DNA from: Verrucomicrobiales bacterium
Lineage (GTDB): Bacteria > Verrucomicrobiota > Verrucomicrobiia > Verrucomicrobiales > DEV007
NCBI GenBank assembly: GCA_002698785.1
Contig: PAAG01000047.1
Coordinates: forward strand, 248,001-312,000
Length of the DNA: 64,000 nucleotides
Direction of reading: 5' to 3'
Shown: positions 1 to 64,000 of the stretch, one piece after another
Numbering within the stretch: position 1 is the first letter of the stretch
How the letters are laid out: the number at the start of each line of letters is the position of its first letter
Translations under genes and position numbers: made by a program
Notes under the pieces: generated by a model
The model's database searches: none
Told to the model about the DNA's origin: nothing
The model's input: the letters and a program-made list of their open reading frames with translations, nothing else

Positions 1-76
1 CGCCCGCCGTCAGCGTCAGCGTGGATGCGACCAATGCGAAGCCGCCTATCTGGAGTAGTCTGTGTATGTCGCGCAT
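1..76 (-). CDS. N-terminus of a secreted protein, cut by window edge
   Basis: Read leftward from the ATG at 74-76, an open frame runs off the window. It encodes a short basic start (MRDIHRLLQ) followed by a hydrophobic stretch ending in small residues, which looks like a signal peptide. Only 25 codons are visible, so the family cannot be named. It would be divergent from the YnfA gene, sharing the 77-152 gap. The call rests only on the signal-like pattern and could be chance. Confidence 0.4.
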
Positions 77-152
77 GGAGATCGTCGGAATTCCATCGAG
101 TCCAATGCCGGGGAAAGACAGTCCCCCCCAAAAAAAACGCAAAAAGAAGATC

Positions 153-479
153 ATGTACCCGATCATTCCCTTTTTTATCCTCGCTGCACTTCTGGAGATC
201 GCCGGATGCTTTACCTTCTGGCATTGGCTTCGCAATGGAGGGTCGCCTGCCTGGTGTGCGATCGGCCTCGTCGCCCTGGCCGGGTTCGCCTGGGTCTTGA
301 CCCGCGCGGAATCGGATTTCGCGGGACGGACCTACGCGGCCTATGGCGGCATCTACATCGTGAGTTCCCTCCTCTGGCTATGGATCGTCGAGGGACGAAG
401 ACCAGACGCGTGGGATCTTGGCGGCGGGTTGCTTTGCGTCGTGGGCGCCGTTCTGATTCTGGTAGGACCTCGAAATTAA
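153..479 (+). CDS. ynfA: YnfA/UPF0060 family small membrane protein
   Basis: This 108-residue inner-membrane protein has four hydrophobic segments and closely follows the YnfA pattern: an N-terminal ALLEIAGCF segment and a central [12 protein letters not shown] signature. The family belongs to the wider small-transporter fold, and its physiological substrate is not settled. An in-frame ATG at 21 would add 44 polar, Lys-rich residues that do not fit a family of about 108 residues, so the ATG at 153 is chosen. It is followed on the other strand by the Hg regulator. A role in metal or cation tolerance is only suggested by position. Confidence 0.85.
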
Positions 480-495
480 TCGTGGCCAGAGCACC

Positions 496-885
496 TCACA
501 AATCCTTCCCCGAAAGCACCAGGCAGGCGGTTTCGGCAGGTAGGCCCGCGCATCGATCCTCCATCGCTTTCAGACGGGTTTGAATCGTTTTCAGAGATTC
601 GATCTTTTCCTCGATCACCGTTCGTTTCTGGCTCAGCAATTCCCTGACTTTTCCGCACGTCTCGTCGGCACCAGTATCGAGGCTCTTCAGCCATTTGATT
701 TCCTTCAGGGTAAATCCGGCATTCTGGCATCCGCGAATAAACGCGATCTCGGTAAGCGTGTCGGCTTTATACTCGCGGTAGCCATTGCTTCCCCGCGCCG
801 GGGCGGGAAGCATCCCTTCGCGTTCGTAAAAGCGGATCGTCTGGGTATTCAATCCCGCTCTCTCGGCAACTTCTCCGATTCTCAT
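496..885 (-). CDS. merR: MerR, mercury(II)-responsive transcription regulator
   Basis: This 129-residue regulator has the MerR N-terminal winged helix (IGEVAERAGLNTQTIRFYEREG, in two parts, residues 3-24), a dimerisation helix, and cysteines at 77, 112 and 121. The 35- and 9-residue spacings equal those of the three Hg-binding cysteines of Tn501 MerR, so Hg(II) sensing is likely. The reading frame is open to 1392, but upstream codons overlap the mer gene antisense; the ATG at 883-885 begins the conserved MRIGEVAE start. It diverges from the CopZ-MerT-MerP gene across a typical MerR promoter and probably represses and activates that promoter and its own. Confidence 0.9.
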   Translation of the reverse strand: MRIGEVAERAGLNTQTIRFYEREGMLPAPARGSNGYREYKADTLTEIAFIRGCQNAGFTLKEIKWLKSLDTGADETCGKVRELLSQKRTVIEEKIESLKTIQTRLKAMEDRCAGLPAETACLVLSGKDL

Positions 886-907
886 CTCAGGGTGGTATTT
901 AATCAAC

Positions 908-939
908 TTGACCTTATACCATACTTCAAGGTGTAGATT
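908..939 (+). promoter_or_regulatory. MerR-type promoter with long spacer
   Basis: A -35 box TTGACC (908-913) and a -10 box TAGATT (934-939) are separated by 20 bp. This is the overlong spacing typical of MerR-controlled promoters. The spacer holds the dyad ACCTT (911-915)/AAGGT (928-932). A start site about 7 bp after the -10 falls on the ATG at 946, so the mRNA may be leaderless. Confidence 0.75.
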
Positions 940-945
940 GAGAAA

Positions 946-2133
946 ATGGAAACATCCGGAAGCGAGACTGAAAGCGAATCGAAGCTCTGTCCCAGGTGCA
1001 GTGAAACCGGCACTTCGGTCAAAGAGATCACGCTTCGTTCCCTCCTTCACAAAGAGGCGCAGAACAGTATCGCCGGGGCCAAGTGGCGATTCTGCGGGAC
1101 CCCCGACTGCGATGTCGTCTACTTCGACGAGGGCGGCAAAAATCTTCACGAGAAGAATGCGCTGACGGTCCGCGTGGGGATCAAGGAAACCTCTGCGCCC
1201 CGTCCCGTCTGCTATTGCTTCGACCACACTATCGAGGAGATCGAAAGCGATCTCGCCCGGACCGGTTCCACCGGCGTGCTGGACGACATCAAGACCCGGA
1301 TGAAAACCGCGTGCTGGTGTGAAACCAAAAGTCCGAAGGGATCTTGCTGCCTCGGCACGGTCACTCGCGTCGTCGGTCAACTGCAAGCGCATGCCGGCGA
1401 AGCCGCTCCCGAATCAGCGACGGCCCGGAACGGGAATCCCGAAGAGGAGATCGCCGACTGCTGCCTGCCGTCATCGGAAGCCCTCCCCGATGAGAGATCG
1501 CCTTCGACCGGGAGCCATCGTCGCTTTGGCCGGTTCGCTACCGTAGGAGCGATGGTTTCCGCTGTGCTTTCCTCGGCGTGCTGCTGGTTGCCACTGGTCG
1601 TTCTCGCATTTGGAGGATCGATTGCGGGATTGGCGCAGACCTTCGAGCAATGGCGCGGGTGGTTTCTTGGCGGAGCGTTCCTGCTTCTGGGAGCGGCGTT
1701 CTATTTTTCCTACTCGAAAAAGGCGTGCTGCGATTCCGAATCGGGTTGTGAAACAAGCGGACAAAAGATACAACGATTCAACCGAGCCATGCTTTGGATG
1801 GCGGCCGTGTTCGTCGTCGCGATGACCCTTTTCCCCAACCTGCTCACCTCCCTGTCCGGTGGCTCTGAGCGAAGCGCGGACGCATCGGAGTTGGCCGCCC
1901 TGGAAGGGGCCATCGTGCTTCCAATCCAGGGGATGACCTGCGAAGCGTGCGCCGTCTCCCTGCAAAGTCGGCTCGCTGCCGTGCCGGGCACCCAGCGGGT
2001 GGCCGTCGACTACGAAGGAAAACGGGCCGTCGTCCTGTCCCGACCGGATTCGTCCGACCTTCTGGCCGAAATTCGCAGAGGCGTCGAGGAAAGCGGGTAT
2101 TCCATCGCCGAGGAAGAAGGGACTGAAAGGTAG
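946..2133 (+). CDS. CopZ-like iron-sulfur/MerT/MerP fusion, mercury uptake protein
   Basis: This 395-residue protein joins three modules. Residues 1-140 resemble the Archaeoglobus CopZ N-terminal region: Cys pairs at 15/18 and 50/55, then a BFD-like [2Fe-2S] set at C89, C91, C123, C125 and C134/C135. Residues 195-300 are MerT-like, with membrane helices, the vicinal pair C212-C213 in the first helix and a second pair C261-C262. Residues 322-395 are MerP-like, with GMTCEAC at 329-335. MerT and MerP relay Hg(II) from periplasm to cytosol; MerTP fusions are known. The role of the CopZ part is inferred (metal or redox relay). No merA reductase is visible in the window. Confidence 0.85.
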   Translation: METSGSETESESKLCPRCSETGTSVKEITLRSLLHKEAQNSIAGAKWRFCGTPDCDVVYFDEGGKNLHEKNALTVRVGIKETSAPRPVCYCFDHTIEEIESDLARTGSTGVLDDIKTRMKTACWCETKSPKGSCCLGTVTRVVGQLQAHAGEAAPESATARNGNPEEEIADCCLPSSEALPDERSPSTGSHRRFGRFATVGAMVSAVLSSACCWLPLVVLAFGGSIAGLAQTFEQWRGWFLGGAFLLLGAAFYFSYSKKACCDSESGCETSGQKIQRFNRAMLWMAAVFVVAMTLFPNLLTSLSGGSERSADASELAALEGAIVLPIQGMTCEACAVSLQSRLAAVPGTQRVAVDYEGKRAVVLSRPDSSDLLAEIRRGVEESGYSIAEEEGTER

Positions 2134-2165
2134 CCTTTCCTGCGAACGAAAATCGCCGGATTCAC

Positions 2166-2228
2166 GAATCAACAGGGTAGGATCGATGATCTGACAGGGT
2201 ATAGTCGATGACCCAACCCTGTTGATTC
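2166..2228. repeat. Palindromic element, copy A (head-to-head pair)
   Basis: Outer arms GAATCAACAGGGT (2166-2178) and ACCCTGTTGATTC (2216-2228) are perfect inverted repeats. The right part (2194-2228) is the reverse complement of the element at 13061-13096, with very few differences. It sits 32 bp after the stop codon of the mer fusion gene. No U-tract follows, so it is not an obvious intrinsic terminator. Confidence 0.8.
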
Positions 2229-2313
2229 AGGAAGCGTTGGATTTGCCACTTTCTGCGGATCCACTACTTTTTTCGGGGGGGAGATCGCGAAGGCGGCATT
2301 CTACCCGAACGAG

Positions 2314-2673
2314 ATGAAGAAAGATCTTTTCAAGAATCAACTCGAACGAGCGGCGCAAGAACTCCGGGGTCGGGGCGATGTCGGCGATCTGCGCGATTTC
2401 GAGCGTGGCGTCTGGGCCGAGATCGCGCTCCACGACGAACGATGGACGACGCGCGTCGTGCGATTTTTCCGCGACGGTGTTCCGACTGTCCCAGTTCCTG
2501 CCATAGCGGGCAGTGTCGCGGTAGCGGTCTTACTGGGCGTTCTCTCGGCGATGGTCCAGGCAAACGCCTACGGCGAATCGCGTTCCGACGCGATGGAGCA
2601 ACGCTACGTCGCCACCATTCATCCCGTCCTCCGTAGCGAGAGTGGAGACCACACCCATTCCGAGTCACCCTGA
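2314..2673 (+). CDS. CnrY-like membrane anti-sigma factor (probable)
   Basis: A 119-residue protein with a polar cytosolic N-terminal half (1-52), one hydrophobic segment (about 60-82) and a short periplasmic tail. This is the layout expected of a single-pass anti-sigma factor. It carries no zinc-finger motif. It is the first of three tightly spaced genes in the order anti-sigma, sensor, ECF sigma, the same order as cnrYXH of Cupriavidus metallidurans. By that analogy it would hold the 3166 sigma factor at the membrane until the 2688 sensor binds metal. Sequence identity to CnrY cannot be judged here, so the call rests on topology and gene order. Confidence 0.6.
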   Translation: MKKDLFKNQLERAAQELRGRGDVGDLRDFERGVWAEIALHDERWTTRVVRFFRDGVPTVPVPAIAGSVAVAVLLGVLSAMVQANAYGESRSDAMEQRYVATIHPVLRSESGDHTHSESP

Positions 2674-2687
2674 CCGAATCTCGAAGA

Positions 2688-3143
2688 ATGCGCTCAATTT
2701 TCACCACTCTCGCCATTTCCCTTGCCGTAGGACTGCTCGCCTTTGGCGCTGTGTTCCTATGGCAGAAGAACCGCATCGACGAGCACCACGACCACCTCAG
2801 CGCGTTCGACTGGTTCTGCGAGGAGTTCGATATCGACGACGCACAACGGGAACGAATCGAGGCACTGCACATCGCCTACTTTCCCGAGTGCGAGGATCAC
2901 TGCATCCACTACGCCGACACGAAACAAACGCTCGCGGAGATCACCGCCGACCCCGACCTGGACGCCCATCCCGAACACGTCGAGGCCGCCGAAGAGCTCG
3001 CGCGGCTGAAGAAGGAGGCCGACAAGAAATTCATCGACTTCATCTACAGCGTCGCCGCCGAAATGGATCCCAAGTCCTCGGAGCGCTACCTGCATCGGAT
3101 GAAGGGATGGCTGGAAAAAACCACCGAAATCGCCGCGGAGTAA
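2688..3143 (+). CDS. CnrX-like periplasmic metal sensor
   Basis: A 151-residue protein with an N-terminal membrane anchor (about 5-25) and a helical, acidic periplasmic domain. Candidate metal ligands are H33, H34 and H36 (DEHHDHL), H61, the C68/H71/C72/H74 cluster, and H136/M138 near the end. The family (CnrX/NccX, related to CpxP/Spy folds) senses Co(II)/Ni(II) and passes the signal to a CnrY-type anti-sigma factor. The ligand layout is not identical to CnrX, so the metal specificity is unknown. It starts 14 bp after the anti-sigma stop and ends 22 bp before the sigma gene. Confidence 0.65.
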   Translation: MRSIFTTLAISLAVGLLAFGAVFLWQKNRIDEHHDHLSAFDWFCEEFDIDDAQRERIEALHIAYFPECEDHCIHYADTKQTLAEITADPDLDAHPEHVEAAEELARLKKEADKKFIDFIYSVAAEMDPKSSERYLHRMKGWLEKTTEIAAE

Positions 3144-3165
3144 CCGCGATGCGAATCATCCGTTC

Positions 3166-3744
3166 ATGGCCGATGAAGAAGACAAGCGTAACATGTGCCG
3201 GCTCCGCGAAGGAGACGATTTCGCGCTGAACGAACTCATGGCCCGGTGGAAGGAACCGGTCGTCACCTTTTGCTTCCGCTACACCGGCAATCTGACCGAC
3301 GCGAAAGAGATCGCCCAGGAGTCCTTCGTCAAAGTCTACCAGGCGCGCCATCGCTACCGCCCGCAGGAAGGTGTCGCCTTCTCCACCTGGCTCTTCCGCA
3401 TCGCTACCAATCTCTGCCGGATGCGGCACCGCTGGAAAAAGCGCCACCCGGAAGTGCTCGCTGCCGACCGGGAGGACAGCGACAGACCAGAAAGTTCGGT
3501 CCACAAGCAGTCGGAAACACCGGTAGAAACGCTGGATCGCAAGAATCTGGCCGCCGATCTCGATGCCGCGATCCAAAGGCTCGCTCCAGATCAGCGAGCC
3601 GCCTTCATCCTGCAGGAATTGCAGGGAAGGTCGCAAGCCGACATCGCTACGATCCAGAATTGTTCGGCGAAAGCCGTCGAAAGGCGACTCGCTCGCGCCC
3701 GTGAGCATCTACGGGAGTCGTTGCGGCACAAGTGGGGCGCGTAG
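3166..3744 (+). CDS. ECF-family RNA polymerase sigma factor (CnrH-like)
   Basis: A 192-residue ECF sigma factor. Region 2 spans about residues 20-88 (ELMARW..., DAKEIAQESFVKVYQAR, FSTWLFRIATNLC). A variable polar linker (92-125) follows. Region 4 spans about 130-185 (RLAPDQRAAFILQELQG, SQADIATIQNCSAKAVERRL). It directs RNA polymerase to its own promoters. Its place after an anti-sigma and a metal sensor indicates that it switches on the downstream efflux genes when periplasmic metal rises. The stop lies 20 bp before the P-type ATPase gene, so cotranscription is likely. The target promoter motif was not identified. Confidence 0.85.
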   Translation: MADEEDKRNMCRLREGDDFALNELMARWKEPVVTFCFRYTGNLTDAKEIAQESFVKVYQARHRYRPQEGVAFSTWLFRIATNLCRMRHRWKKRHPEVLAADREDSDRPESSVHKQSETPVETLDRKNLAADLDAAIQRLAPDQRAAFILQELQGRSQADIATIQNCSAKAVERRLARAREHLRESLRHKWGA

Positions 3745-3764
3745 GCTTCTTTCAATTACCCAAC

Positions 3765-5837
3765 ATGACGACCACAGACCACGACCACCCGCCAGGATCT
3801 CATTCTCACCCGCCATCGAAAAGCGAGGATCACGATCACAGCCAGGGCATTTTCGGAGAAAACACCGAGCTGGCCTTTTCCCTGATCAGCGGCGCCCTGC
3901 TCGGCATCGGATACGCCCTCTCGAAATTCGCCGCCGATGCGGTGCCGTCGTGGCTGGTTCTCGGCTGTTACGTAGCTGCCTACGGATTCGGGGGATGGTT
4001 CGCGGTGCGCGAGGCGGCGGGAAAAATCCGCAAACGGAAGTTCGAGATCGACTTCCTCATGATCGTCGCCGCGATCGGAGCCGCGACCCTCGGCGAGTGG
4101 GCCGAGGGGGCCTTGCTGCTGTTCCTTTTCAGCCTCGGACACGCCCTCGAACACTACGCGATGGGGCGCGCCCGGAAAGCGATCGAGGCGCTCGGCGAGC
4201 TGGTTCCCGACACTGCTCTCGTCCGGAGGGACGGCGAAGTGCGCGAGGTCCCGGTGGACGAACTCGCCGTCGGCGACACGGTCGTCATCAAGCCCGACGA
4301 GAGAATTCCCATCGACGGATTCGTGACCAAGGGAGAAAGCGCCGTCAATCAGGCCCCCATCACCGGCGAGAGCGTCCCCGTGGACAAGCGCCCGGTCGCC
4401 GACATCGAACAGGCGACATCGAGCGGCGGAAAACTCAGCCCCGAGCACGCCCTCTTCGCCGGTTCAATCAACCAGGGCGGAGCGCTGGAAATGCGGGTCA
4501 CCCGGCTATCCCGGGACACCGCCATTTCGCGGGTCGTGAAACTGGTGAGCGAGGCGGAGACGCGCCAATCGCCCACCCAGCAGTTCACCCGCAGAGTGGA
4601 GAGGATCTTTGTGCCCTCCGTGCTGGTGCTGGCGATCCTGTTGCTGTTCGCGTGGGTGGTCATGGACGAGAGCTTTTCCGAATCCTTCTATCGAGCCATG
4701 GCCGTCCTCGTCGCGGCCAGTCCCTGCGCTCTCGCCATCGCCACGCCCAGCGCCGTGCTCAGCGGCGTGGCCCGCGCAGCGCGGGGCGGCGTTCTGGTGA
4801 AAGGGGGCGCCCCCCTCGAAGCCCTGGGGCAGTTGCGGGCCATCGCTTTCGACAAGACCGGAACGCTCACCGAAGGGAATCCCCAACTGACCGATATCGT
4901 TCCCGTCGATGGAGTCGAGGAAGAGGAATTGCTCGCCACCGCCATCCCTGTCGAGAAGCTGAGCGATCATCCGCTCGCGGAAGCCGTCGTCAGGGACGGG
5001 ACCGGGAAACTCGAAGCGGAAAGCTTGCCCGATGCGGAGAATCTCGAGAGCATCACCGGTCGCGGCATCCGTGCCACGCTCGACGGGGAAACCGTCCACA
5101 TCGGTAAGGACGATCTCTTTTCCGAAGTCAAAGGTCCCGGCCTGCCCGATGCGATCCGGCAAACCGTCGAGTCGCTGGAGGCCGACGGACGCACCACTAT
5201 GATCGTGCGGCGGGGCGACCGCTACCTCGGTGTCCTCGGTTTGATGGACACGCCGCGCGAGTCGGCGAAGCGGACCGTCCGCCGACTCCGCGACCTGGGG
5301 ATCAAGCGGATGATCATGATCTCCGGCGACAACCAGAAGGTCGCCGACTCCGTTGCGCGGGAGGTCGGCATCGACGATGCCGCGGGCGACCTGATGCCCG
5401 AAGACAAGGTAGGATTCATTCGCAAGCTCAGCGCCGAGCGTTCCGTCGCGATGGTGGGCGACGGGGTGAACGACGCCCCCGCCATGGCGAACGCGACCGT
5501 GGGGATCGCGATGGGCGCTGCCGGATCCGACGTCGCCCTGGAGACCGCCGATGTCGCGCTCATGGCCGACGATCTCGATCATCTTCCGTTCGCGGTCGGT
5601 CTCAGTCGCAAGACCAGCCGGATCATCAAGCAGAATCTCTGGTTCAGTCTGGGCATGGTCTTCCTGCTGATCCCCGCCACGATCTTCGGATTGAAGATGG
5701 GAATCGCCGTCCTCTTCCACGAGGGATCGACCCTGCTCGTCGTCTTCAACGCCCTCCGGCTGCTCGCCTATCGGGAAAAGCCCGGACCCGTCGAAGAGGC
5801 GATGGCTGAACGTCCCATCCTGCCCGCCCCGAAGTGA
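3765..5837 (+). CDS. P1B-4-type heavy-metal ATPase (Co/Zn/Cd exporter)
   Basis: A 690-residue P-type ATPase that exports metal from the cytosol using ATP. The N-terminus is His/Asp-rich (about residues 5-27), a likely metal-binding tail with no HMA domain. Landmarks are TGES at 200-203, the SPC metal-site triad at 319-321, the phosphorylation motif DKTGT at 363-367, MVGDGVNDAP, and a C-terminal HEGST...NALRLL motif. SPC with the HEGxT motif marks subgroup P1B-4. The frame extends upstream to 3732 inside the sigma gene, but MTTTDHDH at 3765 is the sensible start. It follows the metal-responsive sigma gene. Confidence 0.93.
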   Translation: MTTTDHDHPPGSHSHPPSKSEDHDHSQGIFGENTELAFSLISGALLGIGYALSKFAADAVPSWLVLGCYVAAYGFGGWFAVREAAGKIRKRKFEIDFLMIVAAIGAATLGEWAEGALLLFLFSLGHALEHYAMGRARKAIEALGELVPDTALVRRDGEVREVPVDELAVGDTVVIKPDERIPIDGFVTKGESAVNQAPITGESVPVDKRPVADIEQATSSGGKLSPEHALFAGSINQGGALEMRVTRLSRDTAISRVVKLVSEAETRQSPTQQFTRRVERIFVPSVLVLAILLLFAWVVMDESFSESFYRAMAVLVAASPCALAIATPSAVLSGVARAARGGVLVKGGAPLEALGQLRAIAFDKTGTLTEGNPQLTDIVPVDGVEEEELLATAIPVEKLSDHPLAEAVVRDGTGKLEAESLPDAENLESITGRGIRATLDGETVHIGKDDLFSEVKGPGLPDAIRQTVESLEADGRTTMIVRRGDRYLGVLGLMDTPRESAKRTVRRLRDLGIKRMIMISGDNQKVADSVAREVGIDDAAGDLMPEDKVGFIRKLSAERSVAMVGDGVNDAPAMANATVGIAMGAAGSDVALETADVALMADDLDHLPFAVGLSRKTSRIIKQNLWFSLGMVFLLIPATIFGLKMGIAVLFHEGSTLLVVFNALRLLAYREKPGPVEEAMAERPILPAPK

Positions 5838-5932
5838 GCGGTCGGGAGGGCAGAGATGCACTTCGATGAAAATGTCCGGGGGATACTCGGTCATCCGGCA
5901 TTGAACACGCGAAGAAAAATCTCCCCGAAACC

Positions 5933-6490
5933 ATGCCTACCGATCCTATCCCAGGACGCCGCCCAAAACGCCGGCGTCCCCTCTATCAAATCATCGTCGT
6001 CGCGAGCGCGGTCGCCGTCGCGGTCGGAACGATCTCCTGGACGGTCATCGAAATGGCGAGCGGGCAACCGCTTTCGGGCCGCGAACTGATGTTTCACCAT
6101 GTGGTTCCCGCGATCGTGATCGGTCTTATTATCGCGGTGGTTCTCTCGCTCCTACTCAACCGCTTCGTCGTCGATCCGATCCAGAATCTCTTCTCCCATC
6201 TCTATCGTATAGGTTCCGGCCGTCTCGACCCGATCGATCTGGATACCGGCGTGGAGGAGATCCAGACCATGGTCGATGGTGTCAATCTGCTGGCCCGTCG
6301 CTTGCAGGCGCCCGGTGGGAACGAAGCCTTCGCCCGCGCTCAGGAACGGCTCGCGAAGCTACGCCGGCAACTACGTTCGATGGCCGACGCGGGCGGGGAA
6401 GAGAAAGAACTGTTTCTCGACCTCGCCAGAGAAATGCGTGCGCTTGAAGCTGACCTCCTCGCGATCGGCAGTCCGGCACGGTCGGCTTGA
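5933..6490 (+). CDS. Two-helix membrane protein with HAMP-like domain
   Basis: This 185-residue protein has a basic N-terminus, two membrane helices (about 18-41 and 56-77), and directly after the second helix a HAMP-like segment (about 78-124, beginning RFVVDPIQ). A coiled-coil-like, charged C-terminus follows. HAMP domains relay signals from membrane helices to output domains, but no kinase, cyclase or methyl-accepting domain is present. It might partner another signalling protein or be a truncated sensor. It lies between the ATPase and the RND efflux genes; its link to metal response is by position only. Confidence 0.7.
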   Translation: MPTDPIPGRRPKRRRPLYQIIVVASAVAVAVGTISWTVIEMASGQPLSGRELMFHHVVPAIVIGLIIAVVLSLLLNRFVVDPIQNLFSHLYRIGSGRLDPIDLDTGVEEIQTMVDGVNLLARRLQAPGGNEAFARAQERLAKLRRQLRSMADAGGEEKELFLDLAREMRALEADLLAIGSPARSA

Positions 6491-6541
6491 AATGCTTTTT
6501 CCGCCGGTTGACAATCGTGATTCCGCAATTTACCGATTATT

Positions 6542-6949
6542 GTGCGAAGTCTCATCGCCATACTCACCCTCGCCATCTGGGGGACCTGCTCGCTCCACTG
6601 CTCGGTGGAGGCGCGTGAGATGTGGCCGGACTCGCTTCATCACAGTTCATCCTGTCCATCCTCGTCTTCGTGCCCGACGGACCACTCTCCCGACGGGGAG
6701 TCCGAGTCGCAGTGTCAGGATGCGCTTTACACGCTCTCGGAGAATCTTGTCGCCGTTGATGCTCCCGCGCTGATCGATTTTGATGCCGATTCGTTTTTCT
6801 CTCTTGTCCGGCTTCTGAATGAAGCCCTGAACCGGGACGCGTCATCCCCCGGTGATCCAACTTCCCGCTTGGAGGCGGATCTTTTCCACAAACTTCGCGA
6901 CCAAAGTTCCGGTCGCCTCGCCGCGCCCATTCGCGGCCCATCTGTCTGA
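6542..6949 (+). CDS. Small secreted Cys/His-containing protein of metal cassette
   Basis: A GTG-initiated 135-residue protein. A hydrophobic signal-like start (about 1-24) is followed by a Ser-rich segment with C38, C44, H48 and C58, then an acidic helical C-terminal half. I do not recognise the family. Its place just before the TolC-type gene and its Cys/His cluster suggest a periplasmic metal-binding accessory, by inference. The GTG start lacks a clear ribosome site; no better start gives the signal sequence. Confidence 0.55.
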   Translation: MRSLIAILTLAIWGTCSLHCSVEAREMWPDSLHHSSSCPSSSSCPTDHSPDGESESQCQDALYTLSENLVAVDAPALIDFDADSFFSLVRLLNEALNRDASSPGDPTSRLEADLFHKLRDQSSGRLAAPIRGPSV

Positions 6950-7173
6950 TTCGCGGGTATCGCCTGTCGCGATCTTGAGCGTCTTGCTCTGCCGCTGAGA
7001 TCGGTCTTCTTCGACCGAATCTCCTGATCACAGATCGATACCCTGTGCCTTGCCCCCTCCGGGGCTGGATTGCGCACACCTCGCGCCTCCGTGCCCATCG
7101 GTTCGGACATGTCTTTTCCGCCCAGCCATCATTTTCACCACAACCACCAACTCTCACGAAACCAAATTTCCCC

Positions 7174-8511
7174 ATGCAACTTCACCCCATACCAAGACCT
7201 CTCGCTGCGGTCTTCTCGCTCCTGTGTCTGGTCGCGGGACCGGGTCTCTCCCACGGCCAGGATGCGAATTCCGTTTTCACCATCGACGAGCTGGTGAGTC
7301 GCGCTCTGGCCGAGAACCCGGAAATCCAATTCTACGAAAGCCAGATCGCAGCCTCGCGGGCCGACCGCCGTCTCGCCGGTCAGTTGGGAAATCCCGAACT
7401 CGACTTCGAGATCGGTCGCAAAACCGCGAGTTCCCGAGGGTTCAGCGCGGAAGGCACGGCCTACGCGGTCAGTGTGGTGCAGCCGATCGAGTGGCCCGGC
7501 CGCATCGGCTTGCGCAAAGCGATCGCCGACGGCGATGTTCAGCTCGCGCGGCTGGGGCTGGAGAGGTTCAAATACCACCTCGCCTCCGAGATCCGCCAGC
7601 TCGCCTTTCGACTCTCGATCGCCCAGGAACGCGCCGCCCTCGCCGAGTCCGTCGCGACCCGGTTCGATGAGGTAAGAGAAGTGCTGCTACAGCGCGAGGT
7701 CGGCGGCATCACTCCGCGGCTAGAGATCAAGGCGATCGAGGCCGCCACCATCACCACCGAGAAGGAAGCGCTCGAAGCCGCGATCGAGATGCAGCGCATC
7801 CTCCTCGAACTGAACCGGCGCATGGGGCGACGCGCGTCCACCCCGCTCACGGTCCAGCGCGTCCGCTACGACTTTCCGGTTCCACGCGAACTGCCTACGC
7901 TGATGACGCAGACGCTCGAGAACAATTACGAGATGCATGTCCGCCGCGCCGAGCTGGCGCAGCAGGGCTTTCGCGTCTCGCTTGCGAAAAACGAGCGCTT
8001 TCCCACCATCAACGTCGGCCCCTATGTCGCCCGGGAGGAGGCCGACGAGATCGAGCGCGAGGCCGGGATTGGCTTCTCTCTGGAACTCCCCATCTTCCGC
8101 AACGGCAAAGCCCAGATCGACCGCGAGCGCGCCCGCGAGGCGCAGGCCGAAGCCCTTGTCGAGACCACCGCCCGCGAACTCGAACAACAAGTCGCCGAGG
8201 CATCCCTCGTCTATCGAAACGCTTGGAAACAGCTCGACGCCTGGGGCGACACCCACCAGACCGAACTGAAAGACGCCGCCGAACTCGCCGACCGTCACTA
8301 CCGGCTCGGCGCGGTCCCCGTCGCCACCTACATCGAGGTACAGGAGAACTACCTCGGGGCACTCTCCGCCATCGCCGATGTCGAGGCCGACGCCCTCGAA
8401 GCTGCCCTTCGCATCGAGCAACTGACCGGTGGCATGCAAGTGCCGGAGACCTCGGGAAAACAAGTCTCGACCGAGCGCAGCCCGATCGTGGCGCGTCCCG
8501 TCAATCCCTGA
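7174..8511 (+). CDS. czcC: TolC-family outer-membrane efflux protein (CzcC-like)
   Basis: A 445-residue outer-membrane channel subunit with a signal peptide (cleavage near GLSHGQ) and two long OEP repeats rich in coiled-coil helices (LVSRALAENPEIQFYESQIA and its C-terminal counterpart). Such proteins trimerise into a tunnel that takes substrates from an RND pump across the outer membrane. The frame is open from 7045, but ATG 7174 gives the signal peptide. It is followed by the adaptor and pump genes in the usual C-B-A order. Upstream sequence is A/C-rich and lacks a purine ribosome site. Confidence 0.88.
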   Translation: MQLHPIPRPLAAVFSLLCLVAGPGLSHGQDANSVFTIDELVSRALAENPEIQFYESQIAASRADRRLAGQLGNPELDFEIGRKTASSRGFSAEGTAYAVSVVQPIEWPGRIGLRKAIADGDVQLARLGLERFKYHLASEIRQLAFRLSIAQERAALAESVATRFDEVREVLLQREVGGITPRLEIKAIEAATITTEKEALEAAIEMQRILLELNRRMGRRASTPLTVQRVRYDFPVPRELPTLMTQTLENNYEMHVRRAELAQQGFRVSLAKNERFPTINVGPYVAREEADEIEREAGIGFSLELPIFRNGKAQIDRERAREAQAEALVETTARELEQQVAEASLVYRNAWKQLDAWGDTHQTELKDAAELADRHYRLGAVPVATYIEVQENYLGALSAIADVEADALEAALRIEQLTGGMQVPETSGKQVSTERSPIVARPVNP

Positions 8512-8565
8512 AAAATCATCACTCATCACAGACCGCAACCAACCCAAACCCAACCTGACAAACCC

Positions 8566-9306
8566 ATGAAAATCCAATCAAGACCAACCCGCAAACTAGC
8601 AATACTCACGACCTGTCTGCTCGGCATCGGATTCGCCGCGTCCGCCGACGACCAGCCCGAGCGCCCCGGCGGTCCCGTCAACGGCGACAACCCGAACATC
8701 GGCATCAAATACGATGAGAAACAGGGACTCAACGTGACTCCGTTTTCTGCAGAACTTCTCGGCCTGAAAATGGCCGATGTCGACGAATCCGAAATCGTCT
8801 CCACCCTTACGCTCCAGGCTCAGATCTACGACAATCCCGGAGCAGGCACCGCACATGCCAGCGCTTGGCTGCCCGAGGACGAAGCGAAACTTCTTCAGCC
8901 CGGCCAGGCGGTTCAACTGGGCGGCAACCGCGCCGGAGAGATCACCTCCATCTCGGACAAGATGAACGGTCAGGCCGAGGTCCTGCTCTCTATCGCGGAT
9001 CCTTCAGGGGAACTGAAAGTCGGGAAATTCCTCTCCGGGGAACTCGCGATCAGCAGCGACGGTCCCGTCACCGTCGTCCCGGAGGATGCGATCATCCATT
9101 CCGCCGAGGGAGCCTTCGCCTACGTCGACAATGGCGGCTGGACCGTCCGCACCCCGGTCGAGGTGGGTGCCGTCGCCGGTGGCAAGGCCGAAATCATCGA
9201 TGGCATCTATTTCGGAGACCGCATCGTGACCCACCCCGTGATGAGTCTCTGGATGGCGGAGCTCCAGCTGCTCAAGACCGGCAAGGCCTGCACCTGCGCT
9301 CACTGA
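8566..9306 (+). CDS. Short RND periplasmic adaptor (CzcB-like) with CTC tail
   Basis: A 246-residue secreted protein in the slot of the membrane fusion protein. The C-terminal two-thirds fit the beta-barrel and membrane-proximal parts of CzcB/CusB adaptors (a segment at about 95-160 followed by VVPEDAIIH and GIYFGDRIV). The lipoyl and alpha-hairpin domains that normally contact the TolC partner are missing, since usual adaptors are about 380-520 residues. It ends in a thiol tail, KACTCAH. It may be a minimal adaptor or a reduced one needing another protein to complete the bridge. Confidence 0.75.
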   Translation: MKIQSRPTRKLAILTTCLLGIGFAASADDQPERPGGPVNGDNPNIGIKYDEKQGLNVTPFSAELLGLKMADVDESEIVSTLTLQAQIYDNPGAGTAHASAWLPEDEAKLLQPGQAVQLGGNRAGEITSISDKMNGQAEVLLSIADPSGELKVGKFLSGELAISSDGPVTVVPEDAIIHSAEGAFAYVDNGGWTVRTPVEVGAVAGGKAEIIDGIYFGDRIVTHPVMSLWMAELQLLKTGKACTCAH

Positions 9307-9357
9307 TTTGCCCCCCGGCTTGATTCCTGACCACCCGTCACGACCCCGACTTTCTCT

Positions 9358-12300
9358 ATGATCAACTGGATCGTCACCCAATCCATGCGGCAGCGCGCCA
9401 TCGTGCTGCTCGCCACGCTGATCCTGATCGGGACGGGCATCTGGTCGGCCACGCAGCTATCCGTGGACGCCGTGCCGGACATCACCCATGTCCAGGTGCA
9501 GGTGAACACGGCGGTGCCCGCACTCGCGCCCGAGGAAATCGAGAATCTCGTCACTTTCCCCATCGAGACGGAGATGGCGGGGCTACCGGGCATGACCGAT
9601 CTGCGCTCGCTCTCGAAATACGGACTTTCCCAGGTGACGATGGTGTTTGAGGACGGGTCGGACATCTACCTGCTGAGGCAGCTCGTCGCCGAGCGTCTCC
9701 AGACCGTGCAGGAGGAAATCCCCGAAGGCCTCACGCCCCAGCTCGCCCCCATCGCCACCGGTCTTGGCGAGATTTTCTACTACTTCATCGACTACGCCGA
9801 GGACGCTCCGAACGTCCCCGAGGATCCGGAGGAACGGCTCATGTCGCTCAAACTGATTCACGACCTCCAGGTGAAACCGCTGCTCAGAGCCACTCCCGGC
9901 ATTACCGAGGTCAACGTCACCGGCGGCTACGAAAAACAGATCGTCATCCAGCCCTACCCCGAGCGCCTCACCGCCGTCGATATGACCCTCGAGGACGTCG
10001 CTGGAAAGATCTCGATGAACACCGAGAACGTCGGTGGTGGTCTCATCGAACTCGGCGGCGAGCAGGTCGTCATCCGGGGAGACAACCGCGTCGCCACCAT
10101 CGAGGAGATCGCCAAGCTGCCGCTGAAATTCGGGGCCGGGGTCGAACCTCTGCTCATCGAGGACATCGCCGAGATCCGCGTAGGGCACAGCTTCCGCACC
10201 GGGGCCGCCACCGTGCGGGGAGAGGAAGCCATCGTCGGCACCGCCGTCATGCTGCTCGGGGAAAACAGCCGCACCGTGTCCGTCGCCGTCGCGGATCGCG
10301 TCGCCGAGATTCAGGAAAAACTCCCCAAGGGCATCGTCATCGAGACCCTCTACAACCGCTCGAATCTCGTCGATGCTACCATTCACACCGTCGAGAAAAA
10401 TCTCTTCGAGGGCGCGATTTTCGTCGTCGTCATCCTTCTGCTCATGCTGGGGAATTTTCGCGCCGCGCTCATCGTCGCCTGCGCCATACCGCTTTCGATG
10501 CTGTTCGCCCTCACCGGGATGGTCACCAACGAAATCTCCGGCAACCTAATGAGCCTCGGCGCGATCGACTTCGGTCTCATCGTCGACGGGGCCGTCGTCA
10601 TGGTGGAGAACATCGTCCGCCACCTGTCCGAGAAACAAAAAGCGCTCGGTCGCCGACTCAACGCGCAGGAGCGCTTCGAGGAAGTGCTCGTCTCCGCCCG
10701 CGAGGTGGCCAACCCCATGTTCTTCGGCGTGCTCATCATCACCGTGGTCTACGTGCCTATACTCGCCCTCACAGGGATCGAGGGGAAAATGTTCCGCCCC
10801 ATGGCGCTTACCGTCATGTTCGCCCTCATCGGTGCGCTGATCCTCTCGCTCACCCTCATGCCGGTGCTCTGCTCCTATTTTCTCAAAGGCGAAATCAAGG
10901 AGAAGGATTCCCGGCTCGTCACCTTCTTCAAATTTCTCTACGAACCCACCTTGCAATTCGCGCTGCGCTTCCGGTGGATCGTCGCCGTGACGATGTTCGG
11001 GCTTTTCGGCTTTTCGCTATTTCTTTTCAGTCGTATGGGGGCCGAATTCGTGCCGGAACTGGACGAGGGCGATCTCACCATCCAGTTCATCCGCAGCATC
11101 AGCGCTGGACTCGATGCCTCGCTCGATCTCCAGCTCAAGTCCGAGAAGCTGCTCCTCGAAAAATTCCCCGAGGTCGAGGATGTCTTCGCCCGCATCGGCA
11201 CCTCCGAGGTCGCCATGGACCCGATGGGGCCAAACCTCGCCGACACCTTCATCATGCTGAAGCCGAAGAAGGAATGGCGCGAGATCGACGGGCGAACCAT
11301 CACCAAGGTCGAACTCGCCAACCTCATGCGCGACGAACTTGCTCTGCACGTACCCGGTCAGGGCTATCTCGTCACCCAGCCCATCCAGATGCGCTTCAAC
11401 GAAATCATGGCCGGCGCCCGCGCCAACCTGCTCTGCAAGATCTTCGGCGAAGACTTCGACGAACTCGAACGTCTCGCTGGAGAAGCCCGCACCATCATCA
11501 CTGCTGTACCCGGTGCAAGTCAGGTCGAGTTCGACAACGTCGGACGAAATCCCACCCTCGAAATTACCCCCGACCGCGAAGCGATGCGCCGCTACAACGT
11601 GCAGGCCGACGAGATCAACGCCGTCGTCCGCGCCGCCCTCGCCGGAGAGGAGACCGGCATGATGATCGACGGCAACCGCCGTTACGAGATCGTCGTGAGA
11701 TTGCCCGAGAAAATCCGCACCGACGTAAAAGCGATCCGCCGACTCCCGCTCCGCACCGAGGACGAGGGCCTCATCACCCTCGGCCAGGTTGCCAACATCG
11801 AGATCGTCCAGCAGGTCGGCACCGTCGCCCGCGAAGCGACACAGCGCCGCGTCTCCATCCTCATCAACAACGAGGGCCGCGACACGGAAAGCTTCGTCGA
11901 GGAAGCCCAGACCGCTTTGCGCGAGCAAATCGATTGGCCAGACGGCTACTACTTCGAGTTCGGCGGTCAGTTCGAGAATCTGATCAAAGCCCGCCAGCGT
12001 CTTTCGGTTGTCGTGCCCGTGGCGATGGGGCTGATCTTCGTGCTCATTTTCATGAGCTTCGGCAGCTTCCGGCAGGCCGCGCTGATCTTCACCTGCGTCC
12101 CGCTCGCCGTCACCGGCGGCATCTTCGCGATGTATCTGCGCGGGATGCCCTTCACCATCTCTGCCGGGGTCGGGTTCATCGCGCTGTCAGGGATCGCCGT
12201 GCTCAACGGGATCATGCTCATCAGCTTCATTAACCAACTCCGCGAGGGAGGCATGGGTCTGCGCGACGCCGTTGTCCAGGGATCGCTCACCCGTCTCCGC

Positions 12301-12552
12301 CCGAAGCTAATGACCGCGCTCGTCGCTTCGTTCGGCTTCATCCCCATGGCTCTCGCCACCGGTCCCGGAGCCGAAGTGCAGCGACCGCTCGCCACCGTCG
12401 TCATCGGCGGGATCATCACCTCCACCATCCTCACCCTCGTCCTGCTGCCCACCCTCTACGAATGGCTGGAGAAGAACCCCGAGCGCCGCAAACTCATCGA
12501 GCAGGAGGGCCTCGAACCCTCCGAGGCCGCCGATCCCGTCGCCGCCACCTAG
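9358..12552 (+). CDS. czcA: HME-RND heavy-metal efflux pump, CzcA/CusA family
   Basis: A 1,064-residue inner-membrane RND pump of normal length. The signature D404...D410...E417 in helix 4 (DFGLIVDGAVVMVEN) matches the proton-relay DxxxxxDxxxxxxE motif of CzcA, and the N-terminal DAVPDITHVQVQVNT is typical of the HME subfamily. It works as a trimer, exchanging protons for periplasmic or cytosolic metal. It starts 51 bp after the adaptor gene. Specificity could be Co/Zn/Cd/Ni (Czc/Cnr) or Cu/Ag (Cus). The cnr-like regulators upstream favour the former. Confidence 0.94.
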   Translation: MINWIVTQSMRQRAIVLLATLILIGTGIWSATQLSVDAVPDITHVQVQVNTAVPALAPEEIENLVTFPIETEMAGLPGMTDLRSLSKYGLSQVTMVFEDGSDIYLLRQLVAERLQTVQEEIPEGLTPQLAPIATGLGEIFYYFIDYAEDAPNVPEDPEERLMSLKLIHDLQVKPLLRATPGITEVNVTGGYEKQIVIQPYPERLTAVDMTLEDVAGKISMNTENVGGGLIELGGEQVVIRGDNRVATIEEIAKLPLKFGAGVEPLLIEDIAEIRVGHSFRTGAATVRGEEAIVGTAVMLLGENSRTVSVAVADRVAEIQEKLPKGIVIETLYNRSNLVDATIHTVEKNLFEGAIFVVVILLLMLGNFRAALIVACAIPLSMLFALTGMVTNEISGNLMSLGAIDFGLIVDGAVVMVENIVRHLSEKQKALGRRLNAQERFEEVLVSAREVANPMFFGVLIITVVYVPILALTGIEGKMFRPMALTVMFALIGALILSLTLMPVLCSYFLKGEIKEKDSRLVTFFKFLYEPTLQFALRFRWIVAVTMFGLFGFSLFLFSRMGAEFVPELDEGDLTIQFIRSISAGLDASLDLQLKSEKLLLEKFPEVEDVFARIGTSEVAMDPMGPNLADTFIMLKPKKEWREIDGRTITKVELANLMRDELALHVPGQGYLVTQPIQMRFNEIMAGARANLLCKIFGEDFDELERLAGEARTIITAVPGASQVEFDNVGRNPTLEITPDREAMRRYNVQADEINAVVRAALAGEETGMMIDGNRRYEIVVRLPEKIRTDVKAIRRLPLRTEDEGLITLGQVANIEIVQQVGTVAREATQRRVSILINNEGRDTESFVEEAQTALREQIDWPDGYYFEFGGQFENLIKARQRLSVVVPVAMGLIFVLIFMSFGSFRQAALIFTCVPLAVTGGIFAMYLRGMPFTISAGVGFIALSGIAVLNGIMLISFINQLREGGMGLRDAVVQGSLTRLRPKLMTALVASFGFIPMALATGPGAEVQRPLATVVIGGIITSTILTLVLLPTLYEWLEKNPERRKLIEQEGLEPSEAADPVAAT

Positions 12553-12589
12553 AAACTTTCTTTTCACCGCAAACCTAATCCAAACCAAA

Positions 12590-13045
12590 ATGAAAACAAA
12601 ACCAACCATCCAAGCCCTCCTCACCTGTCTCGCACTTGCCGTCGCCCTCCCCGCGATGGCCGATGACGAGGCCAAAGAAGTCGAAGCCGGAGAACGCGGC
12701 GGGCGACTGCTCGCCACCGAGAGTCCCCGACCCGAATTCTTCGTCGAAAAAGACCACACCGTTTCCGTCAAATTCTACGACGCCGACGGGAAAGTCGTGG
12801 CACCGGCCGACCAGCAGGTCACCGTCATCGCCACCGGTGACGAGAAGAAGAAACTCCAGCTCGAGAAAAAAGGCGACGCCCTCGTCTCCACCGAGCCGCT
12901 GCCCGAAGGTGATGGCTACGGACTCGTAGTCCAGGTCCGAGCCGACGCCGACTCCCGCCCCGAGAACTTCCGGTTCACTTTCGTGAACCACATCTGTGGC
13001 GGCACCTGCGGCAACCCCGAATACGCCTGCACCTGCGACGAGTGA
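12590..13045 (+). CDS. Secreted protein with C-terminal Cys cluster
   Basis: A 151-residue protein with a clear signal peptide (about 1-24, cleaved near AMADDE), a predicted beta-rich domain, and a C-terminus holding H135 and five cysteines (HICGGTCGN...ACTCDE). I do not recognise the family. Its last residues resemble the tail of the adaptor encoded at 8566 (ACTC in both), so both proteins may use the same metal- or partner-binding end. It directly follows czcA and probably shares its transcript. A periplasmic metal chaperone delivering to the pump is an inference. Confidence 0.65.
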   Translation: MKTKPTIQALLTCLALAVALPAMADDEAKEVEAGERGGRLLATESPRPEFFVEKDHTVSVKFYDADGKVVAPADQQVTVIATGDEKKKLQLEKKGDALVSTEPLPEGDGYGLVVQVRADADSRPENFRFTFVNHICGGTCGNPEYACTCDE

Positions 13046-13060
13046 TCGCGCGGATTTTCC

Positions 13061-13096
13061 GAATCAACAGGGTTGGGTCATCGACTCAACCCTGTT
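13061..13096. repeat. Palindromic element, copy B1
   Basis: Arms AACAGGGTTG (13066-13075) and CAACCCTGTT (13087-13096) enclose an 11-nt spacer. It begins 15 bp after the stop of the preceding gene. The sequence is nearly the reverse complement of 2194-2228 and nearly the same as the minus-strand reading of 29669-29703. Confidence 0.8.
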
Positions 13097-13103
13097 CGTT
13101 CGC

Positions 13104-13138
13104 GAATCAATAGTATCGGTTCGATGAGTCAATACTAT
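13104..13138. repeat. Divergent palindromic element, copy B2
   Basis: Arms ATAGTAT (13110-13116) and ATACTAT (13132-13138) surround a spacer that includes TCGATGAGTCA. It keeps the GAATCAA start and the TCAA before the right arm seen in B1, but with different, compensating arm bases. It is nested between TTCGTTCGC (13095-13103) and GGCGAACGA (from 13145). Confidence 0.6.
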
Positions 13139-13159
13139 CCGATCGGCGAACGAGCAGAA

Positions 13160-13194
13160 CCCAAAACCCAAAACCCAAAACCCAAAACCCAAAA
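13160..13194 (+). repeat. Five tandem CCCAAAA units in a gene leader
   Basis: Five perfect head-to-tail 7-bp units end 6 bp before the ATG at 13201. The unit resembles a telomere-type repeat by chance, but here it forms the 5' leader of the Cys-rich gene. It has no G or T, so it would be unstructured in mRNA. It is an extreme case of the A/C-rich leaders seen in this window. Confidence 0.9.
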
Positions 13195-13200
13195 GAGAAC

Positions 13201-13515
13201 ATGAATAAAACCCCACTAACAATCGTTCTTCACGCCGCGGCCTTTGCAGCCGTGCTTCTCCTCGGCTCACCAGCCGAAGCCGTTCCACCGAATAAGGTCC
13301 CCGGAAAGGGATACTTCGATGGCAACCTGTCGAAAAACAAGACAGCGTGCTCGCACTGTCGCGACTGCAAGAACTGCGACAAATGCGGGAAGTGCGACTC
13401 CAAAGCCAAAGCGAAGAATTGCTGTGCCGCTTCGCGTTGCGCGAAGATCGTTCCGGCACGTCCCGATTCGTCCAAGAATCCCCGAACCCCCTATTGGAAG
13501 CGAAAACTACCCTAA
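13201..13515 (+). CDS. Secreted metallothionein-like Cys-rich protein
   Basis: A 104-residue protein with a signal peptide (about 1-27, cleaved near AEAVPP), a basic linker, and a central block with cysteines at 50, 53, 56, 59, 62 and 65. Six cysteines are spaced exactly every three residues, followed by C74, C75 and C80. The interspersed K, R, H and D residues and the lack of aromatics in the block resemble metallothioneins, but bacterial metallothioneins are normally cytosolic and have other Cys patterns. It sits between the RND cassette and the CDF gene, which supports a periplasmic metal-buffer role by inference. No described family was recognised. Confidence 0.75.
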   Translation: MNKTPLTIVLHAAAFAAVLLLGSPAEAVPPNKVPGKGYFDGNLSKNKTACSHCRDCKNCDKCGKCDSKAKAKNCCAASRCAKIVPARPDSSKNPRTPYWKRKLP

Positions 13516-13527
13516 GCTACCGATAAG

Positions 13528-14121
13528 ATGAGCGACTGCGACTGCCACGATTCCGCGAACGAGATTCAGGAGCGCTCCGTCCTCTGGACACTGCTCGCCA
13601 TCAACGGCGGCATGTTCGTAGCGGAGATGATCCTCGGCATCGTCGCCGACTCGACCGGGCTGGTCGCGGACTCGCTCGACATGCTGGCCGATGCGACCGT
13701 CTATGGTATCGCGCTGTGGGCGGTCGGTCGTGCCGCATCTGCGAAACGGGGAGCGGCGCGTTTCAGCGGCTGGTTCCAGATCGCGCTCGCGGTGGGGGTG
13801 CTGCTCGACATCATCCGCCGATTCATCTACGGCAGCGATCCCGATTTCTGGTTCATGCTAGGCGTCGGTGTTGCCGCCTTGATCGCCAACGTCACTTGCC
13901 TCGCCCTGCTCGCGAAACACCGCAAGGGCGAAGTCCACATGCGGGCGAGCTGGATTTTCTCTAAAAACGACGTCATTGCCAACACCGGCGTCATCCTCGC
14001 CGGCGCACTCGTCCATTTCACCGGCACCCGCTGGCCCGACCTCGCCATCGGTCTCCTCATCACCGTCGTCGTGTTCCGAGGCGGACTGTATATTCTGAAG
14101 GACTCAGAAAGCCAAAAATAG
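13528..14121 (+). CDS. Cation diffusion facilitator family transporter
   Basis: A 197-residue membrane protein with about six hydrophobic segments and no C-terminal cytosolic domain. The N-terminus carries a small C4/C6/H7 motif. The helix-2 motif GLVADSLDMLAD places D51 and D55 at the usual HxxxD metal site. The helix-5 counterpart is SKNDVIAN (D148, N152) instead of HxxxD, so the site is Asp/Asn-rich. CDF proteins exchange cytosolic divalent metal for protons. It starts 12 bp after the metallothionein-like gene and closes the metal cassette. Specificity is uncertain because of the altered site. Confidence 0.82.
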   Translation: MSDCDCHDSANEIQERSVLWTLLAINGGMFVAEMILGIVADSTGLVADSLDMLADATVYGIALWAVGRAASAKRGAARFSGWFQIALAVGVLLDIIRRFIYGSDPDFWFMLGVGVAALIANVTCLALLAKHRKGEVHMRASWIFSKNDVIANTGVILAGALVHFTGTRWPDLAIGLLITVVVFRGGLYILKDSESQK

Positions 14122-14260
14122 GCGGTGATGTTTTTCAAGCATCGTGACTCCGGTTCACAAACTTGGCACGACAGTAGTCGTGTGAAAGCACCTGAGATCG
14201 TTCCAAATCAGAGTAGTCATTGTAATCGCAGAATCCTTTAGATAGCTTCATCATCGATCA

Positions 14261-15847
14261 ATGCGTATCATTCTACTCTTACTTGGAGCCATCGCCTCTG
14301 GGTTTGTCATCTGGCGCTTTGCCGACGCAAGTGAGCTGGAGAAGTTTCAGGTTTTCCTCGTCGGTGCCCCAATTACGATTTCTTTTTTCGCAATCAACTT
14401 CTCATTGTCGGCATTTCAAAATTCGGAGTTTAGGAGCCTATACCCGTCAGTCAGTCCACGCCTCACAACTGCCGCATTTTTCTGTTTTCTCCTTGGGATC
14501 ATCCCGGTTGTTTCCCTGGCCTTCAAACCCACAATCAGCGGAAAGATTGGACTCACCCTGATTCCACTCGCTTTCGCAGGCAGCTTCGTTCTGTATCTCC
14601 TCGCTCGCTCTGAAACAAACCCTCGGCACTTGATCCATCGAGCTATGAAACCACGGAAGTGGAAGCGGTTTCTCAAAACGTATGAGGCAGAATGCCAAGC
14701 GATCGAGCAATCTCCTGCGTGTTCCAAGCTAATTGATGCCAAGGACAAACCCACCCACGAGTGGGATTGGGAACTCTCTCCGCAACTCGAAACTGCCAAT
14801 CCTGGAGAAGTGGTCAGCGGCATTGGCGATCTCGCTCTTTCGGCGCGTGATCAGAGCGCCTTTCTTGCTGCAGTTGAGGCACTCGTAGAAAGTGATGAAA
14901 CCGTGATGGCACTAAAGCCCGGAGGTGCTACGAGACGAGATTTGAGACCGCTCTATCTCGAACCGCTTCGCAGCCTGCTGCTTCGGGCAGAGAATGAACC
15001 ATCCGAAAAACTGACTGAGGCTGCCATCGACCTGGTGGCTCGTCGCGTGCTCGAAGTGGTCAAGAGACCGGGGCCAAACTATCGGACCGTCGTCGATCCC
15101 CTCGTGCTGCTCTACCGAACCAGTATACGCTGGATGGAAAAAGGTGAAACAGGCCCTGCCGAGAAGTCGCTGATCTTATTTCGACAACTCTGGCAGCATG
15201 GGTTGGACCGGGCTGTCGCGGACAAGGACGAAGATGCGGAGGGCAACGACGACCGCATCGAATGCTTCTTTTTCTGGCACAATCTGAACCACATGGCGCG
15301 GCTCATCGAAGGTCTAGGATCGAAGGCAATCGAACTCAATGACCCGGGATTTCTTCACTTGGTCCATGAAGGATTCGGATTTCAGGGATGCTCTGCCGTA
15401 AAACACGACGCGCTACCTATTGGAGAAGAATGTATTCGCGCCCTTGCTCAGCTCGGCCGGGAAGCGCGTGCCGCCAAATTGGAGTGCCACTGGGAGAAAT
15501 GCGCCGCTCTTCCTCACGACCACGCGATCGAACGGATTAACTGGATCTGGAGCTGGATAACAGAGATGGAAAATGAGAATTCGGTCAAAGTATGGGCCGA
15601 TTCGTGCTTGGCCGGCATTTCGAGAATCGAAGGAAAGAAGATTGAGGTAACCGACCTTGGTCCCGGAAAGAAACCCAGATGGGAGTTGAATCGAACCGAT
15701 GAGCCCTATACGGAATCTTTCTCCGGTTTAGATGGCTCCCGGGTTCTCGACTACAGCGATCCGGAGATGCTGAAGAGCTTTACGCTGATCGGAACCGGAA
15801 GAACCCTTGCTCAAGGGCCGCCTGTTCCCATCAGGATCACAAAGTGA
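14261..15847 (+). CDS. Membrane protein with large cytosolic domain, unknown
   Basis: A 528-residue protein. The first 130 residues hold about four membrane helices (near 2-20, 28-50, 68-87 and 95-116). The remaining 400 are soluble and mostly helical (PF-type assignment not recognised). It lies at the left edge of the AT-richer defence region and is followed by a second small membrane protein. A short dyad CACGAC/GTCGTG at 14167-14182 lies 79 bp upstream and could be an operator. A membrane effector or sensor role in defence is possible from context but has no motif support. Confidence 0.65.
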   Translation: MRIILLLLGAIASGFVIWRFADASELEKFQVFLVGAPITISFFAINFSLSAFQNSEFRSLYPSVSPRLTTAAFFCFLLGIIPVVSLAFKPTISGKIGLTLIPLAFAGSFVLYLLARSETNPRHLIHRAMKPRKWKRFLKTYEAECQAIEQSPACSKLIDAKDKPTHEWDWELSPQLETANPGEVVSGIGDLALSARDQSAFLAAVEALVESDETVMALKPGGATRRDLRPLYLEPLRSLLLRAENEPSEKLTEAAIDLVARRVLEVVKRPGPNYRTVVDPLVLLYRTSIRWMEKGETGPAEKSLILFRQLWQHGLDRAVADKDEDAEGNDDRIECFFFWHNLNHMARLIEGLGSKAIELNDPGFLHLVHEGFGFQGCSAVKHDALPIGEECIRALAQLGREARAAKLECHWEKCAALPHDHAIERINWIWSWITEMENENSVKVWADSCLAGISRIEGKKIEVTDLGPGKKPRWELNRTDEPYTESFSGLDGSRVLDYSDPEMLKSFTLIGTGRTLAQGPPVPIRITK

Positions 15848-15941
15848 TCCGACTAACTCCACATGGTCTCTAACGCTCACACTACAATCCTTTGCAGGAG
15901 TTGTAATTGCGGGAAAGGCGCGCGGGCACGATTGTTTTAAG

Positions 15942-16376
15942 ATGATTGAGGCAATCAAATTTCATTTCAGAATCCGTTCACTACTGCGAAGAAGCCAGTG
16001 TGCTGACCAAAAGAACCGAGAGGCCATCAGCCAAGCCAAGAGCGACGGGCGATCCGCGGAAGACATCCAGTCTCTGGAACACGACGCAATTCACGACTAC
16101 CGGGAATTCGATGAACTGATCCGCGAGTCAATGACGACTTTTCTCACCAATCGTGCGAGAAAGCTAATTCTTCCCCTCCCATCCGATGACGATGCTTGGA
16201 GCACGGGATACCTCTATCAAAACCGAATACTCACAGAAAAGGGCATCGCCCGACTCAGATCGGCGATTCGCCAAGAGAAATCCGAGAGAAGCCACTTGTG
16301 GGTGACTCCCGTATCCCTGATCATCGGTTTGATCGGTGCAGTAACAGCTTTGATTGGACTGCTCGCCGGATCATGA
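15942..16376 (+). CDS. Small tail-anchored membrane protein, unknown
   Basis: A 144-residue protein with a charged helical body and a C-terminal hydrophobic segment of about 25 residues (VSLIIGLIGAVTALIGLLAGS), which would anchor it by its tail. The frame is open from 15807, but the ATG at 15942 gives a start free of overlap with the preceding gene. It lies 94 bp after the 528-residue membrane protein on the same strand, so the two may work together. No family recognised. Confidence 0.6.
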   Translation: MIEAIKFHFRIRSLLRRSQCADQKNREAISQAKSDGRSAEDIQSLEHDAIHDYREFDELIRESMTTFLTNRARKLILPLPSDDDAWSTGYLYQNRILTEKGIARLRSAIRQEKSERSHLWVTPVSLIIGLIGAVTALIGLLAGS

Positions 16377-16502
16377 AGCGATTGAACGTTCTGACCCGGA
16401 TGACGATATGAAAGCTCTCGGGTTTTCCTCCGAAGTCTTTCCTTCGGCCAGCTATACTGCTTGCGTGGACAAAACCTGGGAAATGAGACGCGAAAAAGGT
16501 TC

Positions 16503-17027
16503 CTACTTAGTCCTGAAGCGTCCTTTTTCTCCGCAGATGTCTGACCATCTGATACGTATCCACTTCCCTTCTCCTTTCGGTAGGCTCTTCCGCAGGATCA
16601 TTTTCGCATCCACCCGAAAGTCGGAGTCGAATTTTACGACGATCACGGCACCGAAGTTCCCGGCCCGCTTCACCCTTACCTCTTCCTTCTTCTTGCTGGG
16701 AGAGATGGTTTTGATTTCCACCAGCAGACTTCCGAGACGACCGTCAGATCCACACTGACCGGGTCGGTGTCTCGTAATACCAAAGCGACGCTCGGCGTAG
16801 AGTTAGCCCAGTTCTCCATAGATCGGAAGATGGCGGCCCGTGGCATCGAGGTAATCGATCGCCACCGCCAGAACGCTCTCAAATATATTCTCATCGCCGA
16901 AGCGATCCTCCCTTTCTTCGACCACCACATTCCAATCGACCCACTCGCCGTCTTCCCACAGGCCGTCAACACCCGGAACCCGAGCATCTGATCCCGTATG
17001 GGTCATGGTCCTGAGATCGCCGTTCAT
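16503..17027 (-). pseudogene. Small nuclease-fold-like gene broken by one stop codon
   Basis: One frame runs from ATG 17027 to the stop at 16503 and is interrupted by a single in-frame TAA at 16803-16805. Reading through gives GELG-stop-LYAERRFG, then GSLLVEIKTISPSKKKEE and VKRAGNFGAVIVVKFDSDF. The flow across the stop is smooth, so a point change (for example GAA to TAA) is likely. The second half resembles DUF6998-like proteins with a PD-(D/E)xK-style VEIKT motif, assigned from memory. It follows the NERD gene by 6 bp on the same strand. Readthrough or a sequencing error are alternatives. Confidence 0.65.
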
Positions 17028-17033
17028 CGGAAC

Positions 17034-17990
17034 CTACCGCCCTGCTGGTTCGATTGCGTTTTGCTTCCGGCCGGATCGTTCACCTTTGCGCGGAGCTTCT
17101 ACCCGGTGGCGCGGCTTCTTTTCGAGAGGAAGTTCCACCGTCGTAGCTGTCTTGAGCTGGGACAGAATAATCTTCCAGGAACGCTCATCGAGGACCGCTC
17201 GGCGCCCCTTCACCACACGGTAAATCTGCTTTGGATTCACTACCTGCACCTCGCCTTTCCCTGTCACATCGACCCACCATCCTGGATAGGTCAGCACAGG
17301 AATTACCGGAACAGAAATCCCTCCACACCACTCCCGTGCCTTTTGTTCAAGCCAACGCGCCTGCCGGGACGCCTGCTTCACCGAATCCACCTCATAGCTG
17401 CCGTCGGGGAAATTGACCTTGTGTCCGTCGAACGAAAGTTTGTGACAAGGGGCGTCTACCGTTTGCTTCTTCCTTTTGGCCTTGGTCTCAACCACGAAGA
17501 GTCCAGCCCGGGTCACAACGACATGGTCGATGTTCCATTCCCCGTTTAGGTCGGGAACCACGAGATCGTGAAAAACCTTGAGATCCGCATCCTGAATCGC
17601 ATCCAGCTCCGCGCCGACATACTGTTCGCCGCGGATGCCCAACCACCAGTTCGGAAGCGGTCGGTAGGCCACCCACATTCGCCACAGGCAGATGGGAGAC
17701 GTGATCAATCCGAAGATCAGAGGCGTAATGACCGCTTCCCCTTCGCTCAACGTGAACACAAGCCACGGCAGGACCGCTACCATGGCCGTCATGCTCAACC
17801 ACGTCGTGAACGTCTCCCACTGGTCATCGGCCCGCTGGATCAGGCTATGTGCCGGATGCCGACGCATTTCATTGAATGGCCTGGCCGCTTCCTTCCGGGC
17901 TTTGATCAGCTTGCGTGCGTAGATGAAGATGACGAGAGCAGGGAGTCCCGGGAAACAGAGAAAGAACCAGAATTGGGCGGGCATAGTCAC
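17034..17990 (-). CDS. NERD-domain (nuclease-related) membrane protein
   Basis: A 318-residue protein with an N-terminal membrane helix (about 5-25), two more (about 63-82 and 88-108), then a NERD domain from about 118. GEQYVGAELDAI, IDHVVVTRAGLFVVETK (D, E and K of the nuclease-like fold) and a following beta/alpha core are visible. The C-terminus is very basic. NERD domains resemble PD-(D/E)xK nucleases and are often found in mobile or defence loci; activity on DNA is inferred, not shown. It precedes the broken gene at 16503 by 6 bp and lies downstream of the NTPase operon. Confidence 0.8.
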   Translation of the reverse strand: MTMPAQFWFFLCFPGLPALVIFIYARKLIKARKEAARPFNEMRRHPAHSLIQRADDQWETFTTWLSMTAMVAVLPWLVFTLSEGEAVITPLIFGLITSPICLWRMWVAYRPLPNWWLGIRGEQYVGAELDAIQDADLKVFHDLVVPDLNGEWNIDHVVVTRAGLFVVETKAKRKKQTVDAPCHKLSFDGHKVNFPDGSYEVDSVKQASRQARWLEQKAREWCGGISVPVIPVLTYPGWWVDVTGKGEVQVVNPKQIYRVVKGRRAVLDERSWKIILSQLKTATTVELPLEKKPRHRVEAPRKGERSGRKQNAIEPAGR

Positions 17991-18073
17991 TGGGAAATCT
18001 AACCTCGGTGATCGATTACTCCAGTGGTAATTATGGTTTTTATACCACTTGAGAAGTTCCGTGCTTGGGAGAG

Positions 18074-20257
18074 TTAGCCTTGTGACTCCTTAAACCCTTC
18101 GATAAATCGCAACGTTTCAGCGATTTTCTCGTCGCTACACCCCAAAGCAGAAAGGCTCCTTTCGACACTCTCCGGAAGGGGAGCGAAGAAGATAGCCAGG
18201 ACTCCATAGTTTGAGCTCACCAAATTCGGATCACAAGTTAACTCCCAATCGCCTTTCACCATCTGATGCTGAGAAATAGCTTCTAGCTCGGTCAGAAAAT
18301 CTTCTGCGGAAGGCTTGTCTCCAGTCCACATATTAAAGATCTCATGTCTGTGAACGACGTTGGTATTTCCATCAACCTTCCGGGCTCCATTAATTCGGAT
18401 AGCTCCATCACCCAAAAACCTTCCTAGCGCCAGAAAGTCATAAACATAAGCACCACCCGTCTTTCCTGGGATTGACCAAGGCATCGAGTTCAGAACAATC
18501 GGAACGAACCTCTTTCCTGAAATCTTCCGTCCAAATTCTTTAGCAAGAATCTCTGGATGTTCTTTCAGCTGATCAGCAATTCGCTTCGCTTGCGAAATCG
18601 CTTCACCAATTCTGGACATGTAGAAATATTCGAGTCCAGGCCGGTGGTCTGGCAACGAGTAGTTTTTGCACTCAATCACAAAGACGTAGCCTCCCCAAAC
18701 GACGCACAGATCGCAGTCATACGTGACCCCATCCAATTTGTAACGGAATGACCGGCACTCGATTCCTCGCTCTTCAAACACAGCTTTTACCTCTTTTTCA
18801 AATCTCCTCCCTTTCGATTGAATTTGATGCCCCCTCTTCCCGAACTGTGACATCACTAACCGGTGAGCCTGCACCCCGGGGAGATATTGATAAAGGAAAT
18901 GCAAACCGCCGGATTGATCACGAAGAAACGGTGCGTCGAAAAGATCGACTGAATCTATCGAAAATATGCAGTGATCCACAAAGGTGTGTGCTGCCTGTTT
19001 CGGCACCCCGCCTCTAGCGAGCAACTCAACAACCTCTTTTCGAGTGCTGCTGAGAACTCCCTCTTCGGGCTGCTCTGAGAGAATCTTTTCTGCCCAGCAC
19101 TTCAACACTGAGTACGCACGGATCCACTCCGAGATTGTAAGACCACTGTACCGATCGATACTTTCATCTACAGGCCAGTAGAAAAGTTCCTCCAATGCCA
19201 TCCGTGAGAGAAGCTCGTCATCCGAAACGAAGGCATCAGGAGGCAGGGGCACCTCCGTTTCAAATGGCGAGCTGAGATTGTCCAAAATATCTGTTTGAGT
19301 GGCGACACTAAAGCGCCATTCGATCTGAAGGCGCACCCTTCGCTTCATCGCGATGAGAAAGTTTCTCGCATATTCGTGATCTATGTCGAATACCAACCAA
19401 TTCGCTGGGGCGTTCTTCTTCTGCTCCTCTGAGATCGTCAATTTCTCCCGGAGGTCCTCCCATCTCGTTCTACCGCCAAAGTATCGAAGCTCTTCACTCG
19501 ATGATTCCAGGAGCCCCCATACCTTCGCGAGATAGAACACAGTTCCGACTTTGAATGATTCATCACCATCGATTGAAACCCGCGTAGGGACGAGTATTTC
19601 TCCAGTCTCCTTGTCGATCCAGCCATTTACTCCAGCAACCATTTTAATCGAGTTCACGATGTTTGAATTCATAAGATCGATTGCAGAATCGACATCGACA
19701 TGAACCCCCTCAACTTCGATTGTGGTATCGCTGAATACCAGCGCGCTACCTTCCTGTATCTGCGCCTCACGTTTCTTTTCCAGCATCTCAAGAATGCCCG
19801 ACACTTCTCGTGAAGCTCTCTCAATCCACCCCCAAACCTGCCTGTCTTTATCGATTTTCCAGGCTTCCGACTTGCGCAGGGTCTTCAGAATCTCCTGAAA
19901 GCAGATGCTAATTCTTTCACAGTCGTCTGCGTGGGAAATCAATTCTGAATGAGCATCGGGACAATCAAGTTCATCCCGAAGAAAGCCACCCATCGCCTCA
20001 ACGAACTCTCCTTGGGCTGAAATATCTCCTTCGCGGGAATACTTCAATATCAACCCTCCCGACCTCTTCAAAAGTTTCACTGCTTTCTCTGCAGTTTCCT
20101 TATCACCCTTCTTCTTCGCGCGCTCCCGTAGCAACGCGATCGCATCTTTGGAGTTGGAATTCCGAAAGTGGGATATCAGCAAGTCTTGATCCATTCGAGG
20201 CCATCGTGCCCGACCACTTAGTATGATGCAACGTATACACGAGCTGAAATACGTCAC
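18074..20257 (-). CDS. PD-(D/E)xK nuclease-domain protein of defence operon
   Basis: A 727-residue protein, mostly helical, with a restriction-endonuclease-like domain at about residues 480-600. FEKEVKAVFEERGIE is followed by DCDLCVVWGGYVFVIECKNY, giving the D...ExK catalytic pattern. The start is a GTG at 20257 preceded by GAGGTG, a usable ribosome site; the ATG at 20194 is an alternative that drops 21 residues. It begins 6 bp after the NTPase gene, so the two are surely cotranscribed. The rest of the protein gives no recognised family. It may be the DNA-cutting effector of the system. Confidence 0.75.
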   Translation of the reverse strand: MTYFSSCIRCIILSGRARWPRMDQDLLISHFRNSNSKDAIALLRERAKKKGDKETAEKAVKLLKRSGGLILKYSREGDISAQGEFVEAMGGFLRDELDCPDAHSELISHADDCERISICFQEILKTLRKSEAWKIDKDRQVWGWIERASREVSGILEMLEKKREAQIQEGSALVFSDTTIEVEGVHVDVDSAIDLMNSNIVNSIKMVAGVNGWIDKETGEILVPTRVSIDGDESFKVGTVFYLAKVWGLLESSSEELRYFGGRTRWEDLREKLTISEEQKKNAPANWLVFDIDHEYARNFLIAMKRRVRLQIEWRFSVATQTDILDNLSSPFETEVPLPPDAFVSDDELLSRMALEELFYWPVDESIDRYSGLTISEWIRAYSVLKCWAEKILSEQPEEGVLSSTRKEVVELLARGGVPKQAAHTFVDHCIFSIDSVDLFDAPFLRDQSGGLHFLYQYLPGVQAHRLVMSQFGKRGHQIQSKGRRFEKEVKAVFEERGIECRSFRYKLDGVTYDCDLCVVWGGYVFVIECKNYSLPDHRPGLEYFYMSRIGEAISQAKRIADQLKEHPEILAKEFGRKISGKRFVPIVLNSMPWSIPGKTGGAYVYDFLALGRFLGDGAIRINGARKVDGNTNVVHRHEIFNMWTGDKPSAEDFLTELEAISQHQMVKGDWELTCDPNLVSSNYGVLAIFFAPLPESVERSLSALGCSDEKIAETLRFIEGFKESQG

Positions 20258-20263
20258 GCGAAT

Positions 20264-23200
20264 TCACCTCACACTGCAATCTAGGACAAATGATGAGATG
20301 AGAATCTCACCATCTGAAAGCTGCTTTGCCTGATCTTTAAAATGAGAGATCGATTGGGGAAGGTCGGGGCATTTCCGCCTTGCACTTGCCTTCCGAGTAT
20401 CATCGTCATCCCACTGCTCCTGAGGAAACCACGTCACCAAATAGATGCCGTGTCTTGAGGCGCTCGAATGAAGATACTGCCCCTTCAACTGAGTCTCCAT
20501 AGAGGAATTCACCATCTCGTGCCAGCAACCTTTGACTTCAATAACTACACTCAGCTTCCTGATTTCACCTCGTTGCTGAGAAGTCGAGGAAATATGGATA
20601 TCAGCAAAATCTTGAGTTGAGACGTCCACTTCTCGATTCACTACGACGCCTCTCTCAAGGAGATCTCTTTCGAGGAACCGGCTGACATTTGTTGAGATTG
20701 TCAATTCACTGCGGGGTCGACCAAGCCCTCCCAACTCTCGGGCTTCATTCCAAAAATCATGCACGGCAGGATTTTGCCCGTGCAGAGATTCCTGTAGCCT
20801 CGCGAGCGACTCCAAAACGATCTCTTGTAGGGCGCCCTCTGAATTGACGACTCTCATGCCTGCATGTCTCTTTAGTTGCAAAAGCGAACTTGGCTCGATA
20901 GGAATCCAATCTTTTCGCATTCGATTGCGTTCTGCATCCCGCAGACTCCACATTAGCCAAATTTTATCTTCCCCGTCGATAGCGTCCGAAATCCTTCGCA
21001 ATTCATCACAAGCATTTTGGGTTCCGCGGGACACCAGCGATTTCAAACAGTTGGAACGAAAAAATTGAACATGATCGATCGCATGCACAGCACCGCCTTC
21101 CCGATTGTTGACCGGCTCTTCAGGGAACTTTTCGTATAGCAGCAGATACAGGTCAGCCAGCTGCTTTTCCGAGAAGCGATCACAGACAATTTCGTTTCCG
21201 TATCCAAAGAGGTGGTCATTCTCGAGGAACATGCGACGAACTTCCCAAGGGAATCTTTCCAAAATACTCCAGACATTCTCCCAATGGCGCTCCGGGAAAT
21301 GAACGAGAAGATTTGCCCAAACAGTGCGCTGAGGACGAAAAAAGAAACCATCGAGCTGATCCCGATCCAGCATTCTAGTAAGAAACAGTTCAGCGTGCTC
21401 GGAATTCGCTTTCTTCAAGAACTGAAAGGCTGAACGAACCGTGTCGTAGCGAGGAACTAAAGACACCAAATAATCGATCAGTTGACAGGTGAGTGCCTCA
21501 TCCCACATTTCCTCCAACCCATCCAAGAGAATGAGCCATTGTCCATTTTCGGCCTGCGTCCTAAGGTCGAGAAAGAACTGTCGGTCAAAATCTGGAGGTG
21601 AGATCCGGCGCACAAGAGAGAAAATTTCAGTGCGGTCTTTGCCAAAGAAAGGGCTGCATCCGACAATCGTAGAGAGCCACTTTCTCACAATCAGGTTTCG
21701 CAGCTTCATATCAGATTGGAGCTGCTCTATCAAAAGGAAGATCGCTTGGAGAGATCTATGCCGGGTTCCATCGGAGGGCGCGTTGGATTCCAAGTGAAGC
21801 CTCGCAGAAGACTTGATCACCGACCTCGCCCTTTTGCTGAGAGACAGCCACGGTTCCAACTTCTGAAGATCCAGAACGGTATGACTCATACTCTCACGCC
21901 CGTTCTCGGTAAGGCACAGAACATATGCTAACCCAGCCCACGCATCCGGCAGTTTTCCTTCTGCTCTTGCCAACCAGTGATTTATTTGAACAGATCGTTC
22001 TTCTCGTGGCTGATTTGGAACCGAGATTGACGCCAACTCCCGATCCCTCTCAGCAGCTGCTTCAGCCATCGGGACGATTTCACTCTCAATGTCATGCGGT
22101 CGCAGCCACGAAAACTTCTCATCGAGGGCAGTAACTCTGGATTTTGCTATCAAGAATTGATCCCAGTGCTTCGTGAATTCGTCAGACCAACAGTAACGAT
22201 CAATCAGCTCGGCAAGAACAACCTGAACTCTCTCTTCGGCATTTTCTATCTCGGCCAGAAAGAAGCCCAGATCGCTGGGTTCGGTGACCTTTCGATCCAG
22301 AACAAACGAGAGCGCTTCGGCGTTCATTGTTGAATGATCCATCAACGAACGAAGAATCTCTCGTCGGTGTTCCTGGTCACGCAAAACGATGGGATCCGCC
22401 TCAAGACTTCTTCCGGAAACGGTCTCTCCCTCGTAGACGAAACGCGGCAAACGATAGTGAAAACGTCCCTGCGCTATCCAGAACTCGACAAAACTCCGTG
22501 CGACATCCTGATCATCAAGATGATTCACTGCGAGCTGGAGGGCCTTTCCCGCAAGCTTCTGAAAAACGTTTCCTGACGAACAGCACCCGTGAATCGCCTT
22601 CAACCGCTGCAAGACTTCGCTCAGATCATCCAGGACCAAGTGCTTCGGTGCTTCAAATATCAACCACGTATTGTATGGGCCATTGATTGTCCTGGGTCCA
22701 GGTGAAAGGTATCCAATAACATCTCCCAGAGAATTGAATTCAGGAACAAGAACGCTCAATATAGCAGCCTTTATTTCACCTTCCGGATCGATTGAGATGG
22801 CAGCGGCGAGCTTCGTCAGCAGCTCTTCCTCAAATCCACCTCCCGGCATGGCTTTTAGCGCATCAGCAATCGCTCCCACGATAGCTCTGTCTCCCTCATC
22901 CTCTCTTTCGATCACTTCCCAGATTTGATCCCTCAAATCTGTCACTTTGCACTCGGCAACGAGCTTGAATGCGATCCTCCTCACAACTGGATTCTTTGAT
23001 GAATCACTGAGGAAGGGTTTTAGTTGCTCTGAAATTTCCGGGTGAGCGAGTGAGCTGTAGTTCGGCCAATCGCTCCAATCATCAAAAACGCTGCCATCTT
23101 CCGCACCATCGAGAATCGCCCGCACCAGCTCTGACTTGCGGTCTGCTTGCGACTGACTCACGTCAGCTTTCAAAAGTACCTGCGGATCGTTTGCGATCAG

Positions 23201-24460
23201 AAAATCAAAGAAATCGCCATTTCCAAGGGCTACCCATGCTGCCAATTCGCTGAGTTGAGGCACAGCTCTTGGACCGGAACTTCCTTCGTCGAAGAAGATT
23301 CCACGGAGTTGCGGGACGGAAAGATCGGCCAGAAAATTTGCACCGAGTGCTTCTGCAAACGTTCTATGGTCAAACGTGAAACAGTCGTTACTCGATGCTC
23401 GAAAAAGCGGGGTGGCAAGAGTCGTCCTGATCAAATTCGGCGGAGGCTCCCCCAGATTGCCATTTTCGGAATCTGCCAAACTAAGGTCCACTTTTGTAAA
23501 TGCTCCTTCGGGACACCCATCGACTGCCGCGCCATTGAAATATCCAACCCTACCACTTACCAGTTGAATCGCCGCCATCCGTGAAGACAAAGCCATCACT
23601 TCTTCCTGGGTTACTGAAGCTTCACCATCGATACGATCTTGTTCTCGTGCTCTATCAGGGTCCCACTCGCCAGACAGGCGATAGCAAAAATTGGAATACA
23701 GCTGGAAGTGAGATCCATTGAATGAGGGATTCGATTGATATTCTGATAGCAGCATTCGCAGTGTCAGCGGCGAAGCGGCAAGATGAGTAAGGCGATTTGA
23801 CATCATCCATTCTGAAAATTCGTCCGAATCAACGTCGCAAGAAGCTACAGCCAGCATCACGTCTTCGTACCTGAGAGGGCACAGTTCAAAACGATAGTCG
23901 TCTCCGGCACCCAGAATAGCTGCCAATTCGGAACCGGGTGCCAATGGCCAATCCGCGCTTCGGCAGGCAATAACGATTCGTAGTCGATCAACCGGATGGT
24001 CCTTCAGCCATCGACAAAGAGTCTCCAATATCCGACCGATGCGGAACAGGCCCTCGTCCAGAGAATCAATGAAACAGGTCAAGTCACCATCACCATCCAG
24101 CCATCTTCGCCAAATCTCCGAATCCACTGTCTCACGCCTGAACTCTTCGAGGGTCGGCACTTGAGTCAAATCCACAAAAATGGAACTTCCTTCGCGTTCT
24201 TCACAATCCCTGTGAAGCTGTCTCAGTTCGATTGATTTGCCATCCCCGGGTTTCCCGTGCAGGACAGCAAATCGAAAGTCTGCCAGTCTGCTTGTCGGCC
24301 AGATTCCCGACTCAACCAATTCATCTGGATCTATGGTCTCTCGAAAAATGCCCGTCGAGAGAGACAGGAATCCGGACTGACCGTCAATGTAATCCGAAGC
24401 TCCCAATCGCTTCCAATAGCGCTGCCATCCAAGCAAGGACCCACTGATCAATCGACTCAT
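20264..24460 (-). CDS. STAND/NACHT-like NTPase with C-terminal nuclease domain
   Basis: A 1,398-residue protein. A P-loop NTPase lies near the N-terminus: Walker A GKPGDGKS at 69-76 and Walker B LTCFIDSLDEG at 127-137, the acidic pattern of NACHT/STAND ATPases. A long helical region (about 450-1230) could be the sensor. Near the end, ADIHIS (about 1287) and VVIEVKGCW (about 1300) form a PD-(D/E)xK-like core. The layout recalls antiviral STAND (Avs) proteins, which recognise phage proteins and activate an effector, though with the nuclease at the opposite end from many Avs. It is the middle gene of a three-gene operon. Confidence 0.8.
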   Translation of the reverse strand: MSRLISGSLLGWQRYWKRLGASDYIDGQSGFLSLSTGIFRETIDPDELVESGIWPTSRLADFRFAVLHGKPGDGKSIELRQLHRDCEEREGSSIFVDLTQVPTLEEFRRETVDSEIWRRWLDGDGDLTCFIDSLDEGLFRIGRILETLCRWLKDHPVDRLRIVIACRSADWPLAPGSELAAILGAGDDYRFELCPLRYEDVMLAVASCDVDSDEFSEWMMSNRLTHLAASPLTLRMLLSEYQSNPSFNGSHFQLYSNFCYRLSGEWDPDRAREQDRIDGEASVTQEEVMALSSRMAAIQLVSGRVGYFNGAAVDGCPEGAFTKVDLSLADSENGNLGEPPPNLIRTTLATPLFRASSNDCFTFDHRTFAEALGANFLADLSVPQLRGIFFDEGSSGPRAVPQLSELAAWVALGNGDFFDFLIANDPQVLLKADVSQSQADRKSELVRAILDGAEDGSVFDDWSDWPNYSSLAHPEISEQLKPFLSDSSKNPVVRRIAFKLVAECKVTDLRDQIWEVIEREDEGDRAIVGAIADALKAMPGGGFEEELLTKLAAAISIDPEGEIKAAILSVLVPEFNSLGDVIGYLSPGPRTINGPYNTWLIFEAPKHLVLDDLSEVLQRLKAIHGCCSSGNVFQKLAGKALQLAVNHLDDQDVARSFVEFWIAQGRFHYRLPRFVYEGETVSGRSLEADPIVLRDQEHRREILRSLMDHSTMNAEALSFVLDRKVTEPSDLGFFLAEIENAEERVQVVLAELIDRYCWSDEFTKHWDQFLIAKSRVTALDEKFSWLRPHDIESEIVPMAEAAAERDRELASISVPNQPREERSVQINHWLARAEGKLPDAWAGLAYVLCLTENGRESMSHTVLDLQKLEPWLSLSKRARSVIKSSARLHLESNAPSDGTRHRSLQAIFLLIEQLQSDMKLRNLIVRKWLSTIVGCSPFFGKDRTEIFSLVRRISPPDFDRQFFLDLRTQAENGQWLILLDGLEEMWDEALTCQLIDYLVSLVPRYDTVRSAFQFLKKANSEHAELFLTRMLDRDQLDGFFFRPQRTVWANLLVHFPERHWENVWSILERFPWEVRRMFLENDHLFGYGNEIVCDRFSEKQLADLYLLLYEKFPEEPVNNREGGAVHAIDHVQFFRSNCLKSLVSRGTQNACDELRRISDAIDGEDKIWLMWSLRDAERNRMRKDWIPIEPSSLLQLKRHAGMRVVNSEGALQEIVLESLARLQESLHGQNPAVHDFWNEARELGGLGRPRSELTISTNVSRFLERDLLERGVVVNREVDVSTQDFADIHISSTSQQRGEIRKLSVVIEVKGCWHEMVNSSMETQLKGQYLHSSASRHGIYLVTWFPQEQWDDDDTRKASARRKCPDLPQSISHFKDQAKQLSDGEILISSFVLDCSVR

Positions 24461-24484
24461 TGAAAACGCCTTTCTTCGTTCAGC

Positions 24485-25582
24485 CTAGCCGAATTTCTTC
24501 TTGTCCCGGAGCACCAGTGAATAGACCCGTTCTAAATTCTTCCCGGACAACTTCGTCAAAGAATTGAAAGGCTTCATTTTAAGACGAGCAGCTATTTCTG
24601 GGTAGTAGTCTTCGTTAGTTCGGCCCATGTGTTTCATTGCTGCCTTGATGGCAGGGATTCGCCCTCTCTTATGCACTGCGGGTGCTCTGGTTCTTGCCTT
24701 ACTTTGCAAGATTCGCTTATTTGTGTTGTGCCATTTTCTGACCTCCGGAAGTTGCTCAGGGCGAAGGAGTTCATACTTCGTGACTTTGAACTTGTTGTGC
24801 AATCTGCTCCATGCTTCACCCAGAGCCTGTTTCGTACTCTTTTTTTCTACTTGCTCAAGCAAGACCGCGAGTTCGTGTACCAAATCAAAAACCTCAGCTT
24901 GCTGAGCTGGCGAAATAAACCCTTCGCCGTAGTCCATCACAACTTTAGGCCGCTTTGGCCCGGTTGACTTGATGTTGACGGTGTTTGAGTCCCCTACAAG
25001 CTGAACGTTCCCGTCGCCTTTTGCTGACTGCGCAATCACTCTCTCGTCAGTCCCGTCAGTTTTCCCATCTTCTGCAGTAAGAAATTTGCGAATGTTTTCG
25101 TCCAAGTGGCGCTCAAGCTGCTCCTTGAAATCTCTTCGACTGCGAAAGGTTCCGGGAAGCCCGGTCGCCATGGCTCGTCTCCTGAAATCCTCCAGCAGCT
25201 TCGCTTGCTCGTGATCCGGTTCGATCATCGGAGCCTCCAGATCAGAAAAATACAGCATCACCGGAATTTCACGCGCCATGGCTCGCACCACTTCTTCTTC
25301 TGTGCCGGAACTATGCATTCCCGTAGGCGTCCCAAAGCGACGCCAGAACACTGCAATCATCAAATCCGCCTCATCGATCAGTTGACCGTTGATTACTGCC
25401 TGCCCCCTTTTTTCCATCGAGGGAACGGAGTTCTTCTTCCAGTTCGTTAGAGAAACTCCGCAATTCAGAGCTTCGAAGTTTCTCAGATTCCATTTCTCGA
25501 TCACCTCGGCCGCAATCTCCAATTCCTTGCTCACATCTCCTGGTCCACAAAAGACGATCTTAACGATTTTTGCCTGTTTCAT
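24485..25582 (-). CDS. DUF4062 (TIR-like) protein with C-terminal helical domain
   Basis: A 365-residue protein. Residues 1-160 match the DUF4062 pattern: a beta-strand opening VKIVFCGPGDVSKE, NGQLIDEADLMIAVFWRRFG, and GTEEEVVRAM. DUF4062 is a TIR-like fold found next to STAND NTPases. A short GDGNVQLVGDSNTVNIKS segment (about 192-209) leads to a basic helical C-terminus resembling phage anti-repressor-type tails. It starts the operon, 24 bp upstream of the NTPase. A signalling or effector role is inferred; NAD cleavage has not been shown for this family as far as I know. Confidence 0.75.
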   Translation of the reverse strand: MKQAKIVKIVFCGPGDVSKELEIAAEVIEKWNLRNFEALNCGVSLTNWKKNSVPSMEKRGQAVINGQLIDEADLMIAVFWRRFGTPTGMHSSGTEEEVVRAMAREIPVMLYFSDLEAPMIEPDHEQAKLLEDFRRRAMATGLPGTFRSRRDFKEQLERHLDENIRKFLTAEDGKTDGTDERVIAQSAKGDGNVQLVGDSNTVNIKSTGPKRPKVVMDYGEGFISPAQQAEVFDLVHELAVLLEQVEKKSTKQALGEAWSRLHNKFKVTKYELLRPEQLPEVRKWHNTNKRILQSKARTRAPAVHKRGRIPAIKAAMKHMGRTNEDYYPEIAARLKMKPFNSLTKLSGKNLERVYSLVLRDKKKFG

Positions 25583-25662
25583 CTCGACGAATGCTTGAAC
25601 TACAAATCACATCAATAACTGTGAATTTCAAAGCATTCTAAAACAATTTCCAACCCAATTCT

Positions 25663-25684
25663 GCACAATTCCACATTTTTGTGC
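25663..25684. promoter_or_regulatory. Dyad in divergent AT-rich promoter region
   Basis: GCACAA (25663-25668) and TTGTGC (25679-25684) form a perfect dyad in the AT-rich 155-bp gap between the divergent defence operon (start 25582) and the 25738 gene. It is a candidate operator for both directions. No bound regulator is evident nearby. Confidence 0.35.
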
Positions 25685-25737
25685 GAGAATAAACTTTTTC
25701 ATGGACAAGTTCTGGAGTTTGCGTTCCTTTTGTCGTC

Positions 25738-26406
25738 ATGGCATTCAGAATTAATGAGGCAATCGAGAAAGGTCGGGAGTTTGCACTTCACCGCCTAATC
25801 TCCTCTCTGCCTCAAGAACTGCGCAATCTCAGCGAGGCAAAATTACTCGATCTAATCGATCGATTTGGGCCTGTCGTGGACGCCTATCCCTGCTGGCATC
25901 CTCTGGTTGCGAGCAACTATGACCCCCAAATTCCTCACAGCTACCCTGACCATCGCTGCGGCTACAACGGCCTCGATCACACCGTCTACCTTAGAGACGC
26001 ATTTATTTCCTGCCCTTATGGAGGAGCAGAAGAAATCATTGAGTCGGTCGAAAACCTCGAGTCCAGAGACCACCTCTGGGCAACGATCGAAGCGGAGAAA
26101 TTGGATTTTCCACTCTATCAGGAGACTGCAACACCCGTACTGGTCAAGTGCACCTGGCACGAACCAATGGAACGAGACCATACTCTGCCGAAACGTTTTG
26201 CCATTGCCAGAATTCTTGAGCAGGAGATTCCAAACTGGGCGGATTACGATCTTGGTGAGACATGGGAAACAATGCGCACCTACTTTCTCGGACAACCCTG
26301 TGGAGCAAGATCTTCCCTTTTCGTAAACCAGGATACAGGGCAAAAGATGAAAACCGTATGGAACGCTGTTCTCAATGCCGGGGTGTTTGGTCCCATAAAG
26401 GTTTAG
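25738..26406 (+). CDS. Conserved-looking protein of unknown function
   Basis: A 222-residue soluble protein, rich in Trp, His and Cys (for example DAYPCWHPLV, CTWHEPM, NWADYDLGETWETMRTYFLGQPCG). No signal peptide or membrane segment is seen and no family is recognised. It is divergent from the NTPase operon and followed after 27 bp by an HNH endonuclease, so the two genes are probably one unit. A role as partner, inhibitor or sensor of that nuclease is possible but unsupported by motifs. Confidence 0.65.
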   Translation: MAFRINEAIEKGREFALHRLISSLPQELRNLSEAKLLDLIDRFGPVVDAYPCWHPLVASNYDPQIPHSYPDHRCGYNGLDHTVYLRDAFISCPYGGAEEIIESVENLESRDHLWATIEAEKLDFPLYQETATPVLVKCTWHEPMERDHTLPKRFAIARILEQEIPNWADYDLGETWETMRTYFLGQPCGARSSLFVNQDTGQKMKTVWNAVLNAGVFGPIKV

Positions 26407-26433
26407 GCGATTCCAAGAATTCAAAAGGAAACG

Positions 26434-27135
26434 ATGAGCACTTGGAACGAATCCAGAATCAGCGAAACAACAAGTTGGACGCAACAGAGAAATTGGGGTG
26501 GTCACCTCTCTGACAACGAATACCGCAAGCGAAGGGTAAGCTGGAACCCATTTATAGGAGGAGAGGAGCTGGACATCCTTAGTAGCGGCGACTACGAGGC
26601 AACCGCTGCGAATGACGAGCGATTCAAGTTCGCCCAAGCAAATAGCGAATTAATCGGTGCTTTCGAGACGGTCTCAGATTGCCTTGAGCCGGAAGATGAC
26701 TCGATTGAGCGTATGTATAAGCTGGAAGCGGCTCAAGTTGAAAAGATTTCATCAATCCTAAGACGCGTCGAACAGCGGAACGGATCGACCACCCTCTCGT
26801 TTGCCGAAAGAAATATCCGAACGCGAAGGCGCAAGAGAGGATTCATTGTCTTGCTCAAGGAACTCTACGGATATCGATGCCAAGTATGTGCCAGACACCT
26901 CCCTTGTCCCAATCTCAAAATCCCCGGTTACACAGAGGGGCATCACCTCCAACCACTTGGAAAGCACGACGGCCCAGACATCGCTGAGAATGTTATCATA
27001 GTCTGCCCCAACCATCACATTCTCCTTGAACACGGCGGAATGAGTTTGGACCTCAAGAAACTATCGCTTTTGGAACATGAAATCGGCAAGGAATTCGTGA
27101 GCTACCACAATCGTGAGATTTACGCGATTCAATAG
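26434..27135 (+). CDS. HNH endonuclease
   Basis: A 233-residue protein whose C-terminal half is an HNH/McrA-type nuclease: CQVCARHL for the first zinc knuckle, TEGHHLQPL with the catalytic His, and NVIIVCPNHHILLE for the second knuckle and final His. The N-terminal half is helical and unrecognised and may read DNA or a partner. An AAAAGGAAACG ribosome site precedes the ATG. It closes the defence region and converges on the AAA gene. Restriction-like cutting of foreign DNA is the likely role by context. Confidence 0.85.
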   Translation: MSTWNESRISETTSWTQQRNWGGHLSDNEYRKRRVSWNPFIGGEELDILSSGDYEATAANDERFKFAQANSELIGAFETVSDCLEPEDDSIERMYKLEAAQVEKISSILRRVEQRNGSTTLSFAERNIRTRRRKRGFIVLLKELYGYRCQVCARHLPCPNLKIPGYTEGHHLQPLGKHDGPDIAENVIIVCPNHHILLEHGGMSLDLKKLSLLEHEIGKEFVSYHNREIYAIQ

Positions 27136-27165
27136 CTATCGACGAAGAACTCATAGCTAAAAGAA

Positions 27166-27258
27166 AATCCACCCGTTGCGTTGCAGTGGATTCTCCCGAC
27201 CGCTCCCCCAACATCCGGGAGAGCAGCCTCATCTGATCCCCTTCGCGCAGCGGATCAG
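27166..27258. terminator. Hairpin cluster between convergent genes
   Basis: Three stem-loops lie between the HNH and AAA genes: AATCCAC/GTGGATT (27166-27192), TCTCCCG/CGGGAGA (27192-27222) and CTGATCC/GGATCAG (27233-27258). The last overlaps the AAA stop codon. An A-run precedes the first stem, which gives a U-run on the minus strand. Together they may stop transcription from both sides. Confidence 0.5.
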
Positions 27259-28760
27259 GACAGGTCGAGCTTGCGTTTACCGTTGGCGGGCTTGTCCGCG
27301 TGGGTGGCATGACGGGCGCGGGTCTTGGCCCAGTGACGCAGTTGCTCGATGGACTCGCTCATGGTGGTGGCAAGCGGGACGGATTCGCAGAGAACTTCAC
27401 CAAGATCGAGTTCGGTGGGCTCGCGGTCTCTAGCGAATCCGCGATGAAGCGCCTCGACGAAGGCAGCTTCGATCTCGGCCCCGGTGTGAAGCTCACTGGC
27501 TCGCGCCAGCAAGACGGAGTCGAAAGCGGTTTTCTCCCGACCGTATTTCTCGACAACGATGTGCCAGATCGCAGCTCGCTCCTGACTGTTCGGCAGATCG
27601 ACGAACCACAGTTCATCCCATCTCCCCTTCCGGAGCAGCTCGGGCGGGAGCTTGCTGACATCGTTGGCCGTGGCGACGACGAAGACAGGTTTGGTCTTGT
27701 CCTGAAGCCAGTTCAGCATCGTACCAAAGACCCGGGCGCTGGTGCCTCCATCGGTGGACCCGCCGGAGCTGCCTACGCCCCCAAAGCCCTTCTCGATCTC
27801 ATCGATCCAGAGAACACAGGGACTGATCGTCTCGGCGGTCTGGATGACGCTCCGGAGATTCGCTTCGGACTGGCCGACGAGGCCGCCGAAGAGTTTCCCC
27901 GCATCGAGCTGGAGCAGCGGAAGGCCAAAGACACTGGCCGTTGCCTTGGCGGTGAGACTCTTTCCGGTTCCGGGAACACCGAGAACGAGCATACCCTTGG
28001 GAATGGGCAGACCGTAGTCGCGAGCGCGTTGGGTGAAGGCCTCTCGCCGATGCAGGAGCCAGTCCTTGAGCGCGTCAAGTCCGCCGATGTCATCCAGGAC
28101 TGCCGGAGTGTCAACAACCTTGAGAAGCCCGCCGCTCTTCAGGGCCTTGGCCTTCTCCCGGGCCACGATGGTCGCCTCGACGTTACCGGTTTCGACTACT
28201 GAGAGAGCGAAAGCGTTCTCTGCCTCCATCGTGGTGAGGCCGCCAGCGGCATCGAGGATGGTTTCCCGATCCGGCTCTCCGATCGCGGGGAGCGTGGCGG
28301 AGTCGGTGATGGCATCGAGGACGGTGGCGAGTTGCTCCCGGTCCGGCAGATCGAAATCAATCCGGGTAATCTCACGCTCCAGTTCAGGAGGGAGAGTCTT
28401 CCCCACTCCGACCAGGACAATCAGCTTTCCGGCCGATTTGGCATGGTGGAGGGTTTCCCGGAGCTTCCGGACAAGGAGTGGATCCTTGTCCTCGAGCAAG
28501 GCGCCGAAGTCACGAAGAACCACGACGGAATCTCCGGAGAGCGACTCAATGGCTTCGAGCGCTTCCACCGGATCATAGCAGCGATGAATGCTGCCACTGG
28601 CCGTGTCGATCATGCCCGTGGAGATGCTCCAGGCATGGACATTTCGACCGAGTTCTTTGGCGGCGGCTTTCACCTCCGCCTCGGCTCGTGCCTCTTCAGC
28701 AGTGCACAAAAAAAGGCCGGCGTAACCGGCCCTCGCATAACGAACGAGTTGTTCTTCCAT
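27255..28760 (-). CDS. AAA+ ATPase, Ycf46-like
   Basis: A 501-residue protein. The N-terminal 210 residues resemble a degenerate RecA/AAA-like domain seen in Ycf46 proteins. The C-terminal AAA+ module has Walker A GVPGTGKS (261-268), Walker B CVLWIDE (315-321), a sensor region VFVVATAND and a following KGRWDELWFVDLP arginine-finger segment. Such ATPases remodel protein or DNA complexes. It is last in a packed operon with DUF2997 and DUF1257, a trio that also occurs in cyanobacteria and phage-like loci. The start ATG lies 6 bp from the upstream gene. Confidence 0.85.
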   Translation of the reverse strand: MEEQLVRYARAGYAGLFLCTAEEARAEAEVKAAAKELGRNVHAWSISTGMIDTASGSIHRCYDPVEALEAIESLSGDSVVVLRDFGALLEDKDPLLVRKLRETLHHAKSAGKLIVLVGVGKTLPPELEREITRIDFDLPDREQLATVLDAITDSATLPAIGEPDRETILDAAGGLTTMEAENAFALSVVETGNVEATIVAREKAKALKSGGLLKVVDTPAVLDDIGGLDALKDWLLHRREAFTQRARDYGLPIPKGMLVLGVPGTGKSLTAKATASVFGLPLLQLDAGKLFGGLVGQSEANLRSVIQTAETISPCVLWIDEIEKGFGGVGSSGGSTDGGTSARVFGTMLNWLQDKTKPVFVVATANDVSKLPPELLRKGRWDELWFVDLPNSQERAAIWHIVVEKYGREKTAFDSVLLARASELHTGAEIEAAFVEALHRGFARDREPTELDLGEVLCESVPLATTMSESIEQLRHWAKTRARHATHADKPANGKRKLDLS

Positions 28761-28766
28761 GGTGGG

Positions 28767-29036
28767 TCAGTCGGTTGAGTGAGTGGGCGTGGTTTGATTG
28801 AAGTGTTCGCGTTCCCAGCGGAGGCAGACTTCCCGGGACGGATCGGTGAAGATCACGTGACCGGTGTAGTCGAAGACTTCCCATTGCTGGAACTCGATGT
28901 TGAATTCGACATTCGAGGCGCGGCTGACATCGAGAACGCCAAGTTCTTTCAGATCGATGATCTCGGTGTAGAGGCCGGCCCCGGTGCCGTCGGGTTGGAA
29001 GTGCAGGACTTCCGGTATGGTGGCGGGTGTGCTCAT
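28767..29036 (-). CDS. Small protein of the AAA-DUF2997-DUF1257 operon
   Basis: An 89-residue acidic protein with predicted beta strands (VEFNIEFQQWEVFDYTGHVI), no signal peptide and no recognised family. It lies between DUF2997 (3-bp gap) and the AAA gene (6-bp gap), so it is certainly cotranscribed. Its size and place suggest an adaptor or subunit of the ATPase assembly, by inference only. Confidence 0.7.
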   Translation of the reverse strand: MSTPATIPEVLHFQPDGTGAGLYTEIIDLKELGVLDVSRASNVEFNIEFQQWEVFDYTGHVIFTDPSREVCLRWEREHFNQTTPTHSTD

Positions 29037-29039
29037 AAT

Positions 29040-29252
29040 TCAGGTAGATTGGTTCTGTTGGTTGGTATTGTCGTTTCGGTTGGTGGATTTCCGGTAGTAG
29101 TCGAGAGATCGCTGCTTGCGCCCCACGACTCCGAGGCTGTCCTCGAGAAAACGCGTCGCTTCCTCGCAGGAGTCCCCCCGGAATCCGATGGCGTCGATGG
29201 TGATCGCTCCTTCCGGGCTGATCCACACGTCGATCGATTCGTTGGGTTTCAT
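29040..29252 (-). CDS. DUF2997 protein
   Basis: A 70-residue protein. The first 45 residues match DUF2997 (SIDVWISPEGAITIDAIGF, then SCEEATRFLEDSLG), a small alpha/beta family usually encoded beside DUF1257/Ycf35 and Ycf46-like ATPases. The tail is polar and Asn/Gln-rich. Function is unknown. Gaps of 4 and 3 bp to its neighbours indicate translational coupling. Confidence 0.8.
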   Translation of the reverse strand: MKPNESIDVWISPEGAITIDAIGFRGDSCEEATRFLEDSLGVVGRKQRSLDYYRKSTNRNDNTNQQNQST

Positions 29253-29256
29253 CGGA

Positions 29257-29634
29257 TCAGGCAGCGAGGGTCAATTTGATGGAGCCATCGGACTCCTGAC
29301 GACGAGTGACGCGAAGCCGTTTCTTCTGCGCTTCGCGGATGGTCTTGTGAACACCGTATAGTTGGAGGAGCCGACCATATTCAGGTCCGACCTCCTTTTC
29401 GACATGACCTCCCCACCAATCGGTCGTGAGTTCATAGCTATCATTCTCATCGCTACGGTTCGCAGCAATGTCGTAGGGACCGTGCAGCCGGATGACGAGA
29501 TCGCCATGACGGGTCTGGTTTGCGTAGCCGCGGGCTTCAGCGTCGCGGAGGAGTTCCACGCCGAGTTCGGCGCAGGCATCCTCCAGAGCAGCCGCATCGC
29601 GGACCTGGGTTTGAATAGTGGTGAAGTGTGACAT
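29257..29634 (-). CDS. DUF1257 (Ycf35-like) protein
   Basis: A 125-residue protein of the DUF1257/Ycf35 family: it opens with SHFTTIQTQVRDAAALEDAC, has a central LVIRLHGPYDI and YELTTDWWGG, and ends with a basic VRVTRR-type strand and KLTLAA. The family is found in plastids, cyanobacteria and mobile loci and has no proven activity. It is preceded by the palindromic element at 29669-29703, then DUF3150. Its leader is A/C-rich with no ribosome site. Confidence 0.8.
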   Translation of the reverse strand: MSHFTTIQTQVRDAAALEDACAELGVELLRDAEARGYANQTRHGDLVIRLHGPYDIAANRSDENDSYELTTDWWGGHVEKEVGPEYGRLLQLYGVHKTIREAQKKRLRVTRRQESDGSIKLTLAA

Positions 29635-29668
29635 GATGTTCTGGGTTTGGGTTGTGGATGGATAGGAG

Positions 29669-29703
29669 TCAATAGGGTTGGATCAGTGACCCGACCCTGT
29701 TGA
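29669..29703. repeat. Palindromic element, copy C
   Basis: Arms TCAATAGGGT (29669-29678) and ACCCTGTTGA (29694-29703) pair with one G-U type mismatch. On the minus strand it begins 11 bp after the DUF3150 stop. That reading closely matches the plus strand of 13061-13096. It lies within the operon, between DUF3150 and DUF1257. Confidence 0.75.
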
Positions 29704-29714
29704 ATTGGAGTGTG

Positions 29715-30740
29715 TTACCCGGCGAGCTGGAGCTTGCGGCGTCCAAGCTGGCCGAAACGTTCAACCAGTTCGCGGGCGTCCTGGTGGGCGAGATCGCGGG
29801 CATGGTCCCGGAGCCCGGCGAGGCCGGATTCGAGACTGCGAACGGCGGCCGGACTGTTGCGGTAGTCCCCGGCACTGCGGCCGAGCAGTTCCGTGCGGAC
29901 CCGGTCGAGTTGCTGCTCCATCTCAGTATCATTGGCGAAGTTCAACGACTTGAAGTCGTCGATGAAGGCGACGAGCCGATTGAGTGTCTTTTGATGGACG
30001 CCATCGGTCTTCCCGCCTCGCATGGACGCAAGCATCTCGTCACAGAGTTGTGCAGTCTGGTGGCGCAGCTCGTTGACGCATTCGCCGACGAAAGTCTCGA
30101 CCCCGGTCTGGATGTCGCGCCGAGCTTCACGGGCGGCTTCGAGCCGGGCGAGTCGCACTTCGTTCTGTTCCGCGAAGGAGATCAGCTCCATGTCGAAGTT
30201 GTCAGGAATGGCGATTTGAAACAAACGCACCTCGAACGCAAAACGTGGCTCTATGAATTCCCGCGAAGGGAACGCTTCCCGGATCTGCGAAAACAGTGTT
30301 TCTTCCTCCTCATACGTTTTCGCGATTTGCCGGATGGCGTCGCGCCAATCGATGAGGGCCTGTTCGCGTGTGCGCTCGTAGCCGCGAAGGAATCTTCCGC
30401 GAGCGACTTCAAAGTTCCGCTCCTGGGCATTCAACTGCTCCTGCACATCCACCAGTTTTCCGTTGGGAAGGAAGTGGCCGACATTGAGAAACGGAAAGGT
30501 GTTCTTCTCGATCACGGCATGGGTGCGGCTTTCGACCAGCGCGAGATCGGCGAGAGCTTCTTGGGGCAGCAGTTTCTTGTGCCCCAAGCTCATGAGTTTG
30601 TCGCTGACTTGATCGGGTTCGAGACCGAGATCGGCTGCCCTGAGCTTCTTGTGAAAGCGGGGATAGCGAACGCTTGCGTTGATGAGAACTCCTTCGCGAG
30701 TCAGCACGTTGAGGAGATCGGTATTGGTTTCGGTGTTCAT
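29715..30740 (-). CDS. DUF3150 protein
   Basis: A 341-residue soluble, helical protein. It fits the DUF3150 pattern: an N-terminal LTREGVLINASVRYPRFHKK, a LGHKKLLPQEALADL segment, then LNAQERNF and a long coiled-coil-like C-terminus. DUF3150 genes occur in phages and mobile elements, often beside MoxR/AAA ATPases, and their function is unknown. The frame is open to 30794, but ATG 30740 removes a Pro/Asn-rich extension and starts the conserved part. It heads the operon ending with the AAA gene. Confidence 0.75.
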   Translation of the reverse strand: MNTETNTDLLNVLTREGVLINASVRYPRFHKKLRAADLGLEPDQVSDKLMSLGHKKLLPQEALADLALVESRTHAVIEKNTFPFLNVGHFLPNGKLVDVQEQLNAQERNFEVARGRFLRGYERTREQALIDWRDAIRQIAKTYEEEETLFSQIREAFPSREFIEPRFAFEVRLFQIAIPDNFDMELISFAEQNEVRLARLEAAREARRDIQTGVETFVGECVNELRHQTAQLCDEMLASMRGGKTDGVHQKTLNRLVAFIDDFKSLNFANDTEMEQQLDRVRTELLGRSAGDYRNSPAAVRSLESGLAGLRDHARDLAHQDARELVERFGQLGRRKLQLAG

Positions 30741-30853
30741 CGTAGGTTCTTGGAGTTCGTTGGTTTTTGTTTCTGGTGGGTTTTGGTAAATCACAGGAAA
30801 AGGCTCCCTGCTCGTTCTGCGGTTTCGTGTGAATTATAAAAAGGCGGCAACAA

Positions 30854-30898
30854 GAAGGCCCGGCGCTCCTGCTTCGATGCAGAAGCTACCGGGCCTTC
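30854..30898 (-). terminator. Terminator hairpin after the clamp gene
   Basis: GAAGGCCCGG (30854-30863) and CCGGGCCTTC (30889-30898) are perfect inverted repeats, with a further inner stem (CTTCTGC/GCAGGAG on the minus strand). Reading the minus strand, a T-run follows about 15 nt later near 30838. It lies between the clamp stop (30927) and the DUF3150 start. Confidence 0.7.
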
Positions 30899-30926
30899 GG
30901 TGCCCGTTGGTTGTGGTGGGAGCGAC

Positions 30927-32357
30927 TCAGTTATCGCCGACGGCGAGCTTCTTGATCGACCGGAAGAGGGAGCGGAATCCCCGTAGCTCCTCCTGATCTT
31001 CGCTCCGCTGATCGCGGGCAGTGCCGAGGGAACCTTTCGCGGACTTCAGCTTTTTACCCGCCGTCTGGAGAGCCTTGTTGGCTTCGGCGATACTGGCTTC
31101 GACATCGTCCATGGGATCGGACTTCGGAGAAGCGGCGGGTTTCGGTTTCGAGGCCTGCTTTTTCGGTGGAGCTGTGCGCTCGGTCTTCTTGCCGGTGACG
31201 ACCGGTTCGAGTTTGCGCGGACGCTTCAGTTTGTCGGCTCCACCAACCCGGACCGGCATGACGATCATGATGTCGCCCTTCCGTGAGAATTGGATCGGTG
31301 ACTGGGGATCGATCAGGTTGATGCCTGTGAGCCCAAAGGAGGTCGCTCGTTGGACGTAGTCGCGGTTGGCGAAGACCACCTGGTCGGGGCCATTTACCTC
31401 GACTGGACCTACCGGGTAGAACTGCCACGGTTGGTCGGTCGTCTCACGTGCGAGAAGGGAAACAAGCCCTTTCTCGACATGGATGCCAACCGGTTTGTTC
31501 TGCAGTTTCTTTCCGGGGAGCTTGGGGATGAGCCCAGCGATGGCCTCGGCTACTTCGGACGGCATTTCGACACGTGACCTGAAGTCCGATACTGGAGGGA
31601 TGACCTGCCGGTAATTCGGGTAGTTGCCATCGATGGTCTTGCCAGTGAGTTGCCAGCTGTCCGATTCAATCCGAAAGGGCTGGGTGCCCTCCTTCTCGGT
31701 TCCGACCCGGAGGGTCCAGGGAGCGGACTCCACCGAATCGGCGATGCCTTTCCATTTCCACAAGGGATGGTCAGGCAGGATGATCGACGACTTGAGGGAC
31801 GGCAGGTGCATCGAGTTGCTCGAATACAACTGCCGGCCGTCGGTGGCGACGATTCGGTGGGCGTTTTTCCCCTTTCCAGAGACATCGAGCAGAATGCCCT
31901 GCAGGATATGACGAGTAGTGTCGTGGGAGGCGCAAGCGAAAGCCCTAAGCAGGCTGGCACTCATGTCTTCGCTCAACGAAATCGGAGTCGCCCGGAACTT
32001 GGGAGCCCCGGGAAACTCGGCAACCGGTGGCGCCTTGGCGTTGGGAGCCAAATGCACCGTGTCGTTCGCCTTGAAACCACGAATCTGATCGCGGATCGCG
32101 GCGAGTGACAGGAGAAACGGCTCGCCCTTCTTTCCTGCTTCGATCGGAACCGTCACGTTGAGGTGAAAGTTGAGATCACTGGCGGTGAGCTGCGCCTTAC
32201 TGGCGCTGATTGCTTCGACCCGGATGCATTGCAGCACCGGGAGCGTAGCTTTCGGGTGGGCGACTTTTCCGAGACCGACGAGTGCCGGTTTGAGATCGCC
32301 CGCCCGGATGTGAATGGGTGTGGTTGGTTTCATATCTGATTGGGGTTGGGTTTTCAT
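30927..32357 (-). CDS. DNA polymerase III beta-clamp-like protein with basic tail
   Basis: A 476-residue protein. Residues about 10-370 follow the sliding-clamp plan of three similar domains: LPVLQCIRVEA and ASDLNFHLNV in domain 1, HILQGILLDV and IVATDGRQLYSSN in domain 2, then a third with VIPPVSDF and FANRDYVQRA. The C-terminal 100 residues are Lys/Pro/Ala-rich and coiled-coil-like, absent from normal DnaN. Clamps tether polymerases and repair enzymes to DNA. This is most likely an accessory copy, since the flanking genes are not dnaA/recF/gyrB. The start overlaps the upstream stop (ATGA). Confidence 0.8.
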   Translation of the reverse strand: MKTQPQSDMKPTTPIHIRAGDLKPALVGLGKVAHPKATLPVLQCIRVEAISASKAQLTASDLNFHLNVTVPIEAGKKGEPFLLSLAAIRDQIRGFKANDTVHLAPNAKAPPVAEFPGAPKFRATPISLSEDMSASLLRAFACASHDTTRHILQGILLDVSGKGKNAHRIVATDGRQLYSSNSMHLPSLKSSIILPDHPLWKWKGIADSVESAPWTLRVGTEKEGTQPFRIESDSWQLTGKTIDGNYPNYRQVIPPVSDFRSRVEMPSEVAEAIAGLIPKLPGKKLQNKPVGIHVEKGLVSLLARETTDQPWQFYPVGPVEVNGPDQVVFANRDYVQRATSFGLTGINLIDPQSPIQFSRKGDIMIVMPVRVGGADKLKRPRKLEPVVTGKKTERTAPPKKQASKPKPAASPKSDPMDDVEASIAEANKALQTAGKKLKSAKGSLGTARDQRSEDQEELRGFRSLFRSIKKLAVGDN

Positions 32358-32818
32358 TGGTAGTAGCCGTCACCAAATTCGTTTCCGCCCTGCTCCTTCC
32401 GTCTCCGAAGATGCTGAAGTCGGCGATATCCAATGAAGAGCAGATAGATCACGGCGAGCGAAATGATGACAGGCGGCACGGCCGAGATGACACCGAGCAG
32501 ATCTGTGAGGATACTGCCGAGCCATTTTCCGCTGTCGGCGAGTTCTTCGAGGACTCTGTTGACTGGTGGCAGGAGCAAGACTCCCACAATCATCAGCGTG
32601 ATGGAGAAGAACAGGTTCAGCCGCAGCCAAGCCCGAAGCCAGCCACTCTCACTGAGCCAGAACTCGAGTCGGGCAAGCCACCAGCCGGTGACTTCCGCAC
32701 CTCGCTCCACCCAACTGTCAGGGGTGAGTTCGAGATCCGGAACGGGGCGTTCGACCGGTTCCTGTTTCCAGAGCTTTCGCAGTTCCCGATAATCGGGGAG
32801 TTGCTGGAATGACTTCAT
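32354..32818 (-). CDS. Two-helix membrane protein, unknown
   Basis: A 154-residue protein with a soluble N-terminal part (1-65), two membrane helices (about 67-86 and 106-130) and a basic C-terminal tail. No family is recognised. It overlaps both neighbours by 4 bp (ATGA), the lipoprotein-like gene upstream and the clamp gene downstream, which means tight translational coupling. That suggests a membrane-linked role for the clamp module. Confidence 0.7.
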   Translation of the reverse strand: MKSFQQLPDYRELRKLWKQEPVERPVPDLELTPDSWVERGAEVTGWWLARLEFWLSESGWLRAWLRLNLFFSITLMIVGVLLLPPVNRVLEELADSGKWLGSILTDLLGVISAVPPVIISLAVIYLLFIGYRRLQHLRRRKEQGGNEFGDGYYQ

Positions 32819-33207
32819 ACGATGACCTCCTGTTGGGTCTCGGGTTCGCTCTCGGTATCGGCAGGGGCAACCGTGGAGCTACTCTTGCGAAATGTTTCGC
32901 AGTCGAGCCTTGCGCGGGAGCCGAGAGCGGCCCCTCCGATCAATGCAAATCCGCTGATCACGATGAACAATGCTGCAGTCGCCTGCCAGAAGGTAGCCCG
33001 GTCGGCCGAAGTCTTCCCGCCGGATACGCTGGCTTTGAGATCCTTGAACTGGTTTTCCAGCGTCTCGATGGCTTTTTCGCAGGTGGACTTTTTGTCGCCA
33101 AAGGGCAGCCAGGAATCTCTTTTTCCGCAACTGACTGTGGTGAGGAGGAGCAGAGCGATTGAGGCGGTCATAAGAATCCGCCGGATGGGTTTGAATGTGG
33201 TATTCAT
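32815..33207 (-). CDS. Lipoprotein-like membrane protein
   Basis: A 130-residue protein with a basic start and hydrophobic stretch ending in TTVSCGK (C27), a plausible though imperfect lipobox. A charged segment follows, then a second hydrophobic helix (about 75-95) and an acidic tail. The combination of lipid anchor and internal helix is unusual; it may instead be a simple two-helix membrane protein. It is first in the unit with the 154-residue membrane protein and the clamp. Confidence 0.6.
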   Translation of the reverse strand: MNTTFKPIRRILMTASIALLLLTTVSCGKRDSWLPFGDKKSTCEKAIETLENQFKDLKASVSGGKTSADRATFWQATAALFIVISGFALIGGAALGSRARLDCETFRKSSSTVAPADTESEPETQQEVIV

Positions 33208-33240
33208 GGGTATGTTGGTTTAGTTCTGGTAAGAAAGGGA

Positions 33241-33275
33241 AAGGCCGTTCCTCCCGGGTAGAGAGAAACGGCCTT
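33241..33275 (-). terminator. Terminator hairpin after the Cas4-like gene
   Basis: AAGGCCGTT (33241-33249) and AACGGCCTT (33267-33275) form a stem with a 17-nt loop. On the minus strand, a pyrimidine-rich stretch (TTCCCTTTCTT) follows. It lies between the nuclease stop (33308) and the lipoprotein start (33207), dividing two transcription units. Confidence 0.65.
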
Positions 33276-33307
33276 CCGGTTGGTGTTGATGTGGTCGCCG
33301 GGGCCGA

Positions 33308-34159
33308 TCAAAGTCCCGACAGGGTTCGACATTCGCTGGCGTAGTCACACCAGCTGCAATGCTGACCGGGCGAAGGGATCCAGGCTTCCGCGGCGATTCC
33401 TTCGAGGTAGTCCTCGATGAGCCGAAAGAGTTCCGACTCAAGTCGGTCACTCATAGGATCGAGTGTCGACACGAGGATCTTGGGCACCTTGGTCTTGATC
33501 AGGTAGTGCAGCTCGAATCCCGATTCCCTCTGCCCGGTGGCACTCCGATAGAGTGTCCCGTAGGCGGCCAGTTGCGTGGCATGCTGTTCAGGACCGCTGC
33601 CTGAGCTCGGGGCTCGCGCTGCCGTCTTGTAGTCGACGATCTTCCCGCCGAGACGGACCAGATCGATGATGCCTACCAGACGGATTCCGAATCGATCGAG
33701 GTAACAATCCACCTCCACTTCGACTCCTTCCGGAGTTTCGGAATACGGAACCGGTGATTCGGCGAAGTAGGTTTCGAGCATTGCCCAGGCTTGCGCTTTG
33801 GCGTTGGCTTCGTCGCCCTCCTTCTTCCAGGGAACAGACTCGCTTTCGAGACCGCGTTCCCAGGATTCGTCAAACTCGGCCCGAAGCTGATCGGCGTCGA
33901 ACGGTTCGCTTTTCCAGCGTGCCCAGTTCAGGGACTTCAGGCACTCATGCACCTGCTGTCCGATGAACAATGCCGGGGCCGTCGGCGTCGCGATCCTTTC
34001 CACGTAGCGGAAGAAGAATTGACGCCGACAGGTTTGCCAGCATTTCAGGCGGCTCGCCGAGAGGTAGTCCAGCAAACCGGGATCCGAACTCGGTTCCGGG
34101 AGAATACGGAGGTTCGAGGGTACCTTCTGCTGGGCGGGAACGGACTGGGCCGCGTTCAT
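33308..34159 (-). CDS. PD-(D/E)xK exonuclease, Cas4/RecB family
   Basis: A 283-residue nuclease. LDYLSASRLKCWQTCRRQFFF opens the domain (first Cys near 39-43), VGIIDLV gives the catalytic Asp, IVDYKTA the DxK motif and ATQLAAY the QxxxY motif. CSWCDYASEC near the end supplies cysteines for a likely 4Fe-4S cluster. This is the AddB/Cas4 plan of 5'-3' ssDNA exonucleases. There is no CRISPR array or cas1 nearby, so a recombination role is more likely. Its start overlaps the preceding stop (34156-34159). Confidence 0.85.
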   Translation of the reverse strand: MNAAQSVPAQQKVPSNLRILPEPSSDPGLLDYLSASRLKCWQTCRRQFFFRYVERIATPTAPALFIGQQVHECLKSLNWARWKSEPFDADQLRAEFDESWERGLESESVPWKKEGDEANAKAQAWAMLETYFAESPVPYSETPEGVEVEVDCYLDRFGIRLVGIIDLVRLGGKIVDYKTAARAPSSGSGPEQHATQLAAYGTLYRSATGQRESGFELHYLIKTKVPKILVSTLDPMSDRLESELFRLIEDYLEGIAAEAWIPSPGQHCSWCDYASECRTLSGL

Positions 34160-34707
34160 CGACCACCTCCATTCGCCTGGGTTCGGTGCCCGTTCCGGCT
34201 TCCGTTCCGACCGTTGGATTTCCCCGCCATCTCAAGGAGAGCGGTGATCAACCCGGAGGCAGAGAGCTTGTTGAGCTGACGAACCGGTTTGCTGAACAGT
34301 TGATGCGAATGCTCGTCGAGATCGGCATCGCTCAGCCCGAGCTGCTTCTGCAGATCGAGGATCAGCGTTCGCTGCTTTTCGGAGCACTGAAACGCACCAT
34401 TGGTGTTGTGACTGCCGTTGCTTCCCCGATTGTGATTTCCGTTCGACGAGTGGCCGGAATGGCCATTGCCGTTCGGGCCGGGACGCTGGGCATCGGCGAT
34501 GCCGTAGTGCTCATCCGGGATGAATCCGACGTGTTCCGCCAACTGCGAGTCGACGCTCGATTGGAGGACATGATACAGCTTCTCGATCTCGGAAGGAATT
34601 GCGTCCAGGTCGTGAAGCTCGACCTCGACGGAGGCCGATGCGGAAATCGACGAAAAATTCGGAAGCCCGCATTTCTTGGAGAATTGGGTTTGCAGGGTGA
34701 TGGCCAT
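34156..34707 (-). CDS. Module protein with Asn/Gly/His/Ser linker
   Basis: A 183-residue protein in three parts: an N-terminal domain (FSKKCGLPNFSSISASASVE, about 1-70), a low-complexity N/G/H/S linker (about 75-100), and a C-terminal helical domain (QRTLILDLQKQLGLSDADLD, then RQLNKLSASGLITALLE). The tail resembles C-terminal domains attached to some Rad52-like annealing proteins; that is from memory and weak. An in-frame ATG at 34758 exists, but ATG 34707 fits better. It overlaps the nuclease gene by 4 bp, which hints at a nuclease-ssDNA-binding pair. Confidence 0.65.
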   Translation of the reverse strand: MAITLQTQFSKKCGLPNFSSISASASVEVELHDLDAIPSEIEKLYHVLQSSVDSQLAEHVGFIPDEHYGIADAQRPGPNGNGHSGHSSNGNHNRGSNGSHNTNGAFQCSEKQRTLILDLQKQLGLSDADLDEHSHQLFSKPVRQLNKLSASGLITALLEMAGKSNGRNGSRNGHRTQANGGGR

Positions 34708-34754
34708 GATTCTGTTTGGTTGAATTTGATGACGGGAGGAGCTCGCTCGTGAGC

Positions 34755-34955
34755 TCAATCCGATCGTTTGGGTGAAGGCATTTCACGCGGATACTGCTCG
34801 CTTGCGGCGATCCATCCGGGAGTTCCGGACAGGGCACCGACGAGCAACTCTTCGATCAGTTTTGTCATCGGCACGCGACGACGCTTGCCCTCGTGGTAGA
34901 GGGCGCAGATCAAAGGACGCGAAATGACCGGCTGATAATGCGACGGTCGCGCCAT
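34755..34955 (-). CDS. Small RHH-like DNA-binding protein
   Basis: A 66-residue basic protein. RPLICALYHEGKRRRVPMTKLIEELLVGAL looks like the strand-helix-helix pattern of a ribbon-helix-helix protein, given here in name only as the assignment is weak. ATG 34955 is preferred over 34991. It heads the unit with the linker protein and the nuclease and could repress that unit or mark DNA for it. Confidence 0.55.
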   Translation of the reverse strand: MARPSHYQPVISRPLICALYHEGKRRRVPMTKLIEELLVGALSGTPGWIAASEQYPREMPSPKRSD

Positions 34956-35155
34956 GTGAATGTGGGTTTGCTTTTGAAGGCCAGCCGACATGGCTGGTTA
35001 TCAAAAACATATGCCGCGCAAATGACGGAAATTGCGCTTCCTCGCGAGATGAAAGTATCCAGGGGCGTCAGTTCATCTCTTCTCGTGACTGCAGTGTCAG
35101 TGAAATATTCTGAGCGCCTTTTTCACCTGCCCACTATCAGAAACCCACTGCGGCA

Positions 35156-36481
35156 CTACGCTGCAATTCGCTGCAGGATCCCGCTCTGGAAGGACACCAG
35201 ATTGCGGGAAACCAGATTGGCAATGATCTCATCTCTCTCCGAAGCAAGCATCTTGCTGAAAGATCGCGCCAATTCCGATGCACTTATCGGTCCTTTTTCA
35301 CAGATTTTGAGAAAAGCAGCTCTTTCCCGGTCCGTCATGTCAGTGGTGTCAGGCAACCGACTCGCCCCGGAGTGTTCGACCGCTGACAGGGTGGCGACAT
35401 GCTTCACGAGGAAACGCTTCGCCAGCTCGAGTCCATACTCCACTTTGATTCGATCAACGTCTTGCCCCTTCGCGACGGAGACTTCCAGCAAGCTCAGCTT
35501 CAGAGCCAATTCAAATATACGAGAAGGCAGCAGACAATTCTCCAAGATCTCAACATCCGCCCCGGCCTGCCATTCTCTGGCTTTCTTCAGAAACTTTCTC
35601 AGCGGTTCCATAGCTTGCTCGGAGGGATAGAAAGTCTTGGGCCGCTTCATCTGCCTAAGCCTGATGTAAAAAAGATCCTCGCAGAGCTTGGTGATTTGCT
35701 GGGGACCTTTGCACAACCCGTGTAGCGGTGGTTCTTCACGCTCATGTATTTGCAACGCCAGCATCGGAATATCAGCCAACCAAGGAGATTCCTGAAAGAG
35801 AGGGGTGAGATCCTGATGCTGAATTTGCCAGAAGAACGCCGGCACTCCGCTGGAACGCACTCCGTTGCTCGCCATCAGCTTGCGATTCGACGCGAGCGAA
35901 TCCCATAGGCGGGACTCCTCCTTCTGCGAAAGCCTTCCCAGAGCTGTTCTGAGGCCAACCGACGGAGTGGCCAATGAAACCCACCGATCAACCAAGGACG
36001 GTGGAAAAGGGAACGAAAGAGAGTCCGTGGCGACTCGCTCGATGACTCCCTCCGCAAATGCTCCTTGTCCCAGTTCAGCGAGCTCTTTCATGTAGGAAAT
36101 GCCAGAGACCTCCGGATCGACACCGCCTTTGTCTTTAATCTGCCTTCTCTCCGCCTGATACGCTTCCACGATAAAGCGAAGGTGTGGTCCGACCCCCGAT
36201 AGAAGGTATCGGTTGGGAACAGAAGCCCAGAGCGGGTCAGGCTCTGGGGTCGAGATCAGGAGCGAGAAAGGGGCCTCAACTTTTCCAACAGACGTCGAGA
36301 TCTCGACCGCTCCTCCCAGGGCATGGCTCGCAGAACAACAAACGCAGGCGAGCGCCGCTTCCATGTCGATCTTGAACTCGTTGGCAAACACCAGAGCCGC
36401 TTGGAACACTTGCGATCCGTTGAATCGCTCCAGCTTCTCGAAAGGTGGAGAAGGGCTGAGAAACGCGGGAATCTCCATCAC
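35156..36481 (-). CDS. DUF3987-like protein B
   Basis: A 441-residue protein without signal peptide. Early residues (about 25-75) show the DUF3987-type opening, FQAALVFANEFKIDMEAALA and PFSLLISTPEPDP, where related proteins carry a P-loop. Here the P-loop Gly/Lys are lost. The C-terminal part (about 365-440) looks like a winged helix (ERAAFLKICEKGPISASELA). It lies 4 bp downstream of a partner of the same plan (36486), so they likely form a heteromer. DUF3987 proteins are primase-helicase-associated. Family assignment is tentative. Confidence 0.55.
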   Translation of the reverse strand: MMEIPAFLSPSPPFEKLERFNGSQVFQAALVFANEFKIDMEAALACVCCSASHALGGAVEISTSVGKVEAPFSLLISTPEPDPLWASVPNRYLLSGVGPHLRFIVEAYQAERRQIKDKGGVDPEVSGISYMKELAELGQGAFAEGVIERVATDSLSFPFPPSLVDRWVSLATPSVGLRTALGRLSQKEESRLWDSLASNRKLMASNGVRSSGVPAFFWQIQHQDLTPLFQESPWLADIPMLALQIHEREEPPLHGLCKGPQQITKLCEDLFYIRLRQMKRPKTFYPSEQAMEPLRKFLKKAREWQAGADVEILENCLLPSRIFELALKLSLLEVSVAKGQDVDRIKVEYGLELAKRFLVKHVATLSAVEHSGASRLPDTTDMTDRERAAFLKICEKGPISASELARSFSKMLASERDEIIANLVSRNLVSFQSGILQRIAA

Positions 36482-36485
36482 CCTC

Positions 36486-37883
36486 TCAGTTCAGCTTCGA
36501 GCCGCACACTTCGCTCAACCACTCCGGCAGGGTATCCTGCTCGAGCAATTCGATTCGATTTCCACGCACCGTGACCACGTTCTCAGATTGAAGAAGCTCC
36601 ACTGCAGGTTCCACATCCGAACGACGCTGGCTGTTCGTTCCCCGGTATACGTCACGAAAGGAACAAGGTGCCTTCTTCTGGATCCGGGCAAAGATGCGGC
36701 GAGCATCCTGAATGAGCTTCCGCTTCTCTGCCGCCTCGTCATGCGCTCGGATCAACTCGATATGCTGATCCAGGCACCAGTTCGCCGCTGTGATGGCAGC
36801 TACAGCGTAGTTCCCGATCGATTTCTTGTCTGGGCTCTCCAGCAGCTGCGCCGTCCATGCCAGCTTCAGGGGCAATCCCATGAGCCCGTGACAGCGACTA
36901 TGATAAGACTCGGGTAGGTTGTCAATGCGATCATGGAATGCTTCCACATTCGAGAAAAACTCCTTGTGATACAACTGGCCAAATTCGCAATCGAGGCGGA
37001 ACCCTTTGCCGCTATACCGCAGGTCCATCGCCTCTCTGACAGCACCTTTGAGGTGGCGAACTGCATCGGCTCCCTGGCCAATGAAACTTGCCTTCATGCG
37101 CGGGATCTTTGCCGCCGGTAGCAGCATGGCAGATTGTCGTGCATGGCACAGAAGGTCCTCGTCCCACCATTGCTCCAACTGCCGGGGCGACACATGAAAC
37201 AAGAAAGGAGATCGCTGCGTGGATCGGGAAGAGAAAACCTCTGATCTGACAGAACTGTCCTCCTCGGCCCCGAAATCACTACCATCGCTGATCGACCGCA
37301 AGAGCTGCTGCCACTTCAACCGGTCCTTACCGCTTCCAAACGCCTCCCGGAGAATCCTGGCCCTCGGATCGAAAACCAGCCCGTGTCCGTCTCGCAGCTC
37401 AGTTCGCAGCCTCGCGAAGGATGCCGGAGAGGGAGCAATCATGAAGGCGGAATTCAGGCACCGGCGAGTCTCGGCGGCATACTCCTCCCTCATCTTCCGA
37501 ATATGACCATCATCGTCCGAGGTGGAATTCACCAATTCGCTCAGCATCGTGTCCGCCTGCCTTCCCAACGGCAATCGTTCGGAGGGTCTCAACTTAGTTC
37601 CGCAGGCGCGATTAGAACTTCTGTTTCCGTCTTGTACTGCGCGTAGCGGTTCCACGACGCAGGCGGTCAGCGCATCAGTTCTACTCGGTTGCTCTGGAAC
37701 AACCAGAAGCGATAGAGCAGGATGTCGCTCCTCACCAACAAGCCCTTGAATACTCGAACGAATCCCGGAGATGCCTCCGAGAGCCGCTGTCGCGTAGGCC
37801 AACATGAACTCGGGCCGGACCCGCGCACTGGCGGCCAAAAACTGGATCTTCGGATCAAAGTCTTTCCAAGGAATTTCCTTCAT
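36486..37883 (-). CDS. DUF3987-like protein A
   Basis: A 465-residue soluble protein. The start (WKDFDPKIQFLAASARVRPE, AYATAALGGISG, LSLLVVPEQPSRTDALTAC) matches the plan of DUF3987 primase/helicase-like proteins, but no Walker A lysine follows. A helical middle and a C-terminal winged-helix-like end (CSFRDVYRGTNSQRRSDVEP) are visible. It is the first gene of the pair with 35156. Three TGACAT repeats lie 66-91 bp upstream. A role in element replication is an inference. Confidence 0.55.
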   Translation of the reverse strand: MKEIPWKDFDPKIQFLAASARVRPEFMLAYATAALGGISGIRSSIQGLVGEERHPALSLLVVPEQPSRTDALTACVVEPLRAVQDGNRSSNRACGTKLRPSERLPLGRQADTMLSELVNSTSDDDGHIRKMREEYAAETRRCLNSAFMIAPSPASFARLRTELRDGHGLVFDPRARILREAFGSGKDRLKWQQLLRSISDGSDFGAEEDSSVRSEVFSSRSTQRSPFLFHVSPRQLEQWWDEDLLCHARQSAMLLPAAKIPRMKASFIGQGADAVRHLKGAVREAMDLRYSGKGFRLDCEFGQLYHKEFFSNVEAFHDRIDNLPESYHSRCHGLMGLPLKLAWTAQLLESPDKKSIGNYAVAAITAANWCLDQHIELIRAHDEAAEKRKLIQDARRIFARIQKKAPCSFRDVYRGTNSQRRSDVEPAVELLQSENVVTVRGNRIELLEQDTLPEWLSEVCGSKLN

Positions 37884-37948
37884 ACAGAAATGTCCCTGAC
37901 CAATCCAATTTCTCTACCACTAGTTCATCAAAATCTTCCGCTACTTAC

Positions 37949-37974
37949 TGACATTAAATGACATAGAGTGACAT
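37949..37974. repeat. Three TGACAT repeats at 10-bp period
   Basis: TGACAT occurs at 37949-37954, 37959-37964 and 37969-37974, exactly 10 bp apart, so all copies face the same side of the DNA helix. They sit upstream of the DUF3987-like pair. They could be an operator or a short iteron array for a replication protein. Confidence 0.65.
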
Positions 37975-38021
37975 CAGAGCAATCCCCCTATGATTCTGCT
38001 TCGTCTATTTGAAGGAAAACA

Positions 38022-38444
38022 TCACTTTTTCTTCCATCCCATCACCATCAAGACAGTTCCAGATGCAAGCACCCCGACGAGCAATCCACCGAAACCATAG
38101 AGCAATGCTCCCGCCCCTCCTCCCCGAGAGGCGCCCCATATCGCGAATATCAACACCACAGGGGCGGTGATCGCCAACTGAATCAAATTGCGCTTAGCGC
38201 TGAAATCGGGAATCAGCCCGACCTTCTCAGCAACATCCTGATAGCCCGAATTCTGTTTTGTTGGTGTCCCCGATTTGACCCCCAAAATTTCTCCGAGAGT
38301 TTTCCAATCATTACCTCCCTCGGGACAGACCTGCGTATCCACATTGAGCATTGATTGCTTCATCATCGCTTGAAGTTGATCCAGCGGGAACGGTCCCACT
38401 GGCTGATTCGACTCATTCGCGTAGTAGTATCGGTTCGCGTTCAT
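38022..38444 (-). CDS. GYF_2-domain membrane protein
   Basis: A 140-residue protein. Residues 1-50 form a GYF_2 domain (RYYYANESNQPVGPFPLDQL, MMKQSMLNVDTQVC), a peptide-binding fold common in this phylum. Two membrane helices follow (about 88-108 and 112-135). It lies 22 bp after the larger GYF protein and is probably cotranscribed. Function unknown; the pair may be a membrane scaffold. Confidence 0.75.
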   Translation of the reverse strand: MNANRYYYANESNQPVGPFPLDQLQAMMKQSMLNVDTQVCPEGGNDWKTLGEILGVKSGTPTKQNSGYQDVAEKVGLIPDFSAKRNLIQLAITAPVVLIFAIWGASRGGGAGALLYGFGGLLVGVLASGTVLMVMGWKKK

Positions 38445-38466
38445 TTTTGGCCTGATTGTCTCTTGG

Positions 38467-39339
38467 TCAGAATTGCGGAATTTTTGCCCCGTACTTTGCG
38501 GAGATGCTTTTCACCTCATGAAAGGTGGAGTCGATATATCGCAGTGCCATTTGCGCCTGATAATTCGCAGTTCCGATCACTCCATAGTCTTCCGTGTAGC
38601 CAGCGTAGAGCCCTTCAAAAAAGGCGGTGAGACCTGTGTTCGCTGAGACGTAAGGGACTGCCTGCTCCCAAGCGTTTACATGCTGTTGAAACGCATACCG
38701 AAAGTCCGGAGGGCAACGTGAAGTGTCGATACTCTGCATCCTGCCCGCCACGTAGCGTGTTTGTTCAATGGAATTTCGAGGATGCTTCGATTTTGCCTGT
38801 TTGATTATTCCACCCTCTTCCTTCAACACTTTCTCAATCGCTGAGGCTTCGTGATTGAAAGGCGATCCTAGAATTCCCAAGGCGAGGCTCGCGATTACGA
38901 TCAGAATAGAGCCCCCTCCCGTGGCGACTCCTGTGATAGCCTGTGTACGCTTTGCTGGTTCCACTTTCGATTTTGTCACCGCCAATATACCCATCGCAAT
39001 AGCGGGAGCCGCTAGAACGAAGGCGAACCCAGGAACACAGGTGAAAAGAATCGAAACAATTCCGACGATCATCGATGCAGTAGGGAACCACTCCGGGTAC
39101 CCTCCTTTTCGATTCGGAGGACTCGACTTCGGGGGACGCGGAGATGCCGGAAAGTCCTGAAGAGAAGCATCGAGCGAGGAGCTGAAAACAGAAGAAAACG
39201 GTACCCACTCAAACCCACCTTCCTCGCAGACCATTACCTCAGGGGAGAGCATCCCGGCCTGCACAAGCTTGTGGATTTCGTCCGGATTTAGCGGACCCAC
39301 AGATTCGTTTGCAGAGTTGAGATAATAGTATGCATTCAT
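38467..39339 (-). CDS. GYF_2-DUF4190 membrane protein
   Basis: A 290-residue protein with an N-terminal GYF_2 domain (MNAYYYLNSANESVGPLNPD, LVQAGMLSPEVMVCEEGG), a proline-rich linker, a two-helix DUF4190-like membrane unit (IVGIVSILFTCVPGF, AIAMGILAV, about 88-130), one more helix (about 147-168) and a helical soluble C-terminus. The frame is open from 39462, but ATG 39339 starts the domain. It diverges from the HTH regulator at 39441. Function unknown. Confidence 0.75.
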   Translation of the reverse strand: MNAYYYLNSANESVGPLNPDEIHKLVQAGMLSPEVMVCEEGGFEWVPFSSVFSSSLDASLQDFPASPRPPKSSPPNRKGGYPEWFPTASMIVGIVSILFTCVPGFAFVLAAPAIAMGILAVTKSKVEPAKRTQAITGVATGGGSILIVIASLALGILGSPFNHEASAIEKVLKEEGGIIKQAKSKHPRNSIEQTRYVAGRMQSIDTSRCPPDFRYAFQQHVNAWEQAVPYVSANTGLTAFFEGLYAGYTEDYGVIGTANYQAQMALRYIDSTFHEVKSISAKYGAKIPQF

Positions 39340-39440
39340 CGCACAGGCGAGGAACTCGGTCGGAATCCAGCGTCGGCAACAGAATTCAAACTTTCCCCAG
39401 GGGGAAACAAATTGAGACTTAACTGTTGAAATGTCAATGG

Positions 39441-39734
39441 TTGAAGACTCCATCCAAGACACGAAGATTTCGCAATGCTGCCGGCCCCTTGATTAGTAAG
39501 ATCCGCAAAGAACGCGGGTTAACTCAGGATCAATTCGCCGCGCGTCTCAGTATGAAAGGGCTGGAAAACTTTGATCAGATGGTTGTCGCAAAAATCGAAG
39601 GACAGCACCGAAGCCTTTTCGACTTTGAACTGGTTGTGATCGCAGAAGTTCTCGATACCCCTATCGCAGAGCTGACTCCATCTCCCCGGAAATTGAGGCC
39701 AGATTTATCCAATCTACAAGAAGGGCGTCGATAA
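39441..39734 (+). CDS. XRE-family HTH regulator
   Basis: A 97-residue protein with a Cro/C1-type HTH (ISKIRKERGLTQDQFAARLS ... VVAKIEGQHR ... LDTPIAEL, about 20-85). The start is unclear: TTG 39441 is chosen (MKTPSKTRRF), and TTG 39426 would add five residues. It diverges from the GYF operon across about 100 bp and may regulate it and itself. It lies 125 bp from the tRNA-Leu, the usual place of mobile-element regulators. Confidence 0.7.
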   Translation: MKTPSKTRRFRNAAGPLISKIRKERGLTQDQFAARLSMKGLENFDQMVVAKIEGQHRSLFDFELVVIAEVLDTPIAELTPSPRKLRPDLSNLQEGRR

Positions 39735-39774
39735 TATCCCAACCCAGAATCATCCGGTGACTGCCATCGGCCAA

Positions 39775-39796
39775 AGTGTCCAAAAAGTGTCCAAAA
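39775..39796. repeat. Two tandem AGTGTCCAAAA units
   Basis: Two perfect 11-bp units lie head to tail between the HTH gene and the tRNA-Leu 3' end. Short direct repeats beside a tRNA end can be integrase arm sites, but no integrase is present in the window. Confidence 0.6.
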
Positions 39797-39859
39797 TCAC
39801 TTTCCACCCCAAGCAAACGCGAGCGGGACACCAACCTGTAAGTCCTTAATAATCAGCGA

Positions 39860-39943
39860 TACCGACAGCGGGACTTGAACCCGCACGCTCGCAATGAGCA
39901 ACGGATTTTAAGTCCGTTGCGTCTACCATTCCGCCACGCCAGC
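39860..39943 (-). tRNA. tRNA-Leu (anticodon UAA)
   Basis: Minus-strand reading gives a D-arm TGGCGGAATGGTAGACGC, an anticodon arm AACGGA-CTTAAAA-TCCGTT with anticodon TAA, a long variable arm typical of Leu, and a T-arm GCGGG-TTCAAGT-CCCGC. CCA is not encoded. The acceptor stem as read (GCTGGCG with TGTCGGT) relies on four G-U pairs, which is unusual. Confidence 0.9.
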
Positions 39944-40017
39944 GTTTCAGGACAGGAGGGTGGACAGTAAGCCTTGAATTTACGGAAAAATCAACTGGAT
40001 AGCTGGAATCACTTCCT

Positions 40018-40135
40018 AGAAATCTCGGTGCCCGTGATTCCGCTCTTCCCAAGGGCCTGGATCTCCGCTCTAGTTCTCGGGTATGAAATCCCCCTGGCTC
40101 CTCACTCTCGTTGCGCTTGCCACCTTTTCGGCACC
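40018..40135. repeat. Left 118-bp direct repeat flanking the Fic gene
   Basis: Nearly identical to 41285-41401: two substitutions and one extra base. It contains the first 18 codons of the esterase gene (ATG at 40083), cut off by a stop (TGA) just after the repeat ends. This copy is a broken duplicate. Confidence 0.9.
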
Positions 40136-40175
40136 GTGATTAACGTGCCCCTTTAGAACTTAGACAGCTAGGTCT

Positions 40176-41159
40176 CTAGGTTTTCGACTGTTTCCTCCGA
40201 ATTTCGGCCAAGGTGAAGCGTTGTTTCTGTAATTCGAGAATACGCTTGGCGCGTTCAACTGCTTCGGGTGCGTATAGCTGATAGCCGGAATCCGTGGTTT
40301 CAGCTACTTCTAGCAAGCCTTCCTTCGTCCAGTGGCGAATGGTGGAATTATTCTTGCCTACCAACTTTGCCAACTCACCTATTTTCAGCAGCTTGCCCTT
40401 TGCAACCGGATGTATGTCATCTTCTCCACGGCATGCTTTCAGATAAATGTCGAGTGAACGGTCAACCGCCTTGGCGATGAGCTTGAGATAATCCTCTTTC
40501 GATCCGCCTAGCTGCGCTTGTTCGAGCGCACCGATATAAGCCAGCCTGTCACGCTTGCGGATGATCGCGGGGGGATAACCCTGCATCATCAGAATCATAT
40601 TCATCAGCAACCGCGCCGTACGGCCATTGCCGTCAACGAAGGGGTGAATGGTCACAAGACGGTAATGTGCTTCGGCTGCCAGTTCGACCGGATGAAGGCC
40701 GGATTCCGATTTCAACCAAGTCGAAAATTCCTCCATCAAATCCGGCACTTTGAAAGGATTTGGCAGAATCACTTCCGAACCGGAAATCCGCACGGGAACA
40801 GCACGGTATTGCCCGGAATTGGCATCATCAATTCCGCGCAGAATCGTGGCGTGAATGGTGAGAATCTCACGCTCCGAAATCTCCGATGGCTCACGCTCGA
40901 TTTGCTCTTTTACGAAATCCAGTGCATGCGCATGGTTGGTGGCCTCTAAATGCTCGGTCAGGGTTTTGCCGCCAACGGTAAGCCCCTTCTCAACCACCAG
41001 CGCAGTTTCACGGCGGCTCAGCGTGTTGCCCTCAATTGCATTACTGGTGTAAGTCAGTTCGACCTTGAACCACTCATCAAGATTACGCACCAGAGCATCC
41101 GGCATTGGCCGGAACTCAGCAAGCTGGCGCTGCTTTTCAGTGATAGATTCGTAGCTCAT
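40176..41159 (-). CDS. Fic-family AMP transferase with C-terminal MerR-like HTH
   Basis: A 327-residue protein. The Fic motif HPFVDGNGR (172-180) carries the catalytic His172 and the phosphate-binding loop. SNAIEGN (39-45) near the N-terminus is the auto-inhibitory motif (S/TxxxEG). From about 257, KIGELAKLVGKNNSTIRHWT is a MerR-like winged helix. Fic enzymes transfer AMP from ATP to target proteins and often act in toxin-antitoxin-like control; the HTH suggests it also regulates genes. ATG 41159 is chosen because the -10 box overlaps the upstream ATG at 41171. It is a single inserted gene between 118-bp repeats. Confidence 0.88.
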   Translation of the reverse strand: MSYESITEKQRQLAEFRPMPDALVRNLDEWFKVELTYTSNAIEGNTLSRRETALVVEKGLTVGGKTLTEHLEATNHAHALDFVKEQIEREPSEISEREILTIHATILRGIDDANSGQYRAVPVRISGSEVILPNPFKVPDLMEEFSTWLKSESGLHPVELAAEAHYRLVTIHPFVDGNGRTARLLMNMILMMQGYPPAIIRKRDRLAYIGALEQAQLGGSKEDYLKLIAKAVDRSLDIYLKACRGEDDIHPVAKGKLLKIGELAKLVGKNNSTIRHWTKEGLLEVAETTDSGYQLYAPEAVERAKRILELQKQRFTLAEIRRKQSKT

Positions 41160-41203
41160 ACCAAAAACCATAAACCGTAACGTTATGGTTTGCAATTTAC
41201 GGT
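41160..41203 (-). promoter_or_regulatory. fic promoter with two interleaved dyads
   Basis: On the minus strand, -35 TTGCAA (41190-41195) and -10 TATGGT (41167-41172) are 17 bp apart. Dyads AACCATAA/TTATGGTT (41166-41190) and ACCGTAA/TTACGGT (41174-41203) overlap them. A start site about 7 bp on falls next to ATG 41159, so the mRNA could be leaderless. The protein's own HTH is the obvious candidate binder. Confidence 0.55.
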
Positions 41204-41284
41204 GTAAAGCAAGATGAACGCACTTCGTCAGGACTTTAGCTCTGCAGTGTCTCACTCTCCGGGATCAGGTCCGATTCTTTCTAC

Positions 41285-41401
41285 AGAAATCTCGGTGCCC
41301 GTGATTCCGCTCTTCCCAAGGGCCCGGATCTCCGCTCTAGTTTCGGGTATGAAATCCCCCTGGCTCCTTACTCTCGTTGCGCTTGCCACCTTTTCGGCAC
41401 C
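41285..41401. repeat. Right 117-bp direct repeat, start of esterase gene
   Basis: Matches 40018-40135 with two substitutions and one missing base. It covers about 64 bp upstream of the esterase ATG (41349) and its first codons, so this copy belongs to the intact gene. Confidence 0.9.
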
Positions 41402-42266
41402 TGATGCTCTTCTCGGACAGGCGAAGAAAAAGAAGTCCCCTCCTCCGTTTTCCTGGGTGAATGAAATTCCTGAAAATCAGATCTCTCGAATGAATCTGCC
41501 ATCGGGGGTGTCTCACCAGACGTTCAAGAGCCCTTCTATGGGTGTCGAGGTCGGCTATTACATCTATCTGCCCAAGGGCTACGAATCGTCTGGAGAGAAG
41601 GAATATCCAGTCGTATTTCATCTCCATGGAGGCCGTCCTGGAAGCGAGGCCAAATCCGTCCGAATCGCTCCTTTTGTTCACGACGCTATCTCTGCCGGAG
41701 ATATTCAACCGACGATTTATGTGTTTCCCAACGGCGGTCCCATGAGCTGGTACAACTATCCCCAGATCGAAAATGGCCAGGGCGAAGATGTCTTTGTGAA
41801 GGAGCTCATCCCCCACATTCAAGAGACTTATCGAACCCGTGAGCTAGCGATTGAGGGCTTCAGCCAGGGTGGACGCGGCACGACTCGCATCATGTTTCGG
41901 CACCCGGAATTGTTCGTATCTGCCGCACCGGGTGGTTCCGGATACGAGCCCGAGAAGCGAGTCCAGGAAAATGATGGACGCGAGAGCGAGAGAGTGGTCT
42001 TTGCCAAAGGCTACAATACCTGGGACCTGGCGGCAGAATACGGCAAACGCGAGGACAAAGATCGATTACCAATCCTTCTCTGGGTGGGGACGAAGGGCTT
42101 CAATTACGAGTTCAATCTGAAATACTCGGATTATCTGAAGTCGCTCGGAATTCCCCACGAAATGCTGATAGTCGAAGGAATCGACCATTCGGCAGTCCGG
42201 ATCTACGAGAAAAAGGGAACGGAATTGATGCAATTCCACCAGAAGTCGTTCGCCCAGAGTGAGTAA
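41349..42266 (+). CDS. Secreted alpha/beta-hydrolase esterase
   Basis: A 305-residue protein with a signal peptide (about 1-23, ending ALLGQ). Residues 91-95 (HLHGG) form an oxyanion-hole segment, the nucleophile is S172 in GFSQGG, and the catalytic His is likely H280 (GIDHS). It resembles the esterase D/feruloyl-esterase group that cleaves carbohydrate acyl esters. The frame is open from 41214, but ATG 41349 gives the signal peptide. The gene's 5' end is duplicated at 40018, apparently when the Fic gene arrived. It converges on the 42268 gene. Confidence 0.82.
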   Translation: MKSPWLLTLVALATFSAPDALLGQAKKKKSPPPFSWVNEIPENQISRMNLPSGVSHQTFKSPSMGVEVGYYIYLPKGYESSGEKEYPVVFHLHGGRPGSEAKSVRIAPFVHDAISAGDIQPTIYVFPNGGPMSWYNYPQIENGQGEDVFVKELIPHIQETYRTRELAIEGFSQGGRGTTRIMFRHPELFVSAAPGGSGYEPEKRVQENDGRESERVVFAKGYNTWDLAAEYGKREDKDRLPILLWVGTKGFNYEFNLKYSDYLKSLGIPHEMLIVEGIDHSAVRIYEKKGTELMQFHQKSFAQSE

Positions 42267-42267
42267 A

Positions 42268-42762
42268 TCACTTTGCTTTCTTCATTATGCCATTCACGCG
42301 CTGGTAGGAAAGAGATCCCTCCTGAAGGACATCGCCGAACCGCATGTTGAAGCGGAATCGCTTTCCTCTGCCTTTGTCCGTTATGGTGATGCGCTGTCCA
42401 CCTGTCACGGGCTCGGAAAATCCGCTCACGGGATTAAAAAAGCTGCCGATGTAGATTCCTCGTATTTTTACTCGGCGCTTGCTACCCATGGGCCTGCTGT
42501 AGCGAATGATATGCACGTTTCCCGTACCGGATACCACGCTCGACTTTCTCCTGCTGGAAATCCGGACGTCGGCAGGAAATGAGATGGGTGCGAGCGGGAT
42601 AAAGCTCCCGTTTGTCTCGCCATATATTCCTGAGAGGACACCAGAGTAGACTCCTTTGAATTTCCGGAAGGCCTTCTGACTTACCCGGCCTGCCTCAGCA
42701 CGAGGAACAGGAATGGTGACTGCAGCAATCAGTACAAATGCAGTGAGAAAAATTCGATTCAT
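42268..42762 (-). CDS. Secreted beta-rich protein, unknown
   Basis: A 164-residue protein with a signal peptide (about 1-24, ending AEAG) and a basic, beta-rich domain with many Gly, Ser and Arg residues (GVYSGVLSGIYGETNGSF). No family is recognised. ATG 42762 is used rather than the open frame to 42867, because it starts the signal sequence. It ends 1 bp from the esterase stop on the other strand. Confidence 0.65.
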   Translation of the reverse strand: MNRIFLTAFVLIAAVTIPVPRAEAGRVSQKAFRKFKGVYSGVLSGIYGETNGSFIPLAPISFPADVRISSRRKSSVVSGTGNVHIIRYSRPMGSKRRVKIRGIYIGSFFNPVSGFSEPVTGGQRITITDKGRGKRFRFNMRFGDVLQEGSLSYQRVNGIMKKAK

Positions 42763-42911
42763 GTTGGAGGAAGAGAGTTTGCCAACCATAACGGTCGAAG
42801 TAGTGAAATGCCCAGAAAAAATCTTCGCCCGCCAACCTGGAAATCGGCACAATACCTTAATTATCAATCCATTACACTAAAAACAATCTTCCCATCGCTA
42901 TCGAAAGATCA

Positions 42912-44318
42912 CTAGATCAACTGCCTCTTCTTGATGTTAAGGTACTGAGTGACGGTCTCGGTGCACAACTCTTCGTGTTCAGGTATACCAAGCTCAACGC
43001 CAAGGTGCTGCAGGCGATTACCGGTTTCTCGCAAGGCCTGCCACTGAAAGTGACCACCTAGATTTTCGTATATTCCCGAGACAGATTCTGGCTCGGTTTT
43101 GGTCGAAAACAATGGATACGCTTTCTCCGGACGAACCATATTCACCAGCACAAGATGCTGTCGATTGATCAGGGGAAGCGCTTCAAAAAAGTGTTCGGCG
43201 GTGAGCGGATCACTCAAATCGACCAGCATGACGAGAAGTGCCCTTCGTGTGAGTCGCTGACGGAGAGCGATCATGAGCTGTTCAAAATCGGGTGCCACTG
43301 AGCTGGGCTCCAGTGTATAGAGGGCATCACGGACGATGTTGTAGTGCTCTTTCCCGTTCCGTGCACGGATGAAACGATCGACTTTGTCCGCAAAGGAGAT
43401 AAATCCGAACAGGTCTCCCTGCTTCTCCGCCACGGAAGCGAGAACGAGAGAGCAGTGGAGGAATTTCTCCAGCTGTGTGGTGACGAGATGTTCCCCACCA
43501 GCAGAAGAGTCCTGATAGAGCCAGTCGTCTTGCTGCGCGTCTGCTACAGGAACCCGGATCTCCCTCGCGCTGAGACGGGAATGGTCCACGACGACAAACA
43601 CCTCCTGCGTTCTTTCTATCTGGTAGGTGCGCGTAACGGGCATCTGCCGCCGGGCGGTCGCCTTCCAATCGATGTCGATGTAATCGTCGCCGGGCTGGTA
43701 TTCACGGAGTTGCTCGAAATCGCGACCTTTACCCACCTGCCGAACGACATGGGTACCCTGATTTCCTCGAAGCAGGAAAAGACTCGCGAGCCGCTTGCGC
43801 TCCAGGGTCAGATCAGGATACACGCGGACTTCGCTTTCGAGGTCGAAGCGTTTCCTCGTAAGCCAGAGCTTCCAATTGGATGGGGTTTCTACATGGAGAG
43901 ACTGAAGGTAAAACTGACCTCTCTTGAGAGGAACGATAGTGTATTCCACCGTCTTTTTTGTTCCCTCTTTGACCTCCGGGATATTCCCAATGAGCGGTCC
44001 GGAAACCCGAAATTCGCTGGAAACACTCATGCCGTATCGCAGCGGCGAAACAGTCTTTCCCAAGTTCGAAAAAACGATCGGGATTGCGAGATCCCTGCCT
44101 TTGGTCCCTCGAAGGAGCGTTGGTAATTCTGCTTCGAGCCGTCGCAATTTCGATTGCGAAAAGATCAGGTCGAGGATTGAAAAAAGCAGGAAACAAAACA
44201 GGGCCAGCAAGCCGAGTCCGCGTCCCACTCCATCGCTATACACGATTGCCGTAGACGCAGGAACAAGAACGAGTGCGGCGAGCCACAGCATCAACTTGTT
44301 GGGAACCGGCCGCATCAC
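42912..44318 (-). CDS. DUF58 domain protein
   Basis: A 468-residue protein. Two membrane helices near the N-terminus (about 10-48) are followed by an extended beta domain and the DUF58 signature (GRDFEQLREYQPGDDYIDID, WKATARR). After it comes a VWA-like half with VVVDHSRLS and MLVDLSDPL. DUF58 proteins partner MoxR ATPases in membrane-linked assembly; the exact substrate is unknown. It lies 8 bp downstream of the MoxR gene in one operon. Confidence 0.88.
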   Translation of the reverse strand: MMRPVPNKLMLWLAALVLVPASTAIVYSDGVGRGLGLLALFCFLLFSILDLIFSQSKLRRLEAELPTLLRGTKGRDLAIPIVFSNLGKTVSPLRYGMSVSSEFRVSGPLIGNIPEVKEGTKKTVEYTIVPLKRGQFYLQSLHVETPSNWKLWLTRKRFDLESEVRVYPDLTLERKRLASLFLLRGNQGTHVVRQVGKGRDFEQLREYQPGDDYIDIDWKATARRQMPVTRTYQIERTQEVFVVVDHSRLSAREIRVPVADAQQDDWLYQDSSAGGEHLVTTQLEKFLHCSLVLASVAEKQGDLFGFISFADKVDRFIRARNGKEHYNIVRDALYTLEPSSVAPDFEQLMIALRQRLTRRALLVMLVDLSDPLTAEHFFEALPLINRQHLVLVNMVRPEKAYPLFSTKTEPESVSGIYENLGGHFQWQALRETGNRLQHLGVELGIPEHEELCTETVTQYLNIKKRQLI

Positions 44319-44326
44319 TCAACAGC

Positions 44327-45307
44327 TTATCTTGGGACTGCAACAGCCTCGATCAGTTTCTGGATTGCTTCCGCAACGGTGACACCTTCGATTTCGTATT
44401 CCGGGCGAAGCACAATTCGGTGAGAAAGAACAGAGTGGGCCATTCGCCGGATATCATCGGGGGTCACGAAGTCGCGACCTTCGATGGCAGCCACGGCGCG
44501 ACTGGAAAGAAGGAGCGCCTGAGTCGCTCTCGGCCCTGCGCCGACTTGTATGCTGTCGAGGTCACGGGACTTTCGGATCAAATCCACGACATAGGAGACA
44601 AGCTCTTCTTTTACCGTGATGCTCTCCAAAGCCTGACGCATCGAGGCGATCTTCTCGCGAGTCAGTACCGGCTGAACGGCTTCGCTTTCCAATATTTTTT
44701 CGGGAGTCTCCTGCCCCAGGCTCTGGTGGGCCAGTTTTTTCTCTTCCTCCTCGCGAGGGTAGTCCATTTCGACGCGGAGGAGAAATCGGTCTTTTTGCGC
44801 CTCAGGCAATGGATAGGTCCCCTCATACTCGATAGGGTTCTGCGTCGCAAAAACCGTAAAGCTATCGGGCAGTTCGTGAGTGACTCCGTCGATGGTGACC
44901 TGCCGCTCCTGCATTGCCTGCAGCAGTGCTGACTGAGTTTTGGCCGGGGCACGGTTGATTTCGTCAGCCAGGAGGAATGAAGTGAAAATTGGCCCTTTCA
45001 CCAAGTGGAATGCGCCTTCCTGCAGATTGAAGATATTGGTTCCCGTGATGTCGGAAGGCATCAGGTCCGGAGTGAACTGAATACGTGAGAACTCCGCTCC
45101 GAGGACACGGGCGAGAGTCCGGACGAGGAGTGTTTTTGCCACTCCGGGCACCCCTTCGACGAGAATATGATTCCCGGTAAAGATGGCGATCAGTGAGTAA
45201 TCAATCACTTCCTCCTGCCCGATAATCACTTTGCCGACTTCGGCGCGTGCTCGAGATAGTATTTCCCGGACGGACTCTGTTGAATCGTTTTCTGGCACGA
45301 GATCCAT
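44327..45307 (-). CDS. MoxR-family AAA ATPase
   Basis: A 326-residue AAA+ protein. Walker A GVPGVAKT (52-59), Walker B LLADE (111-115) with INRAPAKTQSALLQAMQE, sensor 1 FATQNPIEYEGTYPLPEAQ, and the C-terminal lid (FVTPDDIRRMAHSVLSHRI) are all present. MoxR proteins act as chaperone-like ATPases with DUF58/VWA partners, here the next gene. Typical full operons carry VWA and TPR genes too; only these two genes are here. Confidence 0.92.
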   Translation of the reverse strand: MDLVPENDSTESVREILSRARAEVGKVIIGQEEVIDYSLIAIFTGNHILVEGVPGVAKTLLVRTLARVLGAEFSRIQFTPDLMPSDITGTNIFNLQEGAFHLVKGPIFTSFLLADEINRAPAKTQSALLQAMQERQVTIDGVTHELPDSFTVFATQNPIEYEGTYPLPEAQKDRFLLRVEMDYPREEEEKKLAHQSLGQETPEKILESEAVQPVLTREKIASMRQALESITVKEELVSYVVDLIRKSRDLDSIQVGAGPRATQALLLSSRAVAAIEGRDFVTPDDIRRMAHSVLSHRIVLRPEYEIEGVTVAEAIQKLIEAVAVPR

Positions 45308-45440
45308 GACTACGGTTCATCGCATACGAAACACCTAGCAGGCAAGCGGATAATGGTGTTTCGGTAGTCCGTAGCGATATATCTGTTCGTATTTGTTTCT
45401 GGTTCTCGACAGTATTGAGACGCCCGAATTCACTATTCCA

Positions 45441-45956
45441 ATGATTGTCTCCATGATTGCAGCGATGGCCAAAGGCCGAGTGATCGGCTCGGAAAACGGC
45501 GAGATTCCGTGGAGCCTACCGAGAGATCAGGCACATTTCCGCGAATACACCCAGGGGAAATGGGTTCTGGTAGGAAGAAAAACCTACGAGGAGATGACGG
45601 GGTGGTTTGAAGATAGAACCCCGATCATCATTACCCGGAAAAAAGGCTACACGCCCGCTCACTCGTGGCACCGCGTCTCCTCCGATGTCCGAGAAGCGAT
45701 TCGACTCGCGCAGTCGTCAGGCGCACGTGAGCTGGTTGTCATCGGCGGAAGCTCCCTCTATCAAGCCGCTCTTCCCTATGCAAACCGGCTGGTATTGACT
45801 CGTATCGACGCTGAATTCTCCATCGAGAAACCAGTTACCTTTCCCGATTATCAATCCGCCAGCGACTGGTCACTCGTCTTCAGAGAAGACTGGCAGCCGG
45901 ATCCTGAGAATCCGCACAGGATGGAGCTGGAGATTTTTGATCGCAGAACTTCCTGA
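45441..45956 (+). CDS. folA: Dihydrofolate reductase
   Basis: A 171-residue enzyme that reduces dihydrofolate with NADPH for one-carbon metabolism. SMIAAMAKGRVIGSENGEIP, WSLPRDQAHFREYTQGKWVL, VGRKTYEEM and VVIGGSSLY match FolA substrate and cofactor motifs. The ATG 45441 start gives the family length; upstream in-frame ATG 45393 adds a nonconserved stretch. Confidence 0.92.
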   Translation: MIVSMIAAMAKGRVIGSENGEIPWSLPRDQAHFREYTQGKWVLVGRKTYEEMTGWFEDRTPIIITRKKGYTPAHSWHRVSSDVREAIRLAQSSGARELVVIGGSSLYQAALPYANRLVLTRIDAEFSIEKPVTFPDYQSASDWSLVFREDWQPDPENPHRMELEIFDRRTS

Positions 45957-46045
45957 CTGGTCAAAACAATCGCTCGCCGAACGAAACTGTCGGGCATACT
46001 TTTGTAGGAAAGCGACATGCGCCTCGCCTGCTTTAAATCACCCCG

Positions 46046-46798
46046 ATGATCTGCCGACGCCTTTTTCCACTCAGACTTCTCTGGGTGGCCCTGATTCTGT
46101 TGACGACGGTCCTGATGACGTCGTGCAATGAATCAGTCGACGTCGAAGCTCAGCTTCAATCCATTGAGAGCCTACCCCTCTGGCAAAAGGTGGTGGCAAT
46201 CATGACAACCAGCCTTGTCAGTGAAGATTTGGCCTGCATCATGGCCGGGATTCTCGCCACCGAAAGGGTGATGCCTTTTGGTTGGGCAGTTGCCGCGAGC
46301 ATCATGGGAATCATGTTTGGCGATGTCCTTCTCTACATCCTCGGGCGGATTGGAGGCATTTCTCTTCTCCGCCGAATTCCCTTCCGCTGGTTTCTGAGTG
46401 AAGAGAGAATTATCCAGGCAGAGTCTTTGTTCGAGGACCACGGAGCCAAGCTGATATTTTCTTCCCGTTTGCTCCCCGGGTCCCGACTCCCGGTGTACGC
46501 CGCGGCAGGAGTGCTGGGCTACCCTTTCTGGAGGTTCATCCTGTTTATGTTCCTGGCTGGTAGCCTTTCAGCGGTAGTGCTGGTTCCACTCGCCTACCAC
46601 CTGGGTGAGGTCGTTTTCGACTGGCTGCGGATGTATGAGGCCTATGCGATTCCAGTGCTGGTCATATTTGCCCTTGTCGTCTGGTTGACGGTGAAGCTGT
46701 TTGAAATTCTCGCGACAAAACGAAGCCGACTTGTCTTCCTGGCCCGCTGCCGCAAGGTTCTGCAGAAATTTGGCCACTCCACTCGCCGCAAACGATGA
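46046..46798 (+). CDS. DedA-family membrane protein
   Basis: A 250-residue inner-membrane protein. SEDLACIMAGIL (59-70) and FSSRLLPGSRLPVYAAAG (138-155, R141 and R147) are the DedA/VTT signatures. The family helps transport or flip lipid carriers such as undecaprenyl phosphate. The N-terminus resembles a lipobox (LLTTVLMTSC, C27), unusual for DedA. It overlaps the next gene by 4 bp. Confidence 0.85.
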   Translation: MICRRLFPLRLLWVALILLTTVLMTSCNESVDVEAQLQSIESLPLWQKVVAIMTTSLVSEDLACIMAGILATERVMPFGWAVAASIMGIMFGDVLLYILGRIGGISLLRRIPFRWFLSEERIIQAESLFEDHGAKLIFSSRLLPGSRLPVYAAAGVLGYPFWRFILFMFLAGSLSAVVLVPLAYHLGEVVFDWLRMYEAYAIPVLVIFALVVWLTVKLFEILATKRSRLVFLARCRKVLQKFGHSTRRKR

Positions 46799-47151
46799 CT
46801 CCCGAACGTGTCTTTTCCCGATTCCGCCTCTATTGCAGAATACAATGCCTCGTCTACCTGCTCGTAGGCGTTGTGGGAATCGTCATTCTTGCAGGTCCAC
46901 CGGCGATTCTGGAGATGGAAAAGACGCCCGCTCTCGTGCTGGGAGGGATATTCCTCGCGATGGGGCTGTTTTTTCTCTTCCTGTTCTCCATGGGGCTGAA
47001 TTTGCCGCAGAGACCGGGCGCCTGGGTGATCGGTCTGGTTTTGATCTTTCTGGGGGTGACAAACCTGATCCTTGTCGCTTTTGCGATGTCGTTGCTGCGC
47101 TCCTGGCGAAAACCCGAGATGGAAGCGTGGTTCGGAAGAAATCCCTCTTGA
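46795..47151 (+). CDS. Small three-helix membrane protein
   Basis: A 118-residue protein with three hydrophobic helices (about 17-37, 46-65 and 75-100) and short charged ends. No family recognised. It is translationally coupled to the DedA gene (ATGA overlap), which suggests a shared envelope role. Confidence 0.7.
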   Translation: MTPERVFSRFRLYCRIQCLVYLLVGVVGIVILAGPPAILEMEKTPALVLGGIFLAMGLFFLFLFSMGLNLPQRPGAWVIGLVLIFLGVTNLILVAFAMSLLRSWRKPEMEAWFGRNPS

Positions 47152-47201
47152 GAGTCCCGCCAACCACCGCTAAGGGTAGCCGCTAAGATTCGCTTTTTGC
47201 T

Positions 47202-48446
47202 GTGACCTGGATTTCTCTGGCATTACGGAACCTCATGCGGAACGCGCGCCGGTCGATCACGACCATCGCGGCGGTCGCACTCGGTTATGCCGCGATCAAT
47301 ATTCTGGCTGGGTTCACTGCCTACATGTTTGCGAGCATTGAGGATGCCCACATTTACGAACAGGTAAACGGCCATGCCCAGATCTGGAAGAAGGGTGCCC
47401 GAGACTACGGCGGCCCTGATCCAGCGAGCTTCCTGATCACTGAAGAAGAATTCAATGAGATCAAAGCATTCGGAGATGCGGACTCCCGAATCGAGCTCAG
47501 TGCTGGCCTTTTGGAGCTGAAAGGCAATATCGACTTTGAAGGCAGTCAGGGATTCTTTGTCGGCCAGGCGATGGTTCCTTCGGAAAAGGATGCGATTCAT
47601 ACCCGGTCCACAGCCCTTCGCAGTGCTGATGGCAGCACCTATGAAGGAAAGCCCATCACTGATGACACTCCGTTTGGCATCCAAATCACGACCGGGATGG
47701 CTGAGAACATGAATCTTTCGGTCGATTCCAACGTGATTCTCATCACTCCATCGGTGACCGGACAGTTGAATGCCCTGGACGCTCAGGTTTTCCAGATCGC
47801 CGACGTGGCATCGGAGGCACTGAATAATCGATACCTTTTCGTCCCACTGGAGCTGGGGCAAGAGCTGTACGACACGAAGGGAGTGAGTTGCGTGCGCTTC
47901 ATGCTCCACTCAGCCGACGATACGGATGCCGTGGTCGCTGCCCTGCGCGAGAAATTTCCCGAAGATCAGTGGGAGGTCATTCCTTGGTATGATGTGTCGA
48001 AGTTGTATCTGCGTACGAAGCGAATGTTCGACATCATCTTTGGTCTGGTTTTCGCGATCATCGCCACCATCGTCACCATGTCCGTCCTGAATACGATCGG
48101 GATGGCAGTGGTCGAACGAACCCGCGAGATCGGGACACTACGGGCGATCGGCTTGAAGCAACCCGGGGTCGTGAGGCTTTTCGGAATCGAAAGCGCCTTT
48201 CTCGGAATCATCGGGGCGACAGTAGGCCTGATCCTAACCGTGGCTTTTGCCGCCGCCGTCGCCGGAATCAAACCTACGTGGGAGCCACCAGTGACCGCGA
48301 GGGAGATCGTCTGGGAGATCCGAGTTCAGCCTTTCTATCTTTCCCTCACCTTCGGTCTGCTCGTGCTTTTCACCGCTCTGGCAGCCATCGCTCCTGCACG
48401 CCGTGCCGCAAAGCAAAGTATTGTCGATTCCCTCGGGCACGTATAA
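47202..48446 (+). CDS. ABC-transporter permease, MacB/LolE (FtsX) type
   Basis: A GTG-started, 414-residue protein with one N-terminal helix (about 19-44), a large periplasmic domain, and three C-terminal helices in an FtsX unit (MSVLNTIGMAVVERTREIGT, LRAIGLKQPGVVRLF and a final APARRAAKQSI). This is the MacB/LolCE plan of mechanotransmitter ABC exporters. No ATPase gene is adjacent. A LolA-like protein follows 16 bp later, so lipoprotein or envelope transport is the likely theme. Confidence 0.85.
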   Translation: MTWISLALRNLMRNARRSITTIAAVALGYAAINILAGFTAYMFASIEDAHIYEQVNGHAQIWKKGARDYGGPDPASFLITEEEFNEIKAFGDADSRIELSAGLLELKGNIDFEGSQGFFVGQAMVPSEKDAIHTRSTALRSADGSTYEGKPITDDTPFGIQITTGMAENMNLSVDSNVILITPSVTGQLNALDAQVFQIADVASEALNNRYLFVPLELGQELYDTKGVSCVRFMLHSADDTDAVVAALREKFPEDQWEVIPWYDVSKLYLRTKRMFDIIFGLVFAIIATIVTMSVLNTIGMAVVERTREIGTLRAIGLKQPGVVRLFGIESAFLGIIGATVGLILTVAFAAAVAGIKPTWEPPVTAREIVWEIRVQPFYLSLTFGLLVLFTALAAIAPARRAAKQSIVDSLGHV

Positions 48447-48462
48447 GATTTCTTCTACCCCC

Positions 48463-49185
48463 ATGAAAACCCTGTTTACCATCGCAAGCACCCTCCTTTT
48501 TCTCCACACGGCATTCAGTCAGGACGCAGCCCTTCGACAGGCTGAGCAGGCGAGAGGCATTCTGACAGGAAACAGCGGCGTGCAGTGGACTGTGAACGTG
48601 AGTGGCTCGAAGAGCGCGAAGTTCGTCGCCACTTCTCAGGGTGGGAAGATTTTCGCAGAAGTCATCGAACCAGCTGACGCGCAGGGACGAAAGTATCTCG
48701 CGGAAGCCAAAGGCAACATGTGGTTCTGGAAACCCGGCCTGAGCAGCCCGGTGTCTGTCTCGAAGCGCCAGCGCCTCTCTGGAGATGCTGCTATTGGAGA
48801 CATCGCCTCGACCAGCTACGTAGAGGGATACAAAGTCGACGGCAAGGAAGATGGCGAAGTCGACGGCGAAGCAGCGACCGTCTACACACTCAAAGCAAAC
48901 TCCCTGAGCGATACTTACGCTATGATCAAATATTGGGTGACGAAGAGCGGAAACCTTGGAAAAAAAGCCGAGTTCTACGCGCGGTCCGGGACATTGCTTC
49001 GCACTTCGACTATGGAATACGGGAACACCGCAAATGGTCGCCCTTTTCTCTCCAGCATGGCGATCAAAGACAGCAGCCGGAAGATCAATCTGCGATTTAC
49101 TGACGTGAAGCTCGGCAACTTCCCTGCGAGCATGTTCACACGCGAAAACCTTGGCGGAACCAAGTCGACTGGTTCACAGCGCTAG
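48463..49185 (+). CDS. LolA-like outer-membrane lipoprotein-sorting protein
   Basis: A 240-residue secreted protein with a signal peptide (about 1-19, ending AFSQ) and the beta-rich fold of the LolA-like/DUF4292 group. ILTGNSGVQWTVNVSGSKSA, KGNMWFWKPGLSSPV and LRTSTMEYGNTANGR mark the half-barrel. It follows a LolE-type permease by 16 bp, as in envelope lipoprotein export operons. ATG 48463 gives the signal peptide. Confidence 0.75.
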   Translation: MKTLFTIASTLLFLHTAFSQDAALRQAEQARGILTGNSGVQWTVNVSGSKSAKFVATSQGGKIFAEVIEPADAQGRKYLAEAKGNMWFWKPGLSSPVSVSKRQRLSGDAAIGDIASTSYVEGYKVDGKEDGEVDGEAATVYTLKANSLSDTYAMIKYWVTKSGNLGKKAEFYARSGTLLRTSTMEYGNTANGRPFLSSMAIKDSSRKINLRFTDVKLGNFPASMFTRENLGGTKSTGSQR

Positions 49186-49207
49186 GGCATTCCAAACTGA
49201 TCCTTGT

Positions 49208-50563
49208 ATGACCGCCCCAACCAAAATCGAGGCGGAGCAGCTTTTGATCGATTTGCTTCAAATCGATACGACCAACCCGCCCGGAAACGAAAAAGCAGCG
49301 ATCGATCGGATCGCGGCGGAGTTTCAGAAACGCGGCATCGAACCGACCATCGTCGGAGAGATCGAAGAGCGCCCCAATCTCGTGGCGAAGTGGGAGGCCG
49401 ATCCATCGAACAGGACGGGCTGCCCTCTCATTTTGAGCAGCCATGTGGACGTCGTGCCAGCAGACGAAACTCGCTGGGAACACCCGCCCTTTTCCGGTCA
49501 CAACGACGGAACATACATCTGGGGCCGCGGTGCTATCGACATGAAGGGATTCGCTGCGATGGGAATCGTGGCGCTCAATACGCTTCGCTCCGAGGGAATC
49601 TCGATCAATCGCGACGTGATTTTTGCTGCGGTTTCCGATGAGGAAGCCGGTACTCGGTATGGATCTCGATGGATGGTGGACGAGCGCCCGGACCTTCTTG
49701 GGAACGATCCCGAATACGTCATCAACGAAGTCGGTGGCTTTACCGTTCATAAGAAAGGAAAGCGCTTCTATCCCGTGCAGGTGGCCGAGAAGGGCGTGGC
49801 CTGGCTGCGGCTGACAGTGACGGGCAAACCGGGGCACAGCTCGCTACCAGCTCAAGACAGCTCCGTCGCGAAACTTTCTCGTGCCATCGACCGAATTGCT
49901 TCGACACGGCTCCCCTGGCATCCGAGTGAAGAAGCCGCGAACTTTCTGGCGGCATTTGCCGAAGAAGAAGGAGCGGTCGCTAAAAAGCTCGGTCCATTGC
50001 TTTTGAAGCCGGGTATCGGCCCGAAGATGATTGATGCTGCGATTTCCGATCCCGCACGCAGGGCTTCTGTCGAGGCGATCCTCCGCAACACGGCGAACCC
50101 TACGCGGCTGACTGGTGGGAAAACGATCAACTCTGTACCGGCCGAAGTTTCCGTAGATATCGATGGACGCCTAGCTCCCGGCCAGACTACCCAGGATTTA
50201 ATTCGGGAGCTGAGCGAGCTGGTTTCACCTGTGTTGGGCGATGGCTTTTCTTTCGAGATTCTTCATGAATCTCCGCCGGTTTCGTTTTCTTCGGATACGC
50301 CTTTGTTTCGATCGATCGAACAGGCGATGAATGACTTCGATCCCGACGGTCGGGTCGTTCCCTCCCTTGTTCCCGGTTTCACGGACAGTTGCAATTATGC
50401 TCGGCTCGGTGCCACTTGTTATGGTTTCTACCCCCTGCCCCTAGCGGAAGACCTCGATTTTGCCTCCATGTTTCACGGAGATAACGAGCGGATTCCAGTA
50501 GAAGGATTTCACCAGGGAATCGAAATCCTGACAAACCTGCTGAGAAAATTCCTGACGACATGA
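49208..50563 (+). CDS. M20-family metallopeptidase (ArgE/DapE-like)
   Basis: A 451-residue zinc hydrolase. Metal and catalytic motifs are visible: SSHVDVVP (H79, D81), GAIDMKG (D111), SDEEAG (E145/E146), then INEVGGF and a C-terminal FHGDNER. The group removes acyl or amino-acid caps (acetylornithine, succinyl-diaminopimelate, carboxypeptidase). Specificity cannot be fixed from sequence. No signal peptide, so cytosolic. The stop overlaps the sulfatase ATG. Confidence 0.88.
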   Translation: MTAPTKIEAEQLLIDLLQIDTTNPPGNEKAAIDRIAAEFQKRGIEPTIVGEIEERPNLVAKWEADPSNRTGCPLILSSHVDVVPADETRWEHPPFSGHNDGTYIWGRGAIDMKGFAAMGIVALNTLRSEGISINRDVIFAAVSDEEAGTRYGSRWMVDERPDLLGNDPEYVINEVGGFTVHKKGKRFYPVQVAEKGVAWLRLTVTGKPGHSSLPAQDSSVAKLSRAIDRIASTRLPWHPSEEAANFLAAFAEEEGAVAKKLGPLLLKPGIGPKMIDAAISDPARRASVEAILRNTANPTRLTGGKTINSVPAEVSVDIDGRLAPGQTTQDLIRELSELVSPVLGDGFSFEILHESPPVSFSSDTPLFRSIEQAMNDFDPDGRVVPSLVPGFTDSCNYARLGATCYGFYPLPLAEDLDFASMFHGDNERIPVEGFHQGIEILTNLLRKFLTT

Positions 50564-51990
50564 TTCGATTTGTTCTCCCCCTTCTCTTCGCTGCCTCCCT
50601 CGTCCACGCAGCAGAGAAACCGAACGTTCTCTTTATTTCCATCGACGATCTGAATGACTGGGTTGGCCCGCTGGGCGGCCATCCACAAGTGCAGACGCCG
50701 AACATGGACAAGCTCGCTGCACGAGGCACGAACTTTTCCAACGCGCACTGCCAGGCTCCGATCTGCAACCCGTCGCGCATCAGTATGCTACTCGGGAAGT
50801 TGCCATCGACGACTGGGCACTATTTTCTCCATCCCGGATTTCGTGATGTCGAGGTCACGAAGAATGACACGACGCTATTTCAATATTTTCGCCAGCATGG
50901 CTACTACGCTTCGACGATGGGAAAGATCTTCCATGGTCGTGCTGATAAAGCTTCTTTCGACCACATCGAACCGACGGCAGGGTTTCGAAAACCGAAAGAC
51001 AAAGTCCGCTACACACTGCCAGGAACGCACCCTCTCTGGGACTGGGGGCAGGTCGAGGTGCCCGACGAAGAGCAGCGGGACTACGTCACCGCCGACTGGG
51101 CAGCCGGGGAGATACCCAAACTCGCAGCGGGCGACAAGCCTTTCATTCTCGCGGTTGGGTTCAGTCTTCCGCACGTTCCCATCTACGCGTCGAAAAAGTG
51201 GTTCGATCTCTATCCTCTCGACAGCCTCGAAATGCCACCAAATCCCGCTGGCGATCTTGATGACATTTCACAAACGGCAATCGATCTAAGCCTCAACATG
51301 ACGGCGCCTCGCCACTCATGGATGGTGGAAACGGGAGAAGACAAACATGCGGTGCAGGCTTATCTCGCGACGATCTCTTTTGTCGATTCACTGGTGGGCA
51401 TGCTTCTCGACTCCCTGGAGGAGTCGGGTGTCGCCGACAATACTTATGTCGTCCTGTGGAGCGATCACGGGTTTCACATGGGAGAAAAGAACAAGTGGGC
51501 CAAGCGTAGCCTGTGGGAACGAACAACTCGCGTGCCCCTTATTCTCGCCGGGCCGGGAATCTCCGAAGGAACGACCTGTGAAGCACCCGTCGGCCTCATC
51601 GATGTGTATCCTACATTGAACGACCTGTGTGCCCTTCCCACCAAAGATGATCTGGAAGGTCATTCTCTCCGCCCGCTACTGGAAGATCCTGAGGCGGACT
51701 GGAAACACCCTGCCATTTGCACCTTTGGACCAGAGAATCATTCGATTCATTCTCGGCACTATCATTACATCCATTACGTCGACGGTTCGGAAGAGCTTTA
51801 TGATCATCGGACGGATCCGAATGAATTTACAAATCTGGCCGTCGATCCCAAAATGGCGGACGTCATCGAACGGCATCGACAGATGATGCCGATAAACGAT
51901 GCTCCTATGGTTCCGGACAGTCGGGGGTCTGACTCACCATTATATGGCGAGGCGGAAGGTCTACAGAAAGCGATGAAAAAGAAGAAGTAG
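50560..51990 (+). CDS. Secreted sulfatase, iduronate-2-sulfatase-like
   Basis: A 476-residue enzyme with a signal peptide (1-18, VHAAEK). D29 and D30 bind calcium, and C69-N-P-S-R73 is the formylglycine motif, with LLGKLPSTTG after it. DHGFHMGEKNKW completes the active site. It cleaves sulfate esters, probably of algal or animal polysaccharides given its kin. Its modifying enzyme is not in the window. Translation is coupled to the M20 gene. Confidence 0.92.
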   Translation: MIRFVLPLLFAASLVHAAEKPNVLFISIDDLNDWVGPLGGHPQVQTPNMDKLAARGTNFSNAHCQAPICNPSRISMLLGKLPSTTGHYFLHPGFRDVEVTKNDTTLFQYFRQHGYYASTMGKIFHGRADKASFDHIEPTAGFRKPKDKVRYTLPGTHPLWDWGQVEVPDEEQRDYVTADWAAGEIPKLAAGDKPFILAVGFSLPHVPIYASKKWFDLYPLDSLEMPPNPAGDLDDISQTAIDLSLNMTAPRHSWMVETGEDKHAVQAYLATISFVDSLVGMLLDSLEESGVADNTYVVLWSDHGFHMGEKNKWAKRSLWERTTRVPLILAGPGISEGTTCEAPVGLIDVYPTLNDLCALPTKDDLEGHSLRPLLEDPEADWKHPAICTFGPENHSIHSRHYHYIHYVDGSEELYDHRTDPNEFTNLAVDPKMADVIERHRQMMPINDAPMVPDSRGSDSPLYGEAEGLQKAMKKKK

Positions 51991-52028
51991 CCGGGGGCAC
52001 CGACTACTTCCTCGCGTCAATTTTTTGA

Positions 52029-55000
52029 TCACCGCTGCGGTGGCTCGACTTCCCTGACGAGAGAACCGTTTCCTTCGCTCATTACGAGAAGACTGAGTTC
52101 TTCGACATTATCGAGCTCGTTGGTATTGAGGCTGACGTAGTCAAACTTGCCTCGAAGATCGGTGTAGCCATCCTTGAAGAACCGAACGTCGCCGCCTCTC
52201 ATCTTGGCGTAGACTTTCACGTAAGCTTTCGGAAGAGGAGCATCTTCGCCGTCTTTCCGAACTTCGATACGACCGTAGTTCTCAGAGAGCTGGACGTTGA
52301 GACTGTTTGAATACACAGCGATAGAGTCCGTGCGACCGGCTCCGACAACTTCGACAAGGACGTTCTTGCTAGCGAACTGCTCAGGCAAGGAAATGTCGAA
52401 GACGTTCCCGTCAGCAGGAAGTTCTTTTGACTCTGACAGGTTCGGCTTGATGTAGCTGAACTGACCAGAGTCGCCTGAAACGAAAGGCTTGCTGGAAAAG
52501 AGAAACTCAAGATCCATTTCGTAGTAATTCACTGTCACGTTCCCGATGTTCCGGTAGGCGAGTTTCGCTCCCTTCTCTTTTGCTGTGAGTTCGAAGAACG
52601 GATCCTTCGAAGACATCTTCTCCATCTGGCTTTCACGAGAGTCTTCGTCTGCAGGAGCCGCTTCCTGTCCCTGAATCTCCTTCACCTGCTCGGCAACCGA
52701 GACGAATTTCTCTCTCCAGCGATCCACCGGGTGATCGAGATAGTTCTGGGCGATCTGATTTGCACTTGCAGGGTCTTCGAGATACATGCTGGCGTATGCC
52801 TTGAGGTAGTCATACTGCAGACGCGTTGAGAGTCCCTCGGCTTCTACCTCTTCGAGCTTAGTAAGTGCTTCGTCGATTCTATCCTGCAGGAAGAAATACC
52901 CAGCGACAGCCAATTGGTCTTCCGCCGAGAGGTCTGGCTTGTATGTCAGGACACCAAGGAAACGATTGTATTGTCCACGGAATCGATCGTTGAGAATCTT
53001 TCTCTCTCGACCGAGTCGATGCGATCTCGCATTCACCAGCGGAGCGTATTCGAGGTGCTGATACCAATGCCGCTCGACAGGTTCGAGACTGACCAGATCA
53101 CAATCGATCCAGGCCCCTGTCTGACGCAGAAAATCTTCCCGGTGTTTGAGATACTCACGAGCAATGGAGAGGTCGTTGTGAAAAATGCCGTAGCTCCACA
53201 GAGTTGATTCGAAAGCGTGACGCTCCGAGACAAGCTTCGTCACGGATCTGAGAAAATCGACATTTTCCCGAACTCGCCATGCAATCGCGGAAAGATCGAT
53301 ACGCTGGAGATTTGCACTTGTCAGGAATTCGATCACTTCTTTCTCAGAACCGTATTGTGAGAGATATTCCCATGAGGCCTCATCGAAATTGGTCAATTCA
53401 TCGACGACCTTGAAATCTGCCGATTCTCCTGATGCGATGACCTTTTCATCGAACGCAACCTGCACCGGATACACCTGGAATGGCGAATCGCCAGATTCCT
53501 TTGGAAAGTAGAATTCAATGTCGATCTTCCTTGTCGAGAAAGATGCCAACTGAATCGGGAACGACTTGGTGTAATCACTCGCAGAAACCGGGATAGCACC
53601 CGATGGAACCTGCACCAGCAACTCGAGAGTCTGAGAAGAGGAAGTAGGATTGGTGACCACTACCTGGCTGCCGTAGACCACACCCGTGAGAAACTCGTCT
53701 GTAACGAACTTATCCACCTGTTGTCCCTGAACCATCTTGTAGCGGTCGTCGGCCCGGTAAAAATTCTGGCTCACCAGGATCGGCGTTTCTTCCTTCGAGC
53801 GAGGAGCTTCCAGAATCTCTTCGTGAAACACCACTACCGGAGAAGCTGCTGTCAGCTTCATCACATTGTCCTCCACAGTGATGTCCATCCCTTCGCCTTC
53901 GAAAGGAATGTCCAGCACGCTTAAGACAAACATTTTCTCAGCAAGGTTCCGGCATGCCTCAGGAAATTCCCTGGAGTAAAAGCCGCCTTTACCATCCCAC
54001 TCGGCGAAATCTTCCCAGAAGGCATTCACCGTAATGAGATCGGATACCTGCGCTTCGATGGGTAAGTGATAGTAATTGTTTTCCGCCCATTCTTTGGTCG
54101 ATTCCAGCTTCCGGAAGAGGGCTTGTTCTTTCGCCTTTACCCGCAATTCGGCGCTGGAGTAATCCGATGCGACGTCGCCTTCGAATCCGAACGCGGCTGC
54201 ATCAGCCTCTTCTTCCATCACCATGGGTTCGGCAGCGACTTCCATTGGGGCTGCCGCAACAGGAGCTGGCATGGGTTTATTTGCCACAGCTCCGCGAATG
54301 GCGAGATTCGAACTTCTCGATCTCATTACACCTCCTCCCGCCGAGGCTGAAGCGAAAGGATCTGCGGCCCCAGCGCTCCTATCTTCCATAATCATGTCAG
54401 CAAACCCATCCACAGCCATACCGCCATTCGGATCGGAACGTCTCCCACGAAGTGCTTTCCGGAAGATCTCAGCGCGATATTGAGGATCTACTGGAAGAAG
54501 CTCATGGAGATCGGAGACATGATTTCCTGTGCGTTCCATTTCGCCGTTTCCAATCCTCCGCGCGAGGAGGATACGCTCAACGATATTCAATCTGCCATAC
54601 TCCCAGGGCGCAAGGTATCCGTCGAGAGGGTCTTCCAGGAGGTAATGATCGATGAACGTCTTATCCTTCTTGTTCGAAAGATAGGGTTTTACGACGGCCT
54701 CAAAGAAATCGGGATCTTTCTGGGAAAGGAAGAAGCTCAACTCGTGGGAAGCATACTCGGAGTAAAGCTCACGTTTCCGGGCGTCGTCCAAGTTCGGCCA
54801 GTTGACGACGAAGCGGAATTCGTCGAAGTCGCTGTCCGGCTCGATGGCAGAAAGCACTCCATAGACAGATGATAGAGTGTCGTAGGTTTCCAGTTCTGCA
54901 GCGCGCAAATCCTGGATGGTGAGCGTCTGTTCCTCGCGGAGAAGGGTGACATTCCGTTGCTGGGTGAATGTCTTCTCAAGATCAAGCGTAGACTTAAGCC

Positions 55001-58000
55001 TCAGATCGCGAAACTTTGTTCCTCCATCGGCCTCCGCCAGCGCCAACTGACGATAGGATGTCTCGGTTGTGTTCACGGCAAGAACATGAACCTGCTGCCT
55101 GTCTCCGAGATCAGCGCGGTTAATAACAATTTCACCGTCTTCGTTCGGTTCAATGTTAGAAATCACAACGGATGGTGAAGCAAGGAAGTTAAAACTCGGA
55201 TCGAAAGAACTCGGCTGCGCCGGAGCCATGGGAGCGCGCCCTTTTGCACCAGGTGCGGAGCTTCGCTTGGGTTCCCTCATGTCCCTTTTCCTGTCGTAGG
55301 CTTCCCCAGCAGCAGCATCGTCCGTGCTTGTCTCTGTCTTATTCAGTGCCCACGGGTTCAAAATCAAACCTGGACGCGTAAGCATGTTGCCCGGAAATTT
55401 CTTCTCCGCCCGTCGCTCAAGAATGTAGCGATACTCTTCACCGATGTCCCGGCCTGATACATACAGCGACTCGTTCGATCCTCGATCGATCTCAATCAAC
55501 CCTGGCAGGTATGGTAGATCAAAGTTTTCGTATGGGTCGAACGGTGGGACAAATCGCGTCGCCACGACGTGAACCCGGGTACTGTCATCTACGTTCGCCA
55601 GTTTGATTGTCACCGCATCCCCTTTTTCATCAAGAGACGCGATACGCATCGGACGGGGACCTCTCACCTGAAGGTGGCGACTTTCCGATACCACATAGCC
55701 CATCTGAAACTGATCCGAATCTGTTACTCGAATTTCGATCCTCTCCCCGTTGCTTCGTTTCAACGCCACGTAGTTGCCCGGCTCCATGTTCTCGATTCGA
55801 ATCGCTCCATCGACACGCTTCGCCTTCTCAAAAACATCCCTGACAGGAATATCATTTTTCTCTTCAAGAAGAGCAAATTCGCTGCGGCTCAGCGGACCAT
55901 CTGAGCTCTCATCAGGAATCTCGATCGCCTGTCCCGTGGTTGTGTGAAAAAATTCCGGTGTCGAATACTGAGCCCCTGCCAGGTCCCACGAACGGAATGC
56001 ACCACCTCGCATGGAGCAGGCAATCGTCTGGATTCCATCTAACTCTCCCAAATTGATGCGACCATCGGCACCTGACTTGAGGCTGAAATTGAGTGCTCTT
56101 GCGAAATCCTTATGCGTCACTGTAAGGGAGACCGCGCGATCAGGAAGTGGCTCTCCACTTTTGCCAAGTGCCTCAAGAACATACTCACTACCAAAGCGAC
56201 TCAGATACAAATCGCTCACCTGCTGTTCCATGTCCTGACCGTTAACGGAAAACGAACGTGCCAGCACACAACTGGCGGCGTCTTCTCCAGGCTTGCTGAT
56301 GTATGGGACTTTCCCGCTCAACTCGACTCGAACGAATGCTAGTCGAGATGGGACTCGAAACTGGTAGATCGATTCGCGATCATCAAACAATTCAAAATTC
56401 TCCACTTGGGTCGTCGACTCTACACCGTCCAGATCCGTGGTAATGATGCTCAGGGTTGAATCTTCGAGCAGTGACATTTCAACGGGAACACCGTTCGTGG
56501 TCAGCGAAGGCCGAATCGCAATCGGCGCTTCTGCCCCAGGCAGGAGCGACTCTTGATCAAGGAGAACACCGCCATTCAGGCTATACTGCTCTACCGGGAG
56601 CGAGATGGTAGCAATGTTTGCCACCGCACCGTCGTAGAGCACTGTTCTCGCAGAGCCTTTCTCAGAAAATGGCAGGAGGATCAGCCCGTTCTCATCTGCC
56701 TCATATTTTTTGCCTCCGAACCAGATTTCCGGCTTCTCCACGGGAGCATTCGTTTCATCCAGAACCCTGACAAGCTCACCGCCTGCCGATGGTTGGGACA
56801 AATACTGTAGTTTCCCTTTCCGGATGAGTGCACGGGAACTGATACCATTTCCGATAAATTCCACGACCCAGACCCCTCGCTTACCCTGTATGGAATCAAA
56901 TTGGAATGTCTCCACTCGCTGACGAATGGGAGGATCCCCGTAGCGATAGGATTTCTCCTCATTCGCGACCAGGCCATCAAGGTTCAGGTCGGTGTTGATC
57001 TCGCGCTTCTGATCGAGGAGATAATTCAGTGAATTGATCTCGTAGACCTTCACGATCAATTCGCCGACGTTCTTCAAACGCACCGTGATATTGACGTCGT
57101 CTTCTGCTGCGAAAACCTCACGATTGGCAGGTGAGAAAGAGATTTCAACCCGGTCTTTTAAGGACTGGACCTGCGAAGGAGTAAGCATCGAAAACCACTT
57201 CTCGGCATTGTCGTCACCAGTAAGCAGTTTTGCTTCCGCAAGGAGGCGGTTCAGGAAATCGTCGCGGACAAAGGCAGAAAACCGATTGATACTGCCGTCT
57301 TCAAGAAGGAAGTGGCTGAGAAAATCCCTGACAAGCTCCTCATCATTGCGGACTGGAGGGATTCCGGTGGAACCCGAGAAATCTGCGTTCAAGTCTGCAA
57401 AGAAACTACGAGCCGAGGGAGCCTGAATCAATTTGGGTTCGATGTAAGAAACTGACTTGGGGAGCTTCAGATACTCCAAAAACGTCTCCCTCGGGTATTC
57501 ACCATTTTTCCAAGCGAGCTCGAGCTTTTGGTACAAAACAGATGCCTTCAGTGAATTGAAGGCGGGTGGCAGCGTCTCTGCGTAGGCCCAGAGACGGTCA
57601 TAATATGCCTTTCTCTCCTCCGGCTCCAGATCCAGAGAAATGTCTTCGTTGGGACGTAGGCGGATCAACTTAGCCTCGACAAAATTCGGATTGCTTTGCA
57701 ACTCGGTTCGAATTCCGACCAGCTCGTCCAATTGTTCAAGCGTGAGGCGCCGATGGATGTCATATTCGCCGAACCCCTTGCTCGTCCGCTCACGAAGGTC
57801 TGCCGCTATCAACCCGACAAGCCGCTCGTAATCCGGATAATTCAGCCGTCTCAGCAGTTCTTTGCGCTGGACGGGATTGAGGTTCACTTCGTCACGTAGA
57901 ATGCGATCCAGCCCCGTATTGGTTACATTTGCAAGGGAGTTGGCGTTGACCGATTGCCTGAAAAAGGACTGCCACGAGATCTGAGCCGGATCGAGATTTG

Positions 58001-58418
58001 TTGGAAAGTCCGGTTTGGCGTCGAGTTTCTGCTGCTGGTGGTTGAAGAGCAGGCCCAATTCCTTCCTCAGATATTCGAGAGACTCCTTCGGGTTCGTCGA
58101 GTATTCAAGAAGAGCTTGTCGGTGTTCGATCTCTTTGACTCGAGTCGTTCTTCCGTGCTGCTTGATCCACGGCTCCAAGAGGCCGGCTACGTCTCCCAAG
58201 CGCCCCTCCTGCTGGGCCAACAGGGCTGAATAGTAGTAGAACTCCTCCGTGCCCGGCACCAATTGCTCGATCGCTTTCGAGCGGTCCTCCGCGAGGGCAA
58301 ATGTTTCAGCAAATCCAATTTCTTCAGGGGCAGCGGAGAGGGTTTCAAAGAGAGTCATAGACAGAAGGTTGATAAGAACGAATCCAAATGACAGAGCGCG
58401 GGCGGGGTGGGACTTCAT
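52029..58418 (-). CDS. Giant secreted protein, remotely alpha-2-macroglobulin-like
   Basis: A 2,129-residue protein with a signal peptide (about 1-29). The N-terminal 420 residues are helical. The middle and end are mostly beta, with repeated extended domains (EISFSPANREVFAAEDDVNI, VRLKNVGELIVKVYEIN). Two low-complexity Pro/Ala/Met linkers occur near 1055-1080 and 1340-1400. The layout recalls alpha-2-macroglobulins, but no CxEQ thioester was seen. It could be a large surface or periplasmic scaffold. No family is claimed. It stands alone, converging on the sulfatase gene. Confidence 0.75.
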   Translation of the reverse strand: MKSHPARALSFGFVLINLLSMTLFETLSAAPEEIGFAETFALAEDRSKAIEQLVPGTEEFYYYSALLAQQEGRLGDVAGLLEPWIKQHGRTTRVKEIEHRQALLEYSTNPKESLEYLRKELGLLFNHQQQKLDAKPDFPTNLDPAQISWQSFFRQSVNANSLANVTNTGLDRILRDEVNLNPVQRKELLRRLNYPDYERLVGLIAADLRERTSKGFGEYDIHRRLTLEQLDELVGIRTELQSNPNFVEAKLIRLRPNEDISLDLEPEERKAYYDRLWAYAETLPPAFNSLKASVLYQKLELAWKNGEYPRETFLEYLKLPKSVSYIEPKLIQAPSARSFFADLNADFSGSTGIPPVRNDEELVRDFLSHFLLEDGSINRFSAFVRDDFLNRLLAEAKLLTGDDNAEKWFSMLTPSQVQSLKDRVEISFSPANREVFAAEDDVNITVRLKNVGELIVKVYEINSLNYLLDQKREINTDLNLDGLVANEEKSYRYGDPPIRQRVETFQFDSIQGKRGVWVVEFIGNGISSRALIRKGKLQYLSQPSAGGELVRVLDETNAPVEKPEIWFGGKKYEADENGLILLPFSEKGSARTVLYDGAVANIATISLPVEQYSLNGGVLLDQESLLPGAEAPIAIRPSLTTNGVPVEMSLLEDSTLSIITTDLDGVESTTQVENFELFDDRESIYQFRVPSRLAFVRVELSGKVPYISKPGEDAASCVLARSFSVNGQDMEQQVSDLYLSRFGSEYVLEALGKSGEPLPDRAVSLTVTHKDFARALNFSLKSGADGRINLGELDGIQTIACSMRGGAFRSWDLAGAQYSTPEFFHTTTGQAIEIPDESSDGPLSRSEFALLEEKNDIPVRDVFEKAKRVDGAIRIENMEPGNYVALKRSNGERIEIRVTDSDQFQMGYVVSESRHLQVRGPRPMRIASLDEKGDAVTIKLANVDDSTRVHVVATRFVPPFDPYENFDLPYLPGLIEIDRGSNESLYVSGRDIGEEYRYILERRAEKKFPGNMLTRPGLILNPWALNKTETSTDDAAAGEAYDRKRDMREPKRSSAPGAKGRAPMAPAQPSSFDPSFNFLASPSVVISNIEPNEDGEIVINRADLGDRQQVHVLAVNTTETSYRQLALAEADGGTKFRDLRLKSTLDLEKTFTQQRNVTLLREEQTLTIQDLRAAELETYDTLSSVYGVLSAIEPDSDFDEFRFVVNWPNLDDARKRELYSEYASHELSFFLSQKDPDFFEAVVKPYLSNKKDKTFIDHYLLEDPLDGYLAPWEYGRLNIVERILLARRIGNGEMERTGNHVSDLHELLPVDPQYRAEIFRKALRGRRSDPNGGMAVDGFADMIMEDRSAGAADPFASASAGGGVMRSRSSNLAIRGAVANKPMPAPVAAAPMEVAAEPMVMEEEADAAAFGFEGDVASDYSSAELRVKAKEQALFRKLESTKEWAENNYYHLPIEAQVSDLITVNAFWEDFAEWDGKGGFYSREFPEACRNLAEKMFVLSVLDIPFEGEGMDITVEDNVMKLTAASPVVVFHEEILEAPRSKEETPILVSQNFYRADDRYKMVQGQQVDKFVTDEFLTGVVYGSQVVVTNPTSSSQTLELLVQVPSGAIPVSASDYTKSFPIQLASFSTRKIDIEFYFPKESGDSPFQVYPVQVAFDEKVIASGESADFKVVDELTNFDEASWEYLSQYGSEKEVIEFLTSANLQRIDLSAIAWRVRENVDFLRSVTKLVSERHAFESTLWSYGIFHNDLSIAREYLKHREDFLRQTGAWIDCDLVSLEPVERHWYQHLEYAPLVNARSHRLGRERKILNDRFRGQYNRFLGVLTYKPDLSAEDQLAVAGYFFLQDRIDEALTKLEEVEAEGLSTRLQYDYLKAYASMYLEDPASANQIAQNYLDHPVDRWREKFVSVAEQVKEIQGQEAAPADEDSRESQMEKMSSKDPFFELTAKEKGAKLAYRNIGNVTVNYYEMDLEFLFSSKPFVSGDSGQFSYIKPNLSESKELPADGNVFDISLPEQFASKNVLVEVVGAGRTDSIAVYSNSLNVQLSENYGRIEVRKDGEDAPLPKAYVKVYAKMRGGDVRFFKDGYTDLRGKFDYVSLNTNELDNVEELSLLVMSEGNGSLVREVEPPQR

Positions 58419-58531
58419 AAATGAGACTTAGGGTTCTTTTCCCTTTATAACGAAAAGACTGACGAATGCATATGCTCGAAGTTGTAAAGAAATTGCAAGG
58501 AATCTGGGAATTTCGGGCTCATACACAAAAA

Positions 58532-58555
58532 AAGCGACCCGGTGAGGGGTCGCTT
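58532..58555 (-). terminator. Intrinsic terminator for the 58588 gene
   Basis: AAGCGACCC (58532-58540) and GGGTCGCTT (58547-58555) form a strong stem with a 6-nt loop. Reading the minus strand, seven T residues follow directly. It lies 32 bp after the stop of the DUF1549/DUF1553 gene. Confidence 0.9.
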
Positions 58556-58587
58556 CCTTAGAAAAAAGTTAGAATTAACCGACGAAA

Positions 58588-61410
58588 TCAGTGATTGAAC
58601 ATGAACTCCTTCGAGTTCAACACGGCCCAGAAAACGTCGTTCAGCACCATCTCCTGCTGCTTTTTGTCGTCTCCGACCGCCTTATACTGCCCCATCAGCT
58701 GTTTCTTCTCCTCTGCGGTAGGCTTGCGAGTGAAACAGCGGATATAGATTTCGTCGATAATCTCCTCCGCGGTCTTCTTCTCGGCTATGAGTTCTTTCAC
58801 CAAGCCGCCTGACTCAATTTTCTGAGTCACGGTTGGACCGTTCATCAAGTGGAGGGCCTGTGAAAGACTGGGGTCCATCTTGACCTCACAAGAGCAGACA
58901 GTCTCGCGAGTAGCACGACCGAAGGTGGTCAGGAAGTAATCGGTGGTTCCACCATCGGCAATCTGAACGGCGCGGGCTCCAAGCGGGAGACCTTTGAACT
59001 TATTCTTCGTGTCAGTGACCTGAGTGATCGTGTCGAGCATCACTTCCGCACGCTGACGACGAACGCGAGCTTTCGCGAAATTGTTCAGATCATCTTTGTT
59101 CGAGGGATTAGCCTTCGTCGTCCGCTGGTAAGTAGCGGAGTTACAGATGTCTGCGACCAGCTTCCGGAAATCATAATTGTATTCCCCCTGGAACTTGTCA
59201 GCGAGAGCCGTAAGCAATTCCGGGTTCGAAGCAGGGTTACTCACGCGAACGTCATCAACCGGGTCGATGATGCCCACTCCGAAGAAGTGTGACCAAACAA
59301 TGTTCACGATGTTGCGCGCAAAGTATGGATTCTCAGGCGAAGCAAGCCAATTGGCCAACACCTCGCGGCGGTCCTTCCCTTTCACATCGGGAACTTCCCC
59401 ACCGAGGAATTTCGGCTCCATGGTGCGTCCACCAACAATGTGTTTCACCTCGCCACTGCCACGGTTGTAAACGATCTGCTCCCGCTGGTCGACGCCCTGC
59501 TTTCGCCCAATCTGGGAGAAGAAGGCAGCCCAACTGTAATAGTCGTCCATCGTCCACCGATCGAATGGGTGGTTGTGACACTGAGCGCACTGGAGGCGCA
59601 TCCCCATGAAGACTTGAGCTACGTTCTCCGCGAGTTTCAGGTTATCTCGCTCCACCTGGTAGAAGTTAGTCGCGGGGTTGGCGAATGTTCCCCCTTCGGA
59701 AGCAACCAACTCGATCACGATTTCATTCAACGGAACGTTCGCCGCAATGCGATCACGCAACCAACCATTGTAGAGGAGCGCAGATTTGTATGAGATACCC
59801 AGGTTGATGTTGTTGTTGGATCGAATCTGAAGCAGCTCAGACCACTTCATCACCCACATTTCGGTGAATTCCTTCCGCTGAAGGAGTTGATCCACAACCT
59901 TGTTCCTCTTATCGGGACTCTTATCTGCAAGGAAAGTATTGTATTCCTCAACTGTTGGCAACTGGCCCACGACGTCGAGATAGACCCGGCGGAGAAACTC
60001 TTCGTCGGAACAGTCACCAGAAGGAATAACACGCAGTTTGTGAAGCTTATCATGCACGAGGCCGTCGATGTAGTTGTTCTCTGTCATCTCCGGACGGGTG
60101 TACTCCAGCCCCTCAGGAATCACGATCGTCTGAATCCCCTCGGTGTGGGTTTCATAACGGGCCATAATGAAGGCCTCTCCGCGCTTTCCTGCCGTCACTA
60201 CCCCAGAAGGATCGATGCTAGCAGTGGGCTCGTTGTTTGTAGAGAAAACGGCGAGATGAGTTACGTCGCGGTCATGACCGTCTGAATATTTTGCTCGCAC
60301 TGTCAGTTGCTGCTTGGCACCCGCACCTTCCAAAACCAACTTTGGCGGGTAAAGGTAAAGCTCGGTCACCTTGGCGACGGTTTTTGAGTCGTCGTTCTTC
60401 GCACCATCCTTGATCCACTCCACCATTGCGTTGTAGCTGGAATCACCTTTTTCAAAAAGCTTACCTCCGGTGTGTGGCACAGCCTCAATCGATTTTTCGA
60501 CAAGGAGAGACTCTTCAGGAATCGCAAGGTTGATACGATAGCCAGCCATCTCACGAGTCAGTCGGAAATGGTCTCCATCGGGATCGTAACCGAAGAGAGA
60601 AAGCATGAATCCGTCCTGACCACGGGCAGATCCGTGACAGGCACCTGTGTTACAGCCCTCTCTCATGAACACAGGCATCACATCGAGATGAAAGCTGATC
60701 GGACGATCTTTCGCAGCGTCCGTTACCGTGACTGGTACCTTCACGGACTTATCAGCAACTTTCACGGTAAGGTCAGTTTTGCCGTCCTTTGCTCCCTTGA
60801 AGTTGCTGCGAGATTTCAGATCGATTAGAGATGGGTCGCCAAAATTGAAAGATGCGTTCGCCGTAACATCCAGAGTGGTGTCGTCGTCATAGGTCGCCAT
60901 CACGACCACAGACTGATTGTCACGCTTGGTCTCCAGATTGATGTCGCCAGGGTAAACGTCGATTTTTACGAGTTCTTTCCCATTGTCCTTGAGAGGCTCA
61001 GCACCTTTGAAATCCTCTTCTTTCTTGGCTACCAGAAGCAGATCCTCTGGCCATTCTGCACCTTCGGAAATCCACTGCCGGAGTTTCGCGACTTCGTGGT
61101 CGTAGAGAACACGCCCCTTCGGAGGCATGACGTCAGTGTCGTCTTCAGGGAGAGTGACCAACTCCATCATGAAAGAGTCGTCAGGATTCCCTTTCGTAAG
61201 GGCCTGACCACCATCCCCGCCTTTAAAGAACTCAGCTGCTGTATCGAAACGTAATCCGCCCTTTGCCTCGTTGGCGTCGTGACAGCTTACGCAGTTGAAT
61301 TCAAGAATTGGCTGAATGTCCTTCGCGAAATCGATCTTCGCGTCTTCAGCGGTCAGCAAACCGCCGATCGTAAGGACGCCGACACTGATTGCCTGGATGA
61401 TTTTTTTCAT
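58588..61410 (-). CDS. Cytochrome-type DUF1549/DUF1553 protein
   Basis: A 940-residue secreted protein. A signal peptide (1-21) precedes a planctomycete-type cytochrome domain with C40-V-S-C43-H44. A Big-like beta domain and a CNTGACHG motif follow (second Cys/His site), then DUF1549 (about 450-650, with QCAQCHNHPFDRW as a third CxxCH) and DUF1553 (about 680-910). These proteins are abundant in Planctomycetes and Verrucomicrobia and are thought to act in carbohydrate oxidation or electron transfer. It lies 58 bp after the PPC-domain gene on the same strand and is closed by a terminator. Confidence 0.92.
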   Translation of the reverse strand: MKKIIQAISVGVLTIGGLLTAEDAKIDFAKDIQPILEFNCVSCHDANEAKGGLRFDTAAEFFKGGDGGQALTKGNPDDSFMMELVTLPEDDTDVMPPKGRVLYDHEVAKLRQWISEGAEWPEDLLLVAKKEEDFKGAEPLKDNGKELVKIDVYPGDINLETKRDNQSVVVMATYDDDTTLDVTANASFNFGDPSLIDLKSRSNFKGAKDGKTDLTVKVADKSVKVPVTVTDAAKDRPISFHLDVMPVFMREGCNTGACHGSARGQDGFMLSLFGYDPDGDHFRLTREMAGYRINLAIPEESLLVEKSIEAVPHTGGKLFEKGDSSYNAMVEWIKDGAKNDDSKTVAKVTELYLYPPKLVLEGAGAKQQLTVRAKYSDGHDRDVTHLAVFSTNNEPTASIDPSGVVTAGKRGEAFIMARYETHTEGIQTIVIPEGLEYTRPEMTENNYIDGLVHDKLHKLRVIPSGDCSDEEFLRRVYLDVVGQLPTVEEYNTFLADKSPDKRNKVVDQLLQRKEFTEMWVMKWSELLQIRSNNNINLGISYKSALLYNGWLRDRIAANVPLNEIVIELVASEGGTFANPATNFYQVERDNLKLAENVAQVFMGMRLQCAQCHNHPFDRWTMDDYYSWAAFFSQIGRKQGVDQREQIVYNRGSGEVKHIVGGRTMEPKFLGGEVPDVKGKDRREVLANWLASPENPYFARNIVNIVWSHFFGVGIIDPVDDVRVSNPASNPELLTALADKFQGEYNYDFRKLVADICNSATYQRTTKANPSNKDDLNNFAKARVRRQRAEVMLDTITQVTDTKNKFKGLPLGARAVQIADGGTTDYFLTTFGRATRETVCSCEVKMDPSLSQALHLMNGPTVTQKIESGGLVKELIAEKKTAEEIIDEIYIRCFTRKPTAEEKKQLMGQYKAVGDDKKQQEMVLNDVFWAVLNSKEFMFNH

Positions 61411-61468
61411 GTGCTTGGGAGTGGTTTGAGAGGTGCCGCCGAATCACTCGACCGGCGACATCAGTCTA

Positions 61469-63949
61469 TTATTGAGATGCTTGTTTCGCTTCCAGCCGGA
61501 GCTGCTCAAGACGAGAGAGTGGCTTTTCTTTTTTCTCGTTTTTCGCCACTTTCTTCTCTTCCTTTTTCGGAGCAGCCGCGACTTCTTTTGGCTTAGGGTC
61601 AACACGGAACACCCCGCCGCTGGCGACGCGATGAACGATAGGTTCACCCTCTTTGTATACCGTTACGGTGCAAAAAAGATTCTTGTGCTGGCCTGTTGGC
61701 GTCTTTTCGGACACCTCGACAGGGAAAGTCACTTTTTCAGCCTTTTGATCTGCTTTGAGAACTGGGGCTGTGGCATGGGCTGGAAGCCCGAAGAGCTGGA
61801 CGTCGGCCTGCCCCGGAAATTCACGAAGATTCGAGACATCGGCAAGAACATCAACTTTATCGCCTTGCTTCGCAGTAGCCATGGAAAGCTTCATACTCAC
61901 GAATGGCTCTTCAACAGAAAGCTTGATAAAAGGAGCAGCCGTCATCATTACGCCCTTACCCCCGTCGGAATCGGCCAGAACGGTCATATTCCATGTATCG
62001 ATCGTGGCGTTGCCATTAGCGTTGAGTTCATACTCAAGCTCGGTGTCTTTTTCACTGAAAGTCATGGTTGCCGGTGCGGTGATACCTGGCGGCTTCCACG
62101 CGAGTCGGACCGTGATTTTCTTGTCGTATCCGTCCTTCCGGTGCGCACGTACCTTCAGCTTCATCGAGCCGTTGCGAACGATCGGCACCTTTGGTTGATC
62201 GATAGTGACGCTAAAGGGTATTTCTTCGACCACTGAGACTGGCAGTCTTTTGTGCAACTTTGTGTAGTACTCTACGCCGTTCTGAGGACCGCGCACCAAG
62301 TCGATTGATTGGGTAAAGGCACCCACGACGGGCTCTTTCTCTTTATCAGTGCTCTTGACGAGCATTTCATACATCCCTCCGCCGATCGGAGCATCCTTGG
62401 CCGCCTTCAAGAGAACAGGAGCCTGACTGACGCTTTTGGAGATGGGAGCAGCCTCCCAGGTGACTCCCGGTGGTAGTTCCGGAATATCAAAAGCGAGCTC
62501 GCCAGAGAAATTGCGTCGAGTCGTATTGACTACCATCGCGTAGTATCCACCTTGCGGCACGTTGAACTGCTTACGATACTGGAGATCGCGGCGAAGCATC
62601 TCGGGCATCGTCACCTCAATCGTTGGATCGAATGGTTCGGACTCCACGCGGTAGAAGAAATTCGGCCCACCACGCTTCAGCATGTCTTGGACTCGAACGT
62701 AATACTCACCATCTGCGGGGCATTTGAAATCGACGCGTCCGTCTTTCGAACCGTCGGCATCATCGCTTCCCCCAAGGGATTTCATCTTCGCGTCGTAGAC
62801 GTTCAAGACAGGATCGACCGGAGAACCAATGGTGTTTGCATACACCTGCATGCGGAAATTCTGGCCTTTCTTGGCTGTGAACTTGAAGTAATCGATGTCT
62901 CCGTCTTCCTGAAGAATACCATTGAAAGCAACGGGAAGTTCCTTGGCATCGGTTGCTTCCTTATTGTTGTTGTTCGGTTCGGCTTCTAGAGCGTTTCCGA
63001 AGTCACTGATACGAACAAAGTTAGGAGAGGGAGGAAACATTCCATTTTGTTCCCCGAAAACCCCGTAGGTGCCTTCATCCGAGGTCATCGGCAGCTTGGC
63101 TTTCACCTTATAAGGGCCTTTCACATCGCCAAGAAGAGTGAATTCGGTCTCTTCACCCGCCTTTGCACCCGCAGGATAGATCGCGAGAGGCCGCGGAAAA
63201 TTACCAATATGCACTCGATAGCGTCCCCTCCCCTGGTAGGCCGAATCTCGAACTTCGATAGTGTATTCGCCATCTTCGGGCGCTTCGATTGAAAGGATTG
63301 ATTCCTGCTTGAGTAAAGCAGAGCCGTCGGCAGAAGCGATCTCGAATCGGTCTTTGTCGAGAATCGAGACGAATGGATCGATCGCAATATTGTTGCGGAT
63401 GTTGTTGATTCTCAGGCCTTCGACCTCCACCGAGATTCGTTCACCTTTCTTCGCGGAAATCAGGTAATAGTCCGTCTCTTCCGGCTTGGCTTCCGCCTCG
63501 ATTGTCACGTTCTTCTCAATTTTCTGAGGGGCTTCGAAGTCATCATTAGGCTCGACCTCAGCTACGTTCGGAAACTGGGAAATCCAGAAGTTACGGGCGT
63601 AACTAATCCCGCTTTTACAGCGGACTCGGAGGTGATGTTCTCCAAGGCGACAATCAGGAGCGACCACGAGAGTTGCCTCGAATTTCCGGTTATCGAGCAC
63701 CTTGATATCTTTCGCCGTAATCCCCGGGTAGTGGAAAATAATCTCCTCGGCATCCTCAAGACGGTTACCGTGGAACGTTACCTTCGTTTCCTGACCGCGC
63801 TGAGCACCGCGAGGAATCGTTGTTGAAAAATCAGGAGAGGCGGCATGCGCAGTTCCGTATGCAAGAAGTGCTGACAGTCCAAAAACTGCCAGCATTCCGC
63901 GAGAAACCACACCCCAAGCCGCGCTCTGAATGGACAGAATACGCTTCAT
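61469..63949 (-). CDS. Secreted protein with PPC domains
   Basis: An 826-residue protein with a signal peptide (about 1-36, ending AHAAS). An Ig-like first domain is followed by two pre-peptidase C-terminal (PPC) domains: EVEPNDDFEAPQKIE with DYYLISAKKGERISVEV (about 130-250), and EAEPNNNNKEATDAKE with DYFKFTAKKGQNFRMQV (about 318-430). Then come further beta domains and a Lys/Glu-rich tail. It is usually encoded with DUF1549/DUF1553 partners, as here. It may be an extracellular binding subunit. Confidence 0.88.
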   Translation of the reverse strand: MKRILSIQSAAWGVVSRGMLAVFGLSALLAYGTAHAASPDFSTTIPRGAQRGQETKVTFHGNRLEDAEEIIFHYPGITAKDIKVLDNRKFEATLVVAPDCRLGEHHLRVRCKSGISYARNFWISQFPNVAEVEPNDDFEAPQKIEKNVTIEAEAKPEETDYYLISAKKGERISVEVEGLRINNIRNNIAIDPFVSILDKDRFEIASADGSALLKQESILSIEAPEDGEYTIEVRDSAYQGRGRYRVHIGNFPRPLAIYPAGAKAGEETEFTLLGDVKGPYKVKAKLPMTSDEGTYGVFGEQNGMFPPSPNFVRISDFGNALEAEPNNNNKEATDAKELPVAFNGILQEDGDIDYFKFTAKKGQNFRMQVYANTIGSPVDPVLNVYDAKMKSLGGSDDADGSKDGRVDFKCPADGEYYVRVQDMLKRGGPNFFYRVESEPFDPTIEVTMPEMLRRDLQYRKQFNVPQGGYYAMVVNTTRRNFSGELAFDIPELPPGVTWEAAPISKSVSQAPVLLKAAKDAPIGGGMYEMLVKSTDKEKEPVVGAFTQSIDLVRGPQNGVEYYTKLHKRLPVSVVEEIPFSVTIDQPKVPIVRNGSMKLKVRAHRKDGYDKKITVRLAWKPPGITAPATMTFSEKDTELEYELNANGNATIDTWNMTVLADSDGGKGVMMTAAPFIKLSVEEPFVSMKLSMATAKQGDKVDVLADVSNLREFPGQADVQLFGLPAHATAPVLKADQKAEKVTFPVEVSEKTPTGQHKNLFCTVTVYKEGEPIVHRVASGGVFRVDPKPKEVAAAPKKEEKKVAKNEKKEKPLSRLEQLRLEAKQASQ

Positions 63950-63972
63950 GAGAGGGTTGAGATAGATTGAAA

Positions 63973-64000
63973 TTAGGCAGGCTTCTTGTCGATGATGTCG
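63973..64000 (-). CDS. C-terminal end of an upstream gene, cut by window
   Basis: Reading leftward from the window edge, the last eight codons are DIIDKKPA followed by TAA at 63973-63975, 23 bp before the PPC gene start. It would be the first gene of the operon with PPC and DUF1549/DUF1553; too little is visible to name it. Confidence 0.4.

What the first reader, a model, noticed from the sequence alone, without database searches (positions are those of the whole stretch)
13201..13515. Secreted metallothionein-like protein with six CxxC-spaced cysteines
Cysteines every third residue from 50 to 65 plus three more, behind a signal peptide, in a metal-efflux cassette. A periplasmic metallothionein-like buffer would be new to my knowledge.
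Basis: partly seen in the sequence, partly recalled or inferred. Interest (0 to 1): 0.7.

Follow-up and report, generated by a model that had tools for sequence, protein, structure and literature searches.

The report
Exported cysteine-rich metal sponge candidate
A small secreted bacterial protein in a heavy-metal efflux operon really does carry a ladder of six evenly spaced cysteines and probably soaks up metal outside the inner membrane, but its relatives carry anywhere from none to six cysteines in all, so the ladder is a recent elaboration of a small, little-known protein family rather than a conserved metallothionein.

Summary
Window 13201-13515 (+) encodes 104 aa with a Sec-type signal peptide and cysteines at 50/53/56/59/62/65 plus 74/75/80. 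It lies after czcA and p151, with its stop 12 bp before a half-CDF gene. It is under purifying selection (dN/dS about 0.14) and matches nothing in Pfam, NCBIfam or PDB sequences. I found five relatives, all in the same Verrucomicrobia family and all near metal-efflux genes. Their mature parts hold 6, 3, 3, 0 and at least 4 cysteines. What they share is the ends (signal peptide, P-x-x-K-x-x-G start; in most, a PYWKKK-like C-terminus), not the ladder. The closest relative (67%) lacks three residues of it. Sister cassettes with 84-89% identical CzcA lack the gene at this place. Best reading: an exported, probably disordered, thiol-bearing metal sponge accessory to divalent-metal efflux. It may work like PcoE/SilE or Csp1, but it fails the membership tests for bacterial metallothioneins that I could run. 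The claim that a periplasmic Cys-rich buffer would be new is overstated, because periplasmic Cys-rich copper-storage proteins exist. The better-conserved exported thiol site in this operon is in the neighbour p151. Metal binding is untested.

The parts
13201..13515 (+). exported Cys-rich protein, 104 aa; signal peptide 1-27, conserved VPPNKVPGKGYFDG 28-41, six-rung CxxC ladder 50-65, CCxxxxC 74-80, conserved basic PYWKRK end
13348..13395 (+). CxxC ladder coding stretch (six TGY codons, 9-base period); closest relative lacks nine bases here
13067..13160 (+). two strong hairpins in the 155-bp gap between p151 and this gene; also strongly folded, with sequence changes, in the closest relative; absent together with the gene from two sister cassettes
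12590..13045 (+). p151, exported protein with a beta-rich core (low-confidence model) and a conserved Cys tail (HICGGTCGNPEYACTC); accompanies CzcA-family pumps across the class
13528..14121 (+). half-length cation diffusion facilitator (membrane part only)
9358..12552 (+). CzcA/CusA-family RND pump; DFG...DGA...EN sequence typical of divalent-metal pumps (general knowledge)
   Evidence: sequence
8566..9306 (+). CzcB-type periplasmic adaptor ending in CTCAH
7045..8511 (+). CzcC-type outer-membrane channel
3732..5837 (+). P1B-type ATPase with SPC motif
2314..3744 (+). possible anti-sigma protein, Metal_resist-like periplasmic protein and ECF sigma factor (cnrYXH-like arrangement), candidate regulator of the cassette

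Best explanation
It is a small Sec-exported, unstructured, strongly basic envelope protein that binds soft divalent metal ions (Zn, Cd, possibly Co/Ni) through thiolates. It would act as a short-term sponge, or as a hand-on pool, for the CzcCBA efflux system encoded with it. Shown: the sequence, its selection, the signal peptide by inspection, the operon context, and metal-gene context for all five relatives. Inferred: export, metal binding, which metal, and the direction of hand-on. The family's fixed parts are its two ends. The middle is a changeable ligand segment, here a CxxC ladder that has nine more bases than the closest relative.
For: Ladder and signal peptide. Purifying selection on the gene. 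Context: RND cassette with CDF, P1B ATPase, Metal_resist-like and ECF sigma genes. All five relatives near metal genes: two in the same cassette, before or after the CDF; one between a CopZ-MerT-HMA fusion and a DUF3347 gene; one beside a DUF3347 gene and a CopA-type ATPase in the window's own genome; one directly downstream of a CopA-type ATPase, with a Met/Cys 7-residue repeat, truncated at a contig end. No DsbB or VKOR found in the genome, which leaves reduced thiols in the envelope plausible. The AlphaFold model is low-confidence and mostly without structure (pLDDT 45), as expected for an apo metal sponge but also for any protein modelled from two sequences.
Against: Cys number is not conserved (9, 6, 3, 3, 0 and at least 4), and the paralogue in the same genome has none. 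Two sister cassettes with 84-89% identical CzcA lack it. Absence of DsbB/VKOR is weak evidence: the genome is about 96% complete and other oxidants exist. No binding data.
Confidence: 0.52

Rival explanations
1. Structural envelope peptide: the cysteines are oxidised to disulfides or cross-links and the protein binds the cell envelope through its basic ends. Metal context is incidental or only regulatory.
For: Ends are conserved, Cys are not; mature part has 19 K/R to 5 D/E; a Cys-free paralogue exists.
Against: All relatives sit in metal-efflux neighbourhoods; evenly spaced CxxC is a poor layout for a disulfide fold; odd number of Cys here (9); no DsbB or VKOR seen.
Confidence: 0.2
2. Periplasmic sensor or regulator peptide (role like CzcI or CnrX) that tunes the ECF-sigma or pump response instead of storing metal.
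For: Small exported protein in a cassette with a Metal_resist-like/ECF sigma unit.
Against: Sister cassettes lack it; the Metal_resist-like protein could already fill the CnrX-like role; no metal site conserved across relatives.
Confidence: 0.12
3. Metal hand-on factor that the adjacent half-CDF or CzcB needs for transport itself.
For: Its stop codon is 12 bases before the CDF start; in G019 it follows the CDF.
Against: The CDF is adjacent to p151 with no such gene in G128 and G099.
Confidence: 0.1
4. Iron-sulfur or other redox protein (CxxCxxC is a ferredoxin-type spacing).
For: Spacing only.
Against: Exported by a Sec-type signal, so cluster insertion is unlikely (general knowledge); no ferredoxin model match; spacing not kept in relatives.
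Confidence: 0.04

Closest known systems
Bacterial metallothioneins SmtA/BmtA (Pfam Metallothio_Pro)
   Same: small size, nine cysteines, metal-resistance setting
   Different: no family match; signal peptide; aromatic residues; only one His in the mature part; ladder not conserved; known bacterial metallothioneins are described as cytosolic (PMC8790569)
Csp1-type copper storage proteins (M. trichosporium Csp1; gonococcal NGO1701, PMC12510493)
   Same: exported, many Cys, metal buffering outside the cytoplasm
   Different: Csp1 uses a Tat signal and a four-helix bundle lined with Cys and binds Cu(I) (PMC7558416); here no twin-arginine motif, no predicted fold, and a divalent-metal operon
PcoE/SilE periplasmic metal sponges (PMC7558416)
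   Same: small exported accessory of an efflux operon, proposed first-line sponge
   Different: PcoE/SilE bind Cu/Ag, mainly through His/Met (general knowledge); here thiols, and no sequence match
CzcI/CnrX-type small periplasmic proteins of czc/cnr operons
   Same: position in an RND metal operon
   Different: no sequence match; a CnrX-like role could be filled by the Metal_resist-like protein at 2688-3143

Membership tests
Bacterial metallothionein (PF02069) | match to the family's curated profile | tested here: not met
   no metallothionein hit in Pfam or NCBIfam for it or four relatives
Bacterial metallothionein (PF02069) | high Cys content conserved across the family | tested here: not met
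   9 here; 6, 3, 3, 0 and at least 4 Cys in relatives
Bacterial metallothionein (PF02069) | cytosolic location | tested here: inconclusive
   Sec-type signal peptide by inspection, AxA site kept in all relatives, speaks against; location not measured
Bacterial metallothionein (PF02069) | metal-thiolate cluster formation | not testable with these tools
   needs protein
Csp1 copper storage protein | Tat signal | tested here: not met
   no twin arginine in the signal peptide
Csp1 copper storage protein | four-helix bundle with inward-facing Cys | tested here: inconclusive
   model shows two short helices only, but pLDDT is 45
PcoE/SilE metal sponge | sequence similarity, His/Met metal sites | tested here: not met
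   no profile hit; 1 His and 0 Met in mature part
PcoE/SilE metal sponge | exported small accessory of a metal-efflux operon | tested here: met
   operon context; signal peptide by inspection only
PcoE/SilE metal sponge | binds several metal ions in the periplasm | not testable with these tools
   needs protein

The most novel reading that the evidence does not exclude
A modular family of exported metal sponges with fixed ends and an interchangeable ligand-bearing middle: CxxC ladder beside a divalent-metal pump, Met/Cys 7-residue repeat beside a copper ATPase, no cysteine in a third copy. It would evolve by gain and loss of short repeats as the partner pump changes.
Probability: 0.28. Interest if true: 0.6.

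Novelty: new variant of a known kind. Interest (0 to 1): 0.4.

Why it matters
If it binds metal, it would be a thiol-based exported sponge that uses the Sec route and so would be loaded outside the cytoplasm, in a phylum where envelope metal handling is little studied. It would show how a metal-binding segment can be grown in small steps on a fixed carrier. The nearby p151 family, with its nearly invariant four-Cys tail beside CzcA-family pumps across the class, is probably the more important envelope metal-handling protein.

Tried and rejected
Family models: none matched. PDB sequences: only CXXC zinc-finger proteins at E 0.27-1, treated as composition chance. Plasmids and viral contigs: no relatives. 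Phylum-wide profile search (388 sampled genomes): only the window's own genome gave convincing hits; marginal ones at E 3e-4 to 7e-3 were not accepted. Rfam: only sub-threshold hits to a hairpin miRNA family, taken as chance. A DNA-level search for six-rung ladders gave mostly simple 9-bp repeats; an irregular hit in G076 matched no listed ORF that reads as a ladder. Low-confidence hits in G071, G116, G065 and G108 share a signal peptide and little else and were rejected. Structure: low confidence. The p151 model is a low-confidence beta-rich fold; its Foldseek hits, all with E above 0.001, include FetP, CrdA and CopC among many Ig-like folds and were not used as evidence.

Full report
What is there. 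The reading frame at 13201-13515 (+) is as described: 104 residues, Cys 50, 53, 56, 59, 62, 65, 74, 75, 80. A six-rung ladder arises in 48 of 2,000,000 random placements of nine Cys in the mature part, and no other frame of the window holds one. The protein starts with a Sec-type signal peptide by inspection (MNKTPLTIVLHAAAFAAVLLLGSPAEA|V); there is no lipobox and no twin arginine. The mature part is very basic (19 K/R, 5 D/E). Comparison with the 67%-identical relative in L003 gives dN 0.22, dS 1.6, ratio 0.14, similar to the neighbouring CDF (0.11), so the gene is very probably translated and under selection.

Surroundings. Upstream lie a MerR regulator and a CopZ-MerT-HMA fusion, then a possible anti-sigma protein (no Pfam match), a Metal_resist-like protein (E 1.6e-5, just under the curated cut-off) and an ECF sigma factor, an arrangement like cnrYXH. 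Then follow an SPC-motif P1B ATPase, CzcC, CzcB and CzcA, an exported 151-aa protein (p151), the gene in question, and a CDF with only its membrane half. p151 starts 38 bases after czcA. The 155-base gap from p151 to this gene contains two strong hairpins (z -4.9). The CDF start codon follows this gene's stop by 12 bases.

Relatives. The named-genome collection gave one. Whole-genome searches in the order, family and phylum gave only these, all in the window's own family: L003/G136 between p151 and the CDF, 6 Cys; a second copy in G136 between a CopZ-MerT-HMA fusion and a DUF3347 gene, with a P1B ATPase nearby, 3 Cys; a second copy in the window's own genome about 48 kb away, beside a DUF3347 gene and a CopA-type ATPase, 0 Cys; G019 after the CDF of the same cassette, 3 Cys; and G099 directly downstream of a CopA-type ATPase, at least 4 Cys in a Met/Cys 7-residue repeat, truncated by the contig end. 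Support for the last two is moderate: G099 scored E 1.4e-8 with a profile it was not part of; G019 scored 2.8e-4 with the first three-sequence profile and has conserved synteny.

What is conserved. Across all six only the signal peptide's AxA site, the P-x-x-K-x-x-G start and one C-terminal lysine are invariant. Five of six keep an R-x-P near the end and four of six PYW[KQ][KR]K. The Cys ladder is private to the window: the closest relative has CNKC...CGKC, lacking three residues (nine bases) and with serines or other residues at the other rungs. A closely spaced C...C pair (x4 or x5 between) near the end of the Cys region is shared by four.

Gain and loss. In G128 and G099, with CzcA 89% and 84% identical, p151 and the CDF are about 10 bases apart and neither the hairpins nor the gene is present between them. 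So hairpins and gene occur together as a block of about 480 bp in G000 and G136, while in G019 the gene follows the CDF and its upstream gap has no strong hairpin. In some 40 other czcA-p151 loci across the class no such gene was seen, by the motif screen used.

Interpretation. Metal context of every relative, the thiol-rich middle and export make a metal sponge the best single reading. The non-conservation of Cys argues against calling it a metallothionein and lowers confidence. Absence of DsbB and VKOR matches in the genome makes reduced thiols outside the cytoplasm plausible but proves nothing. The pump sequence (DFG...DGA...EN), the SPC ATPase and the cnrYXH-like unit point to divalent ions such as Zn, Co, Ni or Cd rather than Cu for this cassette (general knowledge, not tested).

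Known systems of similar function. Periplasmic Cys-based metal storage exists: Csp1-type proteins are Tat-exported (PMC7558416) and gonococcal Csp buffers periplasmic copper (PMC12510493). PcoE/SilE are periplasmic metal sponges in efflux operons (PMC7558416). The held library contains no paper using the phrase 'periplasmic metallothionein', which says little by itself. I therefore rate this a new variant of a known kind, interest 0.4.

The neighbour. 46 of 47 collected p151 homologue sequences (the set contains a few overlapping copies of the same loci) have a C-terminal Cys pair followed by EYAC-x-C, and they lie next to CzcA-family pumps throughout the class. There is no Pfam family for it. 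It is a stronger candidate for a general envelope metal-binding partner of these pumps.

Noticed in passing
window 12590-13045: p151: exported protein with no Pfam match and a nearly invariant Cys-pair...EYACxC tail; homologues in 73 of 286 genomes sampled from the class, beside CzcA-family pumps where the locus was read.
   Followed up: partly
window 13067-13095 and 2165-2222; G000 contig C50 240552-240596: A 30-40 bp palindrome (ACAGGGTTGGGTC..GACTCAACCCTGT) occurs in three intergenic places of one contig, all among metal genes; the BLAST search of the genome found no other convincing copy.
   Followed up: partly
window 946-2133: Fusion of a CopZ-type zinc-binding domain, a MerT-like membrane part and an HMA domain; a homologue lies beside a relative of the finding in G136.
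   Followed up: no
window 8566-9306: CzcB-type adaptor ends in CTCAH; similar Cys/His tails occur in some but not all homologues.
   Followed up: no
window 13528-14121: CDF transporter of 197 aa lacking the cytoplasmic domain, with a CDCH N-terminus (MSDCDCHDS).
   Followed up: no
window 13158-13194: Perfect 7-bp tandem repeat (AACCCAA, 5.3 copies) just before the start codon, much shorter in the closest relative.
   Followed up: no
L087 7432-7830 (-): Secreted 132-aa protein with several CxxC pairs next to the Cys-free paralogue in the window's own genome.
   Followed up: no

What the first reader, a model, noticed from the sequence alone, without database searches (positions are those of the whole stretch)
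40018..41401. Fic gene inserted with a 118-bp target duplication
The left repeat copies the esterase promoter and 18 codons and then breaks off; the right copy is the real gene start. The Fic cassette therefore arrived by an event that duplicated a long target, without any recognisable transposase.
Basis: seen in the sequence. Interest (0 to 1): 0.65.

Follow-up and report, generated by a model that had tools for sequence, protein, structure and literature searches.

The report
Toxin-type gene inserted, copying its target
A self-regulating Fic (toxin-type) gene has jumped in beside an esterase gene and left 118 bases of its landing site on both sides, so the esterase stays whole; the same footprint turns up around other toxin genes, including a second one in this genome, which points to a transposase-free way for such genes to spread.

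Summary
The repeat is real: 40018-40135 and 41285-41401, 115 of 117 aligned bases identical plus one 1-nt gap. Between them lie 1149 bp that carry one gene, a Fic-MerR fusion. The empty site exists: nine same-genus genomes have tRNA-Leu(taa) directly divergent from the esterase, with no Fic between. This is an insertion that duplicated its target and left the esterase whole. It fits a described but unexplained class, 'insertion with long target duplication' (ILD), known for restriction-modification genes. Two things are added. The insert holds a 46-bp fossil of an IS3-family right end. And the footprint recurs around toxin genes: a ParE toxin-antitoxin pair in the same genome (167 bp), other Fic genes and a RelE-type pair in relatives (123-310 bp), and Fic-MerR homologues in a Rickettsiales MAG (about 120-185 bp) and a Patescibacteria MAG (34 bp). 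Among Fic-MerR loci, 5 of 44 have close flanking repeats against 1 of 701 control windows; 3 of the 5 are clean. The biochemical mechanism is inferred, not shown.

The parts
39860..39943 (-). tRNA-Leu (anticodon taa), the ancestral neighbour of the esterase
   Evidence: ARAGORN; same neighbour in nine relatives
39944..40017 (.). ancestral spacer between tRNA-Leu and the esterase; holds GGAAAAATCAACTG, also seen in relatives beside the tRNA
40018..40135 (+). left copy of the duplicated target (upstream sequence, 17 codons and 2 nt of the esterase)
40083..40139 (+). truncated esterase leader, 18 codons then TGA made at the junction
40136..41284 (.). inserted segment, 1149 bp; no terminal inverted repeats, no transposase or integrase gene
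40176..41159 (-). Fic-MerR fusion gene, 327 aa (Fic domain, C-terminal MerR helix-turn-helix; catalytic HPFVDGNGRTAR; N-terminal SNAIEG inhibitory motif)
   Evidence: Pfam; motifs
41172..41191 (.). near-perfect palindrome AAACCGTAACGTTATGGTTT just upstream of the Fic start; probable autoregulatory operator of the MerR domain (inferred)
   Evidence: core found by pattern upstream of 35 of 45 homologues
41226..41271 (+). 46-bp relic of the right end of an IS3-family element
41285..41401 (+). right copy of the duplicated target, continuous with the intact esterase
41349..42266 (+). intact secreted-type esterase gene, 305 aa
   Evidence: Pfam PF00756; start

Best explanation
A roughly 1.15-kb foreign segment carrying a self-contained, self-regulated Fic-MerR gene was inserted between tRNA-Leu and an esterase by an illegitimate event that duplicated about 118 bp of target (shown). 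It belongs to the class called insertion with long target duplication. Most likely mechanism (inferred, about 0.4 among mechanisms): the target suffered a staggered break or a pair of opposed nicks about 118 nt apart, the foreign fragment was joined between the long overhangs, and fill-in of the overhangs made the two copies; a replication-based template switch would leave the same product. Such products survive because the duplication keeps the host gene whole. Toxin-type genes are over-represented as passengers, probably because they are frequent in transferred DNA and hard to lose (inferred).
For: Empty site in nine same-genus genomes. The left flank up to the left copy is ancestral (shared tRNA-side motif) and the right copy runs into the intact gene. 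The insert is foreign to the genus: best Fic match in congeners is 36% over part or 33% over most of the protein against 82% in a Verrucomicrobiia MAG and 70-75% in Alpha- and Gammaproteobacteria, Dadabacteria and Rickettsiales MAGs. A second case in the same genome: ParE toxin plus PF09720 antitoxin flanked by 167-bp copies of the 3' end of an FAD-oxidoreductase gene, with no such pair in the corresponding loci of relatives. Further cases: L037 195 bp, L054 123 bp, L303 183 bp plus 134 bp, each present at only those places in its genome apart from weak 75-76% hits; L094, 3' end of a hydrolase gene, unique in its genome. Fic-MerR loci: 5 of 44 with close flanking repeats against 1 of 701 windows, Fisher p 3e-6; 3 of 44 clean, p 7e-4.
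Against: The genome shows no Ku protein (0 of 1), so classical bacterial end joining would have to be replaced by a Ku-independent route. The insert is a mosaic: the IS3-family relic and 13 further bp lie between the Fic operator and the right copy, so more than one event may be involved; those 13 bp do not resemble the left flank (chance level 0.34). Control windows overlap each other and toxin genes sit in plastic regions, so the enrichment may be overstated. Two of the five Fic-MerR hits (L082, L092) lie in repeat-rich DNA. Most Fic-MerR loci (39 of 44) show no such repeat.
Confidence: 0.8

Rival explanations
1. Homology-based entry: a circular or linear molecule that already carried about 118 bp of this locus (for example from a sibling strain with Fic upstream of its esterase) recombined by one homologous crossover, or by homology on one side and illegitimate joining on the other. 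The two copies would then be two alleles.
For: The copies differ by 2 substitutions and 1 indel, compatible with allelic divergence; the IS3-family relic beside the right copy fits a donor allele disturbed by an IS. In E. coli conjugation experiments, 56 of 60 clones gave the PCR product of a duplication, and 14 sequenced clones had 109-950 bp, attributed there to single crossover of a circular molecule (passages of PMC3240628).
Against: It only moves the first insertion to another strain. The 13 bp next to the right copy show no homology with the left flank, and none of the 32 other congeners searched has the Fic segment.
Confidence: 0.25
2. Transposition with a long target duplication, by a transposase of the IS1549/IS1634 kind acting in trans, or site-specific integration with a long att core.
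For: IS1549 and IS1634 make duplications of 8-514 bp (passage of PMC2266710). A relic of an IS end is in the insert.
Against: No terminal inverted repeats at the insert ends. The relic belongs to an IS3-family element, whose full copy in L121 has a 4-bp target duplication (read), and it stops 13 bp short of the repeat. The targets in the other cases share no evident sequence (by eye).
Confidence: 0.08
3. The promoter region was duplicated in tandem first, and the Fic gene entered between the copies later.
For: Not excluded by the sequence alone.
Against: No relative shows two copies without Fic; it needs two events at the same spot and would have to be repeated at every other locus.
Confidence: 0.05
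4. Assembly error or chimera.
For: The genome is a draft of 60 contigs.
Against: The locus lies well inside a 780-kb contig; the copies differ at three positions; both outer junctions match the ancestral order.
Confidence: 0.02

Closest known systems
Insertion with long target duplication (ILD) of restriction-modification genes, Helicobacter pylori (Nobusato et al. 2000, not read; described in passages of PMC1643837, PMC3031569 and PMC3874152)
   Same: Gene unit without its own mobile element, flanked by direct repeats of the order of 100 bp that are single in the empty strain.
   Different: The passengers here are Fic and type II toxin-antitoxin genes, not restriction-modification genes; the hosts are other lineages; the insert holds an IS relic.
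IS1549 / IS1634 transposition (passage of PMC2266710)
   Same: Long, variable target duplications.
   Different: No transposase and no terminal inverted repeats here.
Homology-facilitated illegitimate recombination and single-crossover integration (passages of PMC3240628)
   Same: Can yield partial duplication of the target of 109-950 bp.
   Different: Requires homology in the incoming DNA, of which there is no trace here.
Class II Fic proteins such as SoFic (passages of PMC3667792)
   Same: Canonical Fic motif and an N-terminal (S/T)xxxE(G/N) inhibitory motif in the same chain.
   Different: C-terminal MerR domain and a conserved palindromic operator; enzyme activity and target unknown.

Membership tests
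Insertion with long target duplication | Direct repeats of tens to hundreds of bp flank the inserted gene | tested here: met
   117/118-nt copies
[quoted passage not shown]
   nine same-genus genomes (other species, not strains)
Insertion with long target duplication | No transposase or integrase in the inserted unit | tested here: met
   only one gene in 1149 bp; a 46-bp IS3-family relic is present but codes for nothing
Insertion with long target duplication | Duplication length varies between loci | tested here: met
   34 to about 310 bp over seven loci
Insertion with long target duplication | Passenger is a restriction-modification gene (the cases in the literature seen here) | tested here: not met
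   passenger is Fic-MerR; hence a variant by passenger
IS1549/IS1634-type transposon | Transposase gene and terminal inverted repeats | tested here: not met
Class II Fic protein | HPFx[D/E]GNGRxxR plus N-terminal (S/T)xxxE(G/N) | tested here: met
   45 of 45 sequences including this one
Class II Fic protein | AMP transfer, held back by the inhibitory helix | not testable with these tools
   needs an assay

The most novel reading that the evidence does not exclude
Insertion with long target duplication is a general, transposase-free route by which toxin-type genes (Fic, ParE/RelE pairs, restriction-modification) spread between and within bacterial phyla, using one shared process that joins foreign DNA across long staggered ends and so spares the host gene.
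Probability: 0.35. Interest if true: 0.75.

Novelty: new variant of a known kind. Interest (0 to 1): 0.58.

Why it matters
Small toxin genes are scattered through bacterial genomes with no visible vehicle. A gene-sparing insertion footprint that recurs around unrelated toxin genes in different phyla, and that is not tied to restriction enzymes, would separate the insertion process from the enzymes whose genes it was first seen with, and makes the process directly testable: precise loss between the repeats, empty sites in sister strains, and de novo insertions in transformation experiments.

Tried and rejected
Ku-dependent end joining: no Ku in the genome (0 of 1). Terminal inverted repeats: none at the insert ends, and no IS left end at the left boundary. 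The idea that the duplication starts exactly at the IS terminus: the 13 bp between are no more similar to the left flank than chance (0.34). Phage or plasmid as carrier: plasmid and phage records hold only relatives below 60% identity (657 and 47 records); four viral contigs hold closer ones, 71-76%, with phage-like neighbours in the two that were read, so a phage vehicle is possible but not shown for this insert.

Repeats set aside as not clean: L082 and L092 (repeat-rich DNA), L295 (its repeat occurs at further places in its genome, and lies near a tRNA-Ser), L308 (several repeats), L312 (82%), L050 (53 bp, 81%). Other repeat pairs in the own-genome scan: C50 14-26 kb looks like an array of same-strand small genes; C2 685 kb is a repetitive protein; C56 282 kb is 54 bp at 175-bp spacing (not pursued). 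A host-gene search for L054 found the gene in no other of 32 genomes, so no empty site could be shown there; none was sought for L037, L303, L094 or L104.

In uniform tests, straddling repeats were found at 0 of 23 testable esterase loci, 0 of 16 FAD loci, 2 of 28 weak-Fic loci and 3 of 25 ParE loci, of the last only L303 clean (loci with short flanks dropped: 2 of 25, 3 of 19, 1 of 29 and 5 of 30). The ParE loci were the 30 that the search handed out, not all matches. The second case in C52 is not among them.

Full report
What is there. The window is G000:C50:248001-312000 of a 7.0-Mb draft genome. Two copies of one sequence lie at 40018-40135 and 41285-41401; they align with 115 identities, 2 substitutions and one 1-nt gap, and occur nowhere else in the genome. 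The right copy runs into an intact esterase gene (41349-42266, PF00756). The left copy stops after 17 codons and 2 nt; the first base of the insert completes a proline codon and a stop follows. Between the copies are 1149 bp with one gene on the minus strand, a 327-residue protein with a Fic domain and a C-terminal MerR helix-turn-helix.

The empty site. The esterase was sought in 56 genomes, the own one included. Among the loci returned, nine from the same genus (L004, L005, L006, L007, L011, L012, L013, L014, L015) have tRNA-Leu(taa) directly divergent from the esterase; in L008 the tRNA lies elsewhere, and in the others tested none was found on the piece held. Where the right start codon was picked up, the gap is 108-145 bp (for L004 counted from the inner ATG, and L006 was not resolved by the script). 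In the window the left copy's ATG lies 139 bp from the tRNA. The spacer motif GGAAAAATCAACTG next to the tRNA recurs, with changes, in several of them. No close copy of the insert is in any of the other 32 congeners. So the left copy is continuous with the ancestral left flank and the right copy with the ancestral gene: a true insertion with target duplication.

The inserted gene. Its closest relatives are not in the genus (33-36% at best) but scattered: 82% in a Verrucomicrobiia MAG, 70-75% in Alphaproteobacteria, Gammaproteobacteria, Rickettsiales and Dadabacteria MAGs, and 71-76% on four viral contigs. All 45 sequences checked, this one included, have the Fic motif HPFx[D/E]GNGRxxR and an N-terminal (S/T)xxxE(G/N) motif, the signature of Fic proteins that carry their own inhibitor (class II; passages of PMC3667792). 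A palindrome lies just upstream of the start codon (AAACCGTAACGTTATGGTTT here, 41172-41191), and a pattern for its core was found upstream of 35 of 45. That the MerR part binds it is inference. A single gene that holds toxin-like domain, inhibitor and regulator can move alone.

An IS fossil. Positions 41226-41271 match, at 83-87%, the right terminus of an IS that is multi-copy in congeners G004, G028 and G031 and present in G012 and G026. The IS encodes an IS3-type pair (HTH_Tnp_1 and rve; the family name is recalled); one full copy has a 4-bp target duplication (L121, read). The own genome has only distant relatives of this transposase, 37% and 26%. The fossil ends 13 bp before the right copy, and these 13 bp do not resemble the left flank. 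It therefore cannot by itself explain the 118-bp duplication, but it shows that the insert is a mosaic.

Other duplications in the same genome. I scanned 2.38 Mb (nearly all of contigs C50, C2, C56 and C54, part of C52) for direct repeats. Besides the present case, only one pair clearly duplicates the end of an ordinary gene: C52 119798-119964 and 120541-120707 (167 bp, 94%). It is the 3' end of an FAD-oxidoreductase gene, and between the copies lie an antitoxin (PF09720) and a ParE toxin (PF05016). The oxidoreductase remains whole. In the corresponding loci of relatives a search with both proteins gave good hits only at the own locus. Thus both clear target-duplicating insertions in the scanned part carry toxin-type genes.

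Other genomes. Among 44 Fic-MerR loci with enough flank, 5 have direct repeats within 450 bp on both sides, against 1 of 701 control windows from the same loci or 0 of 261 in a coarser control at the same strength. Three are clean: the window; L094, a Rickettsiales-type MAG (its record is titled Rickettsia typhi, a label not tested here), in which the 3' end of a hydrolase gene is repeated after the Fic gene (upstream copy about 185 bp, downstream copy shortened; only these places in its genome); and L104, a Patescibacteria MAG, with 34 bp of the 3' end of a peptidyl-tRNA hydrolase-like gene (gene name by eye, recalled). Among congeners, Fic genes of other types show 195 bp (L037, in a locus with a type I specificity-like gene, by eye) and 123 bp (L054), and a RelE-like pair 183 plus 134 bp (L303). 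A search of the four genomes with these repeats found only the two copies in each of G020, G029 and G007, apart from weak 75-76% hits, and several copies for L295 in G026, which is therefore dropped. Of 44 Fic-MerR loci 39 show nothing of the kind; old insertions would be expected to have lost it.

Mechanism. Shown: insertion, target duplication, host gene kept. Inferred: how. A staggered break or opposed nicks about 118 nt apart, joining of a foreign fragment and fill-in gives the product directly; template switching during repair gives the same. Ku is absent. A circular molecule that already carries the homologous stretch would also do it, and such duplications of 109-950 bp were seen in E. 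coli (passages of PMC3240628), but this needs a donor that already had the arrangement. IS1549/IS1634-type transposition makes long duplications (passage of PMC2266710) but needs a transposase and inverted ends, which are absent here.

What is known. Insertion with long target duplication was described for restriction-modification genes in H. pylori (Nobusato et al. 2000; the paper itself was not read; seen in passages of PMC1643837, PMC3031569, PMC3874152, PMC2749054 and PMC4978471). Furuta et al. 2010 was not held. In the full-text searches made here I saw no report of the class for Fic genes or for type II toxin-antitoxin pairs; I read listings and passages, not all papers.

Verdict. The kind is known; the passengers, the hosts and the recurrence around toxin genes appear to be new, so I call it a new variant. 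Weak points are the inferred mechanism, the overlap of control windows, the lack of matched accessory-gene controls, and empty sites shown directly for the window only and indirectly for C52.

Noticed in passing
own genome, C50:13000-27000 (outside the window; L125, L126): A run of small genes nearly all on the minus strand, several acetyltransferase-like, with three families of 57-171-bp direct repeats among them; it looks like an integron-type cassette array (integrase not sought).
   Followed up: partly
window 18074-39462: Genes left of tRNA-Leu look like a defence or mobile island: a PDC-S60-like protein (24485-25582), an IetA-like AAA protein (27255-28760) and a PD-(D/E)XK nuclease with Cas4-like hits (33308-34159).
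   Followed up: no
L327-L330 (viral contigs): Fic-MerR genes at 71-76% identity on four viral contigs; in the two that were read they sit beside phage-like genes, in L327 also near a serine-recombinase-like gene, so phages may carry this family (gene types judged by eye).
   Followed up: partly
own genome, C24 around 47090 (L312): Another ParE-type pair flanked by 179-bp repeats at 82% identity, cut by the contig end; could be an older case or a cassette.
   Followed up: partly
L094:2880-4660: The downstream copy of the repeated gene end has lost about 65 bp that the upstream, functional copy keeps, as expected if only one copy is under selection.
   Followed up: partly
window 496-13045: Heavy-metal resistance type genes: a MerR-type regulator, a P-type ATPase and a CusA/CzcA-like efflux pump (read by eye from the ORF list; not tested against families).
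   Followed up: no
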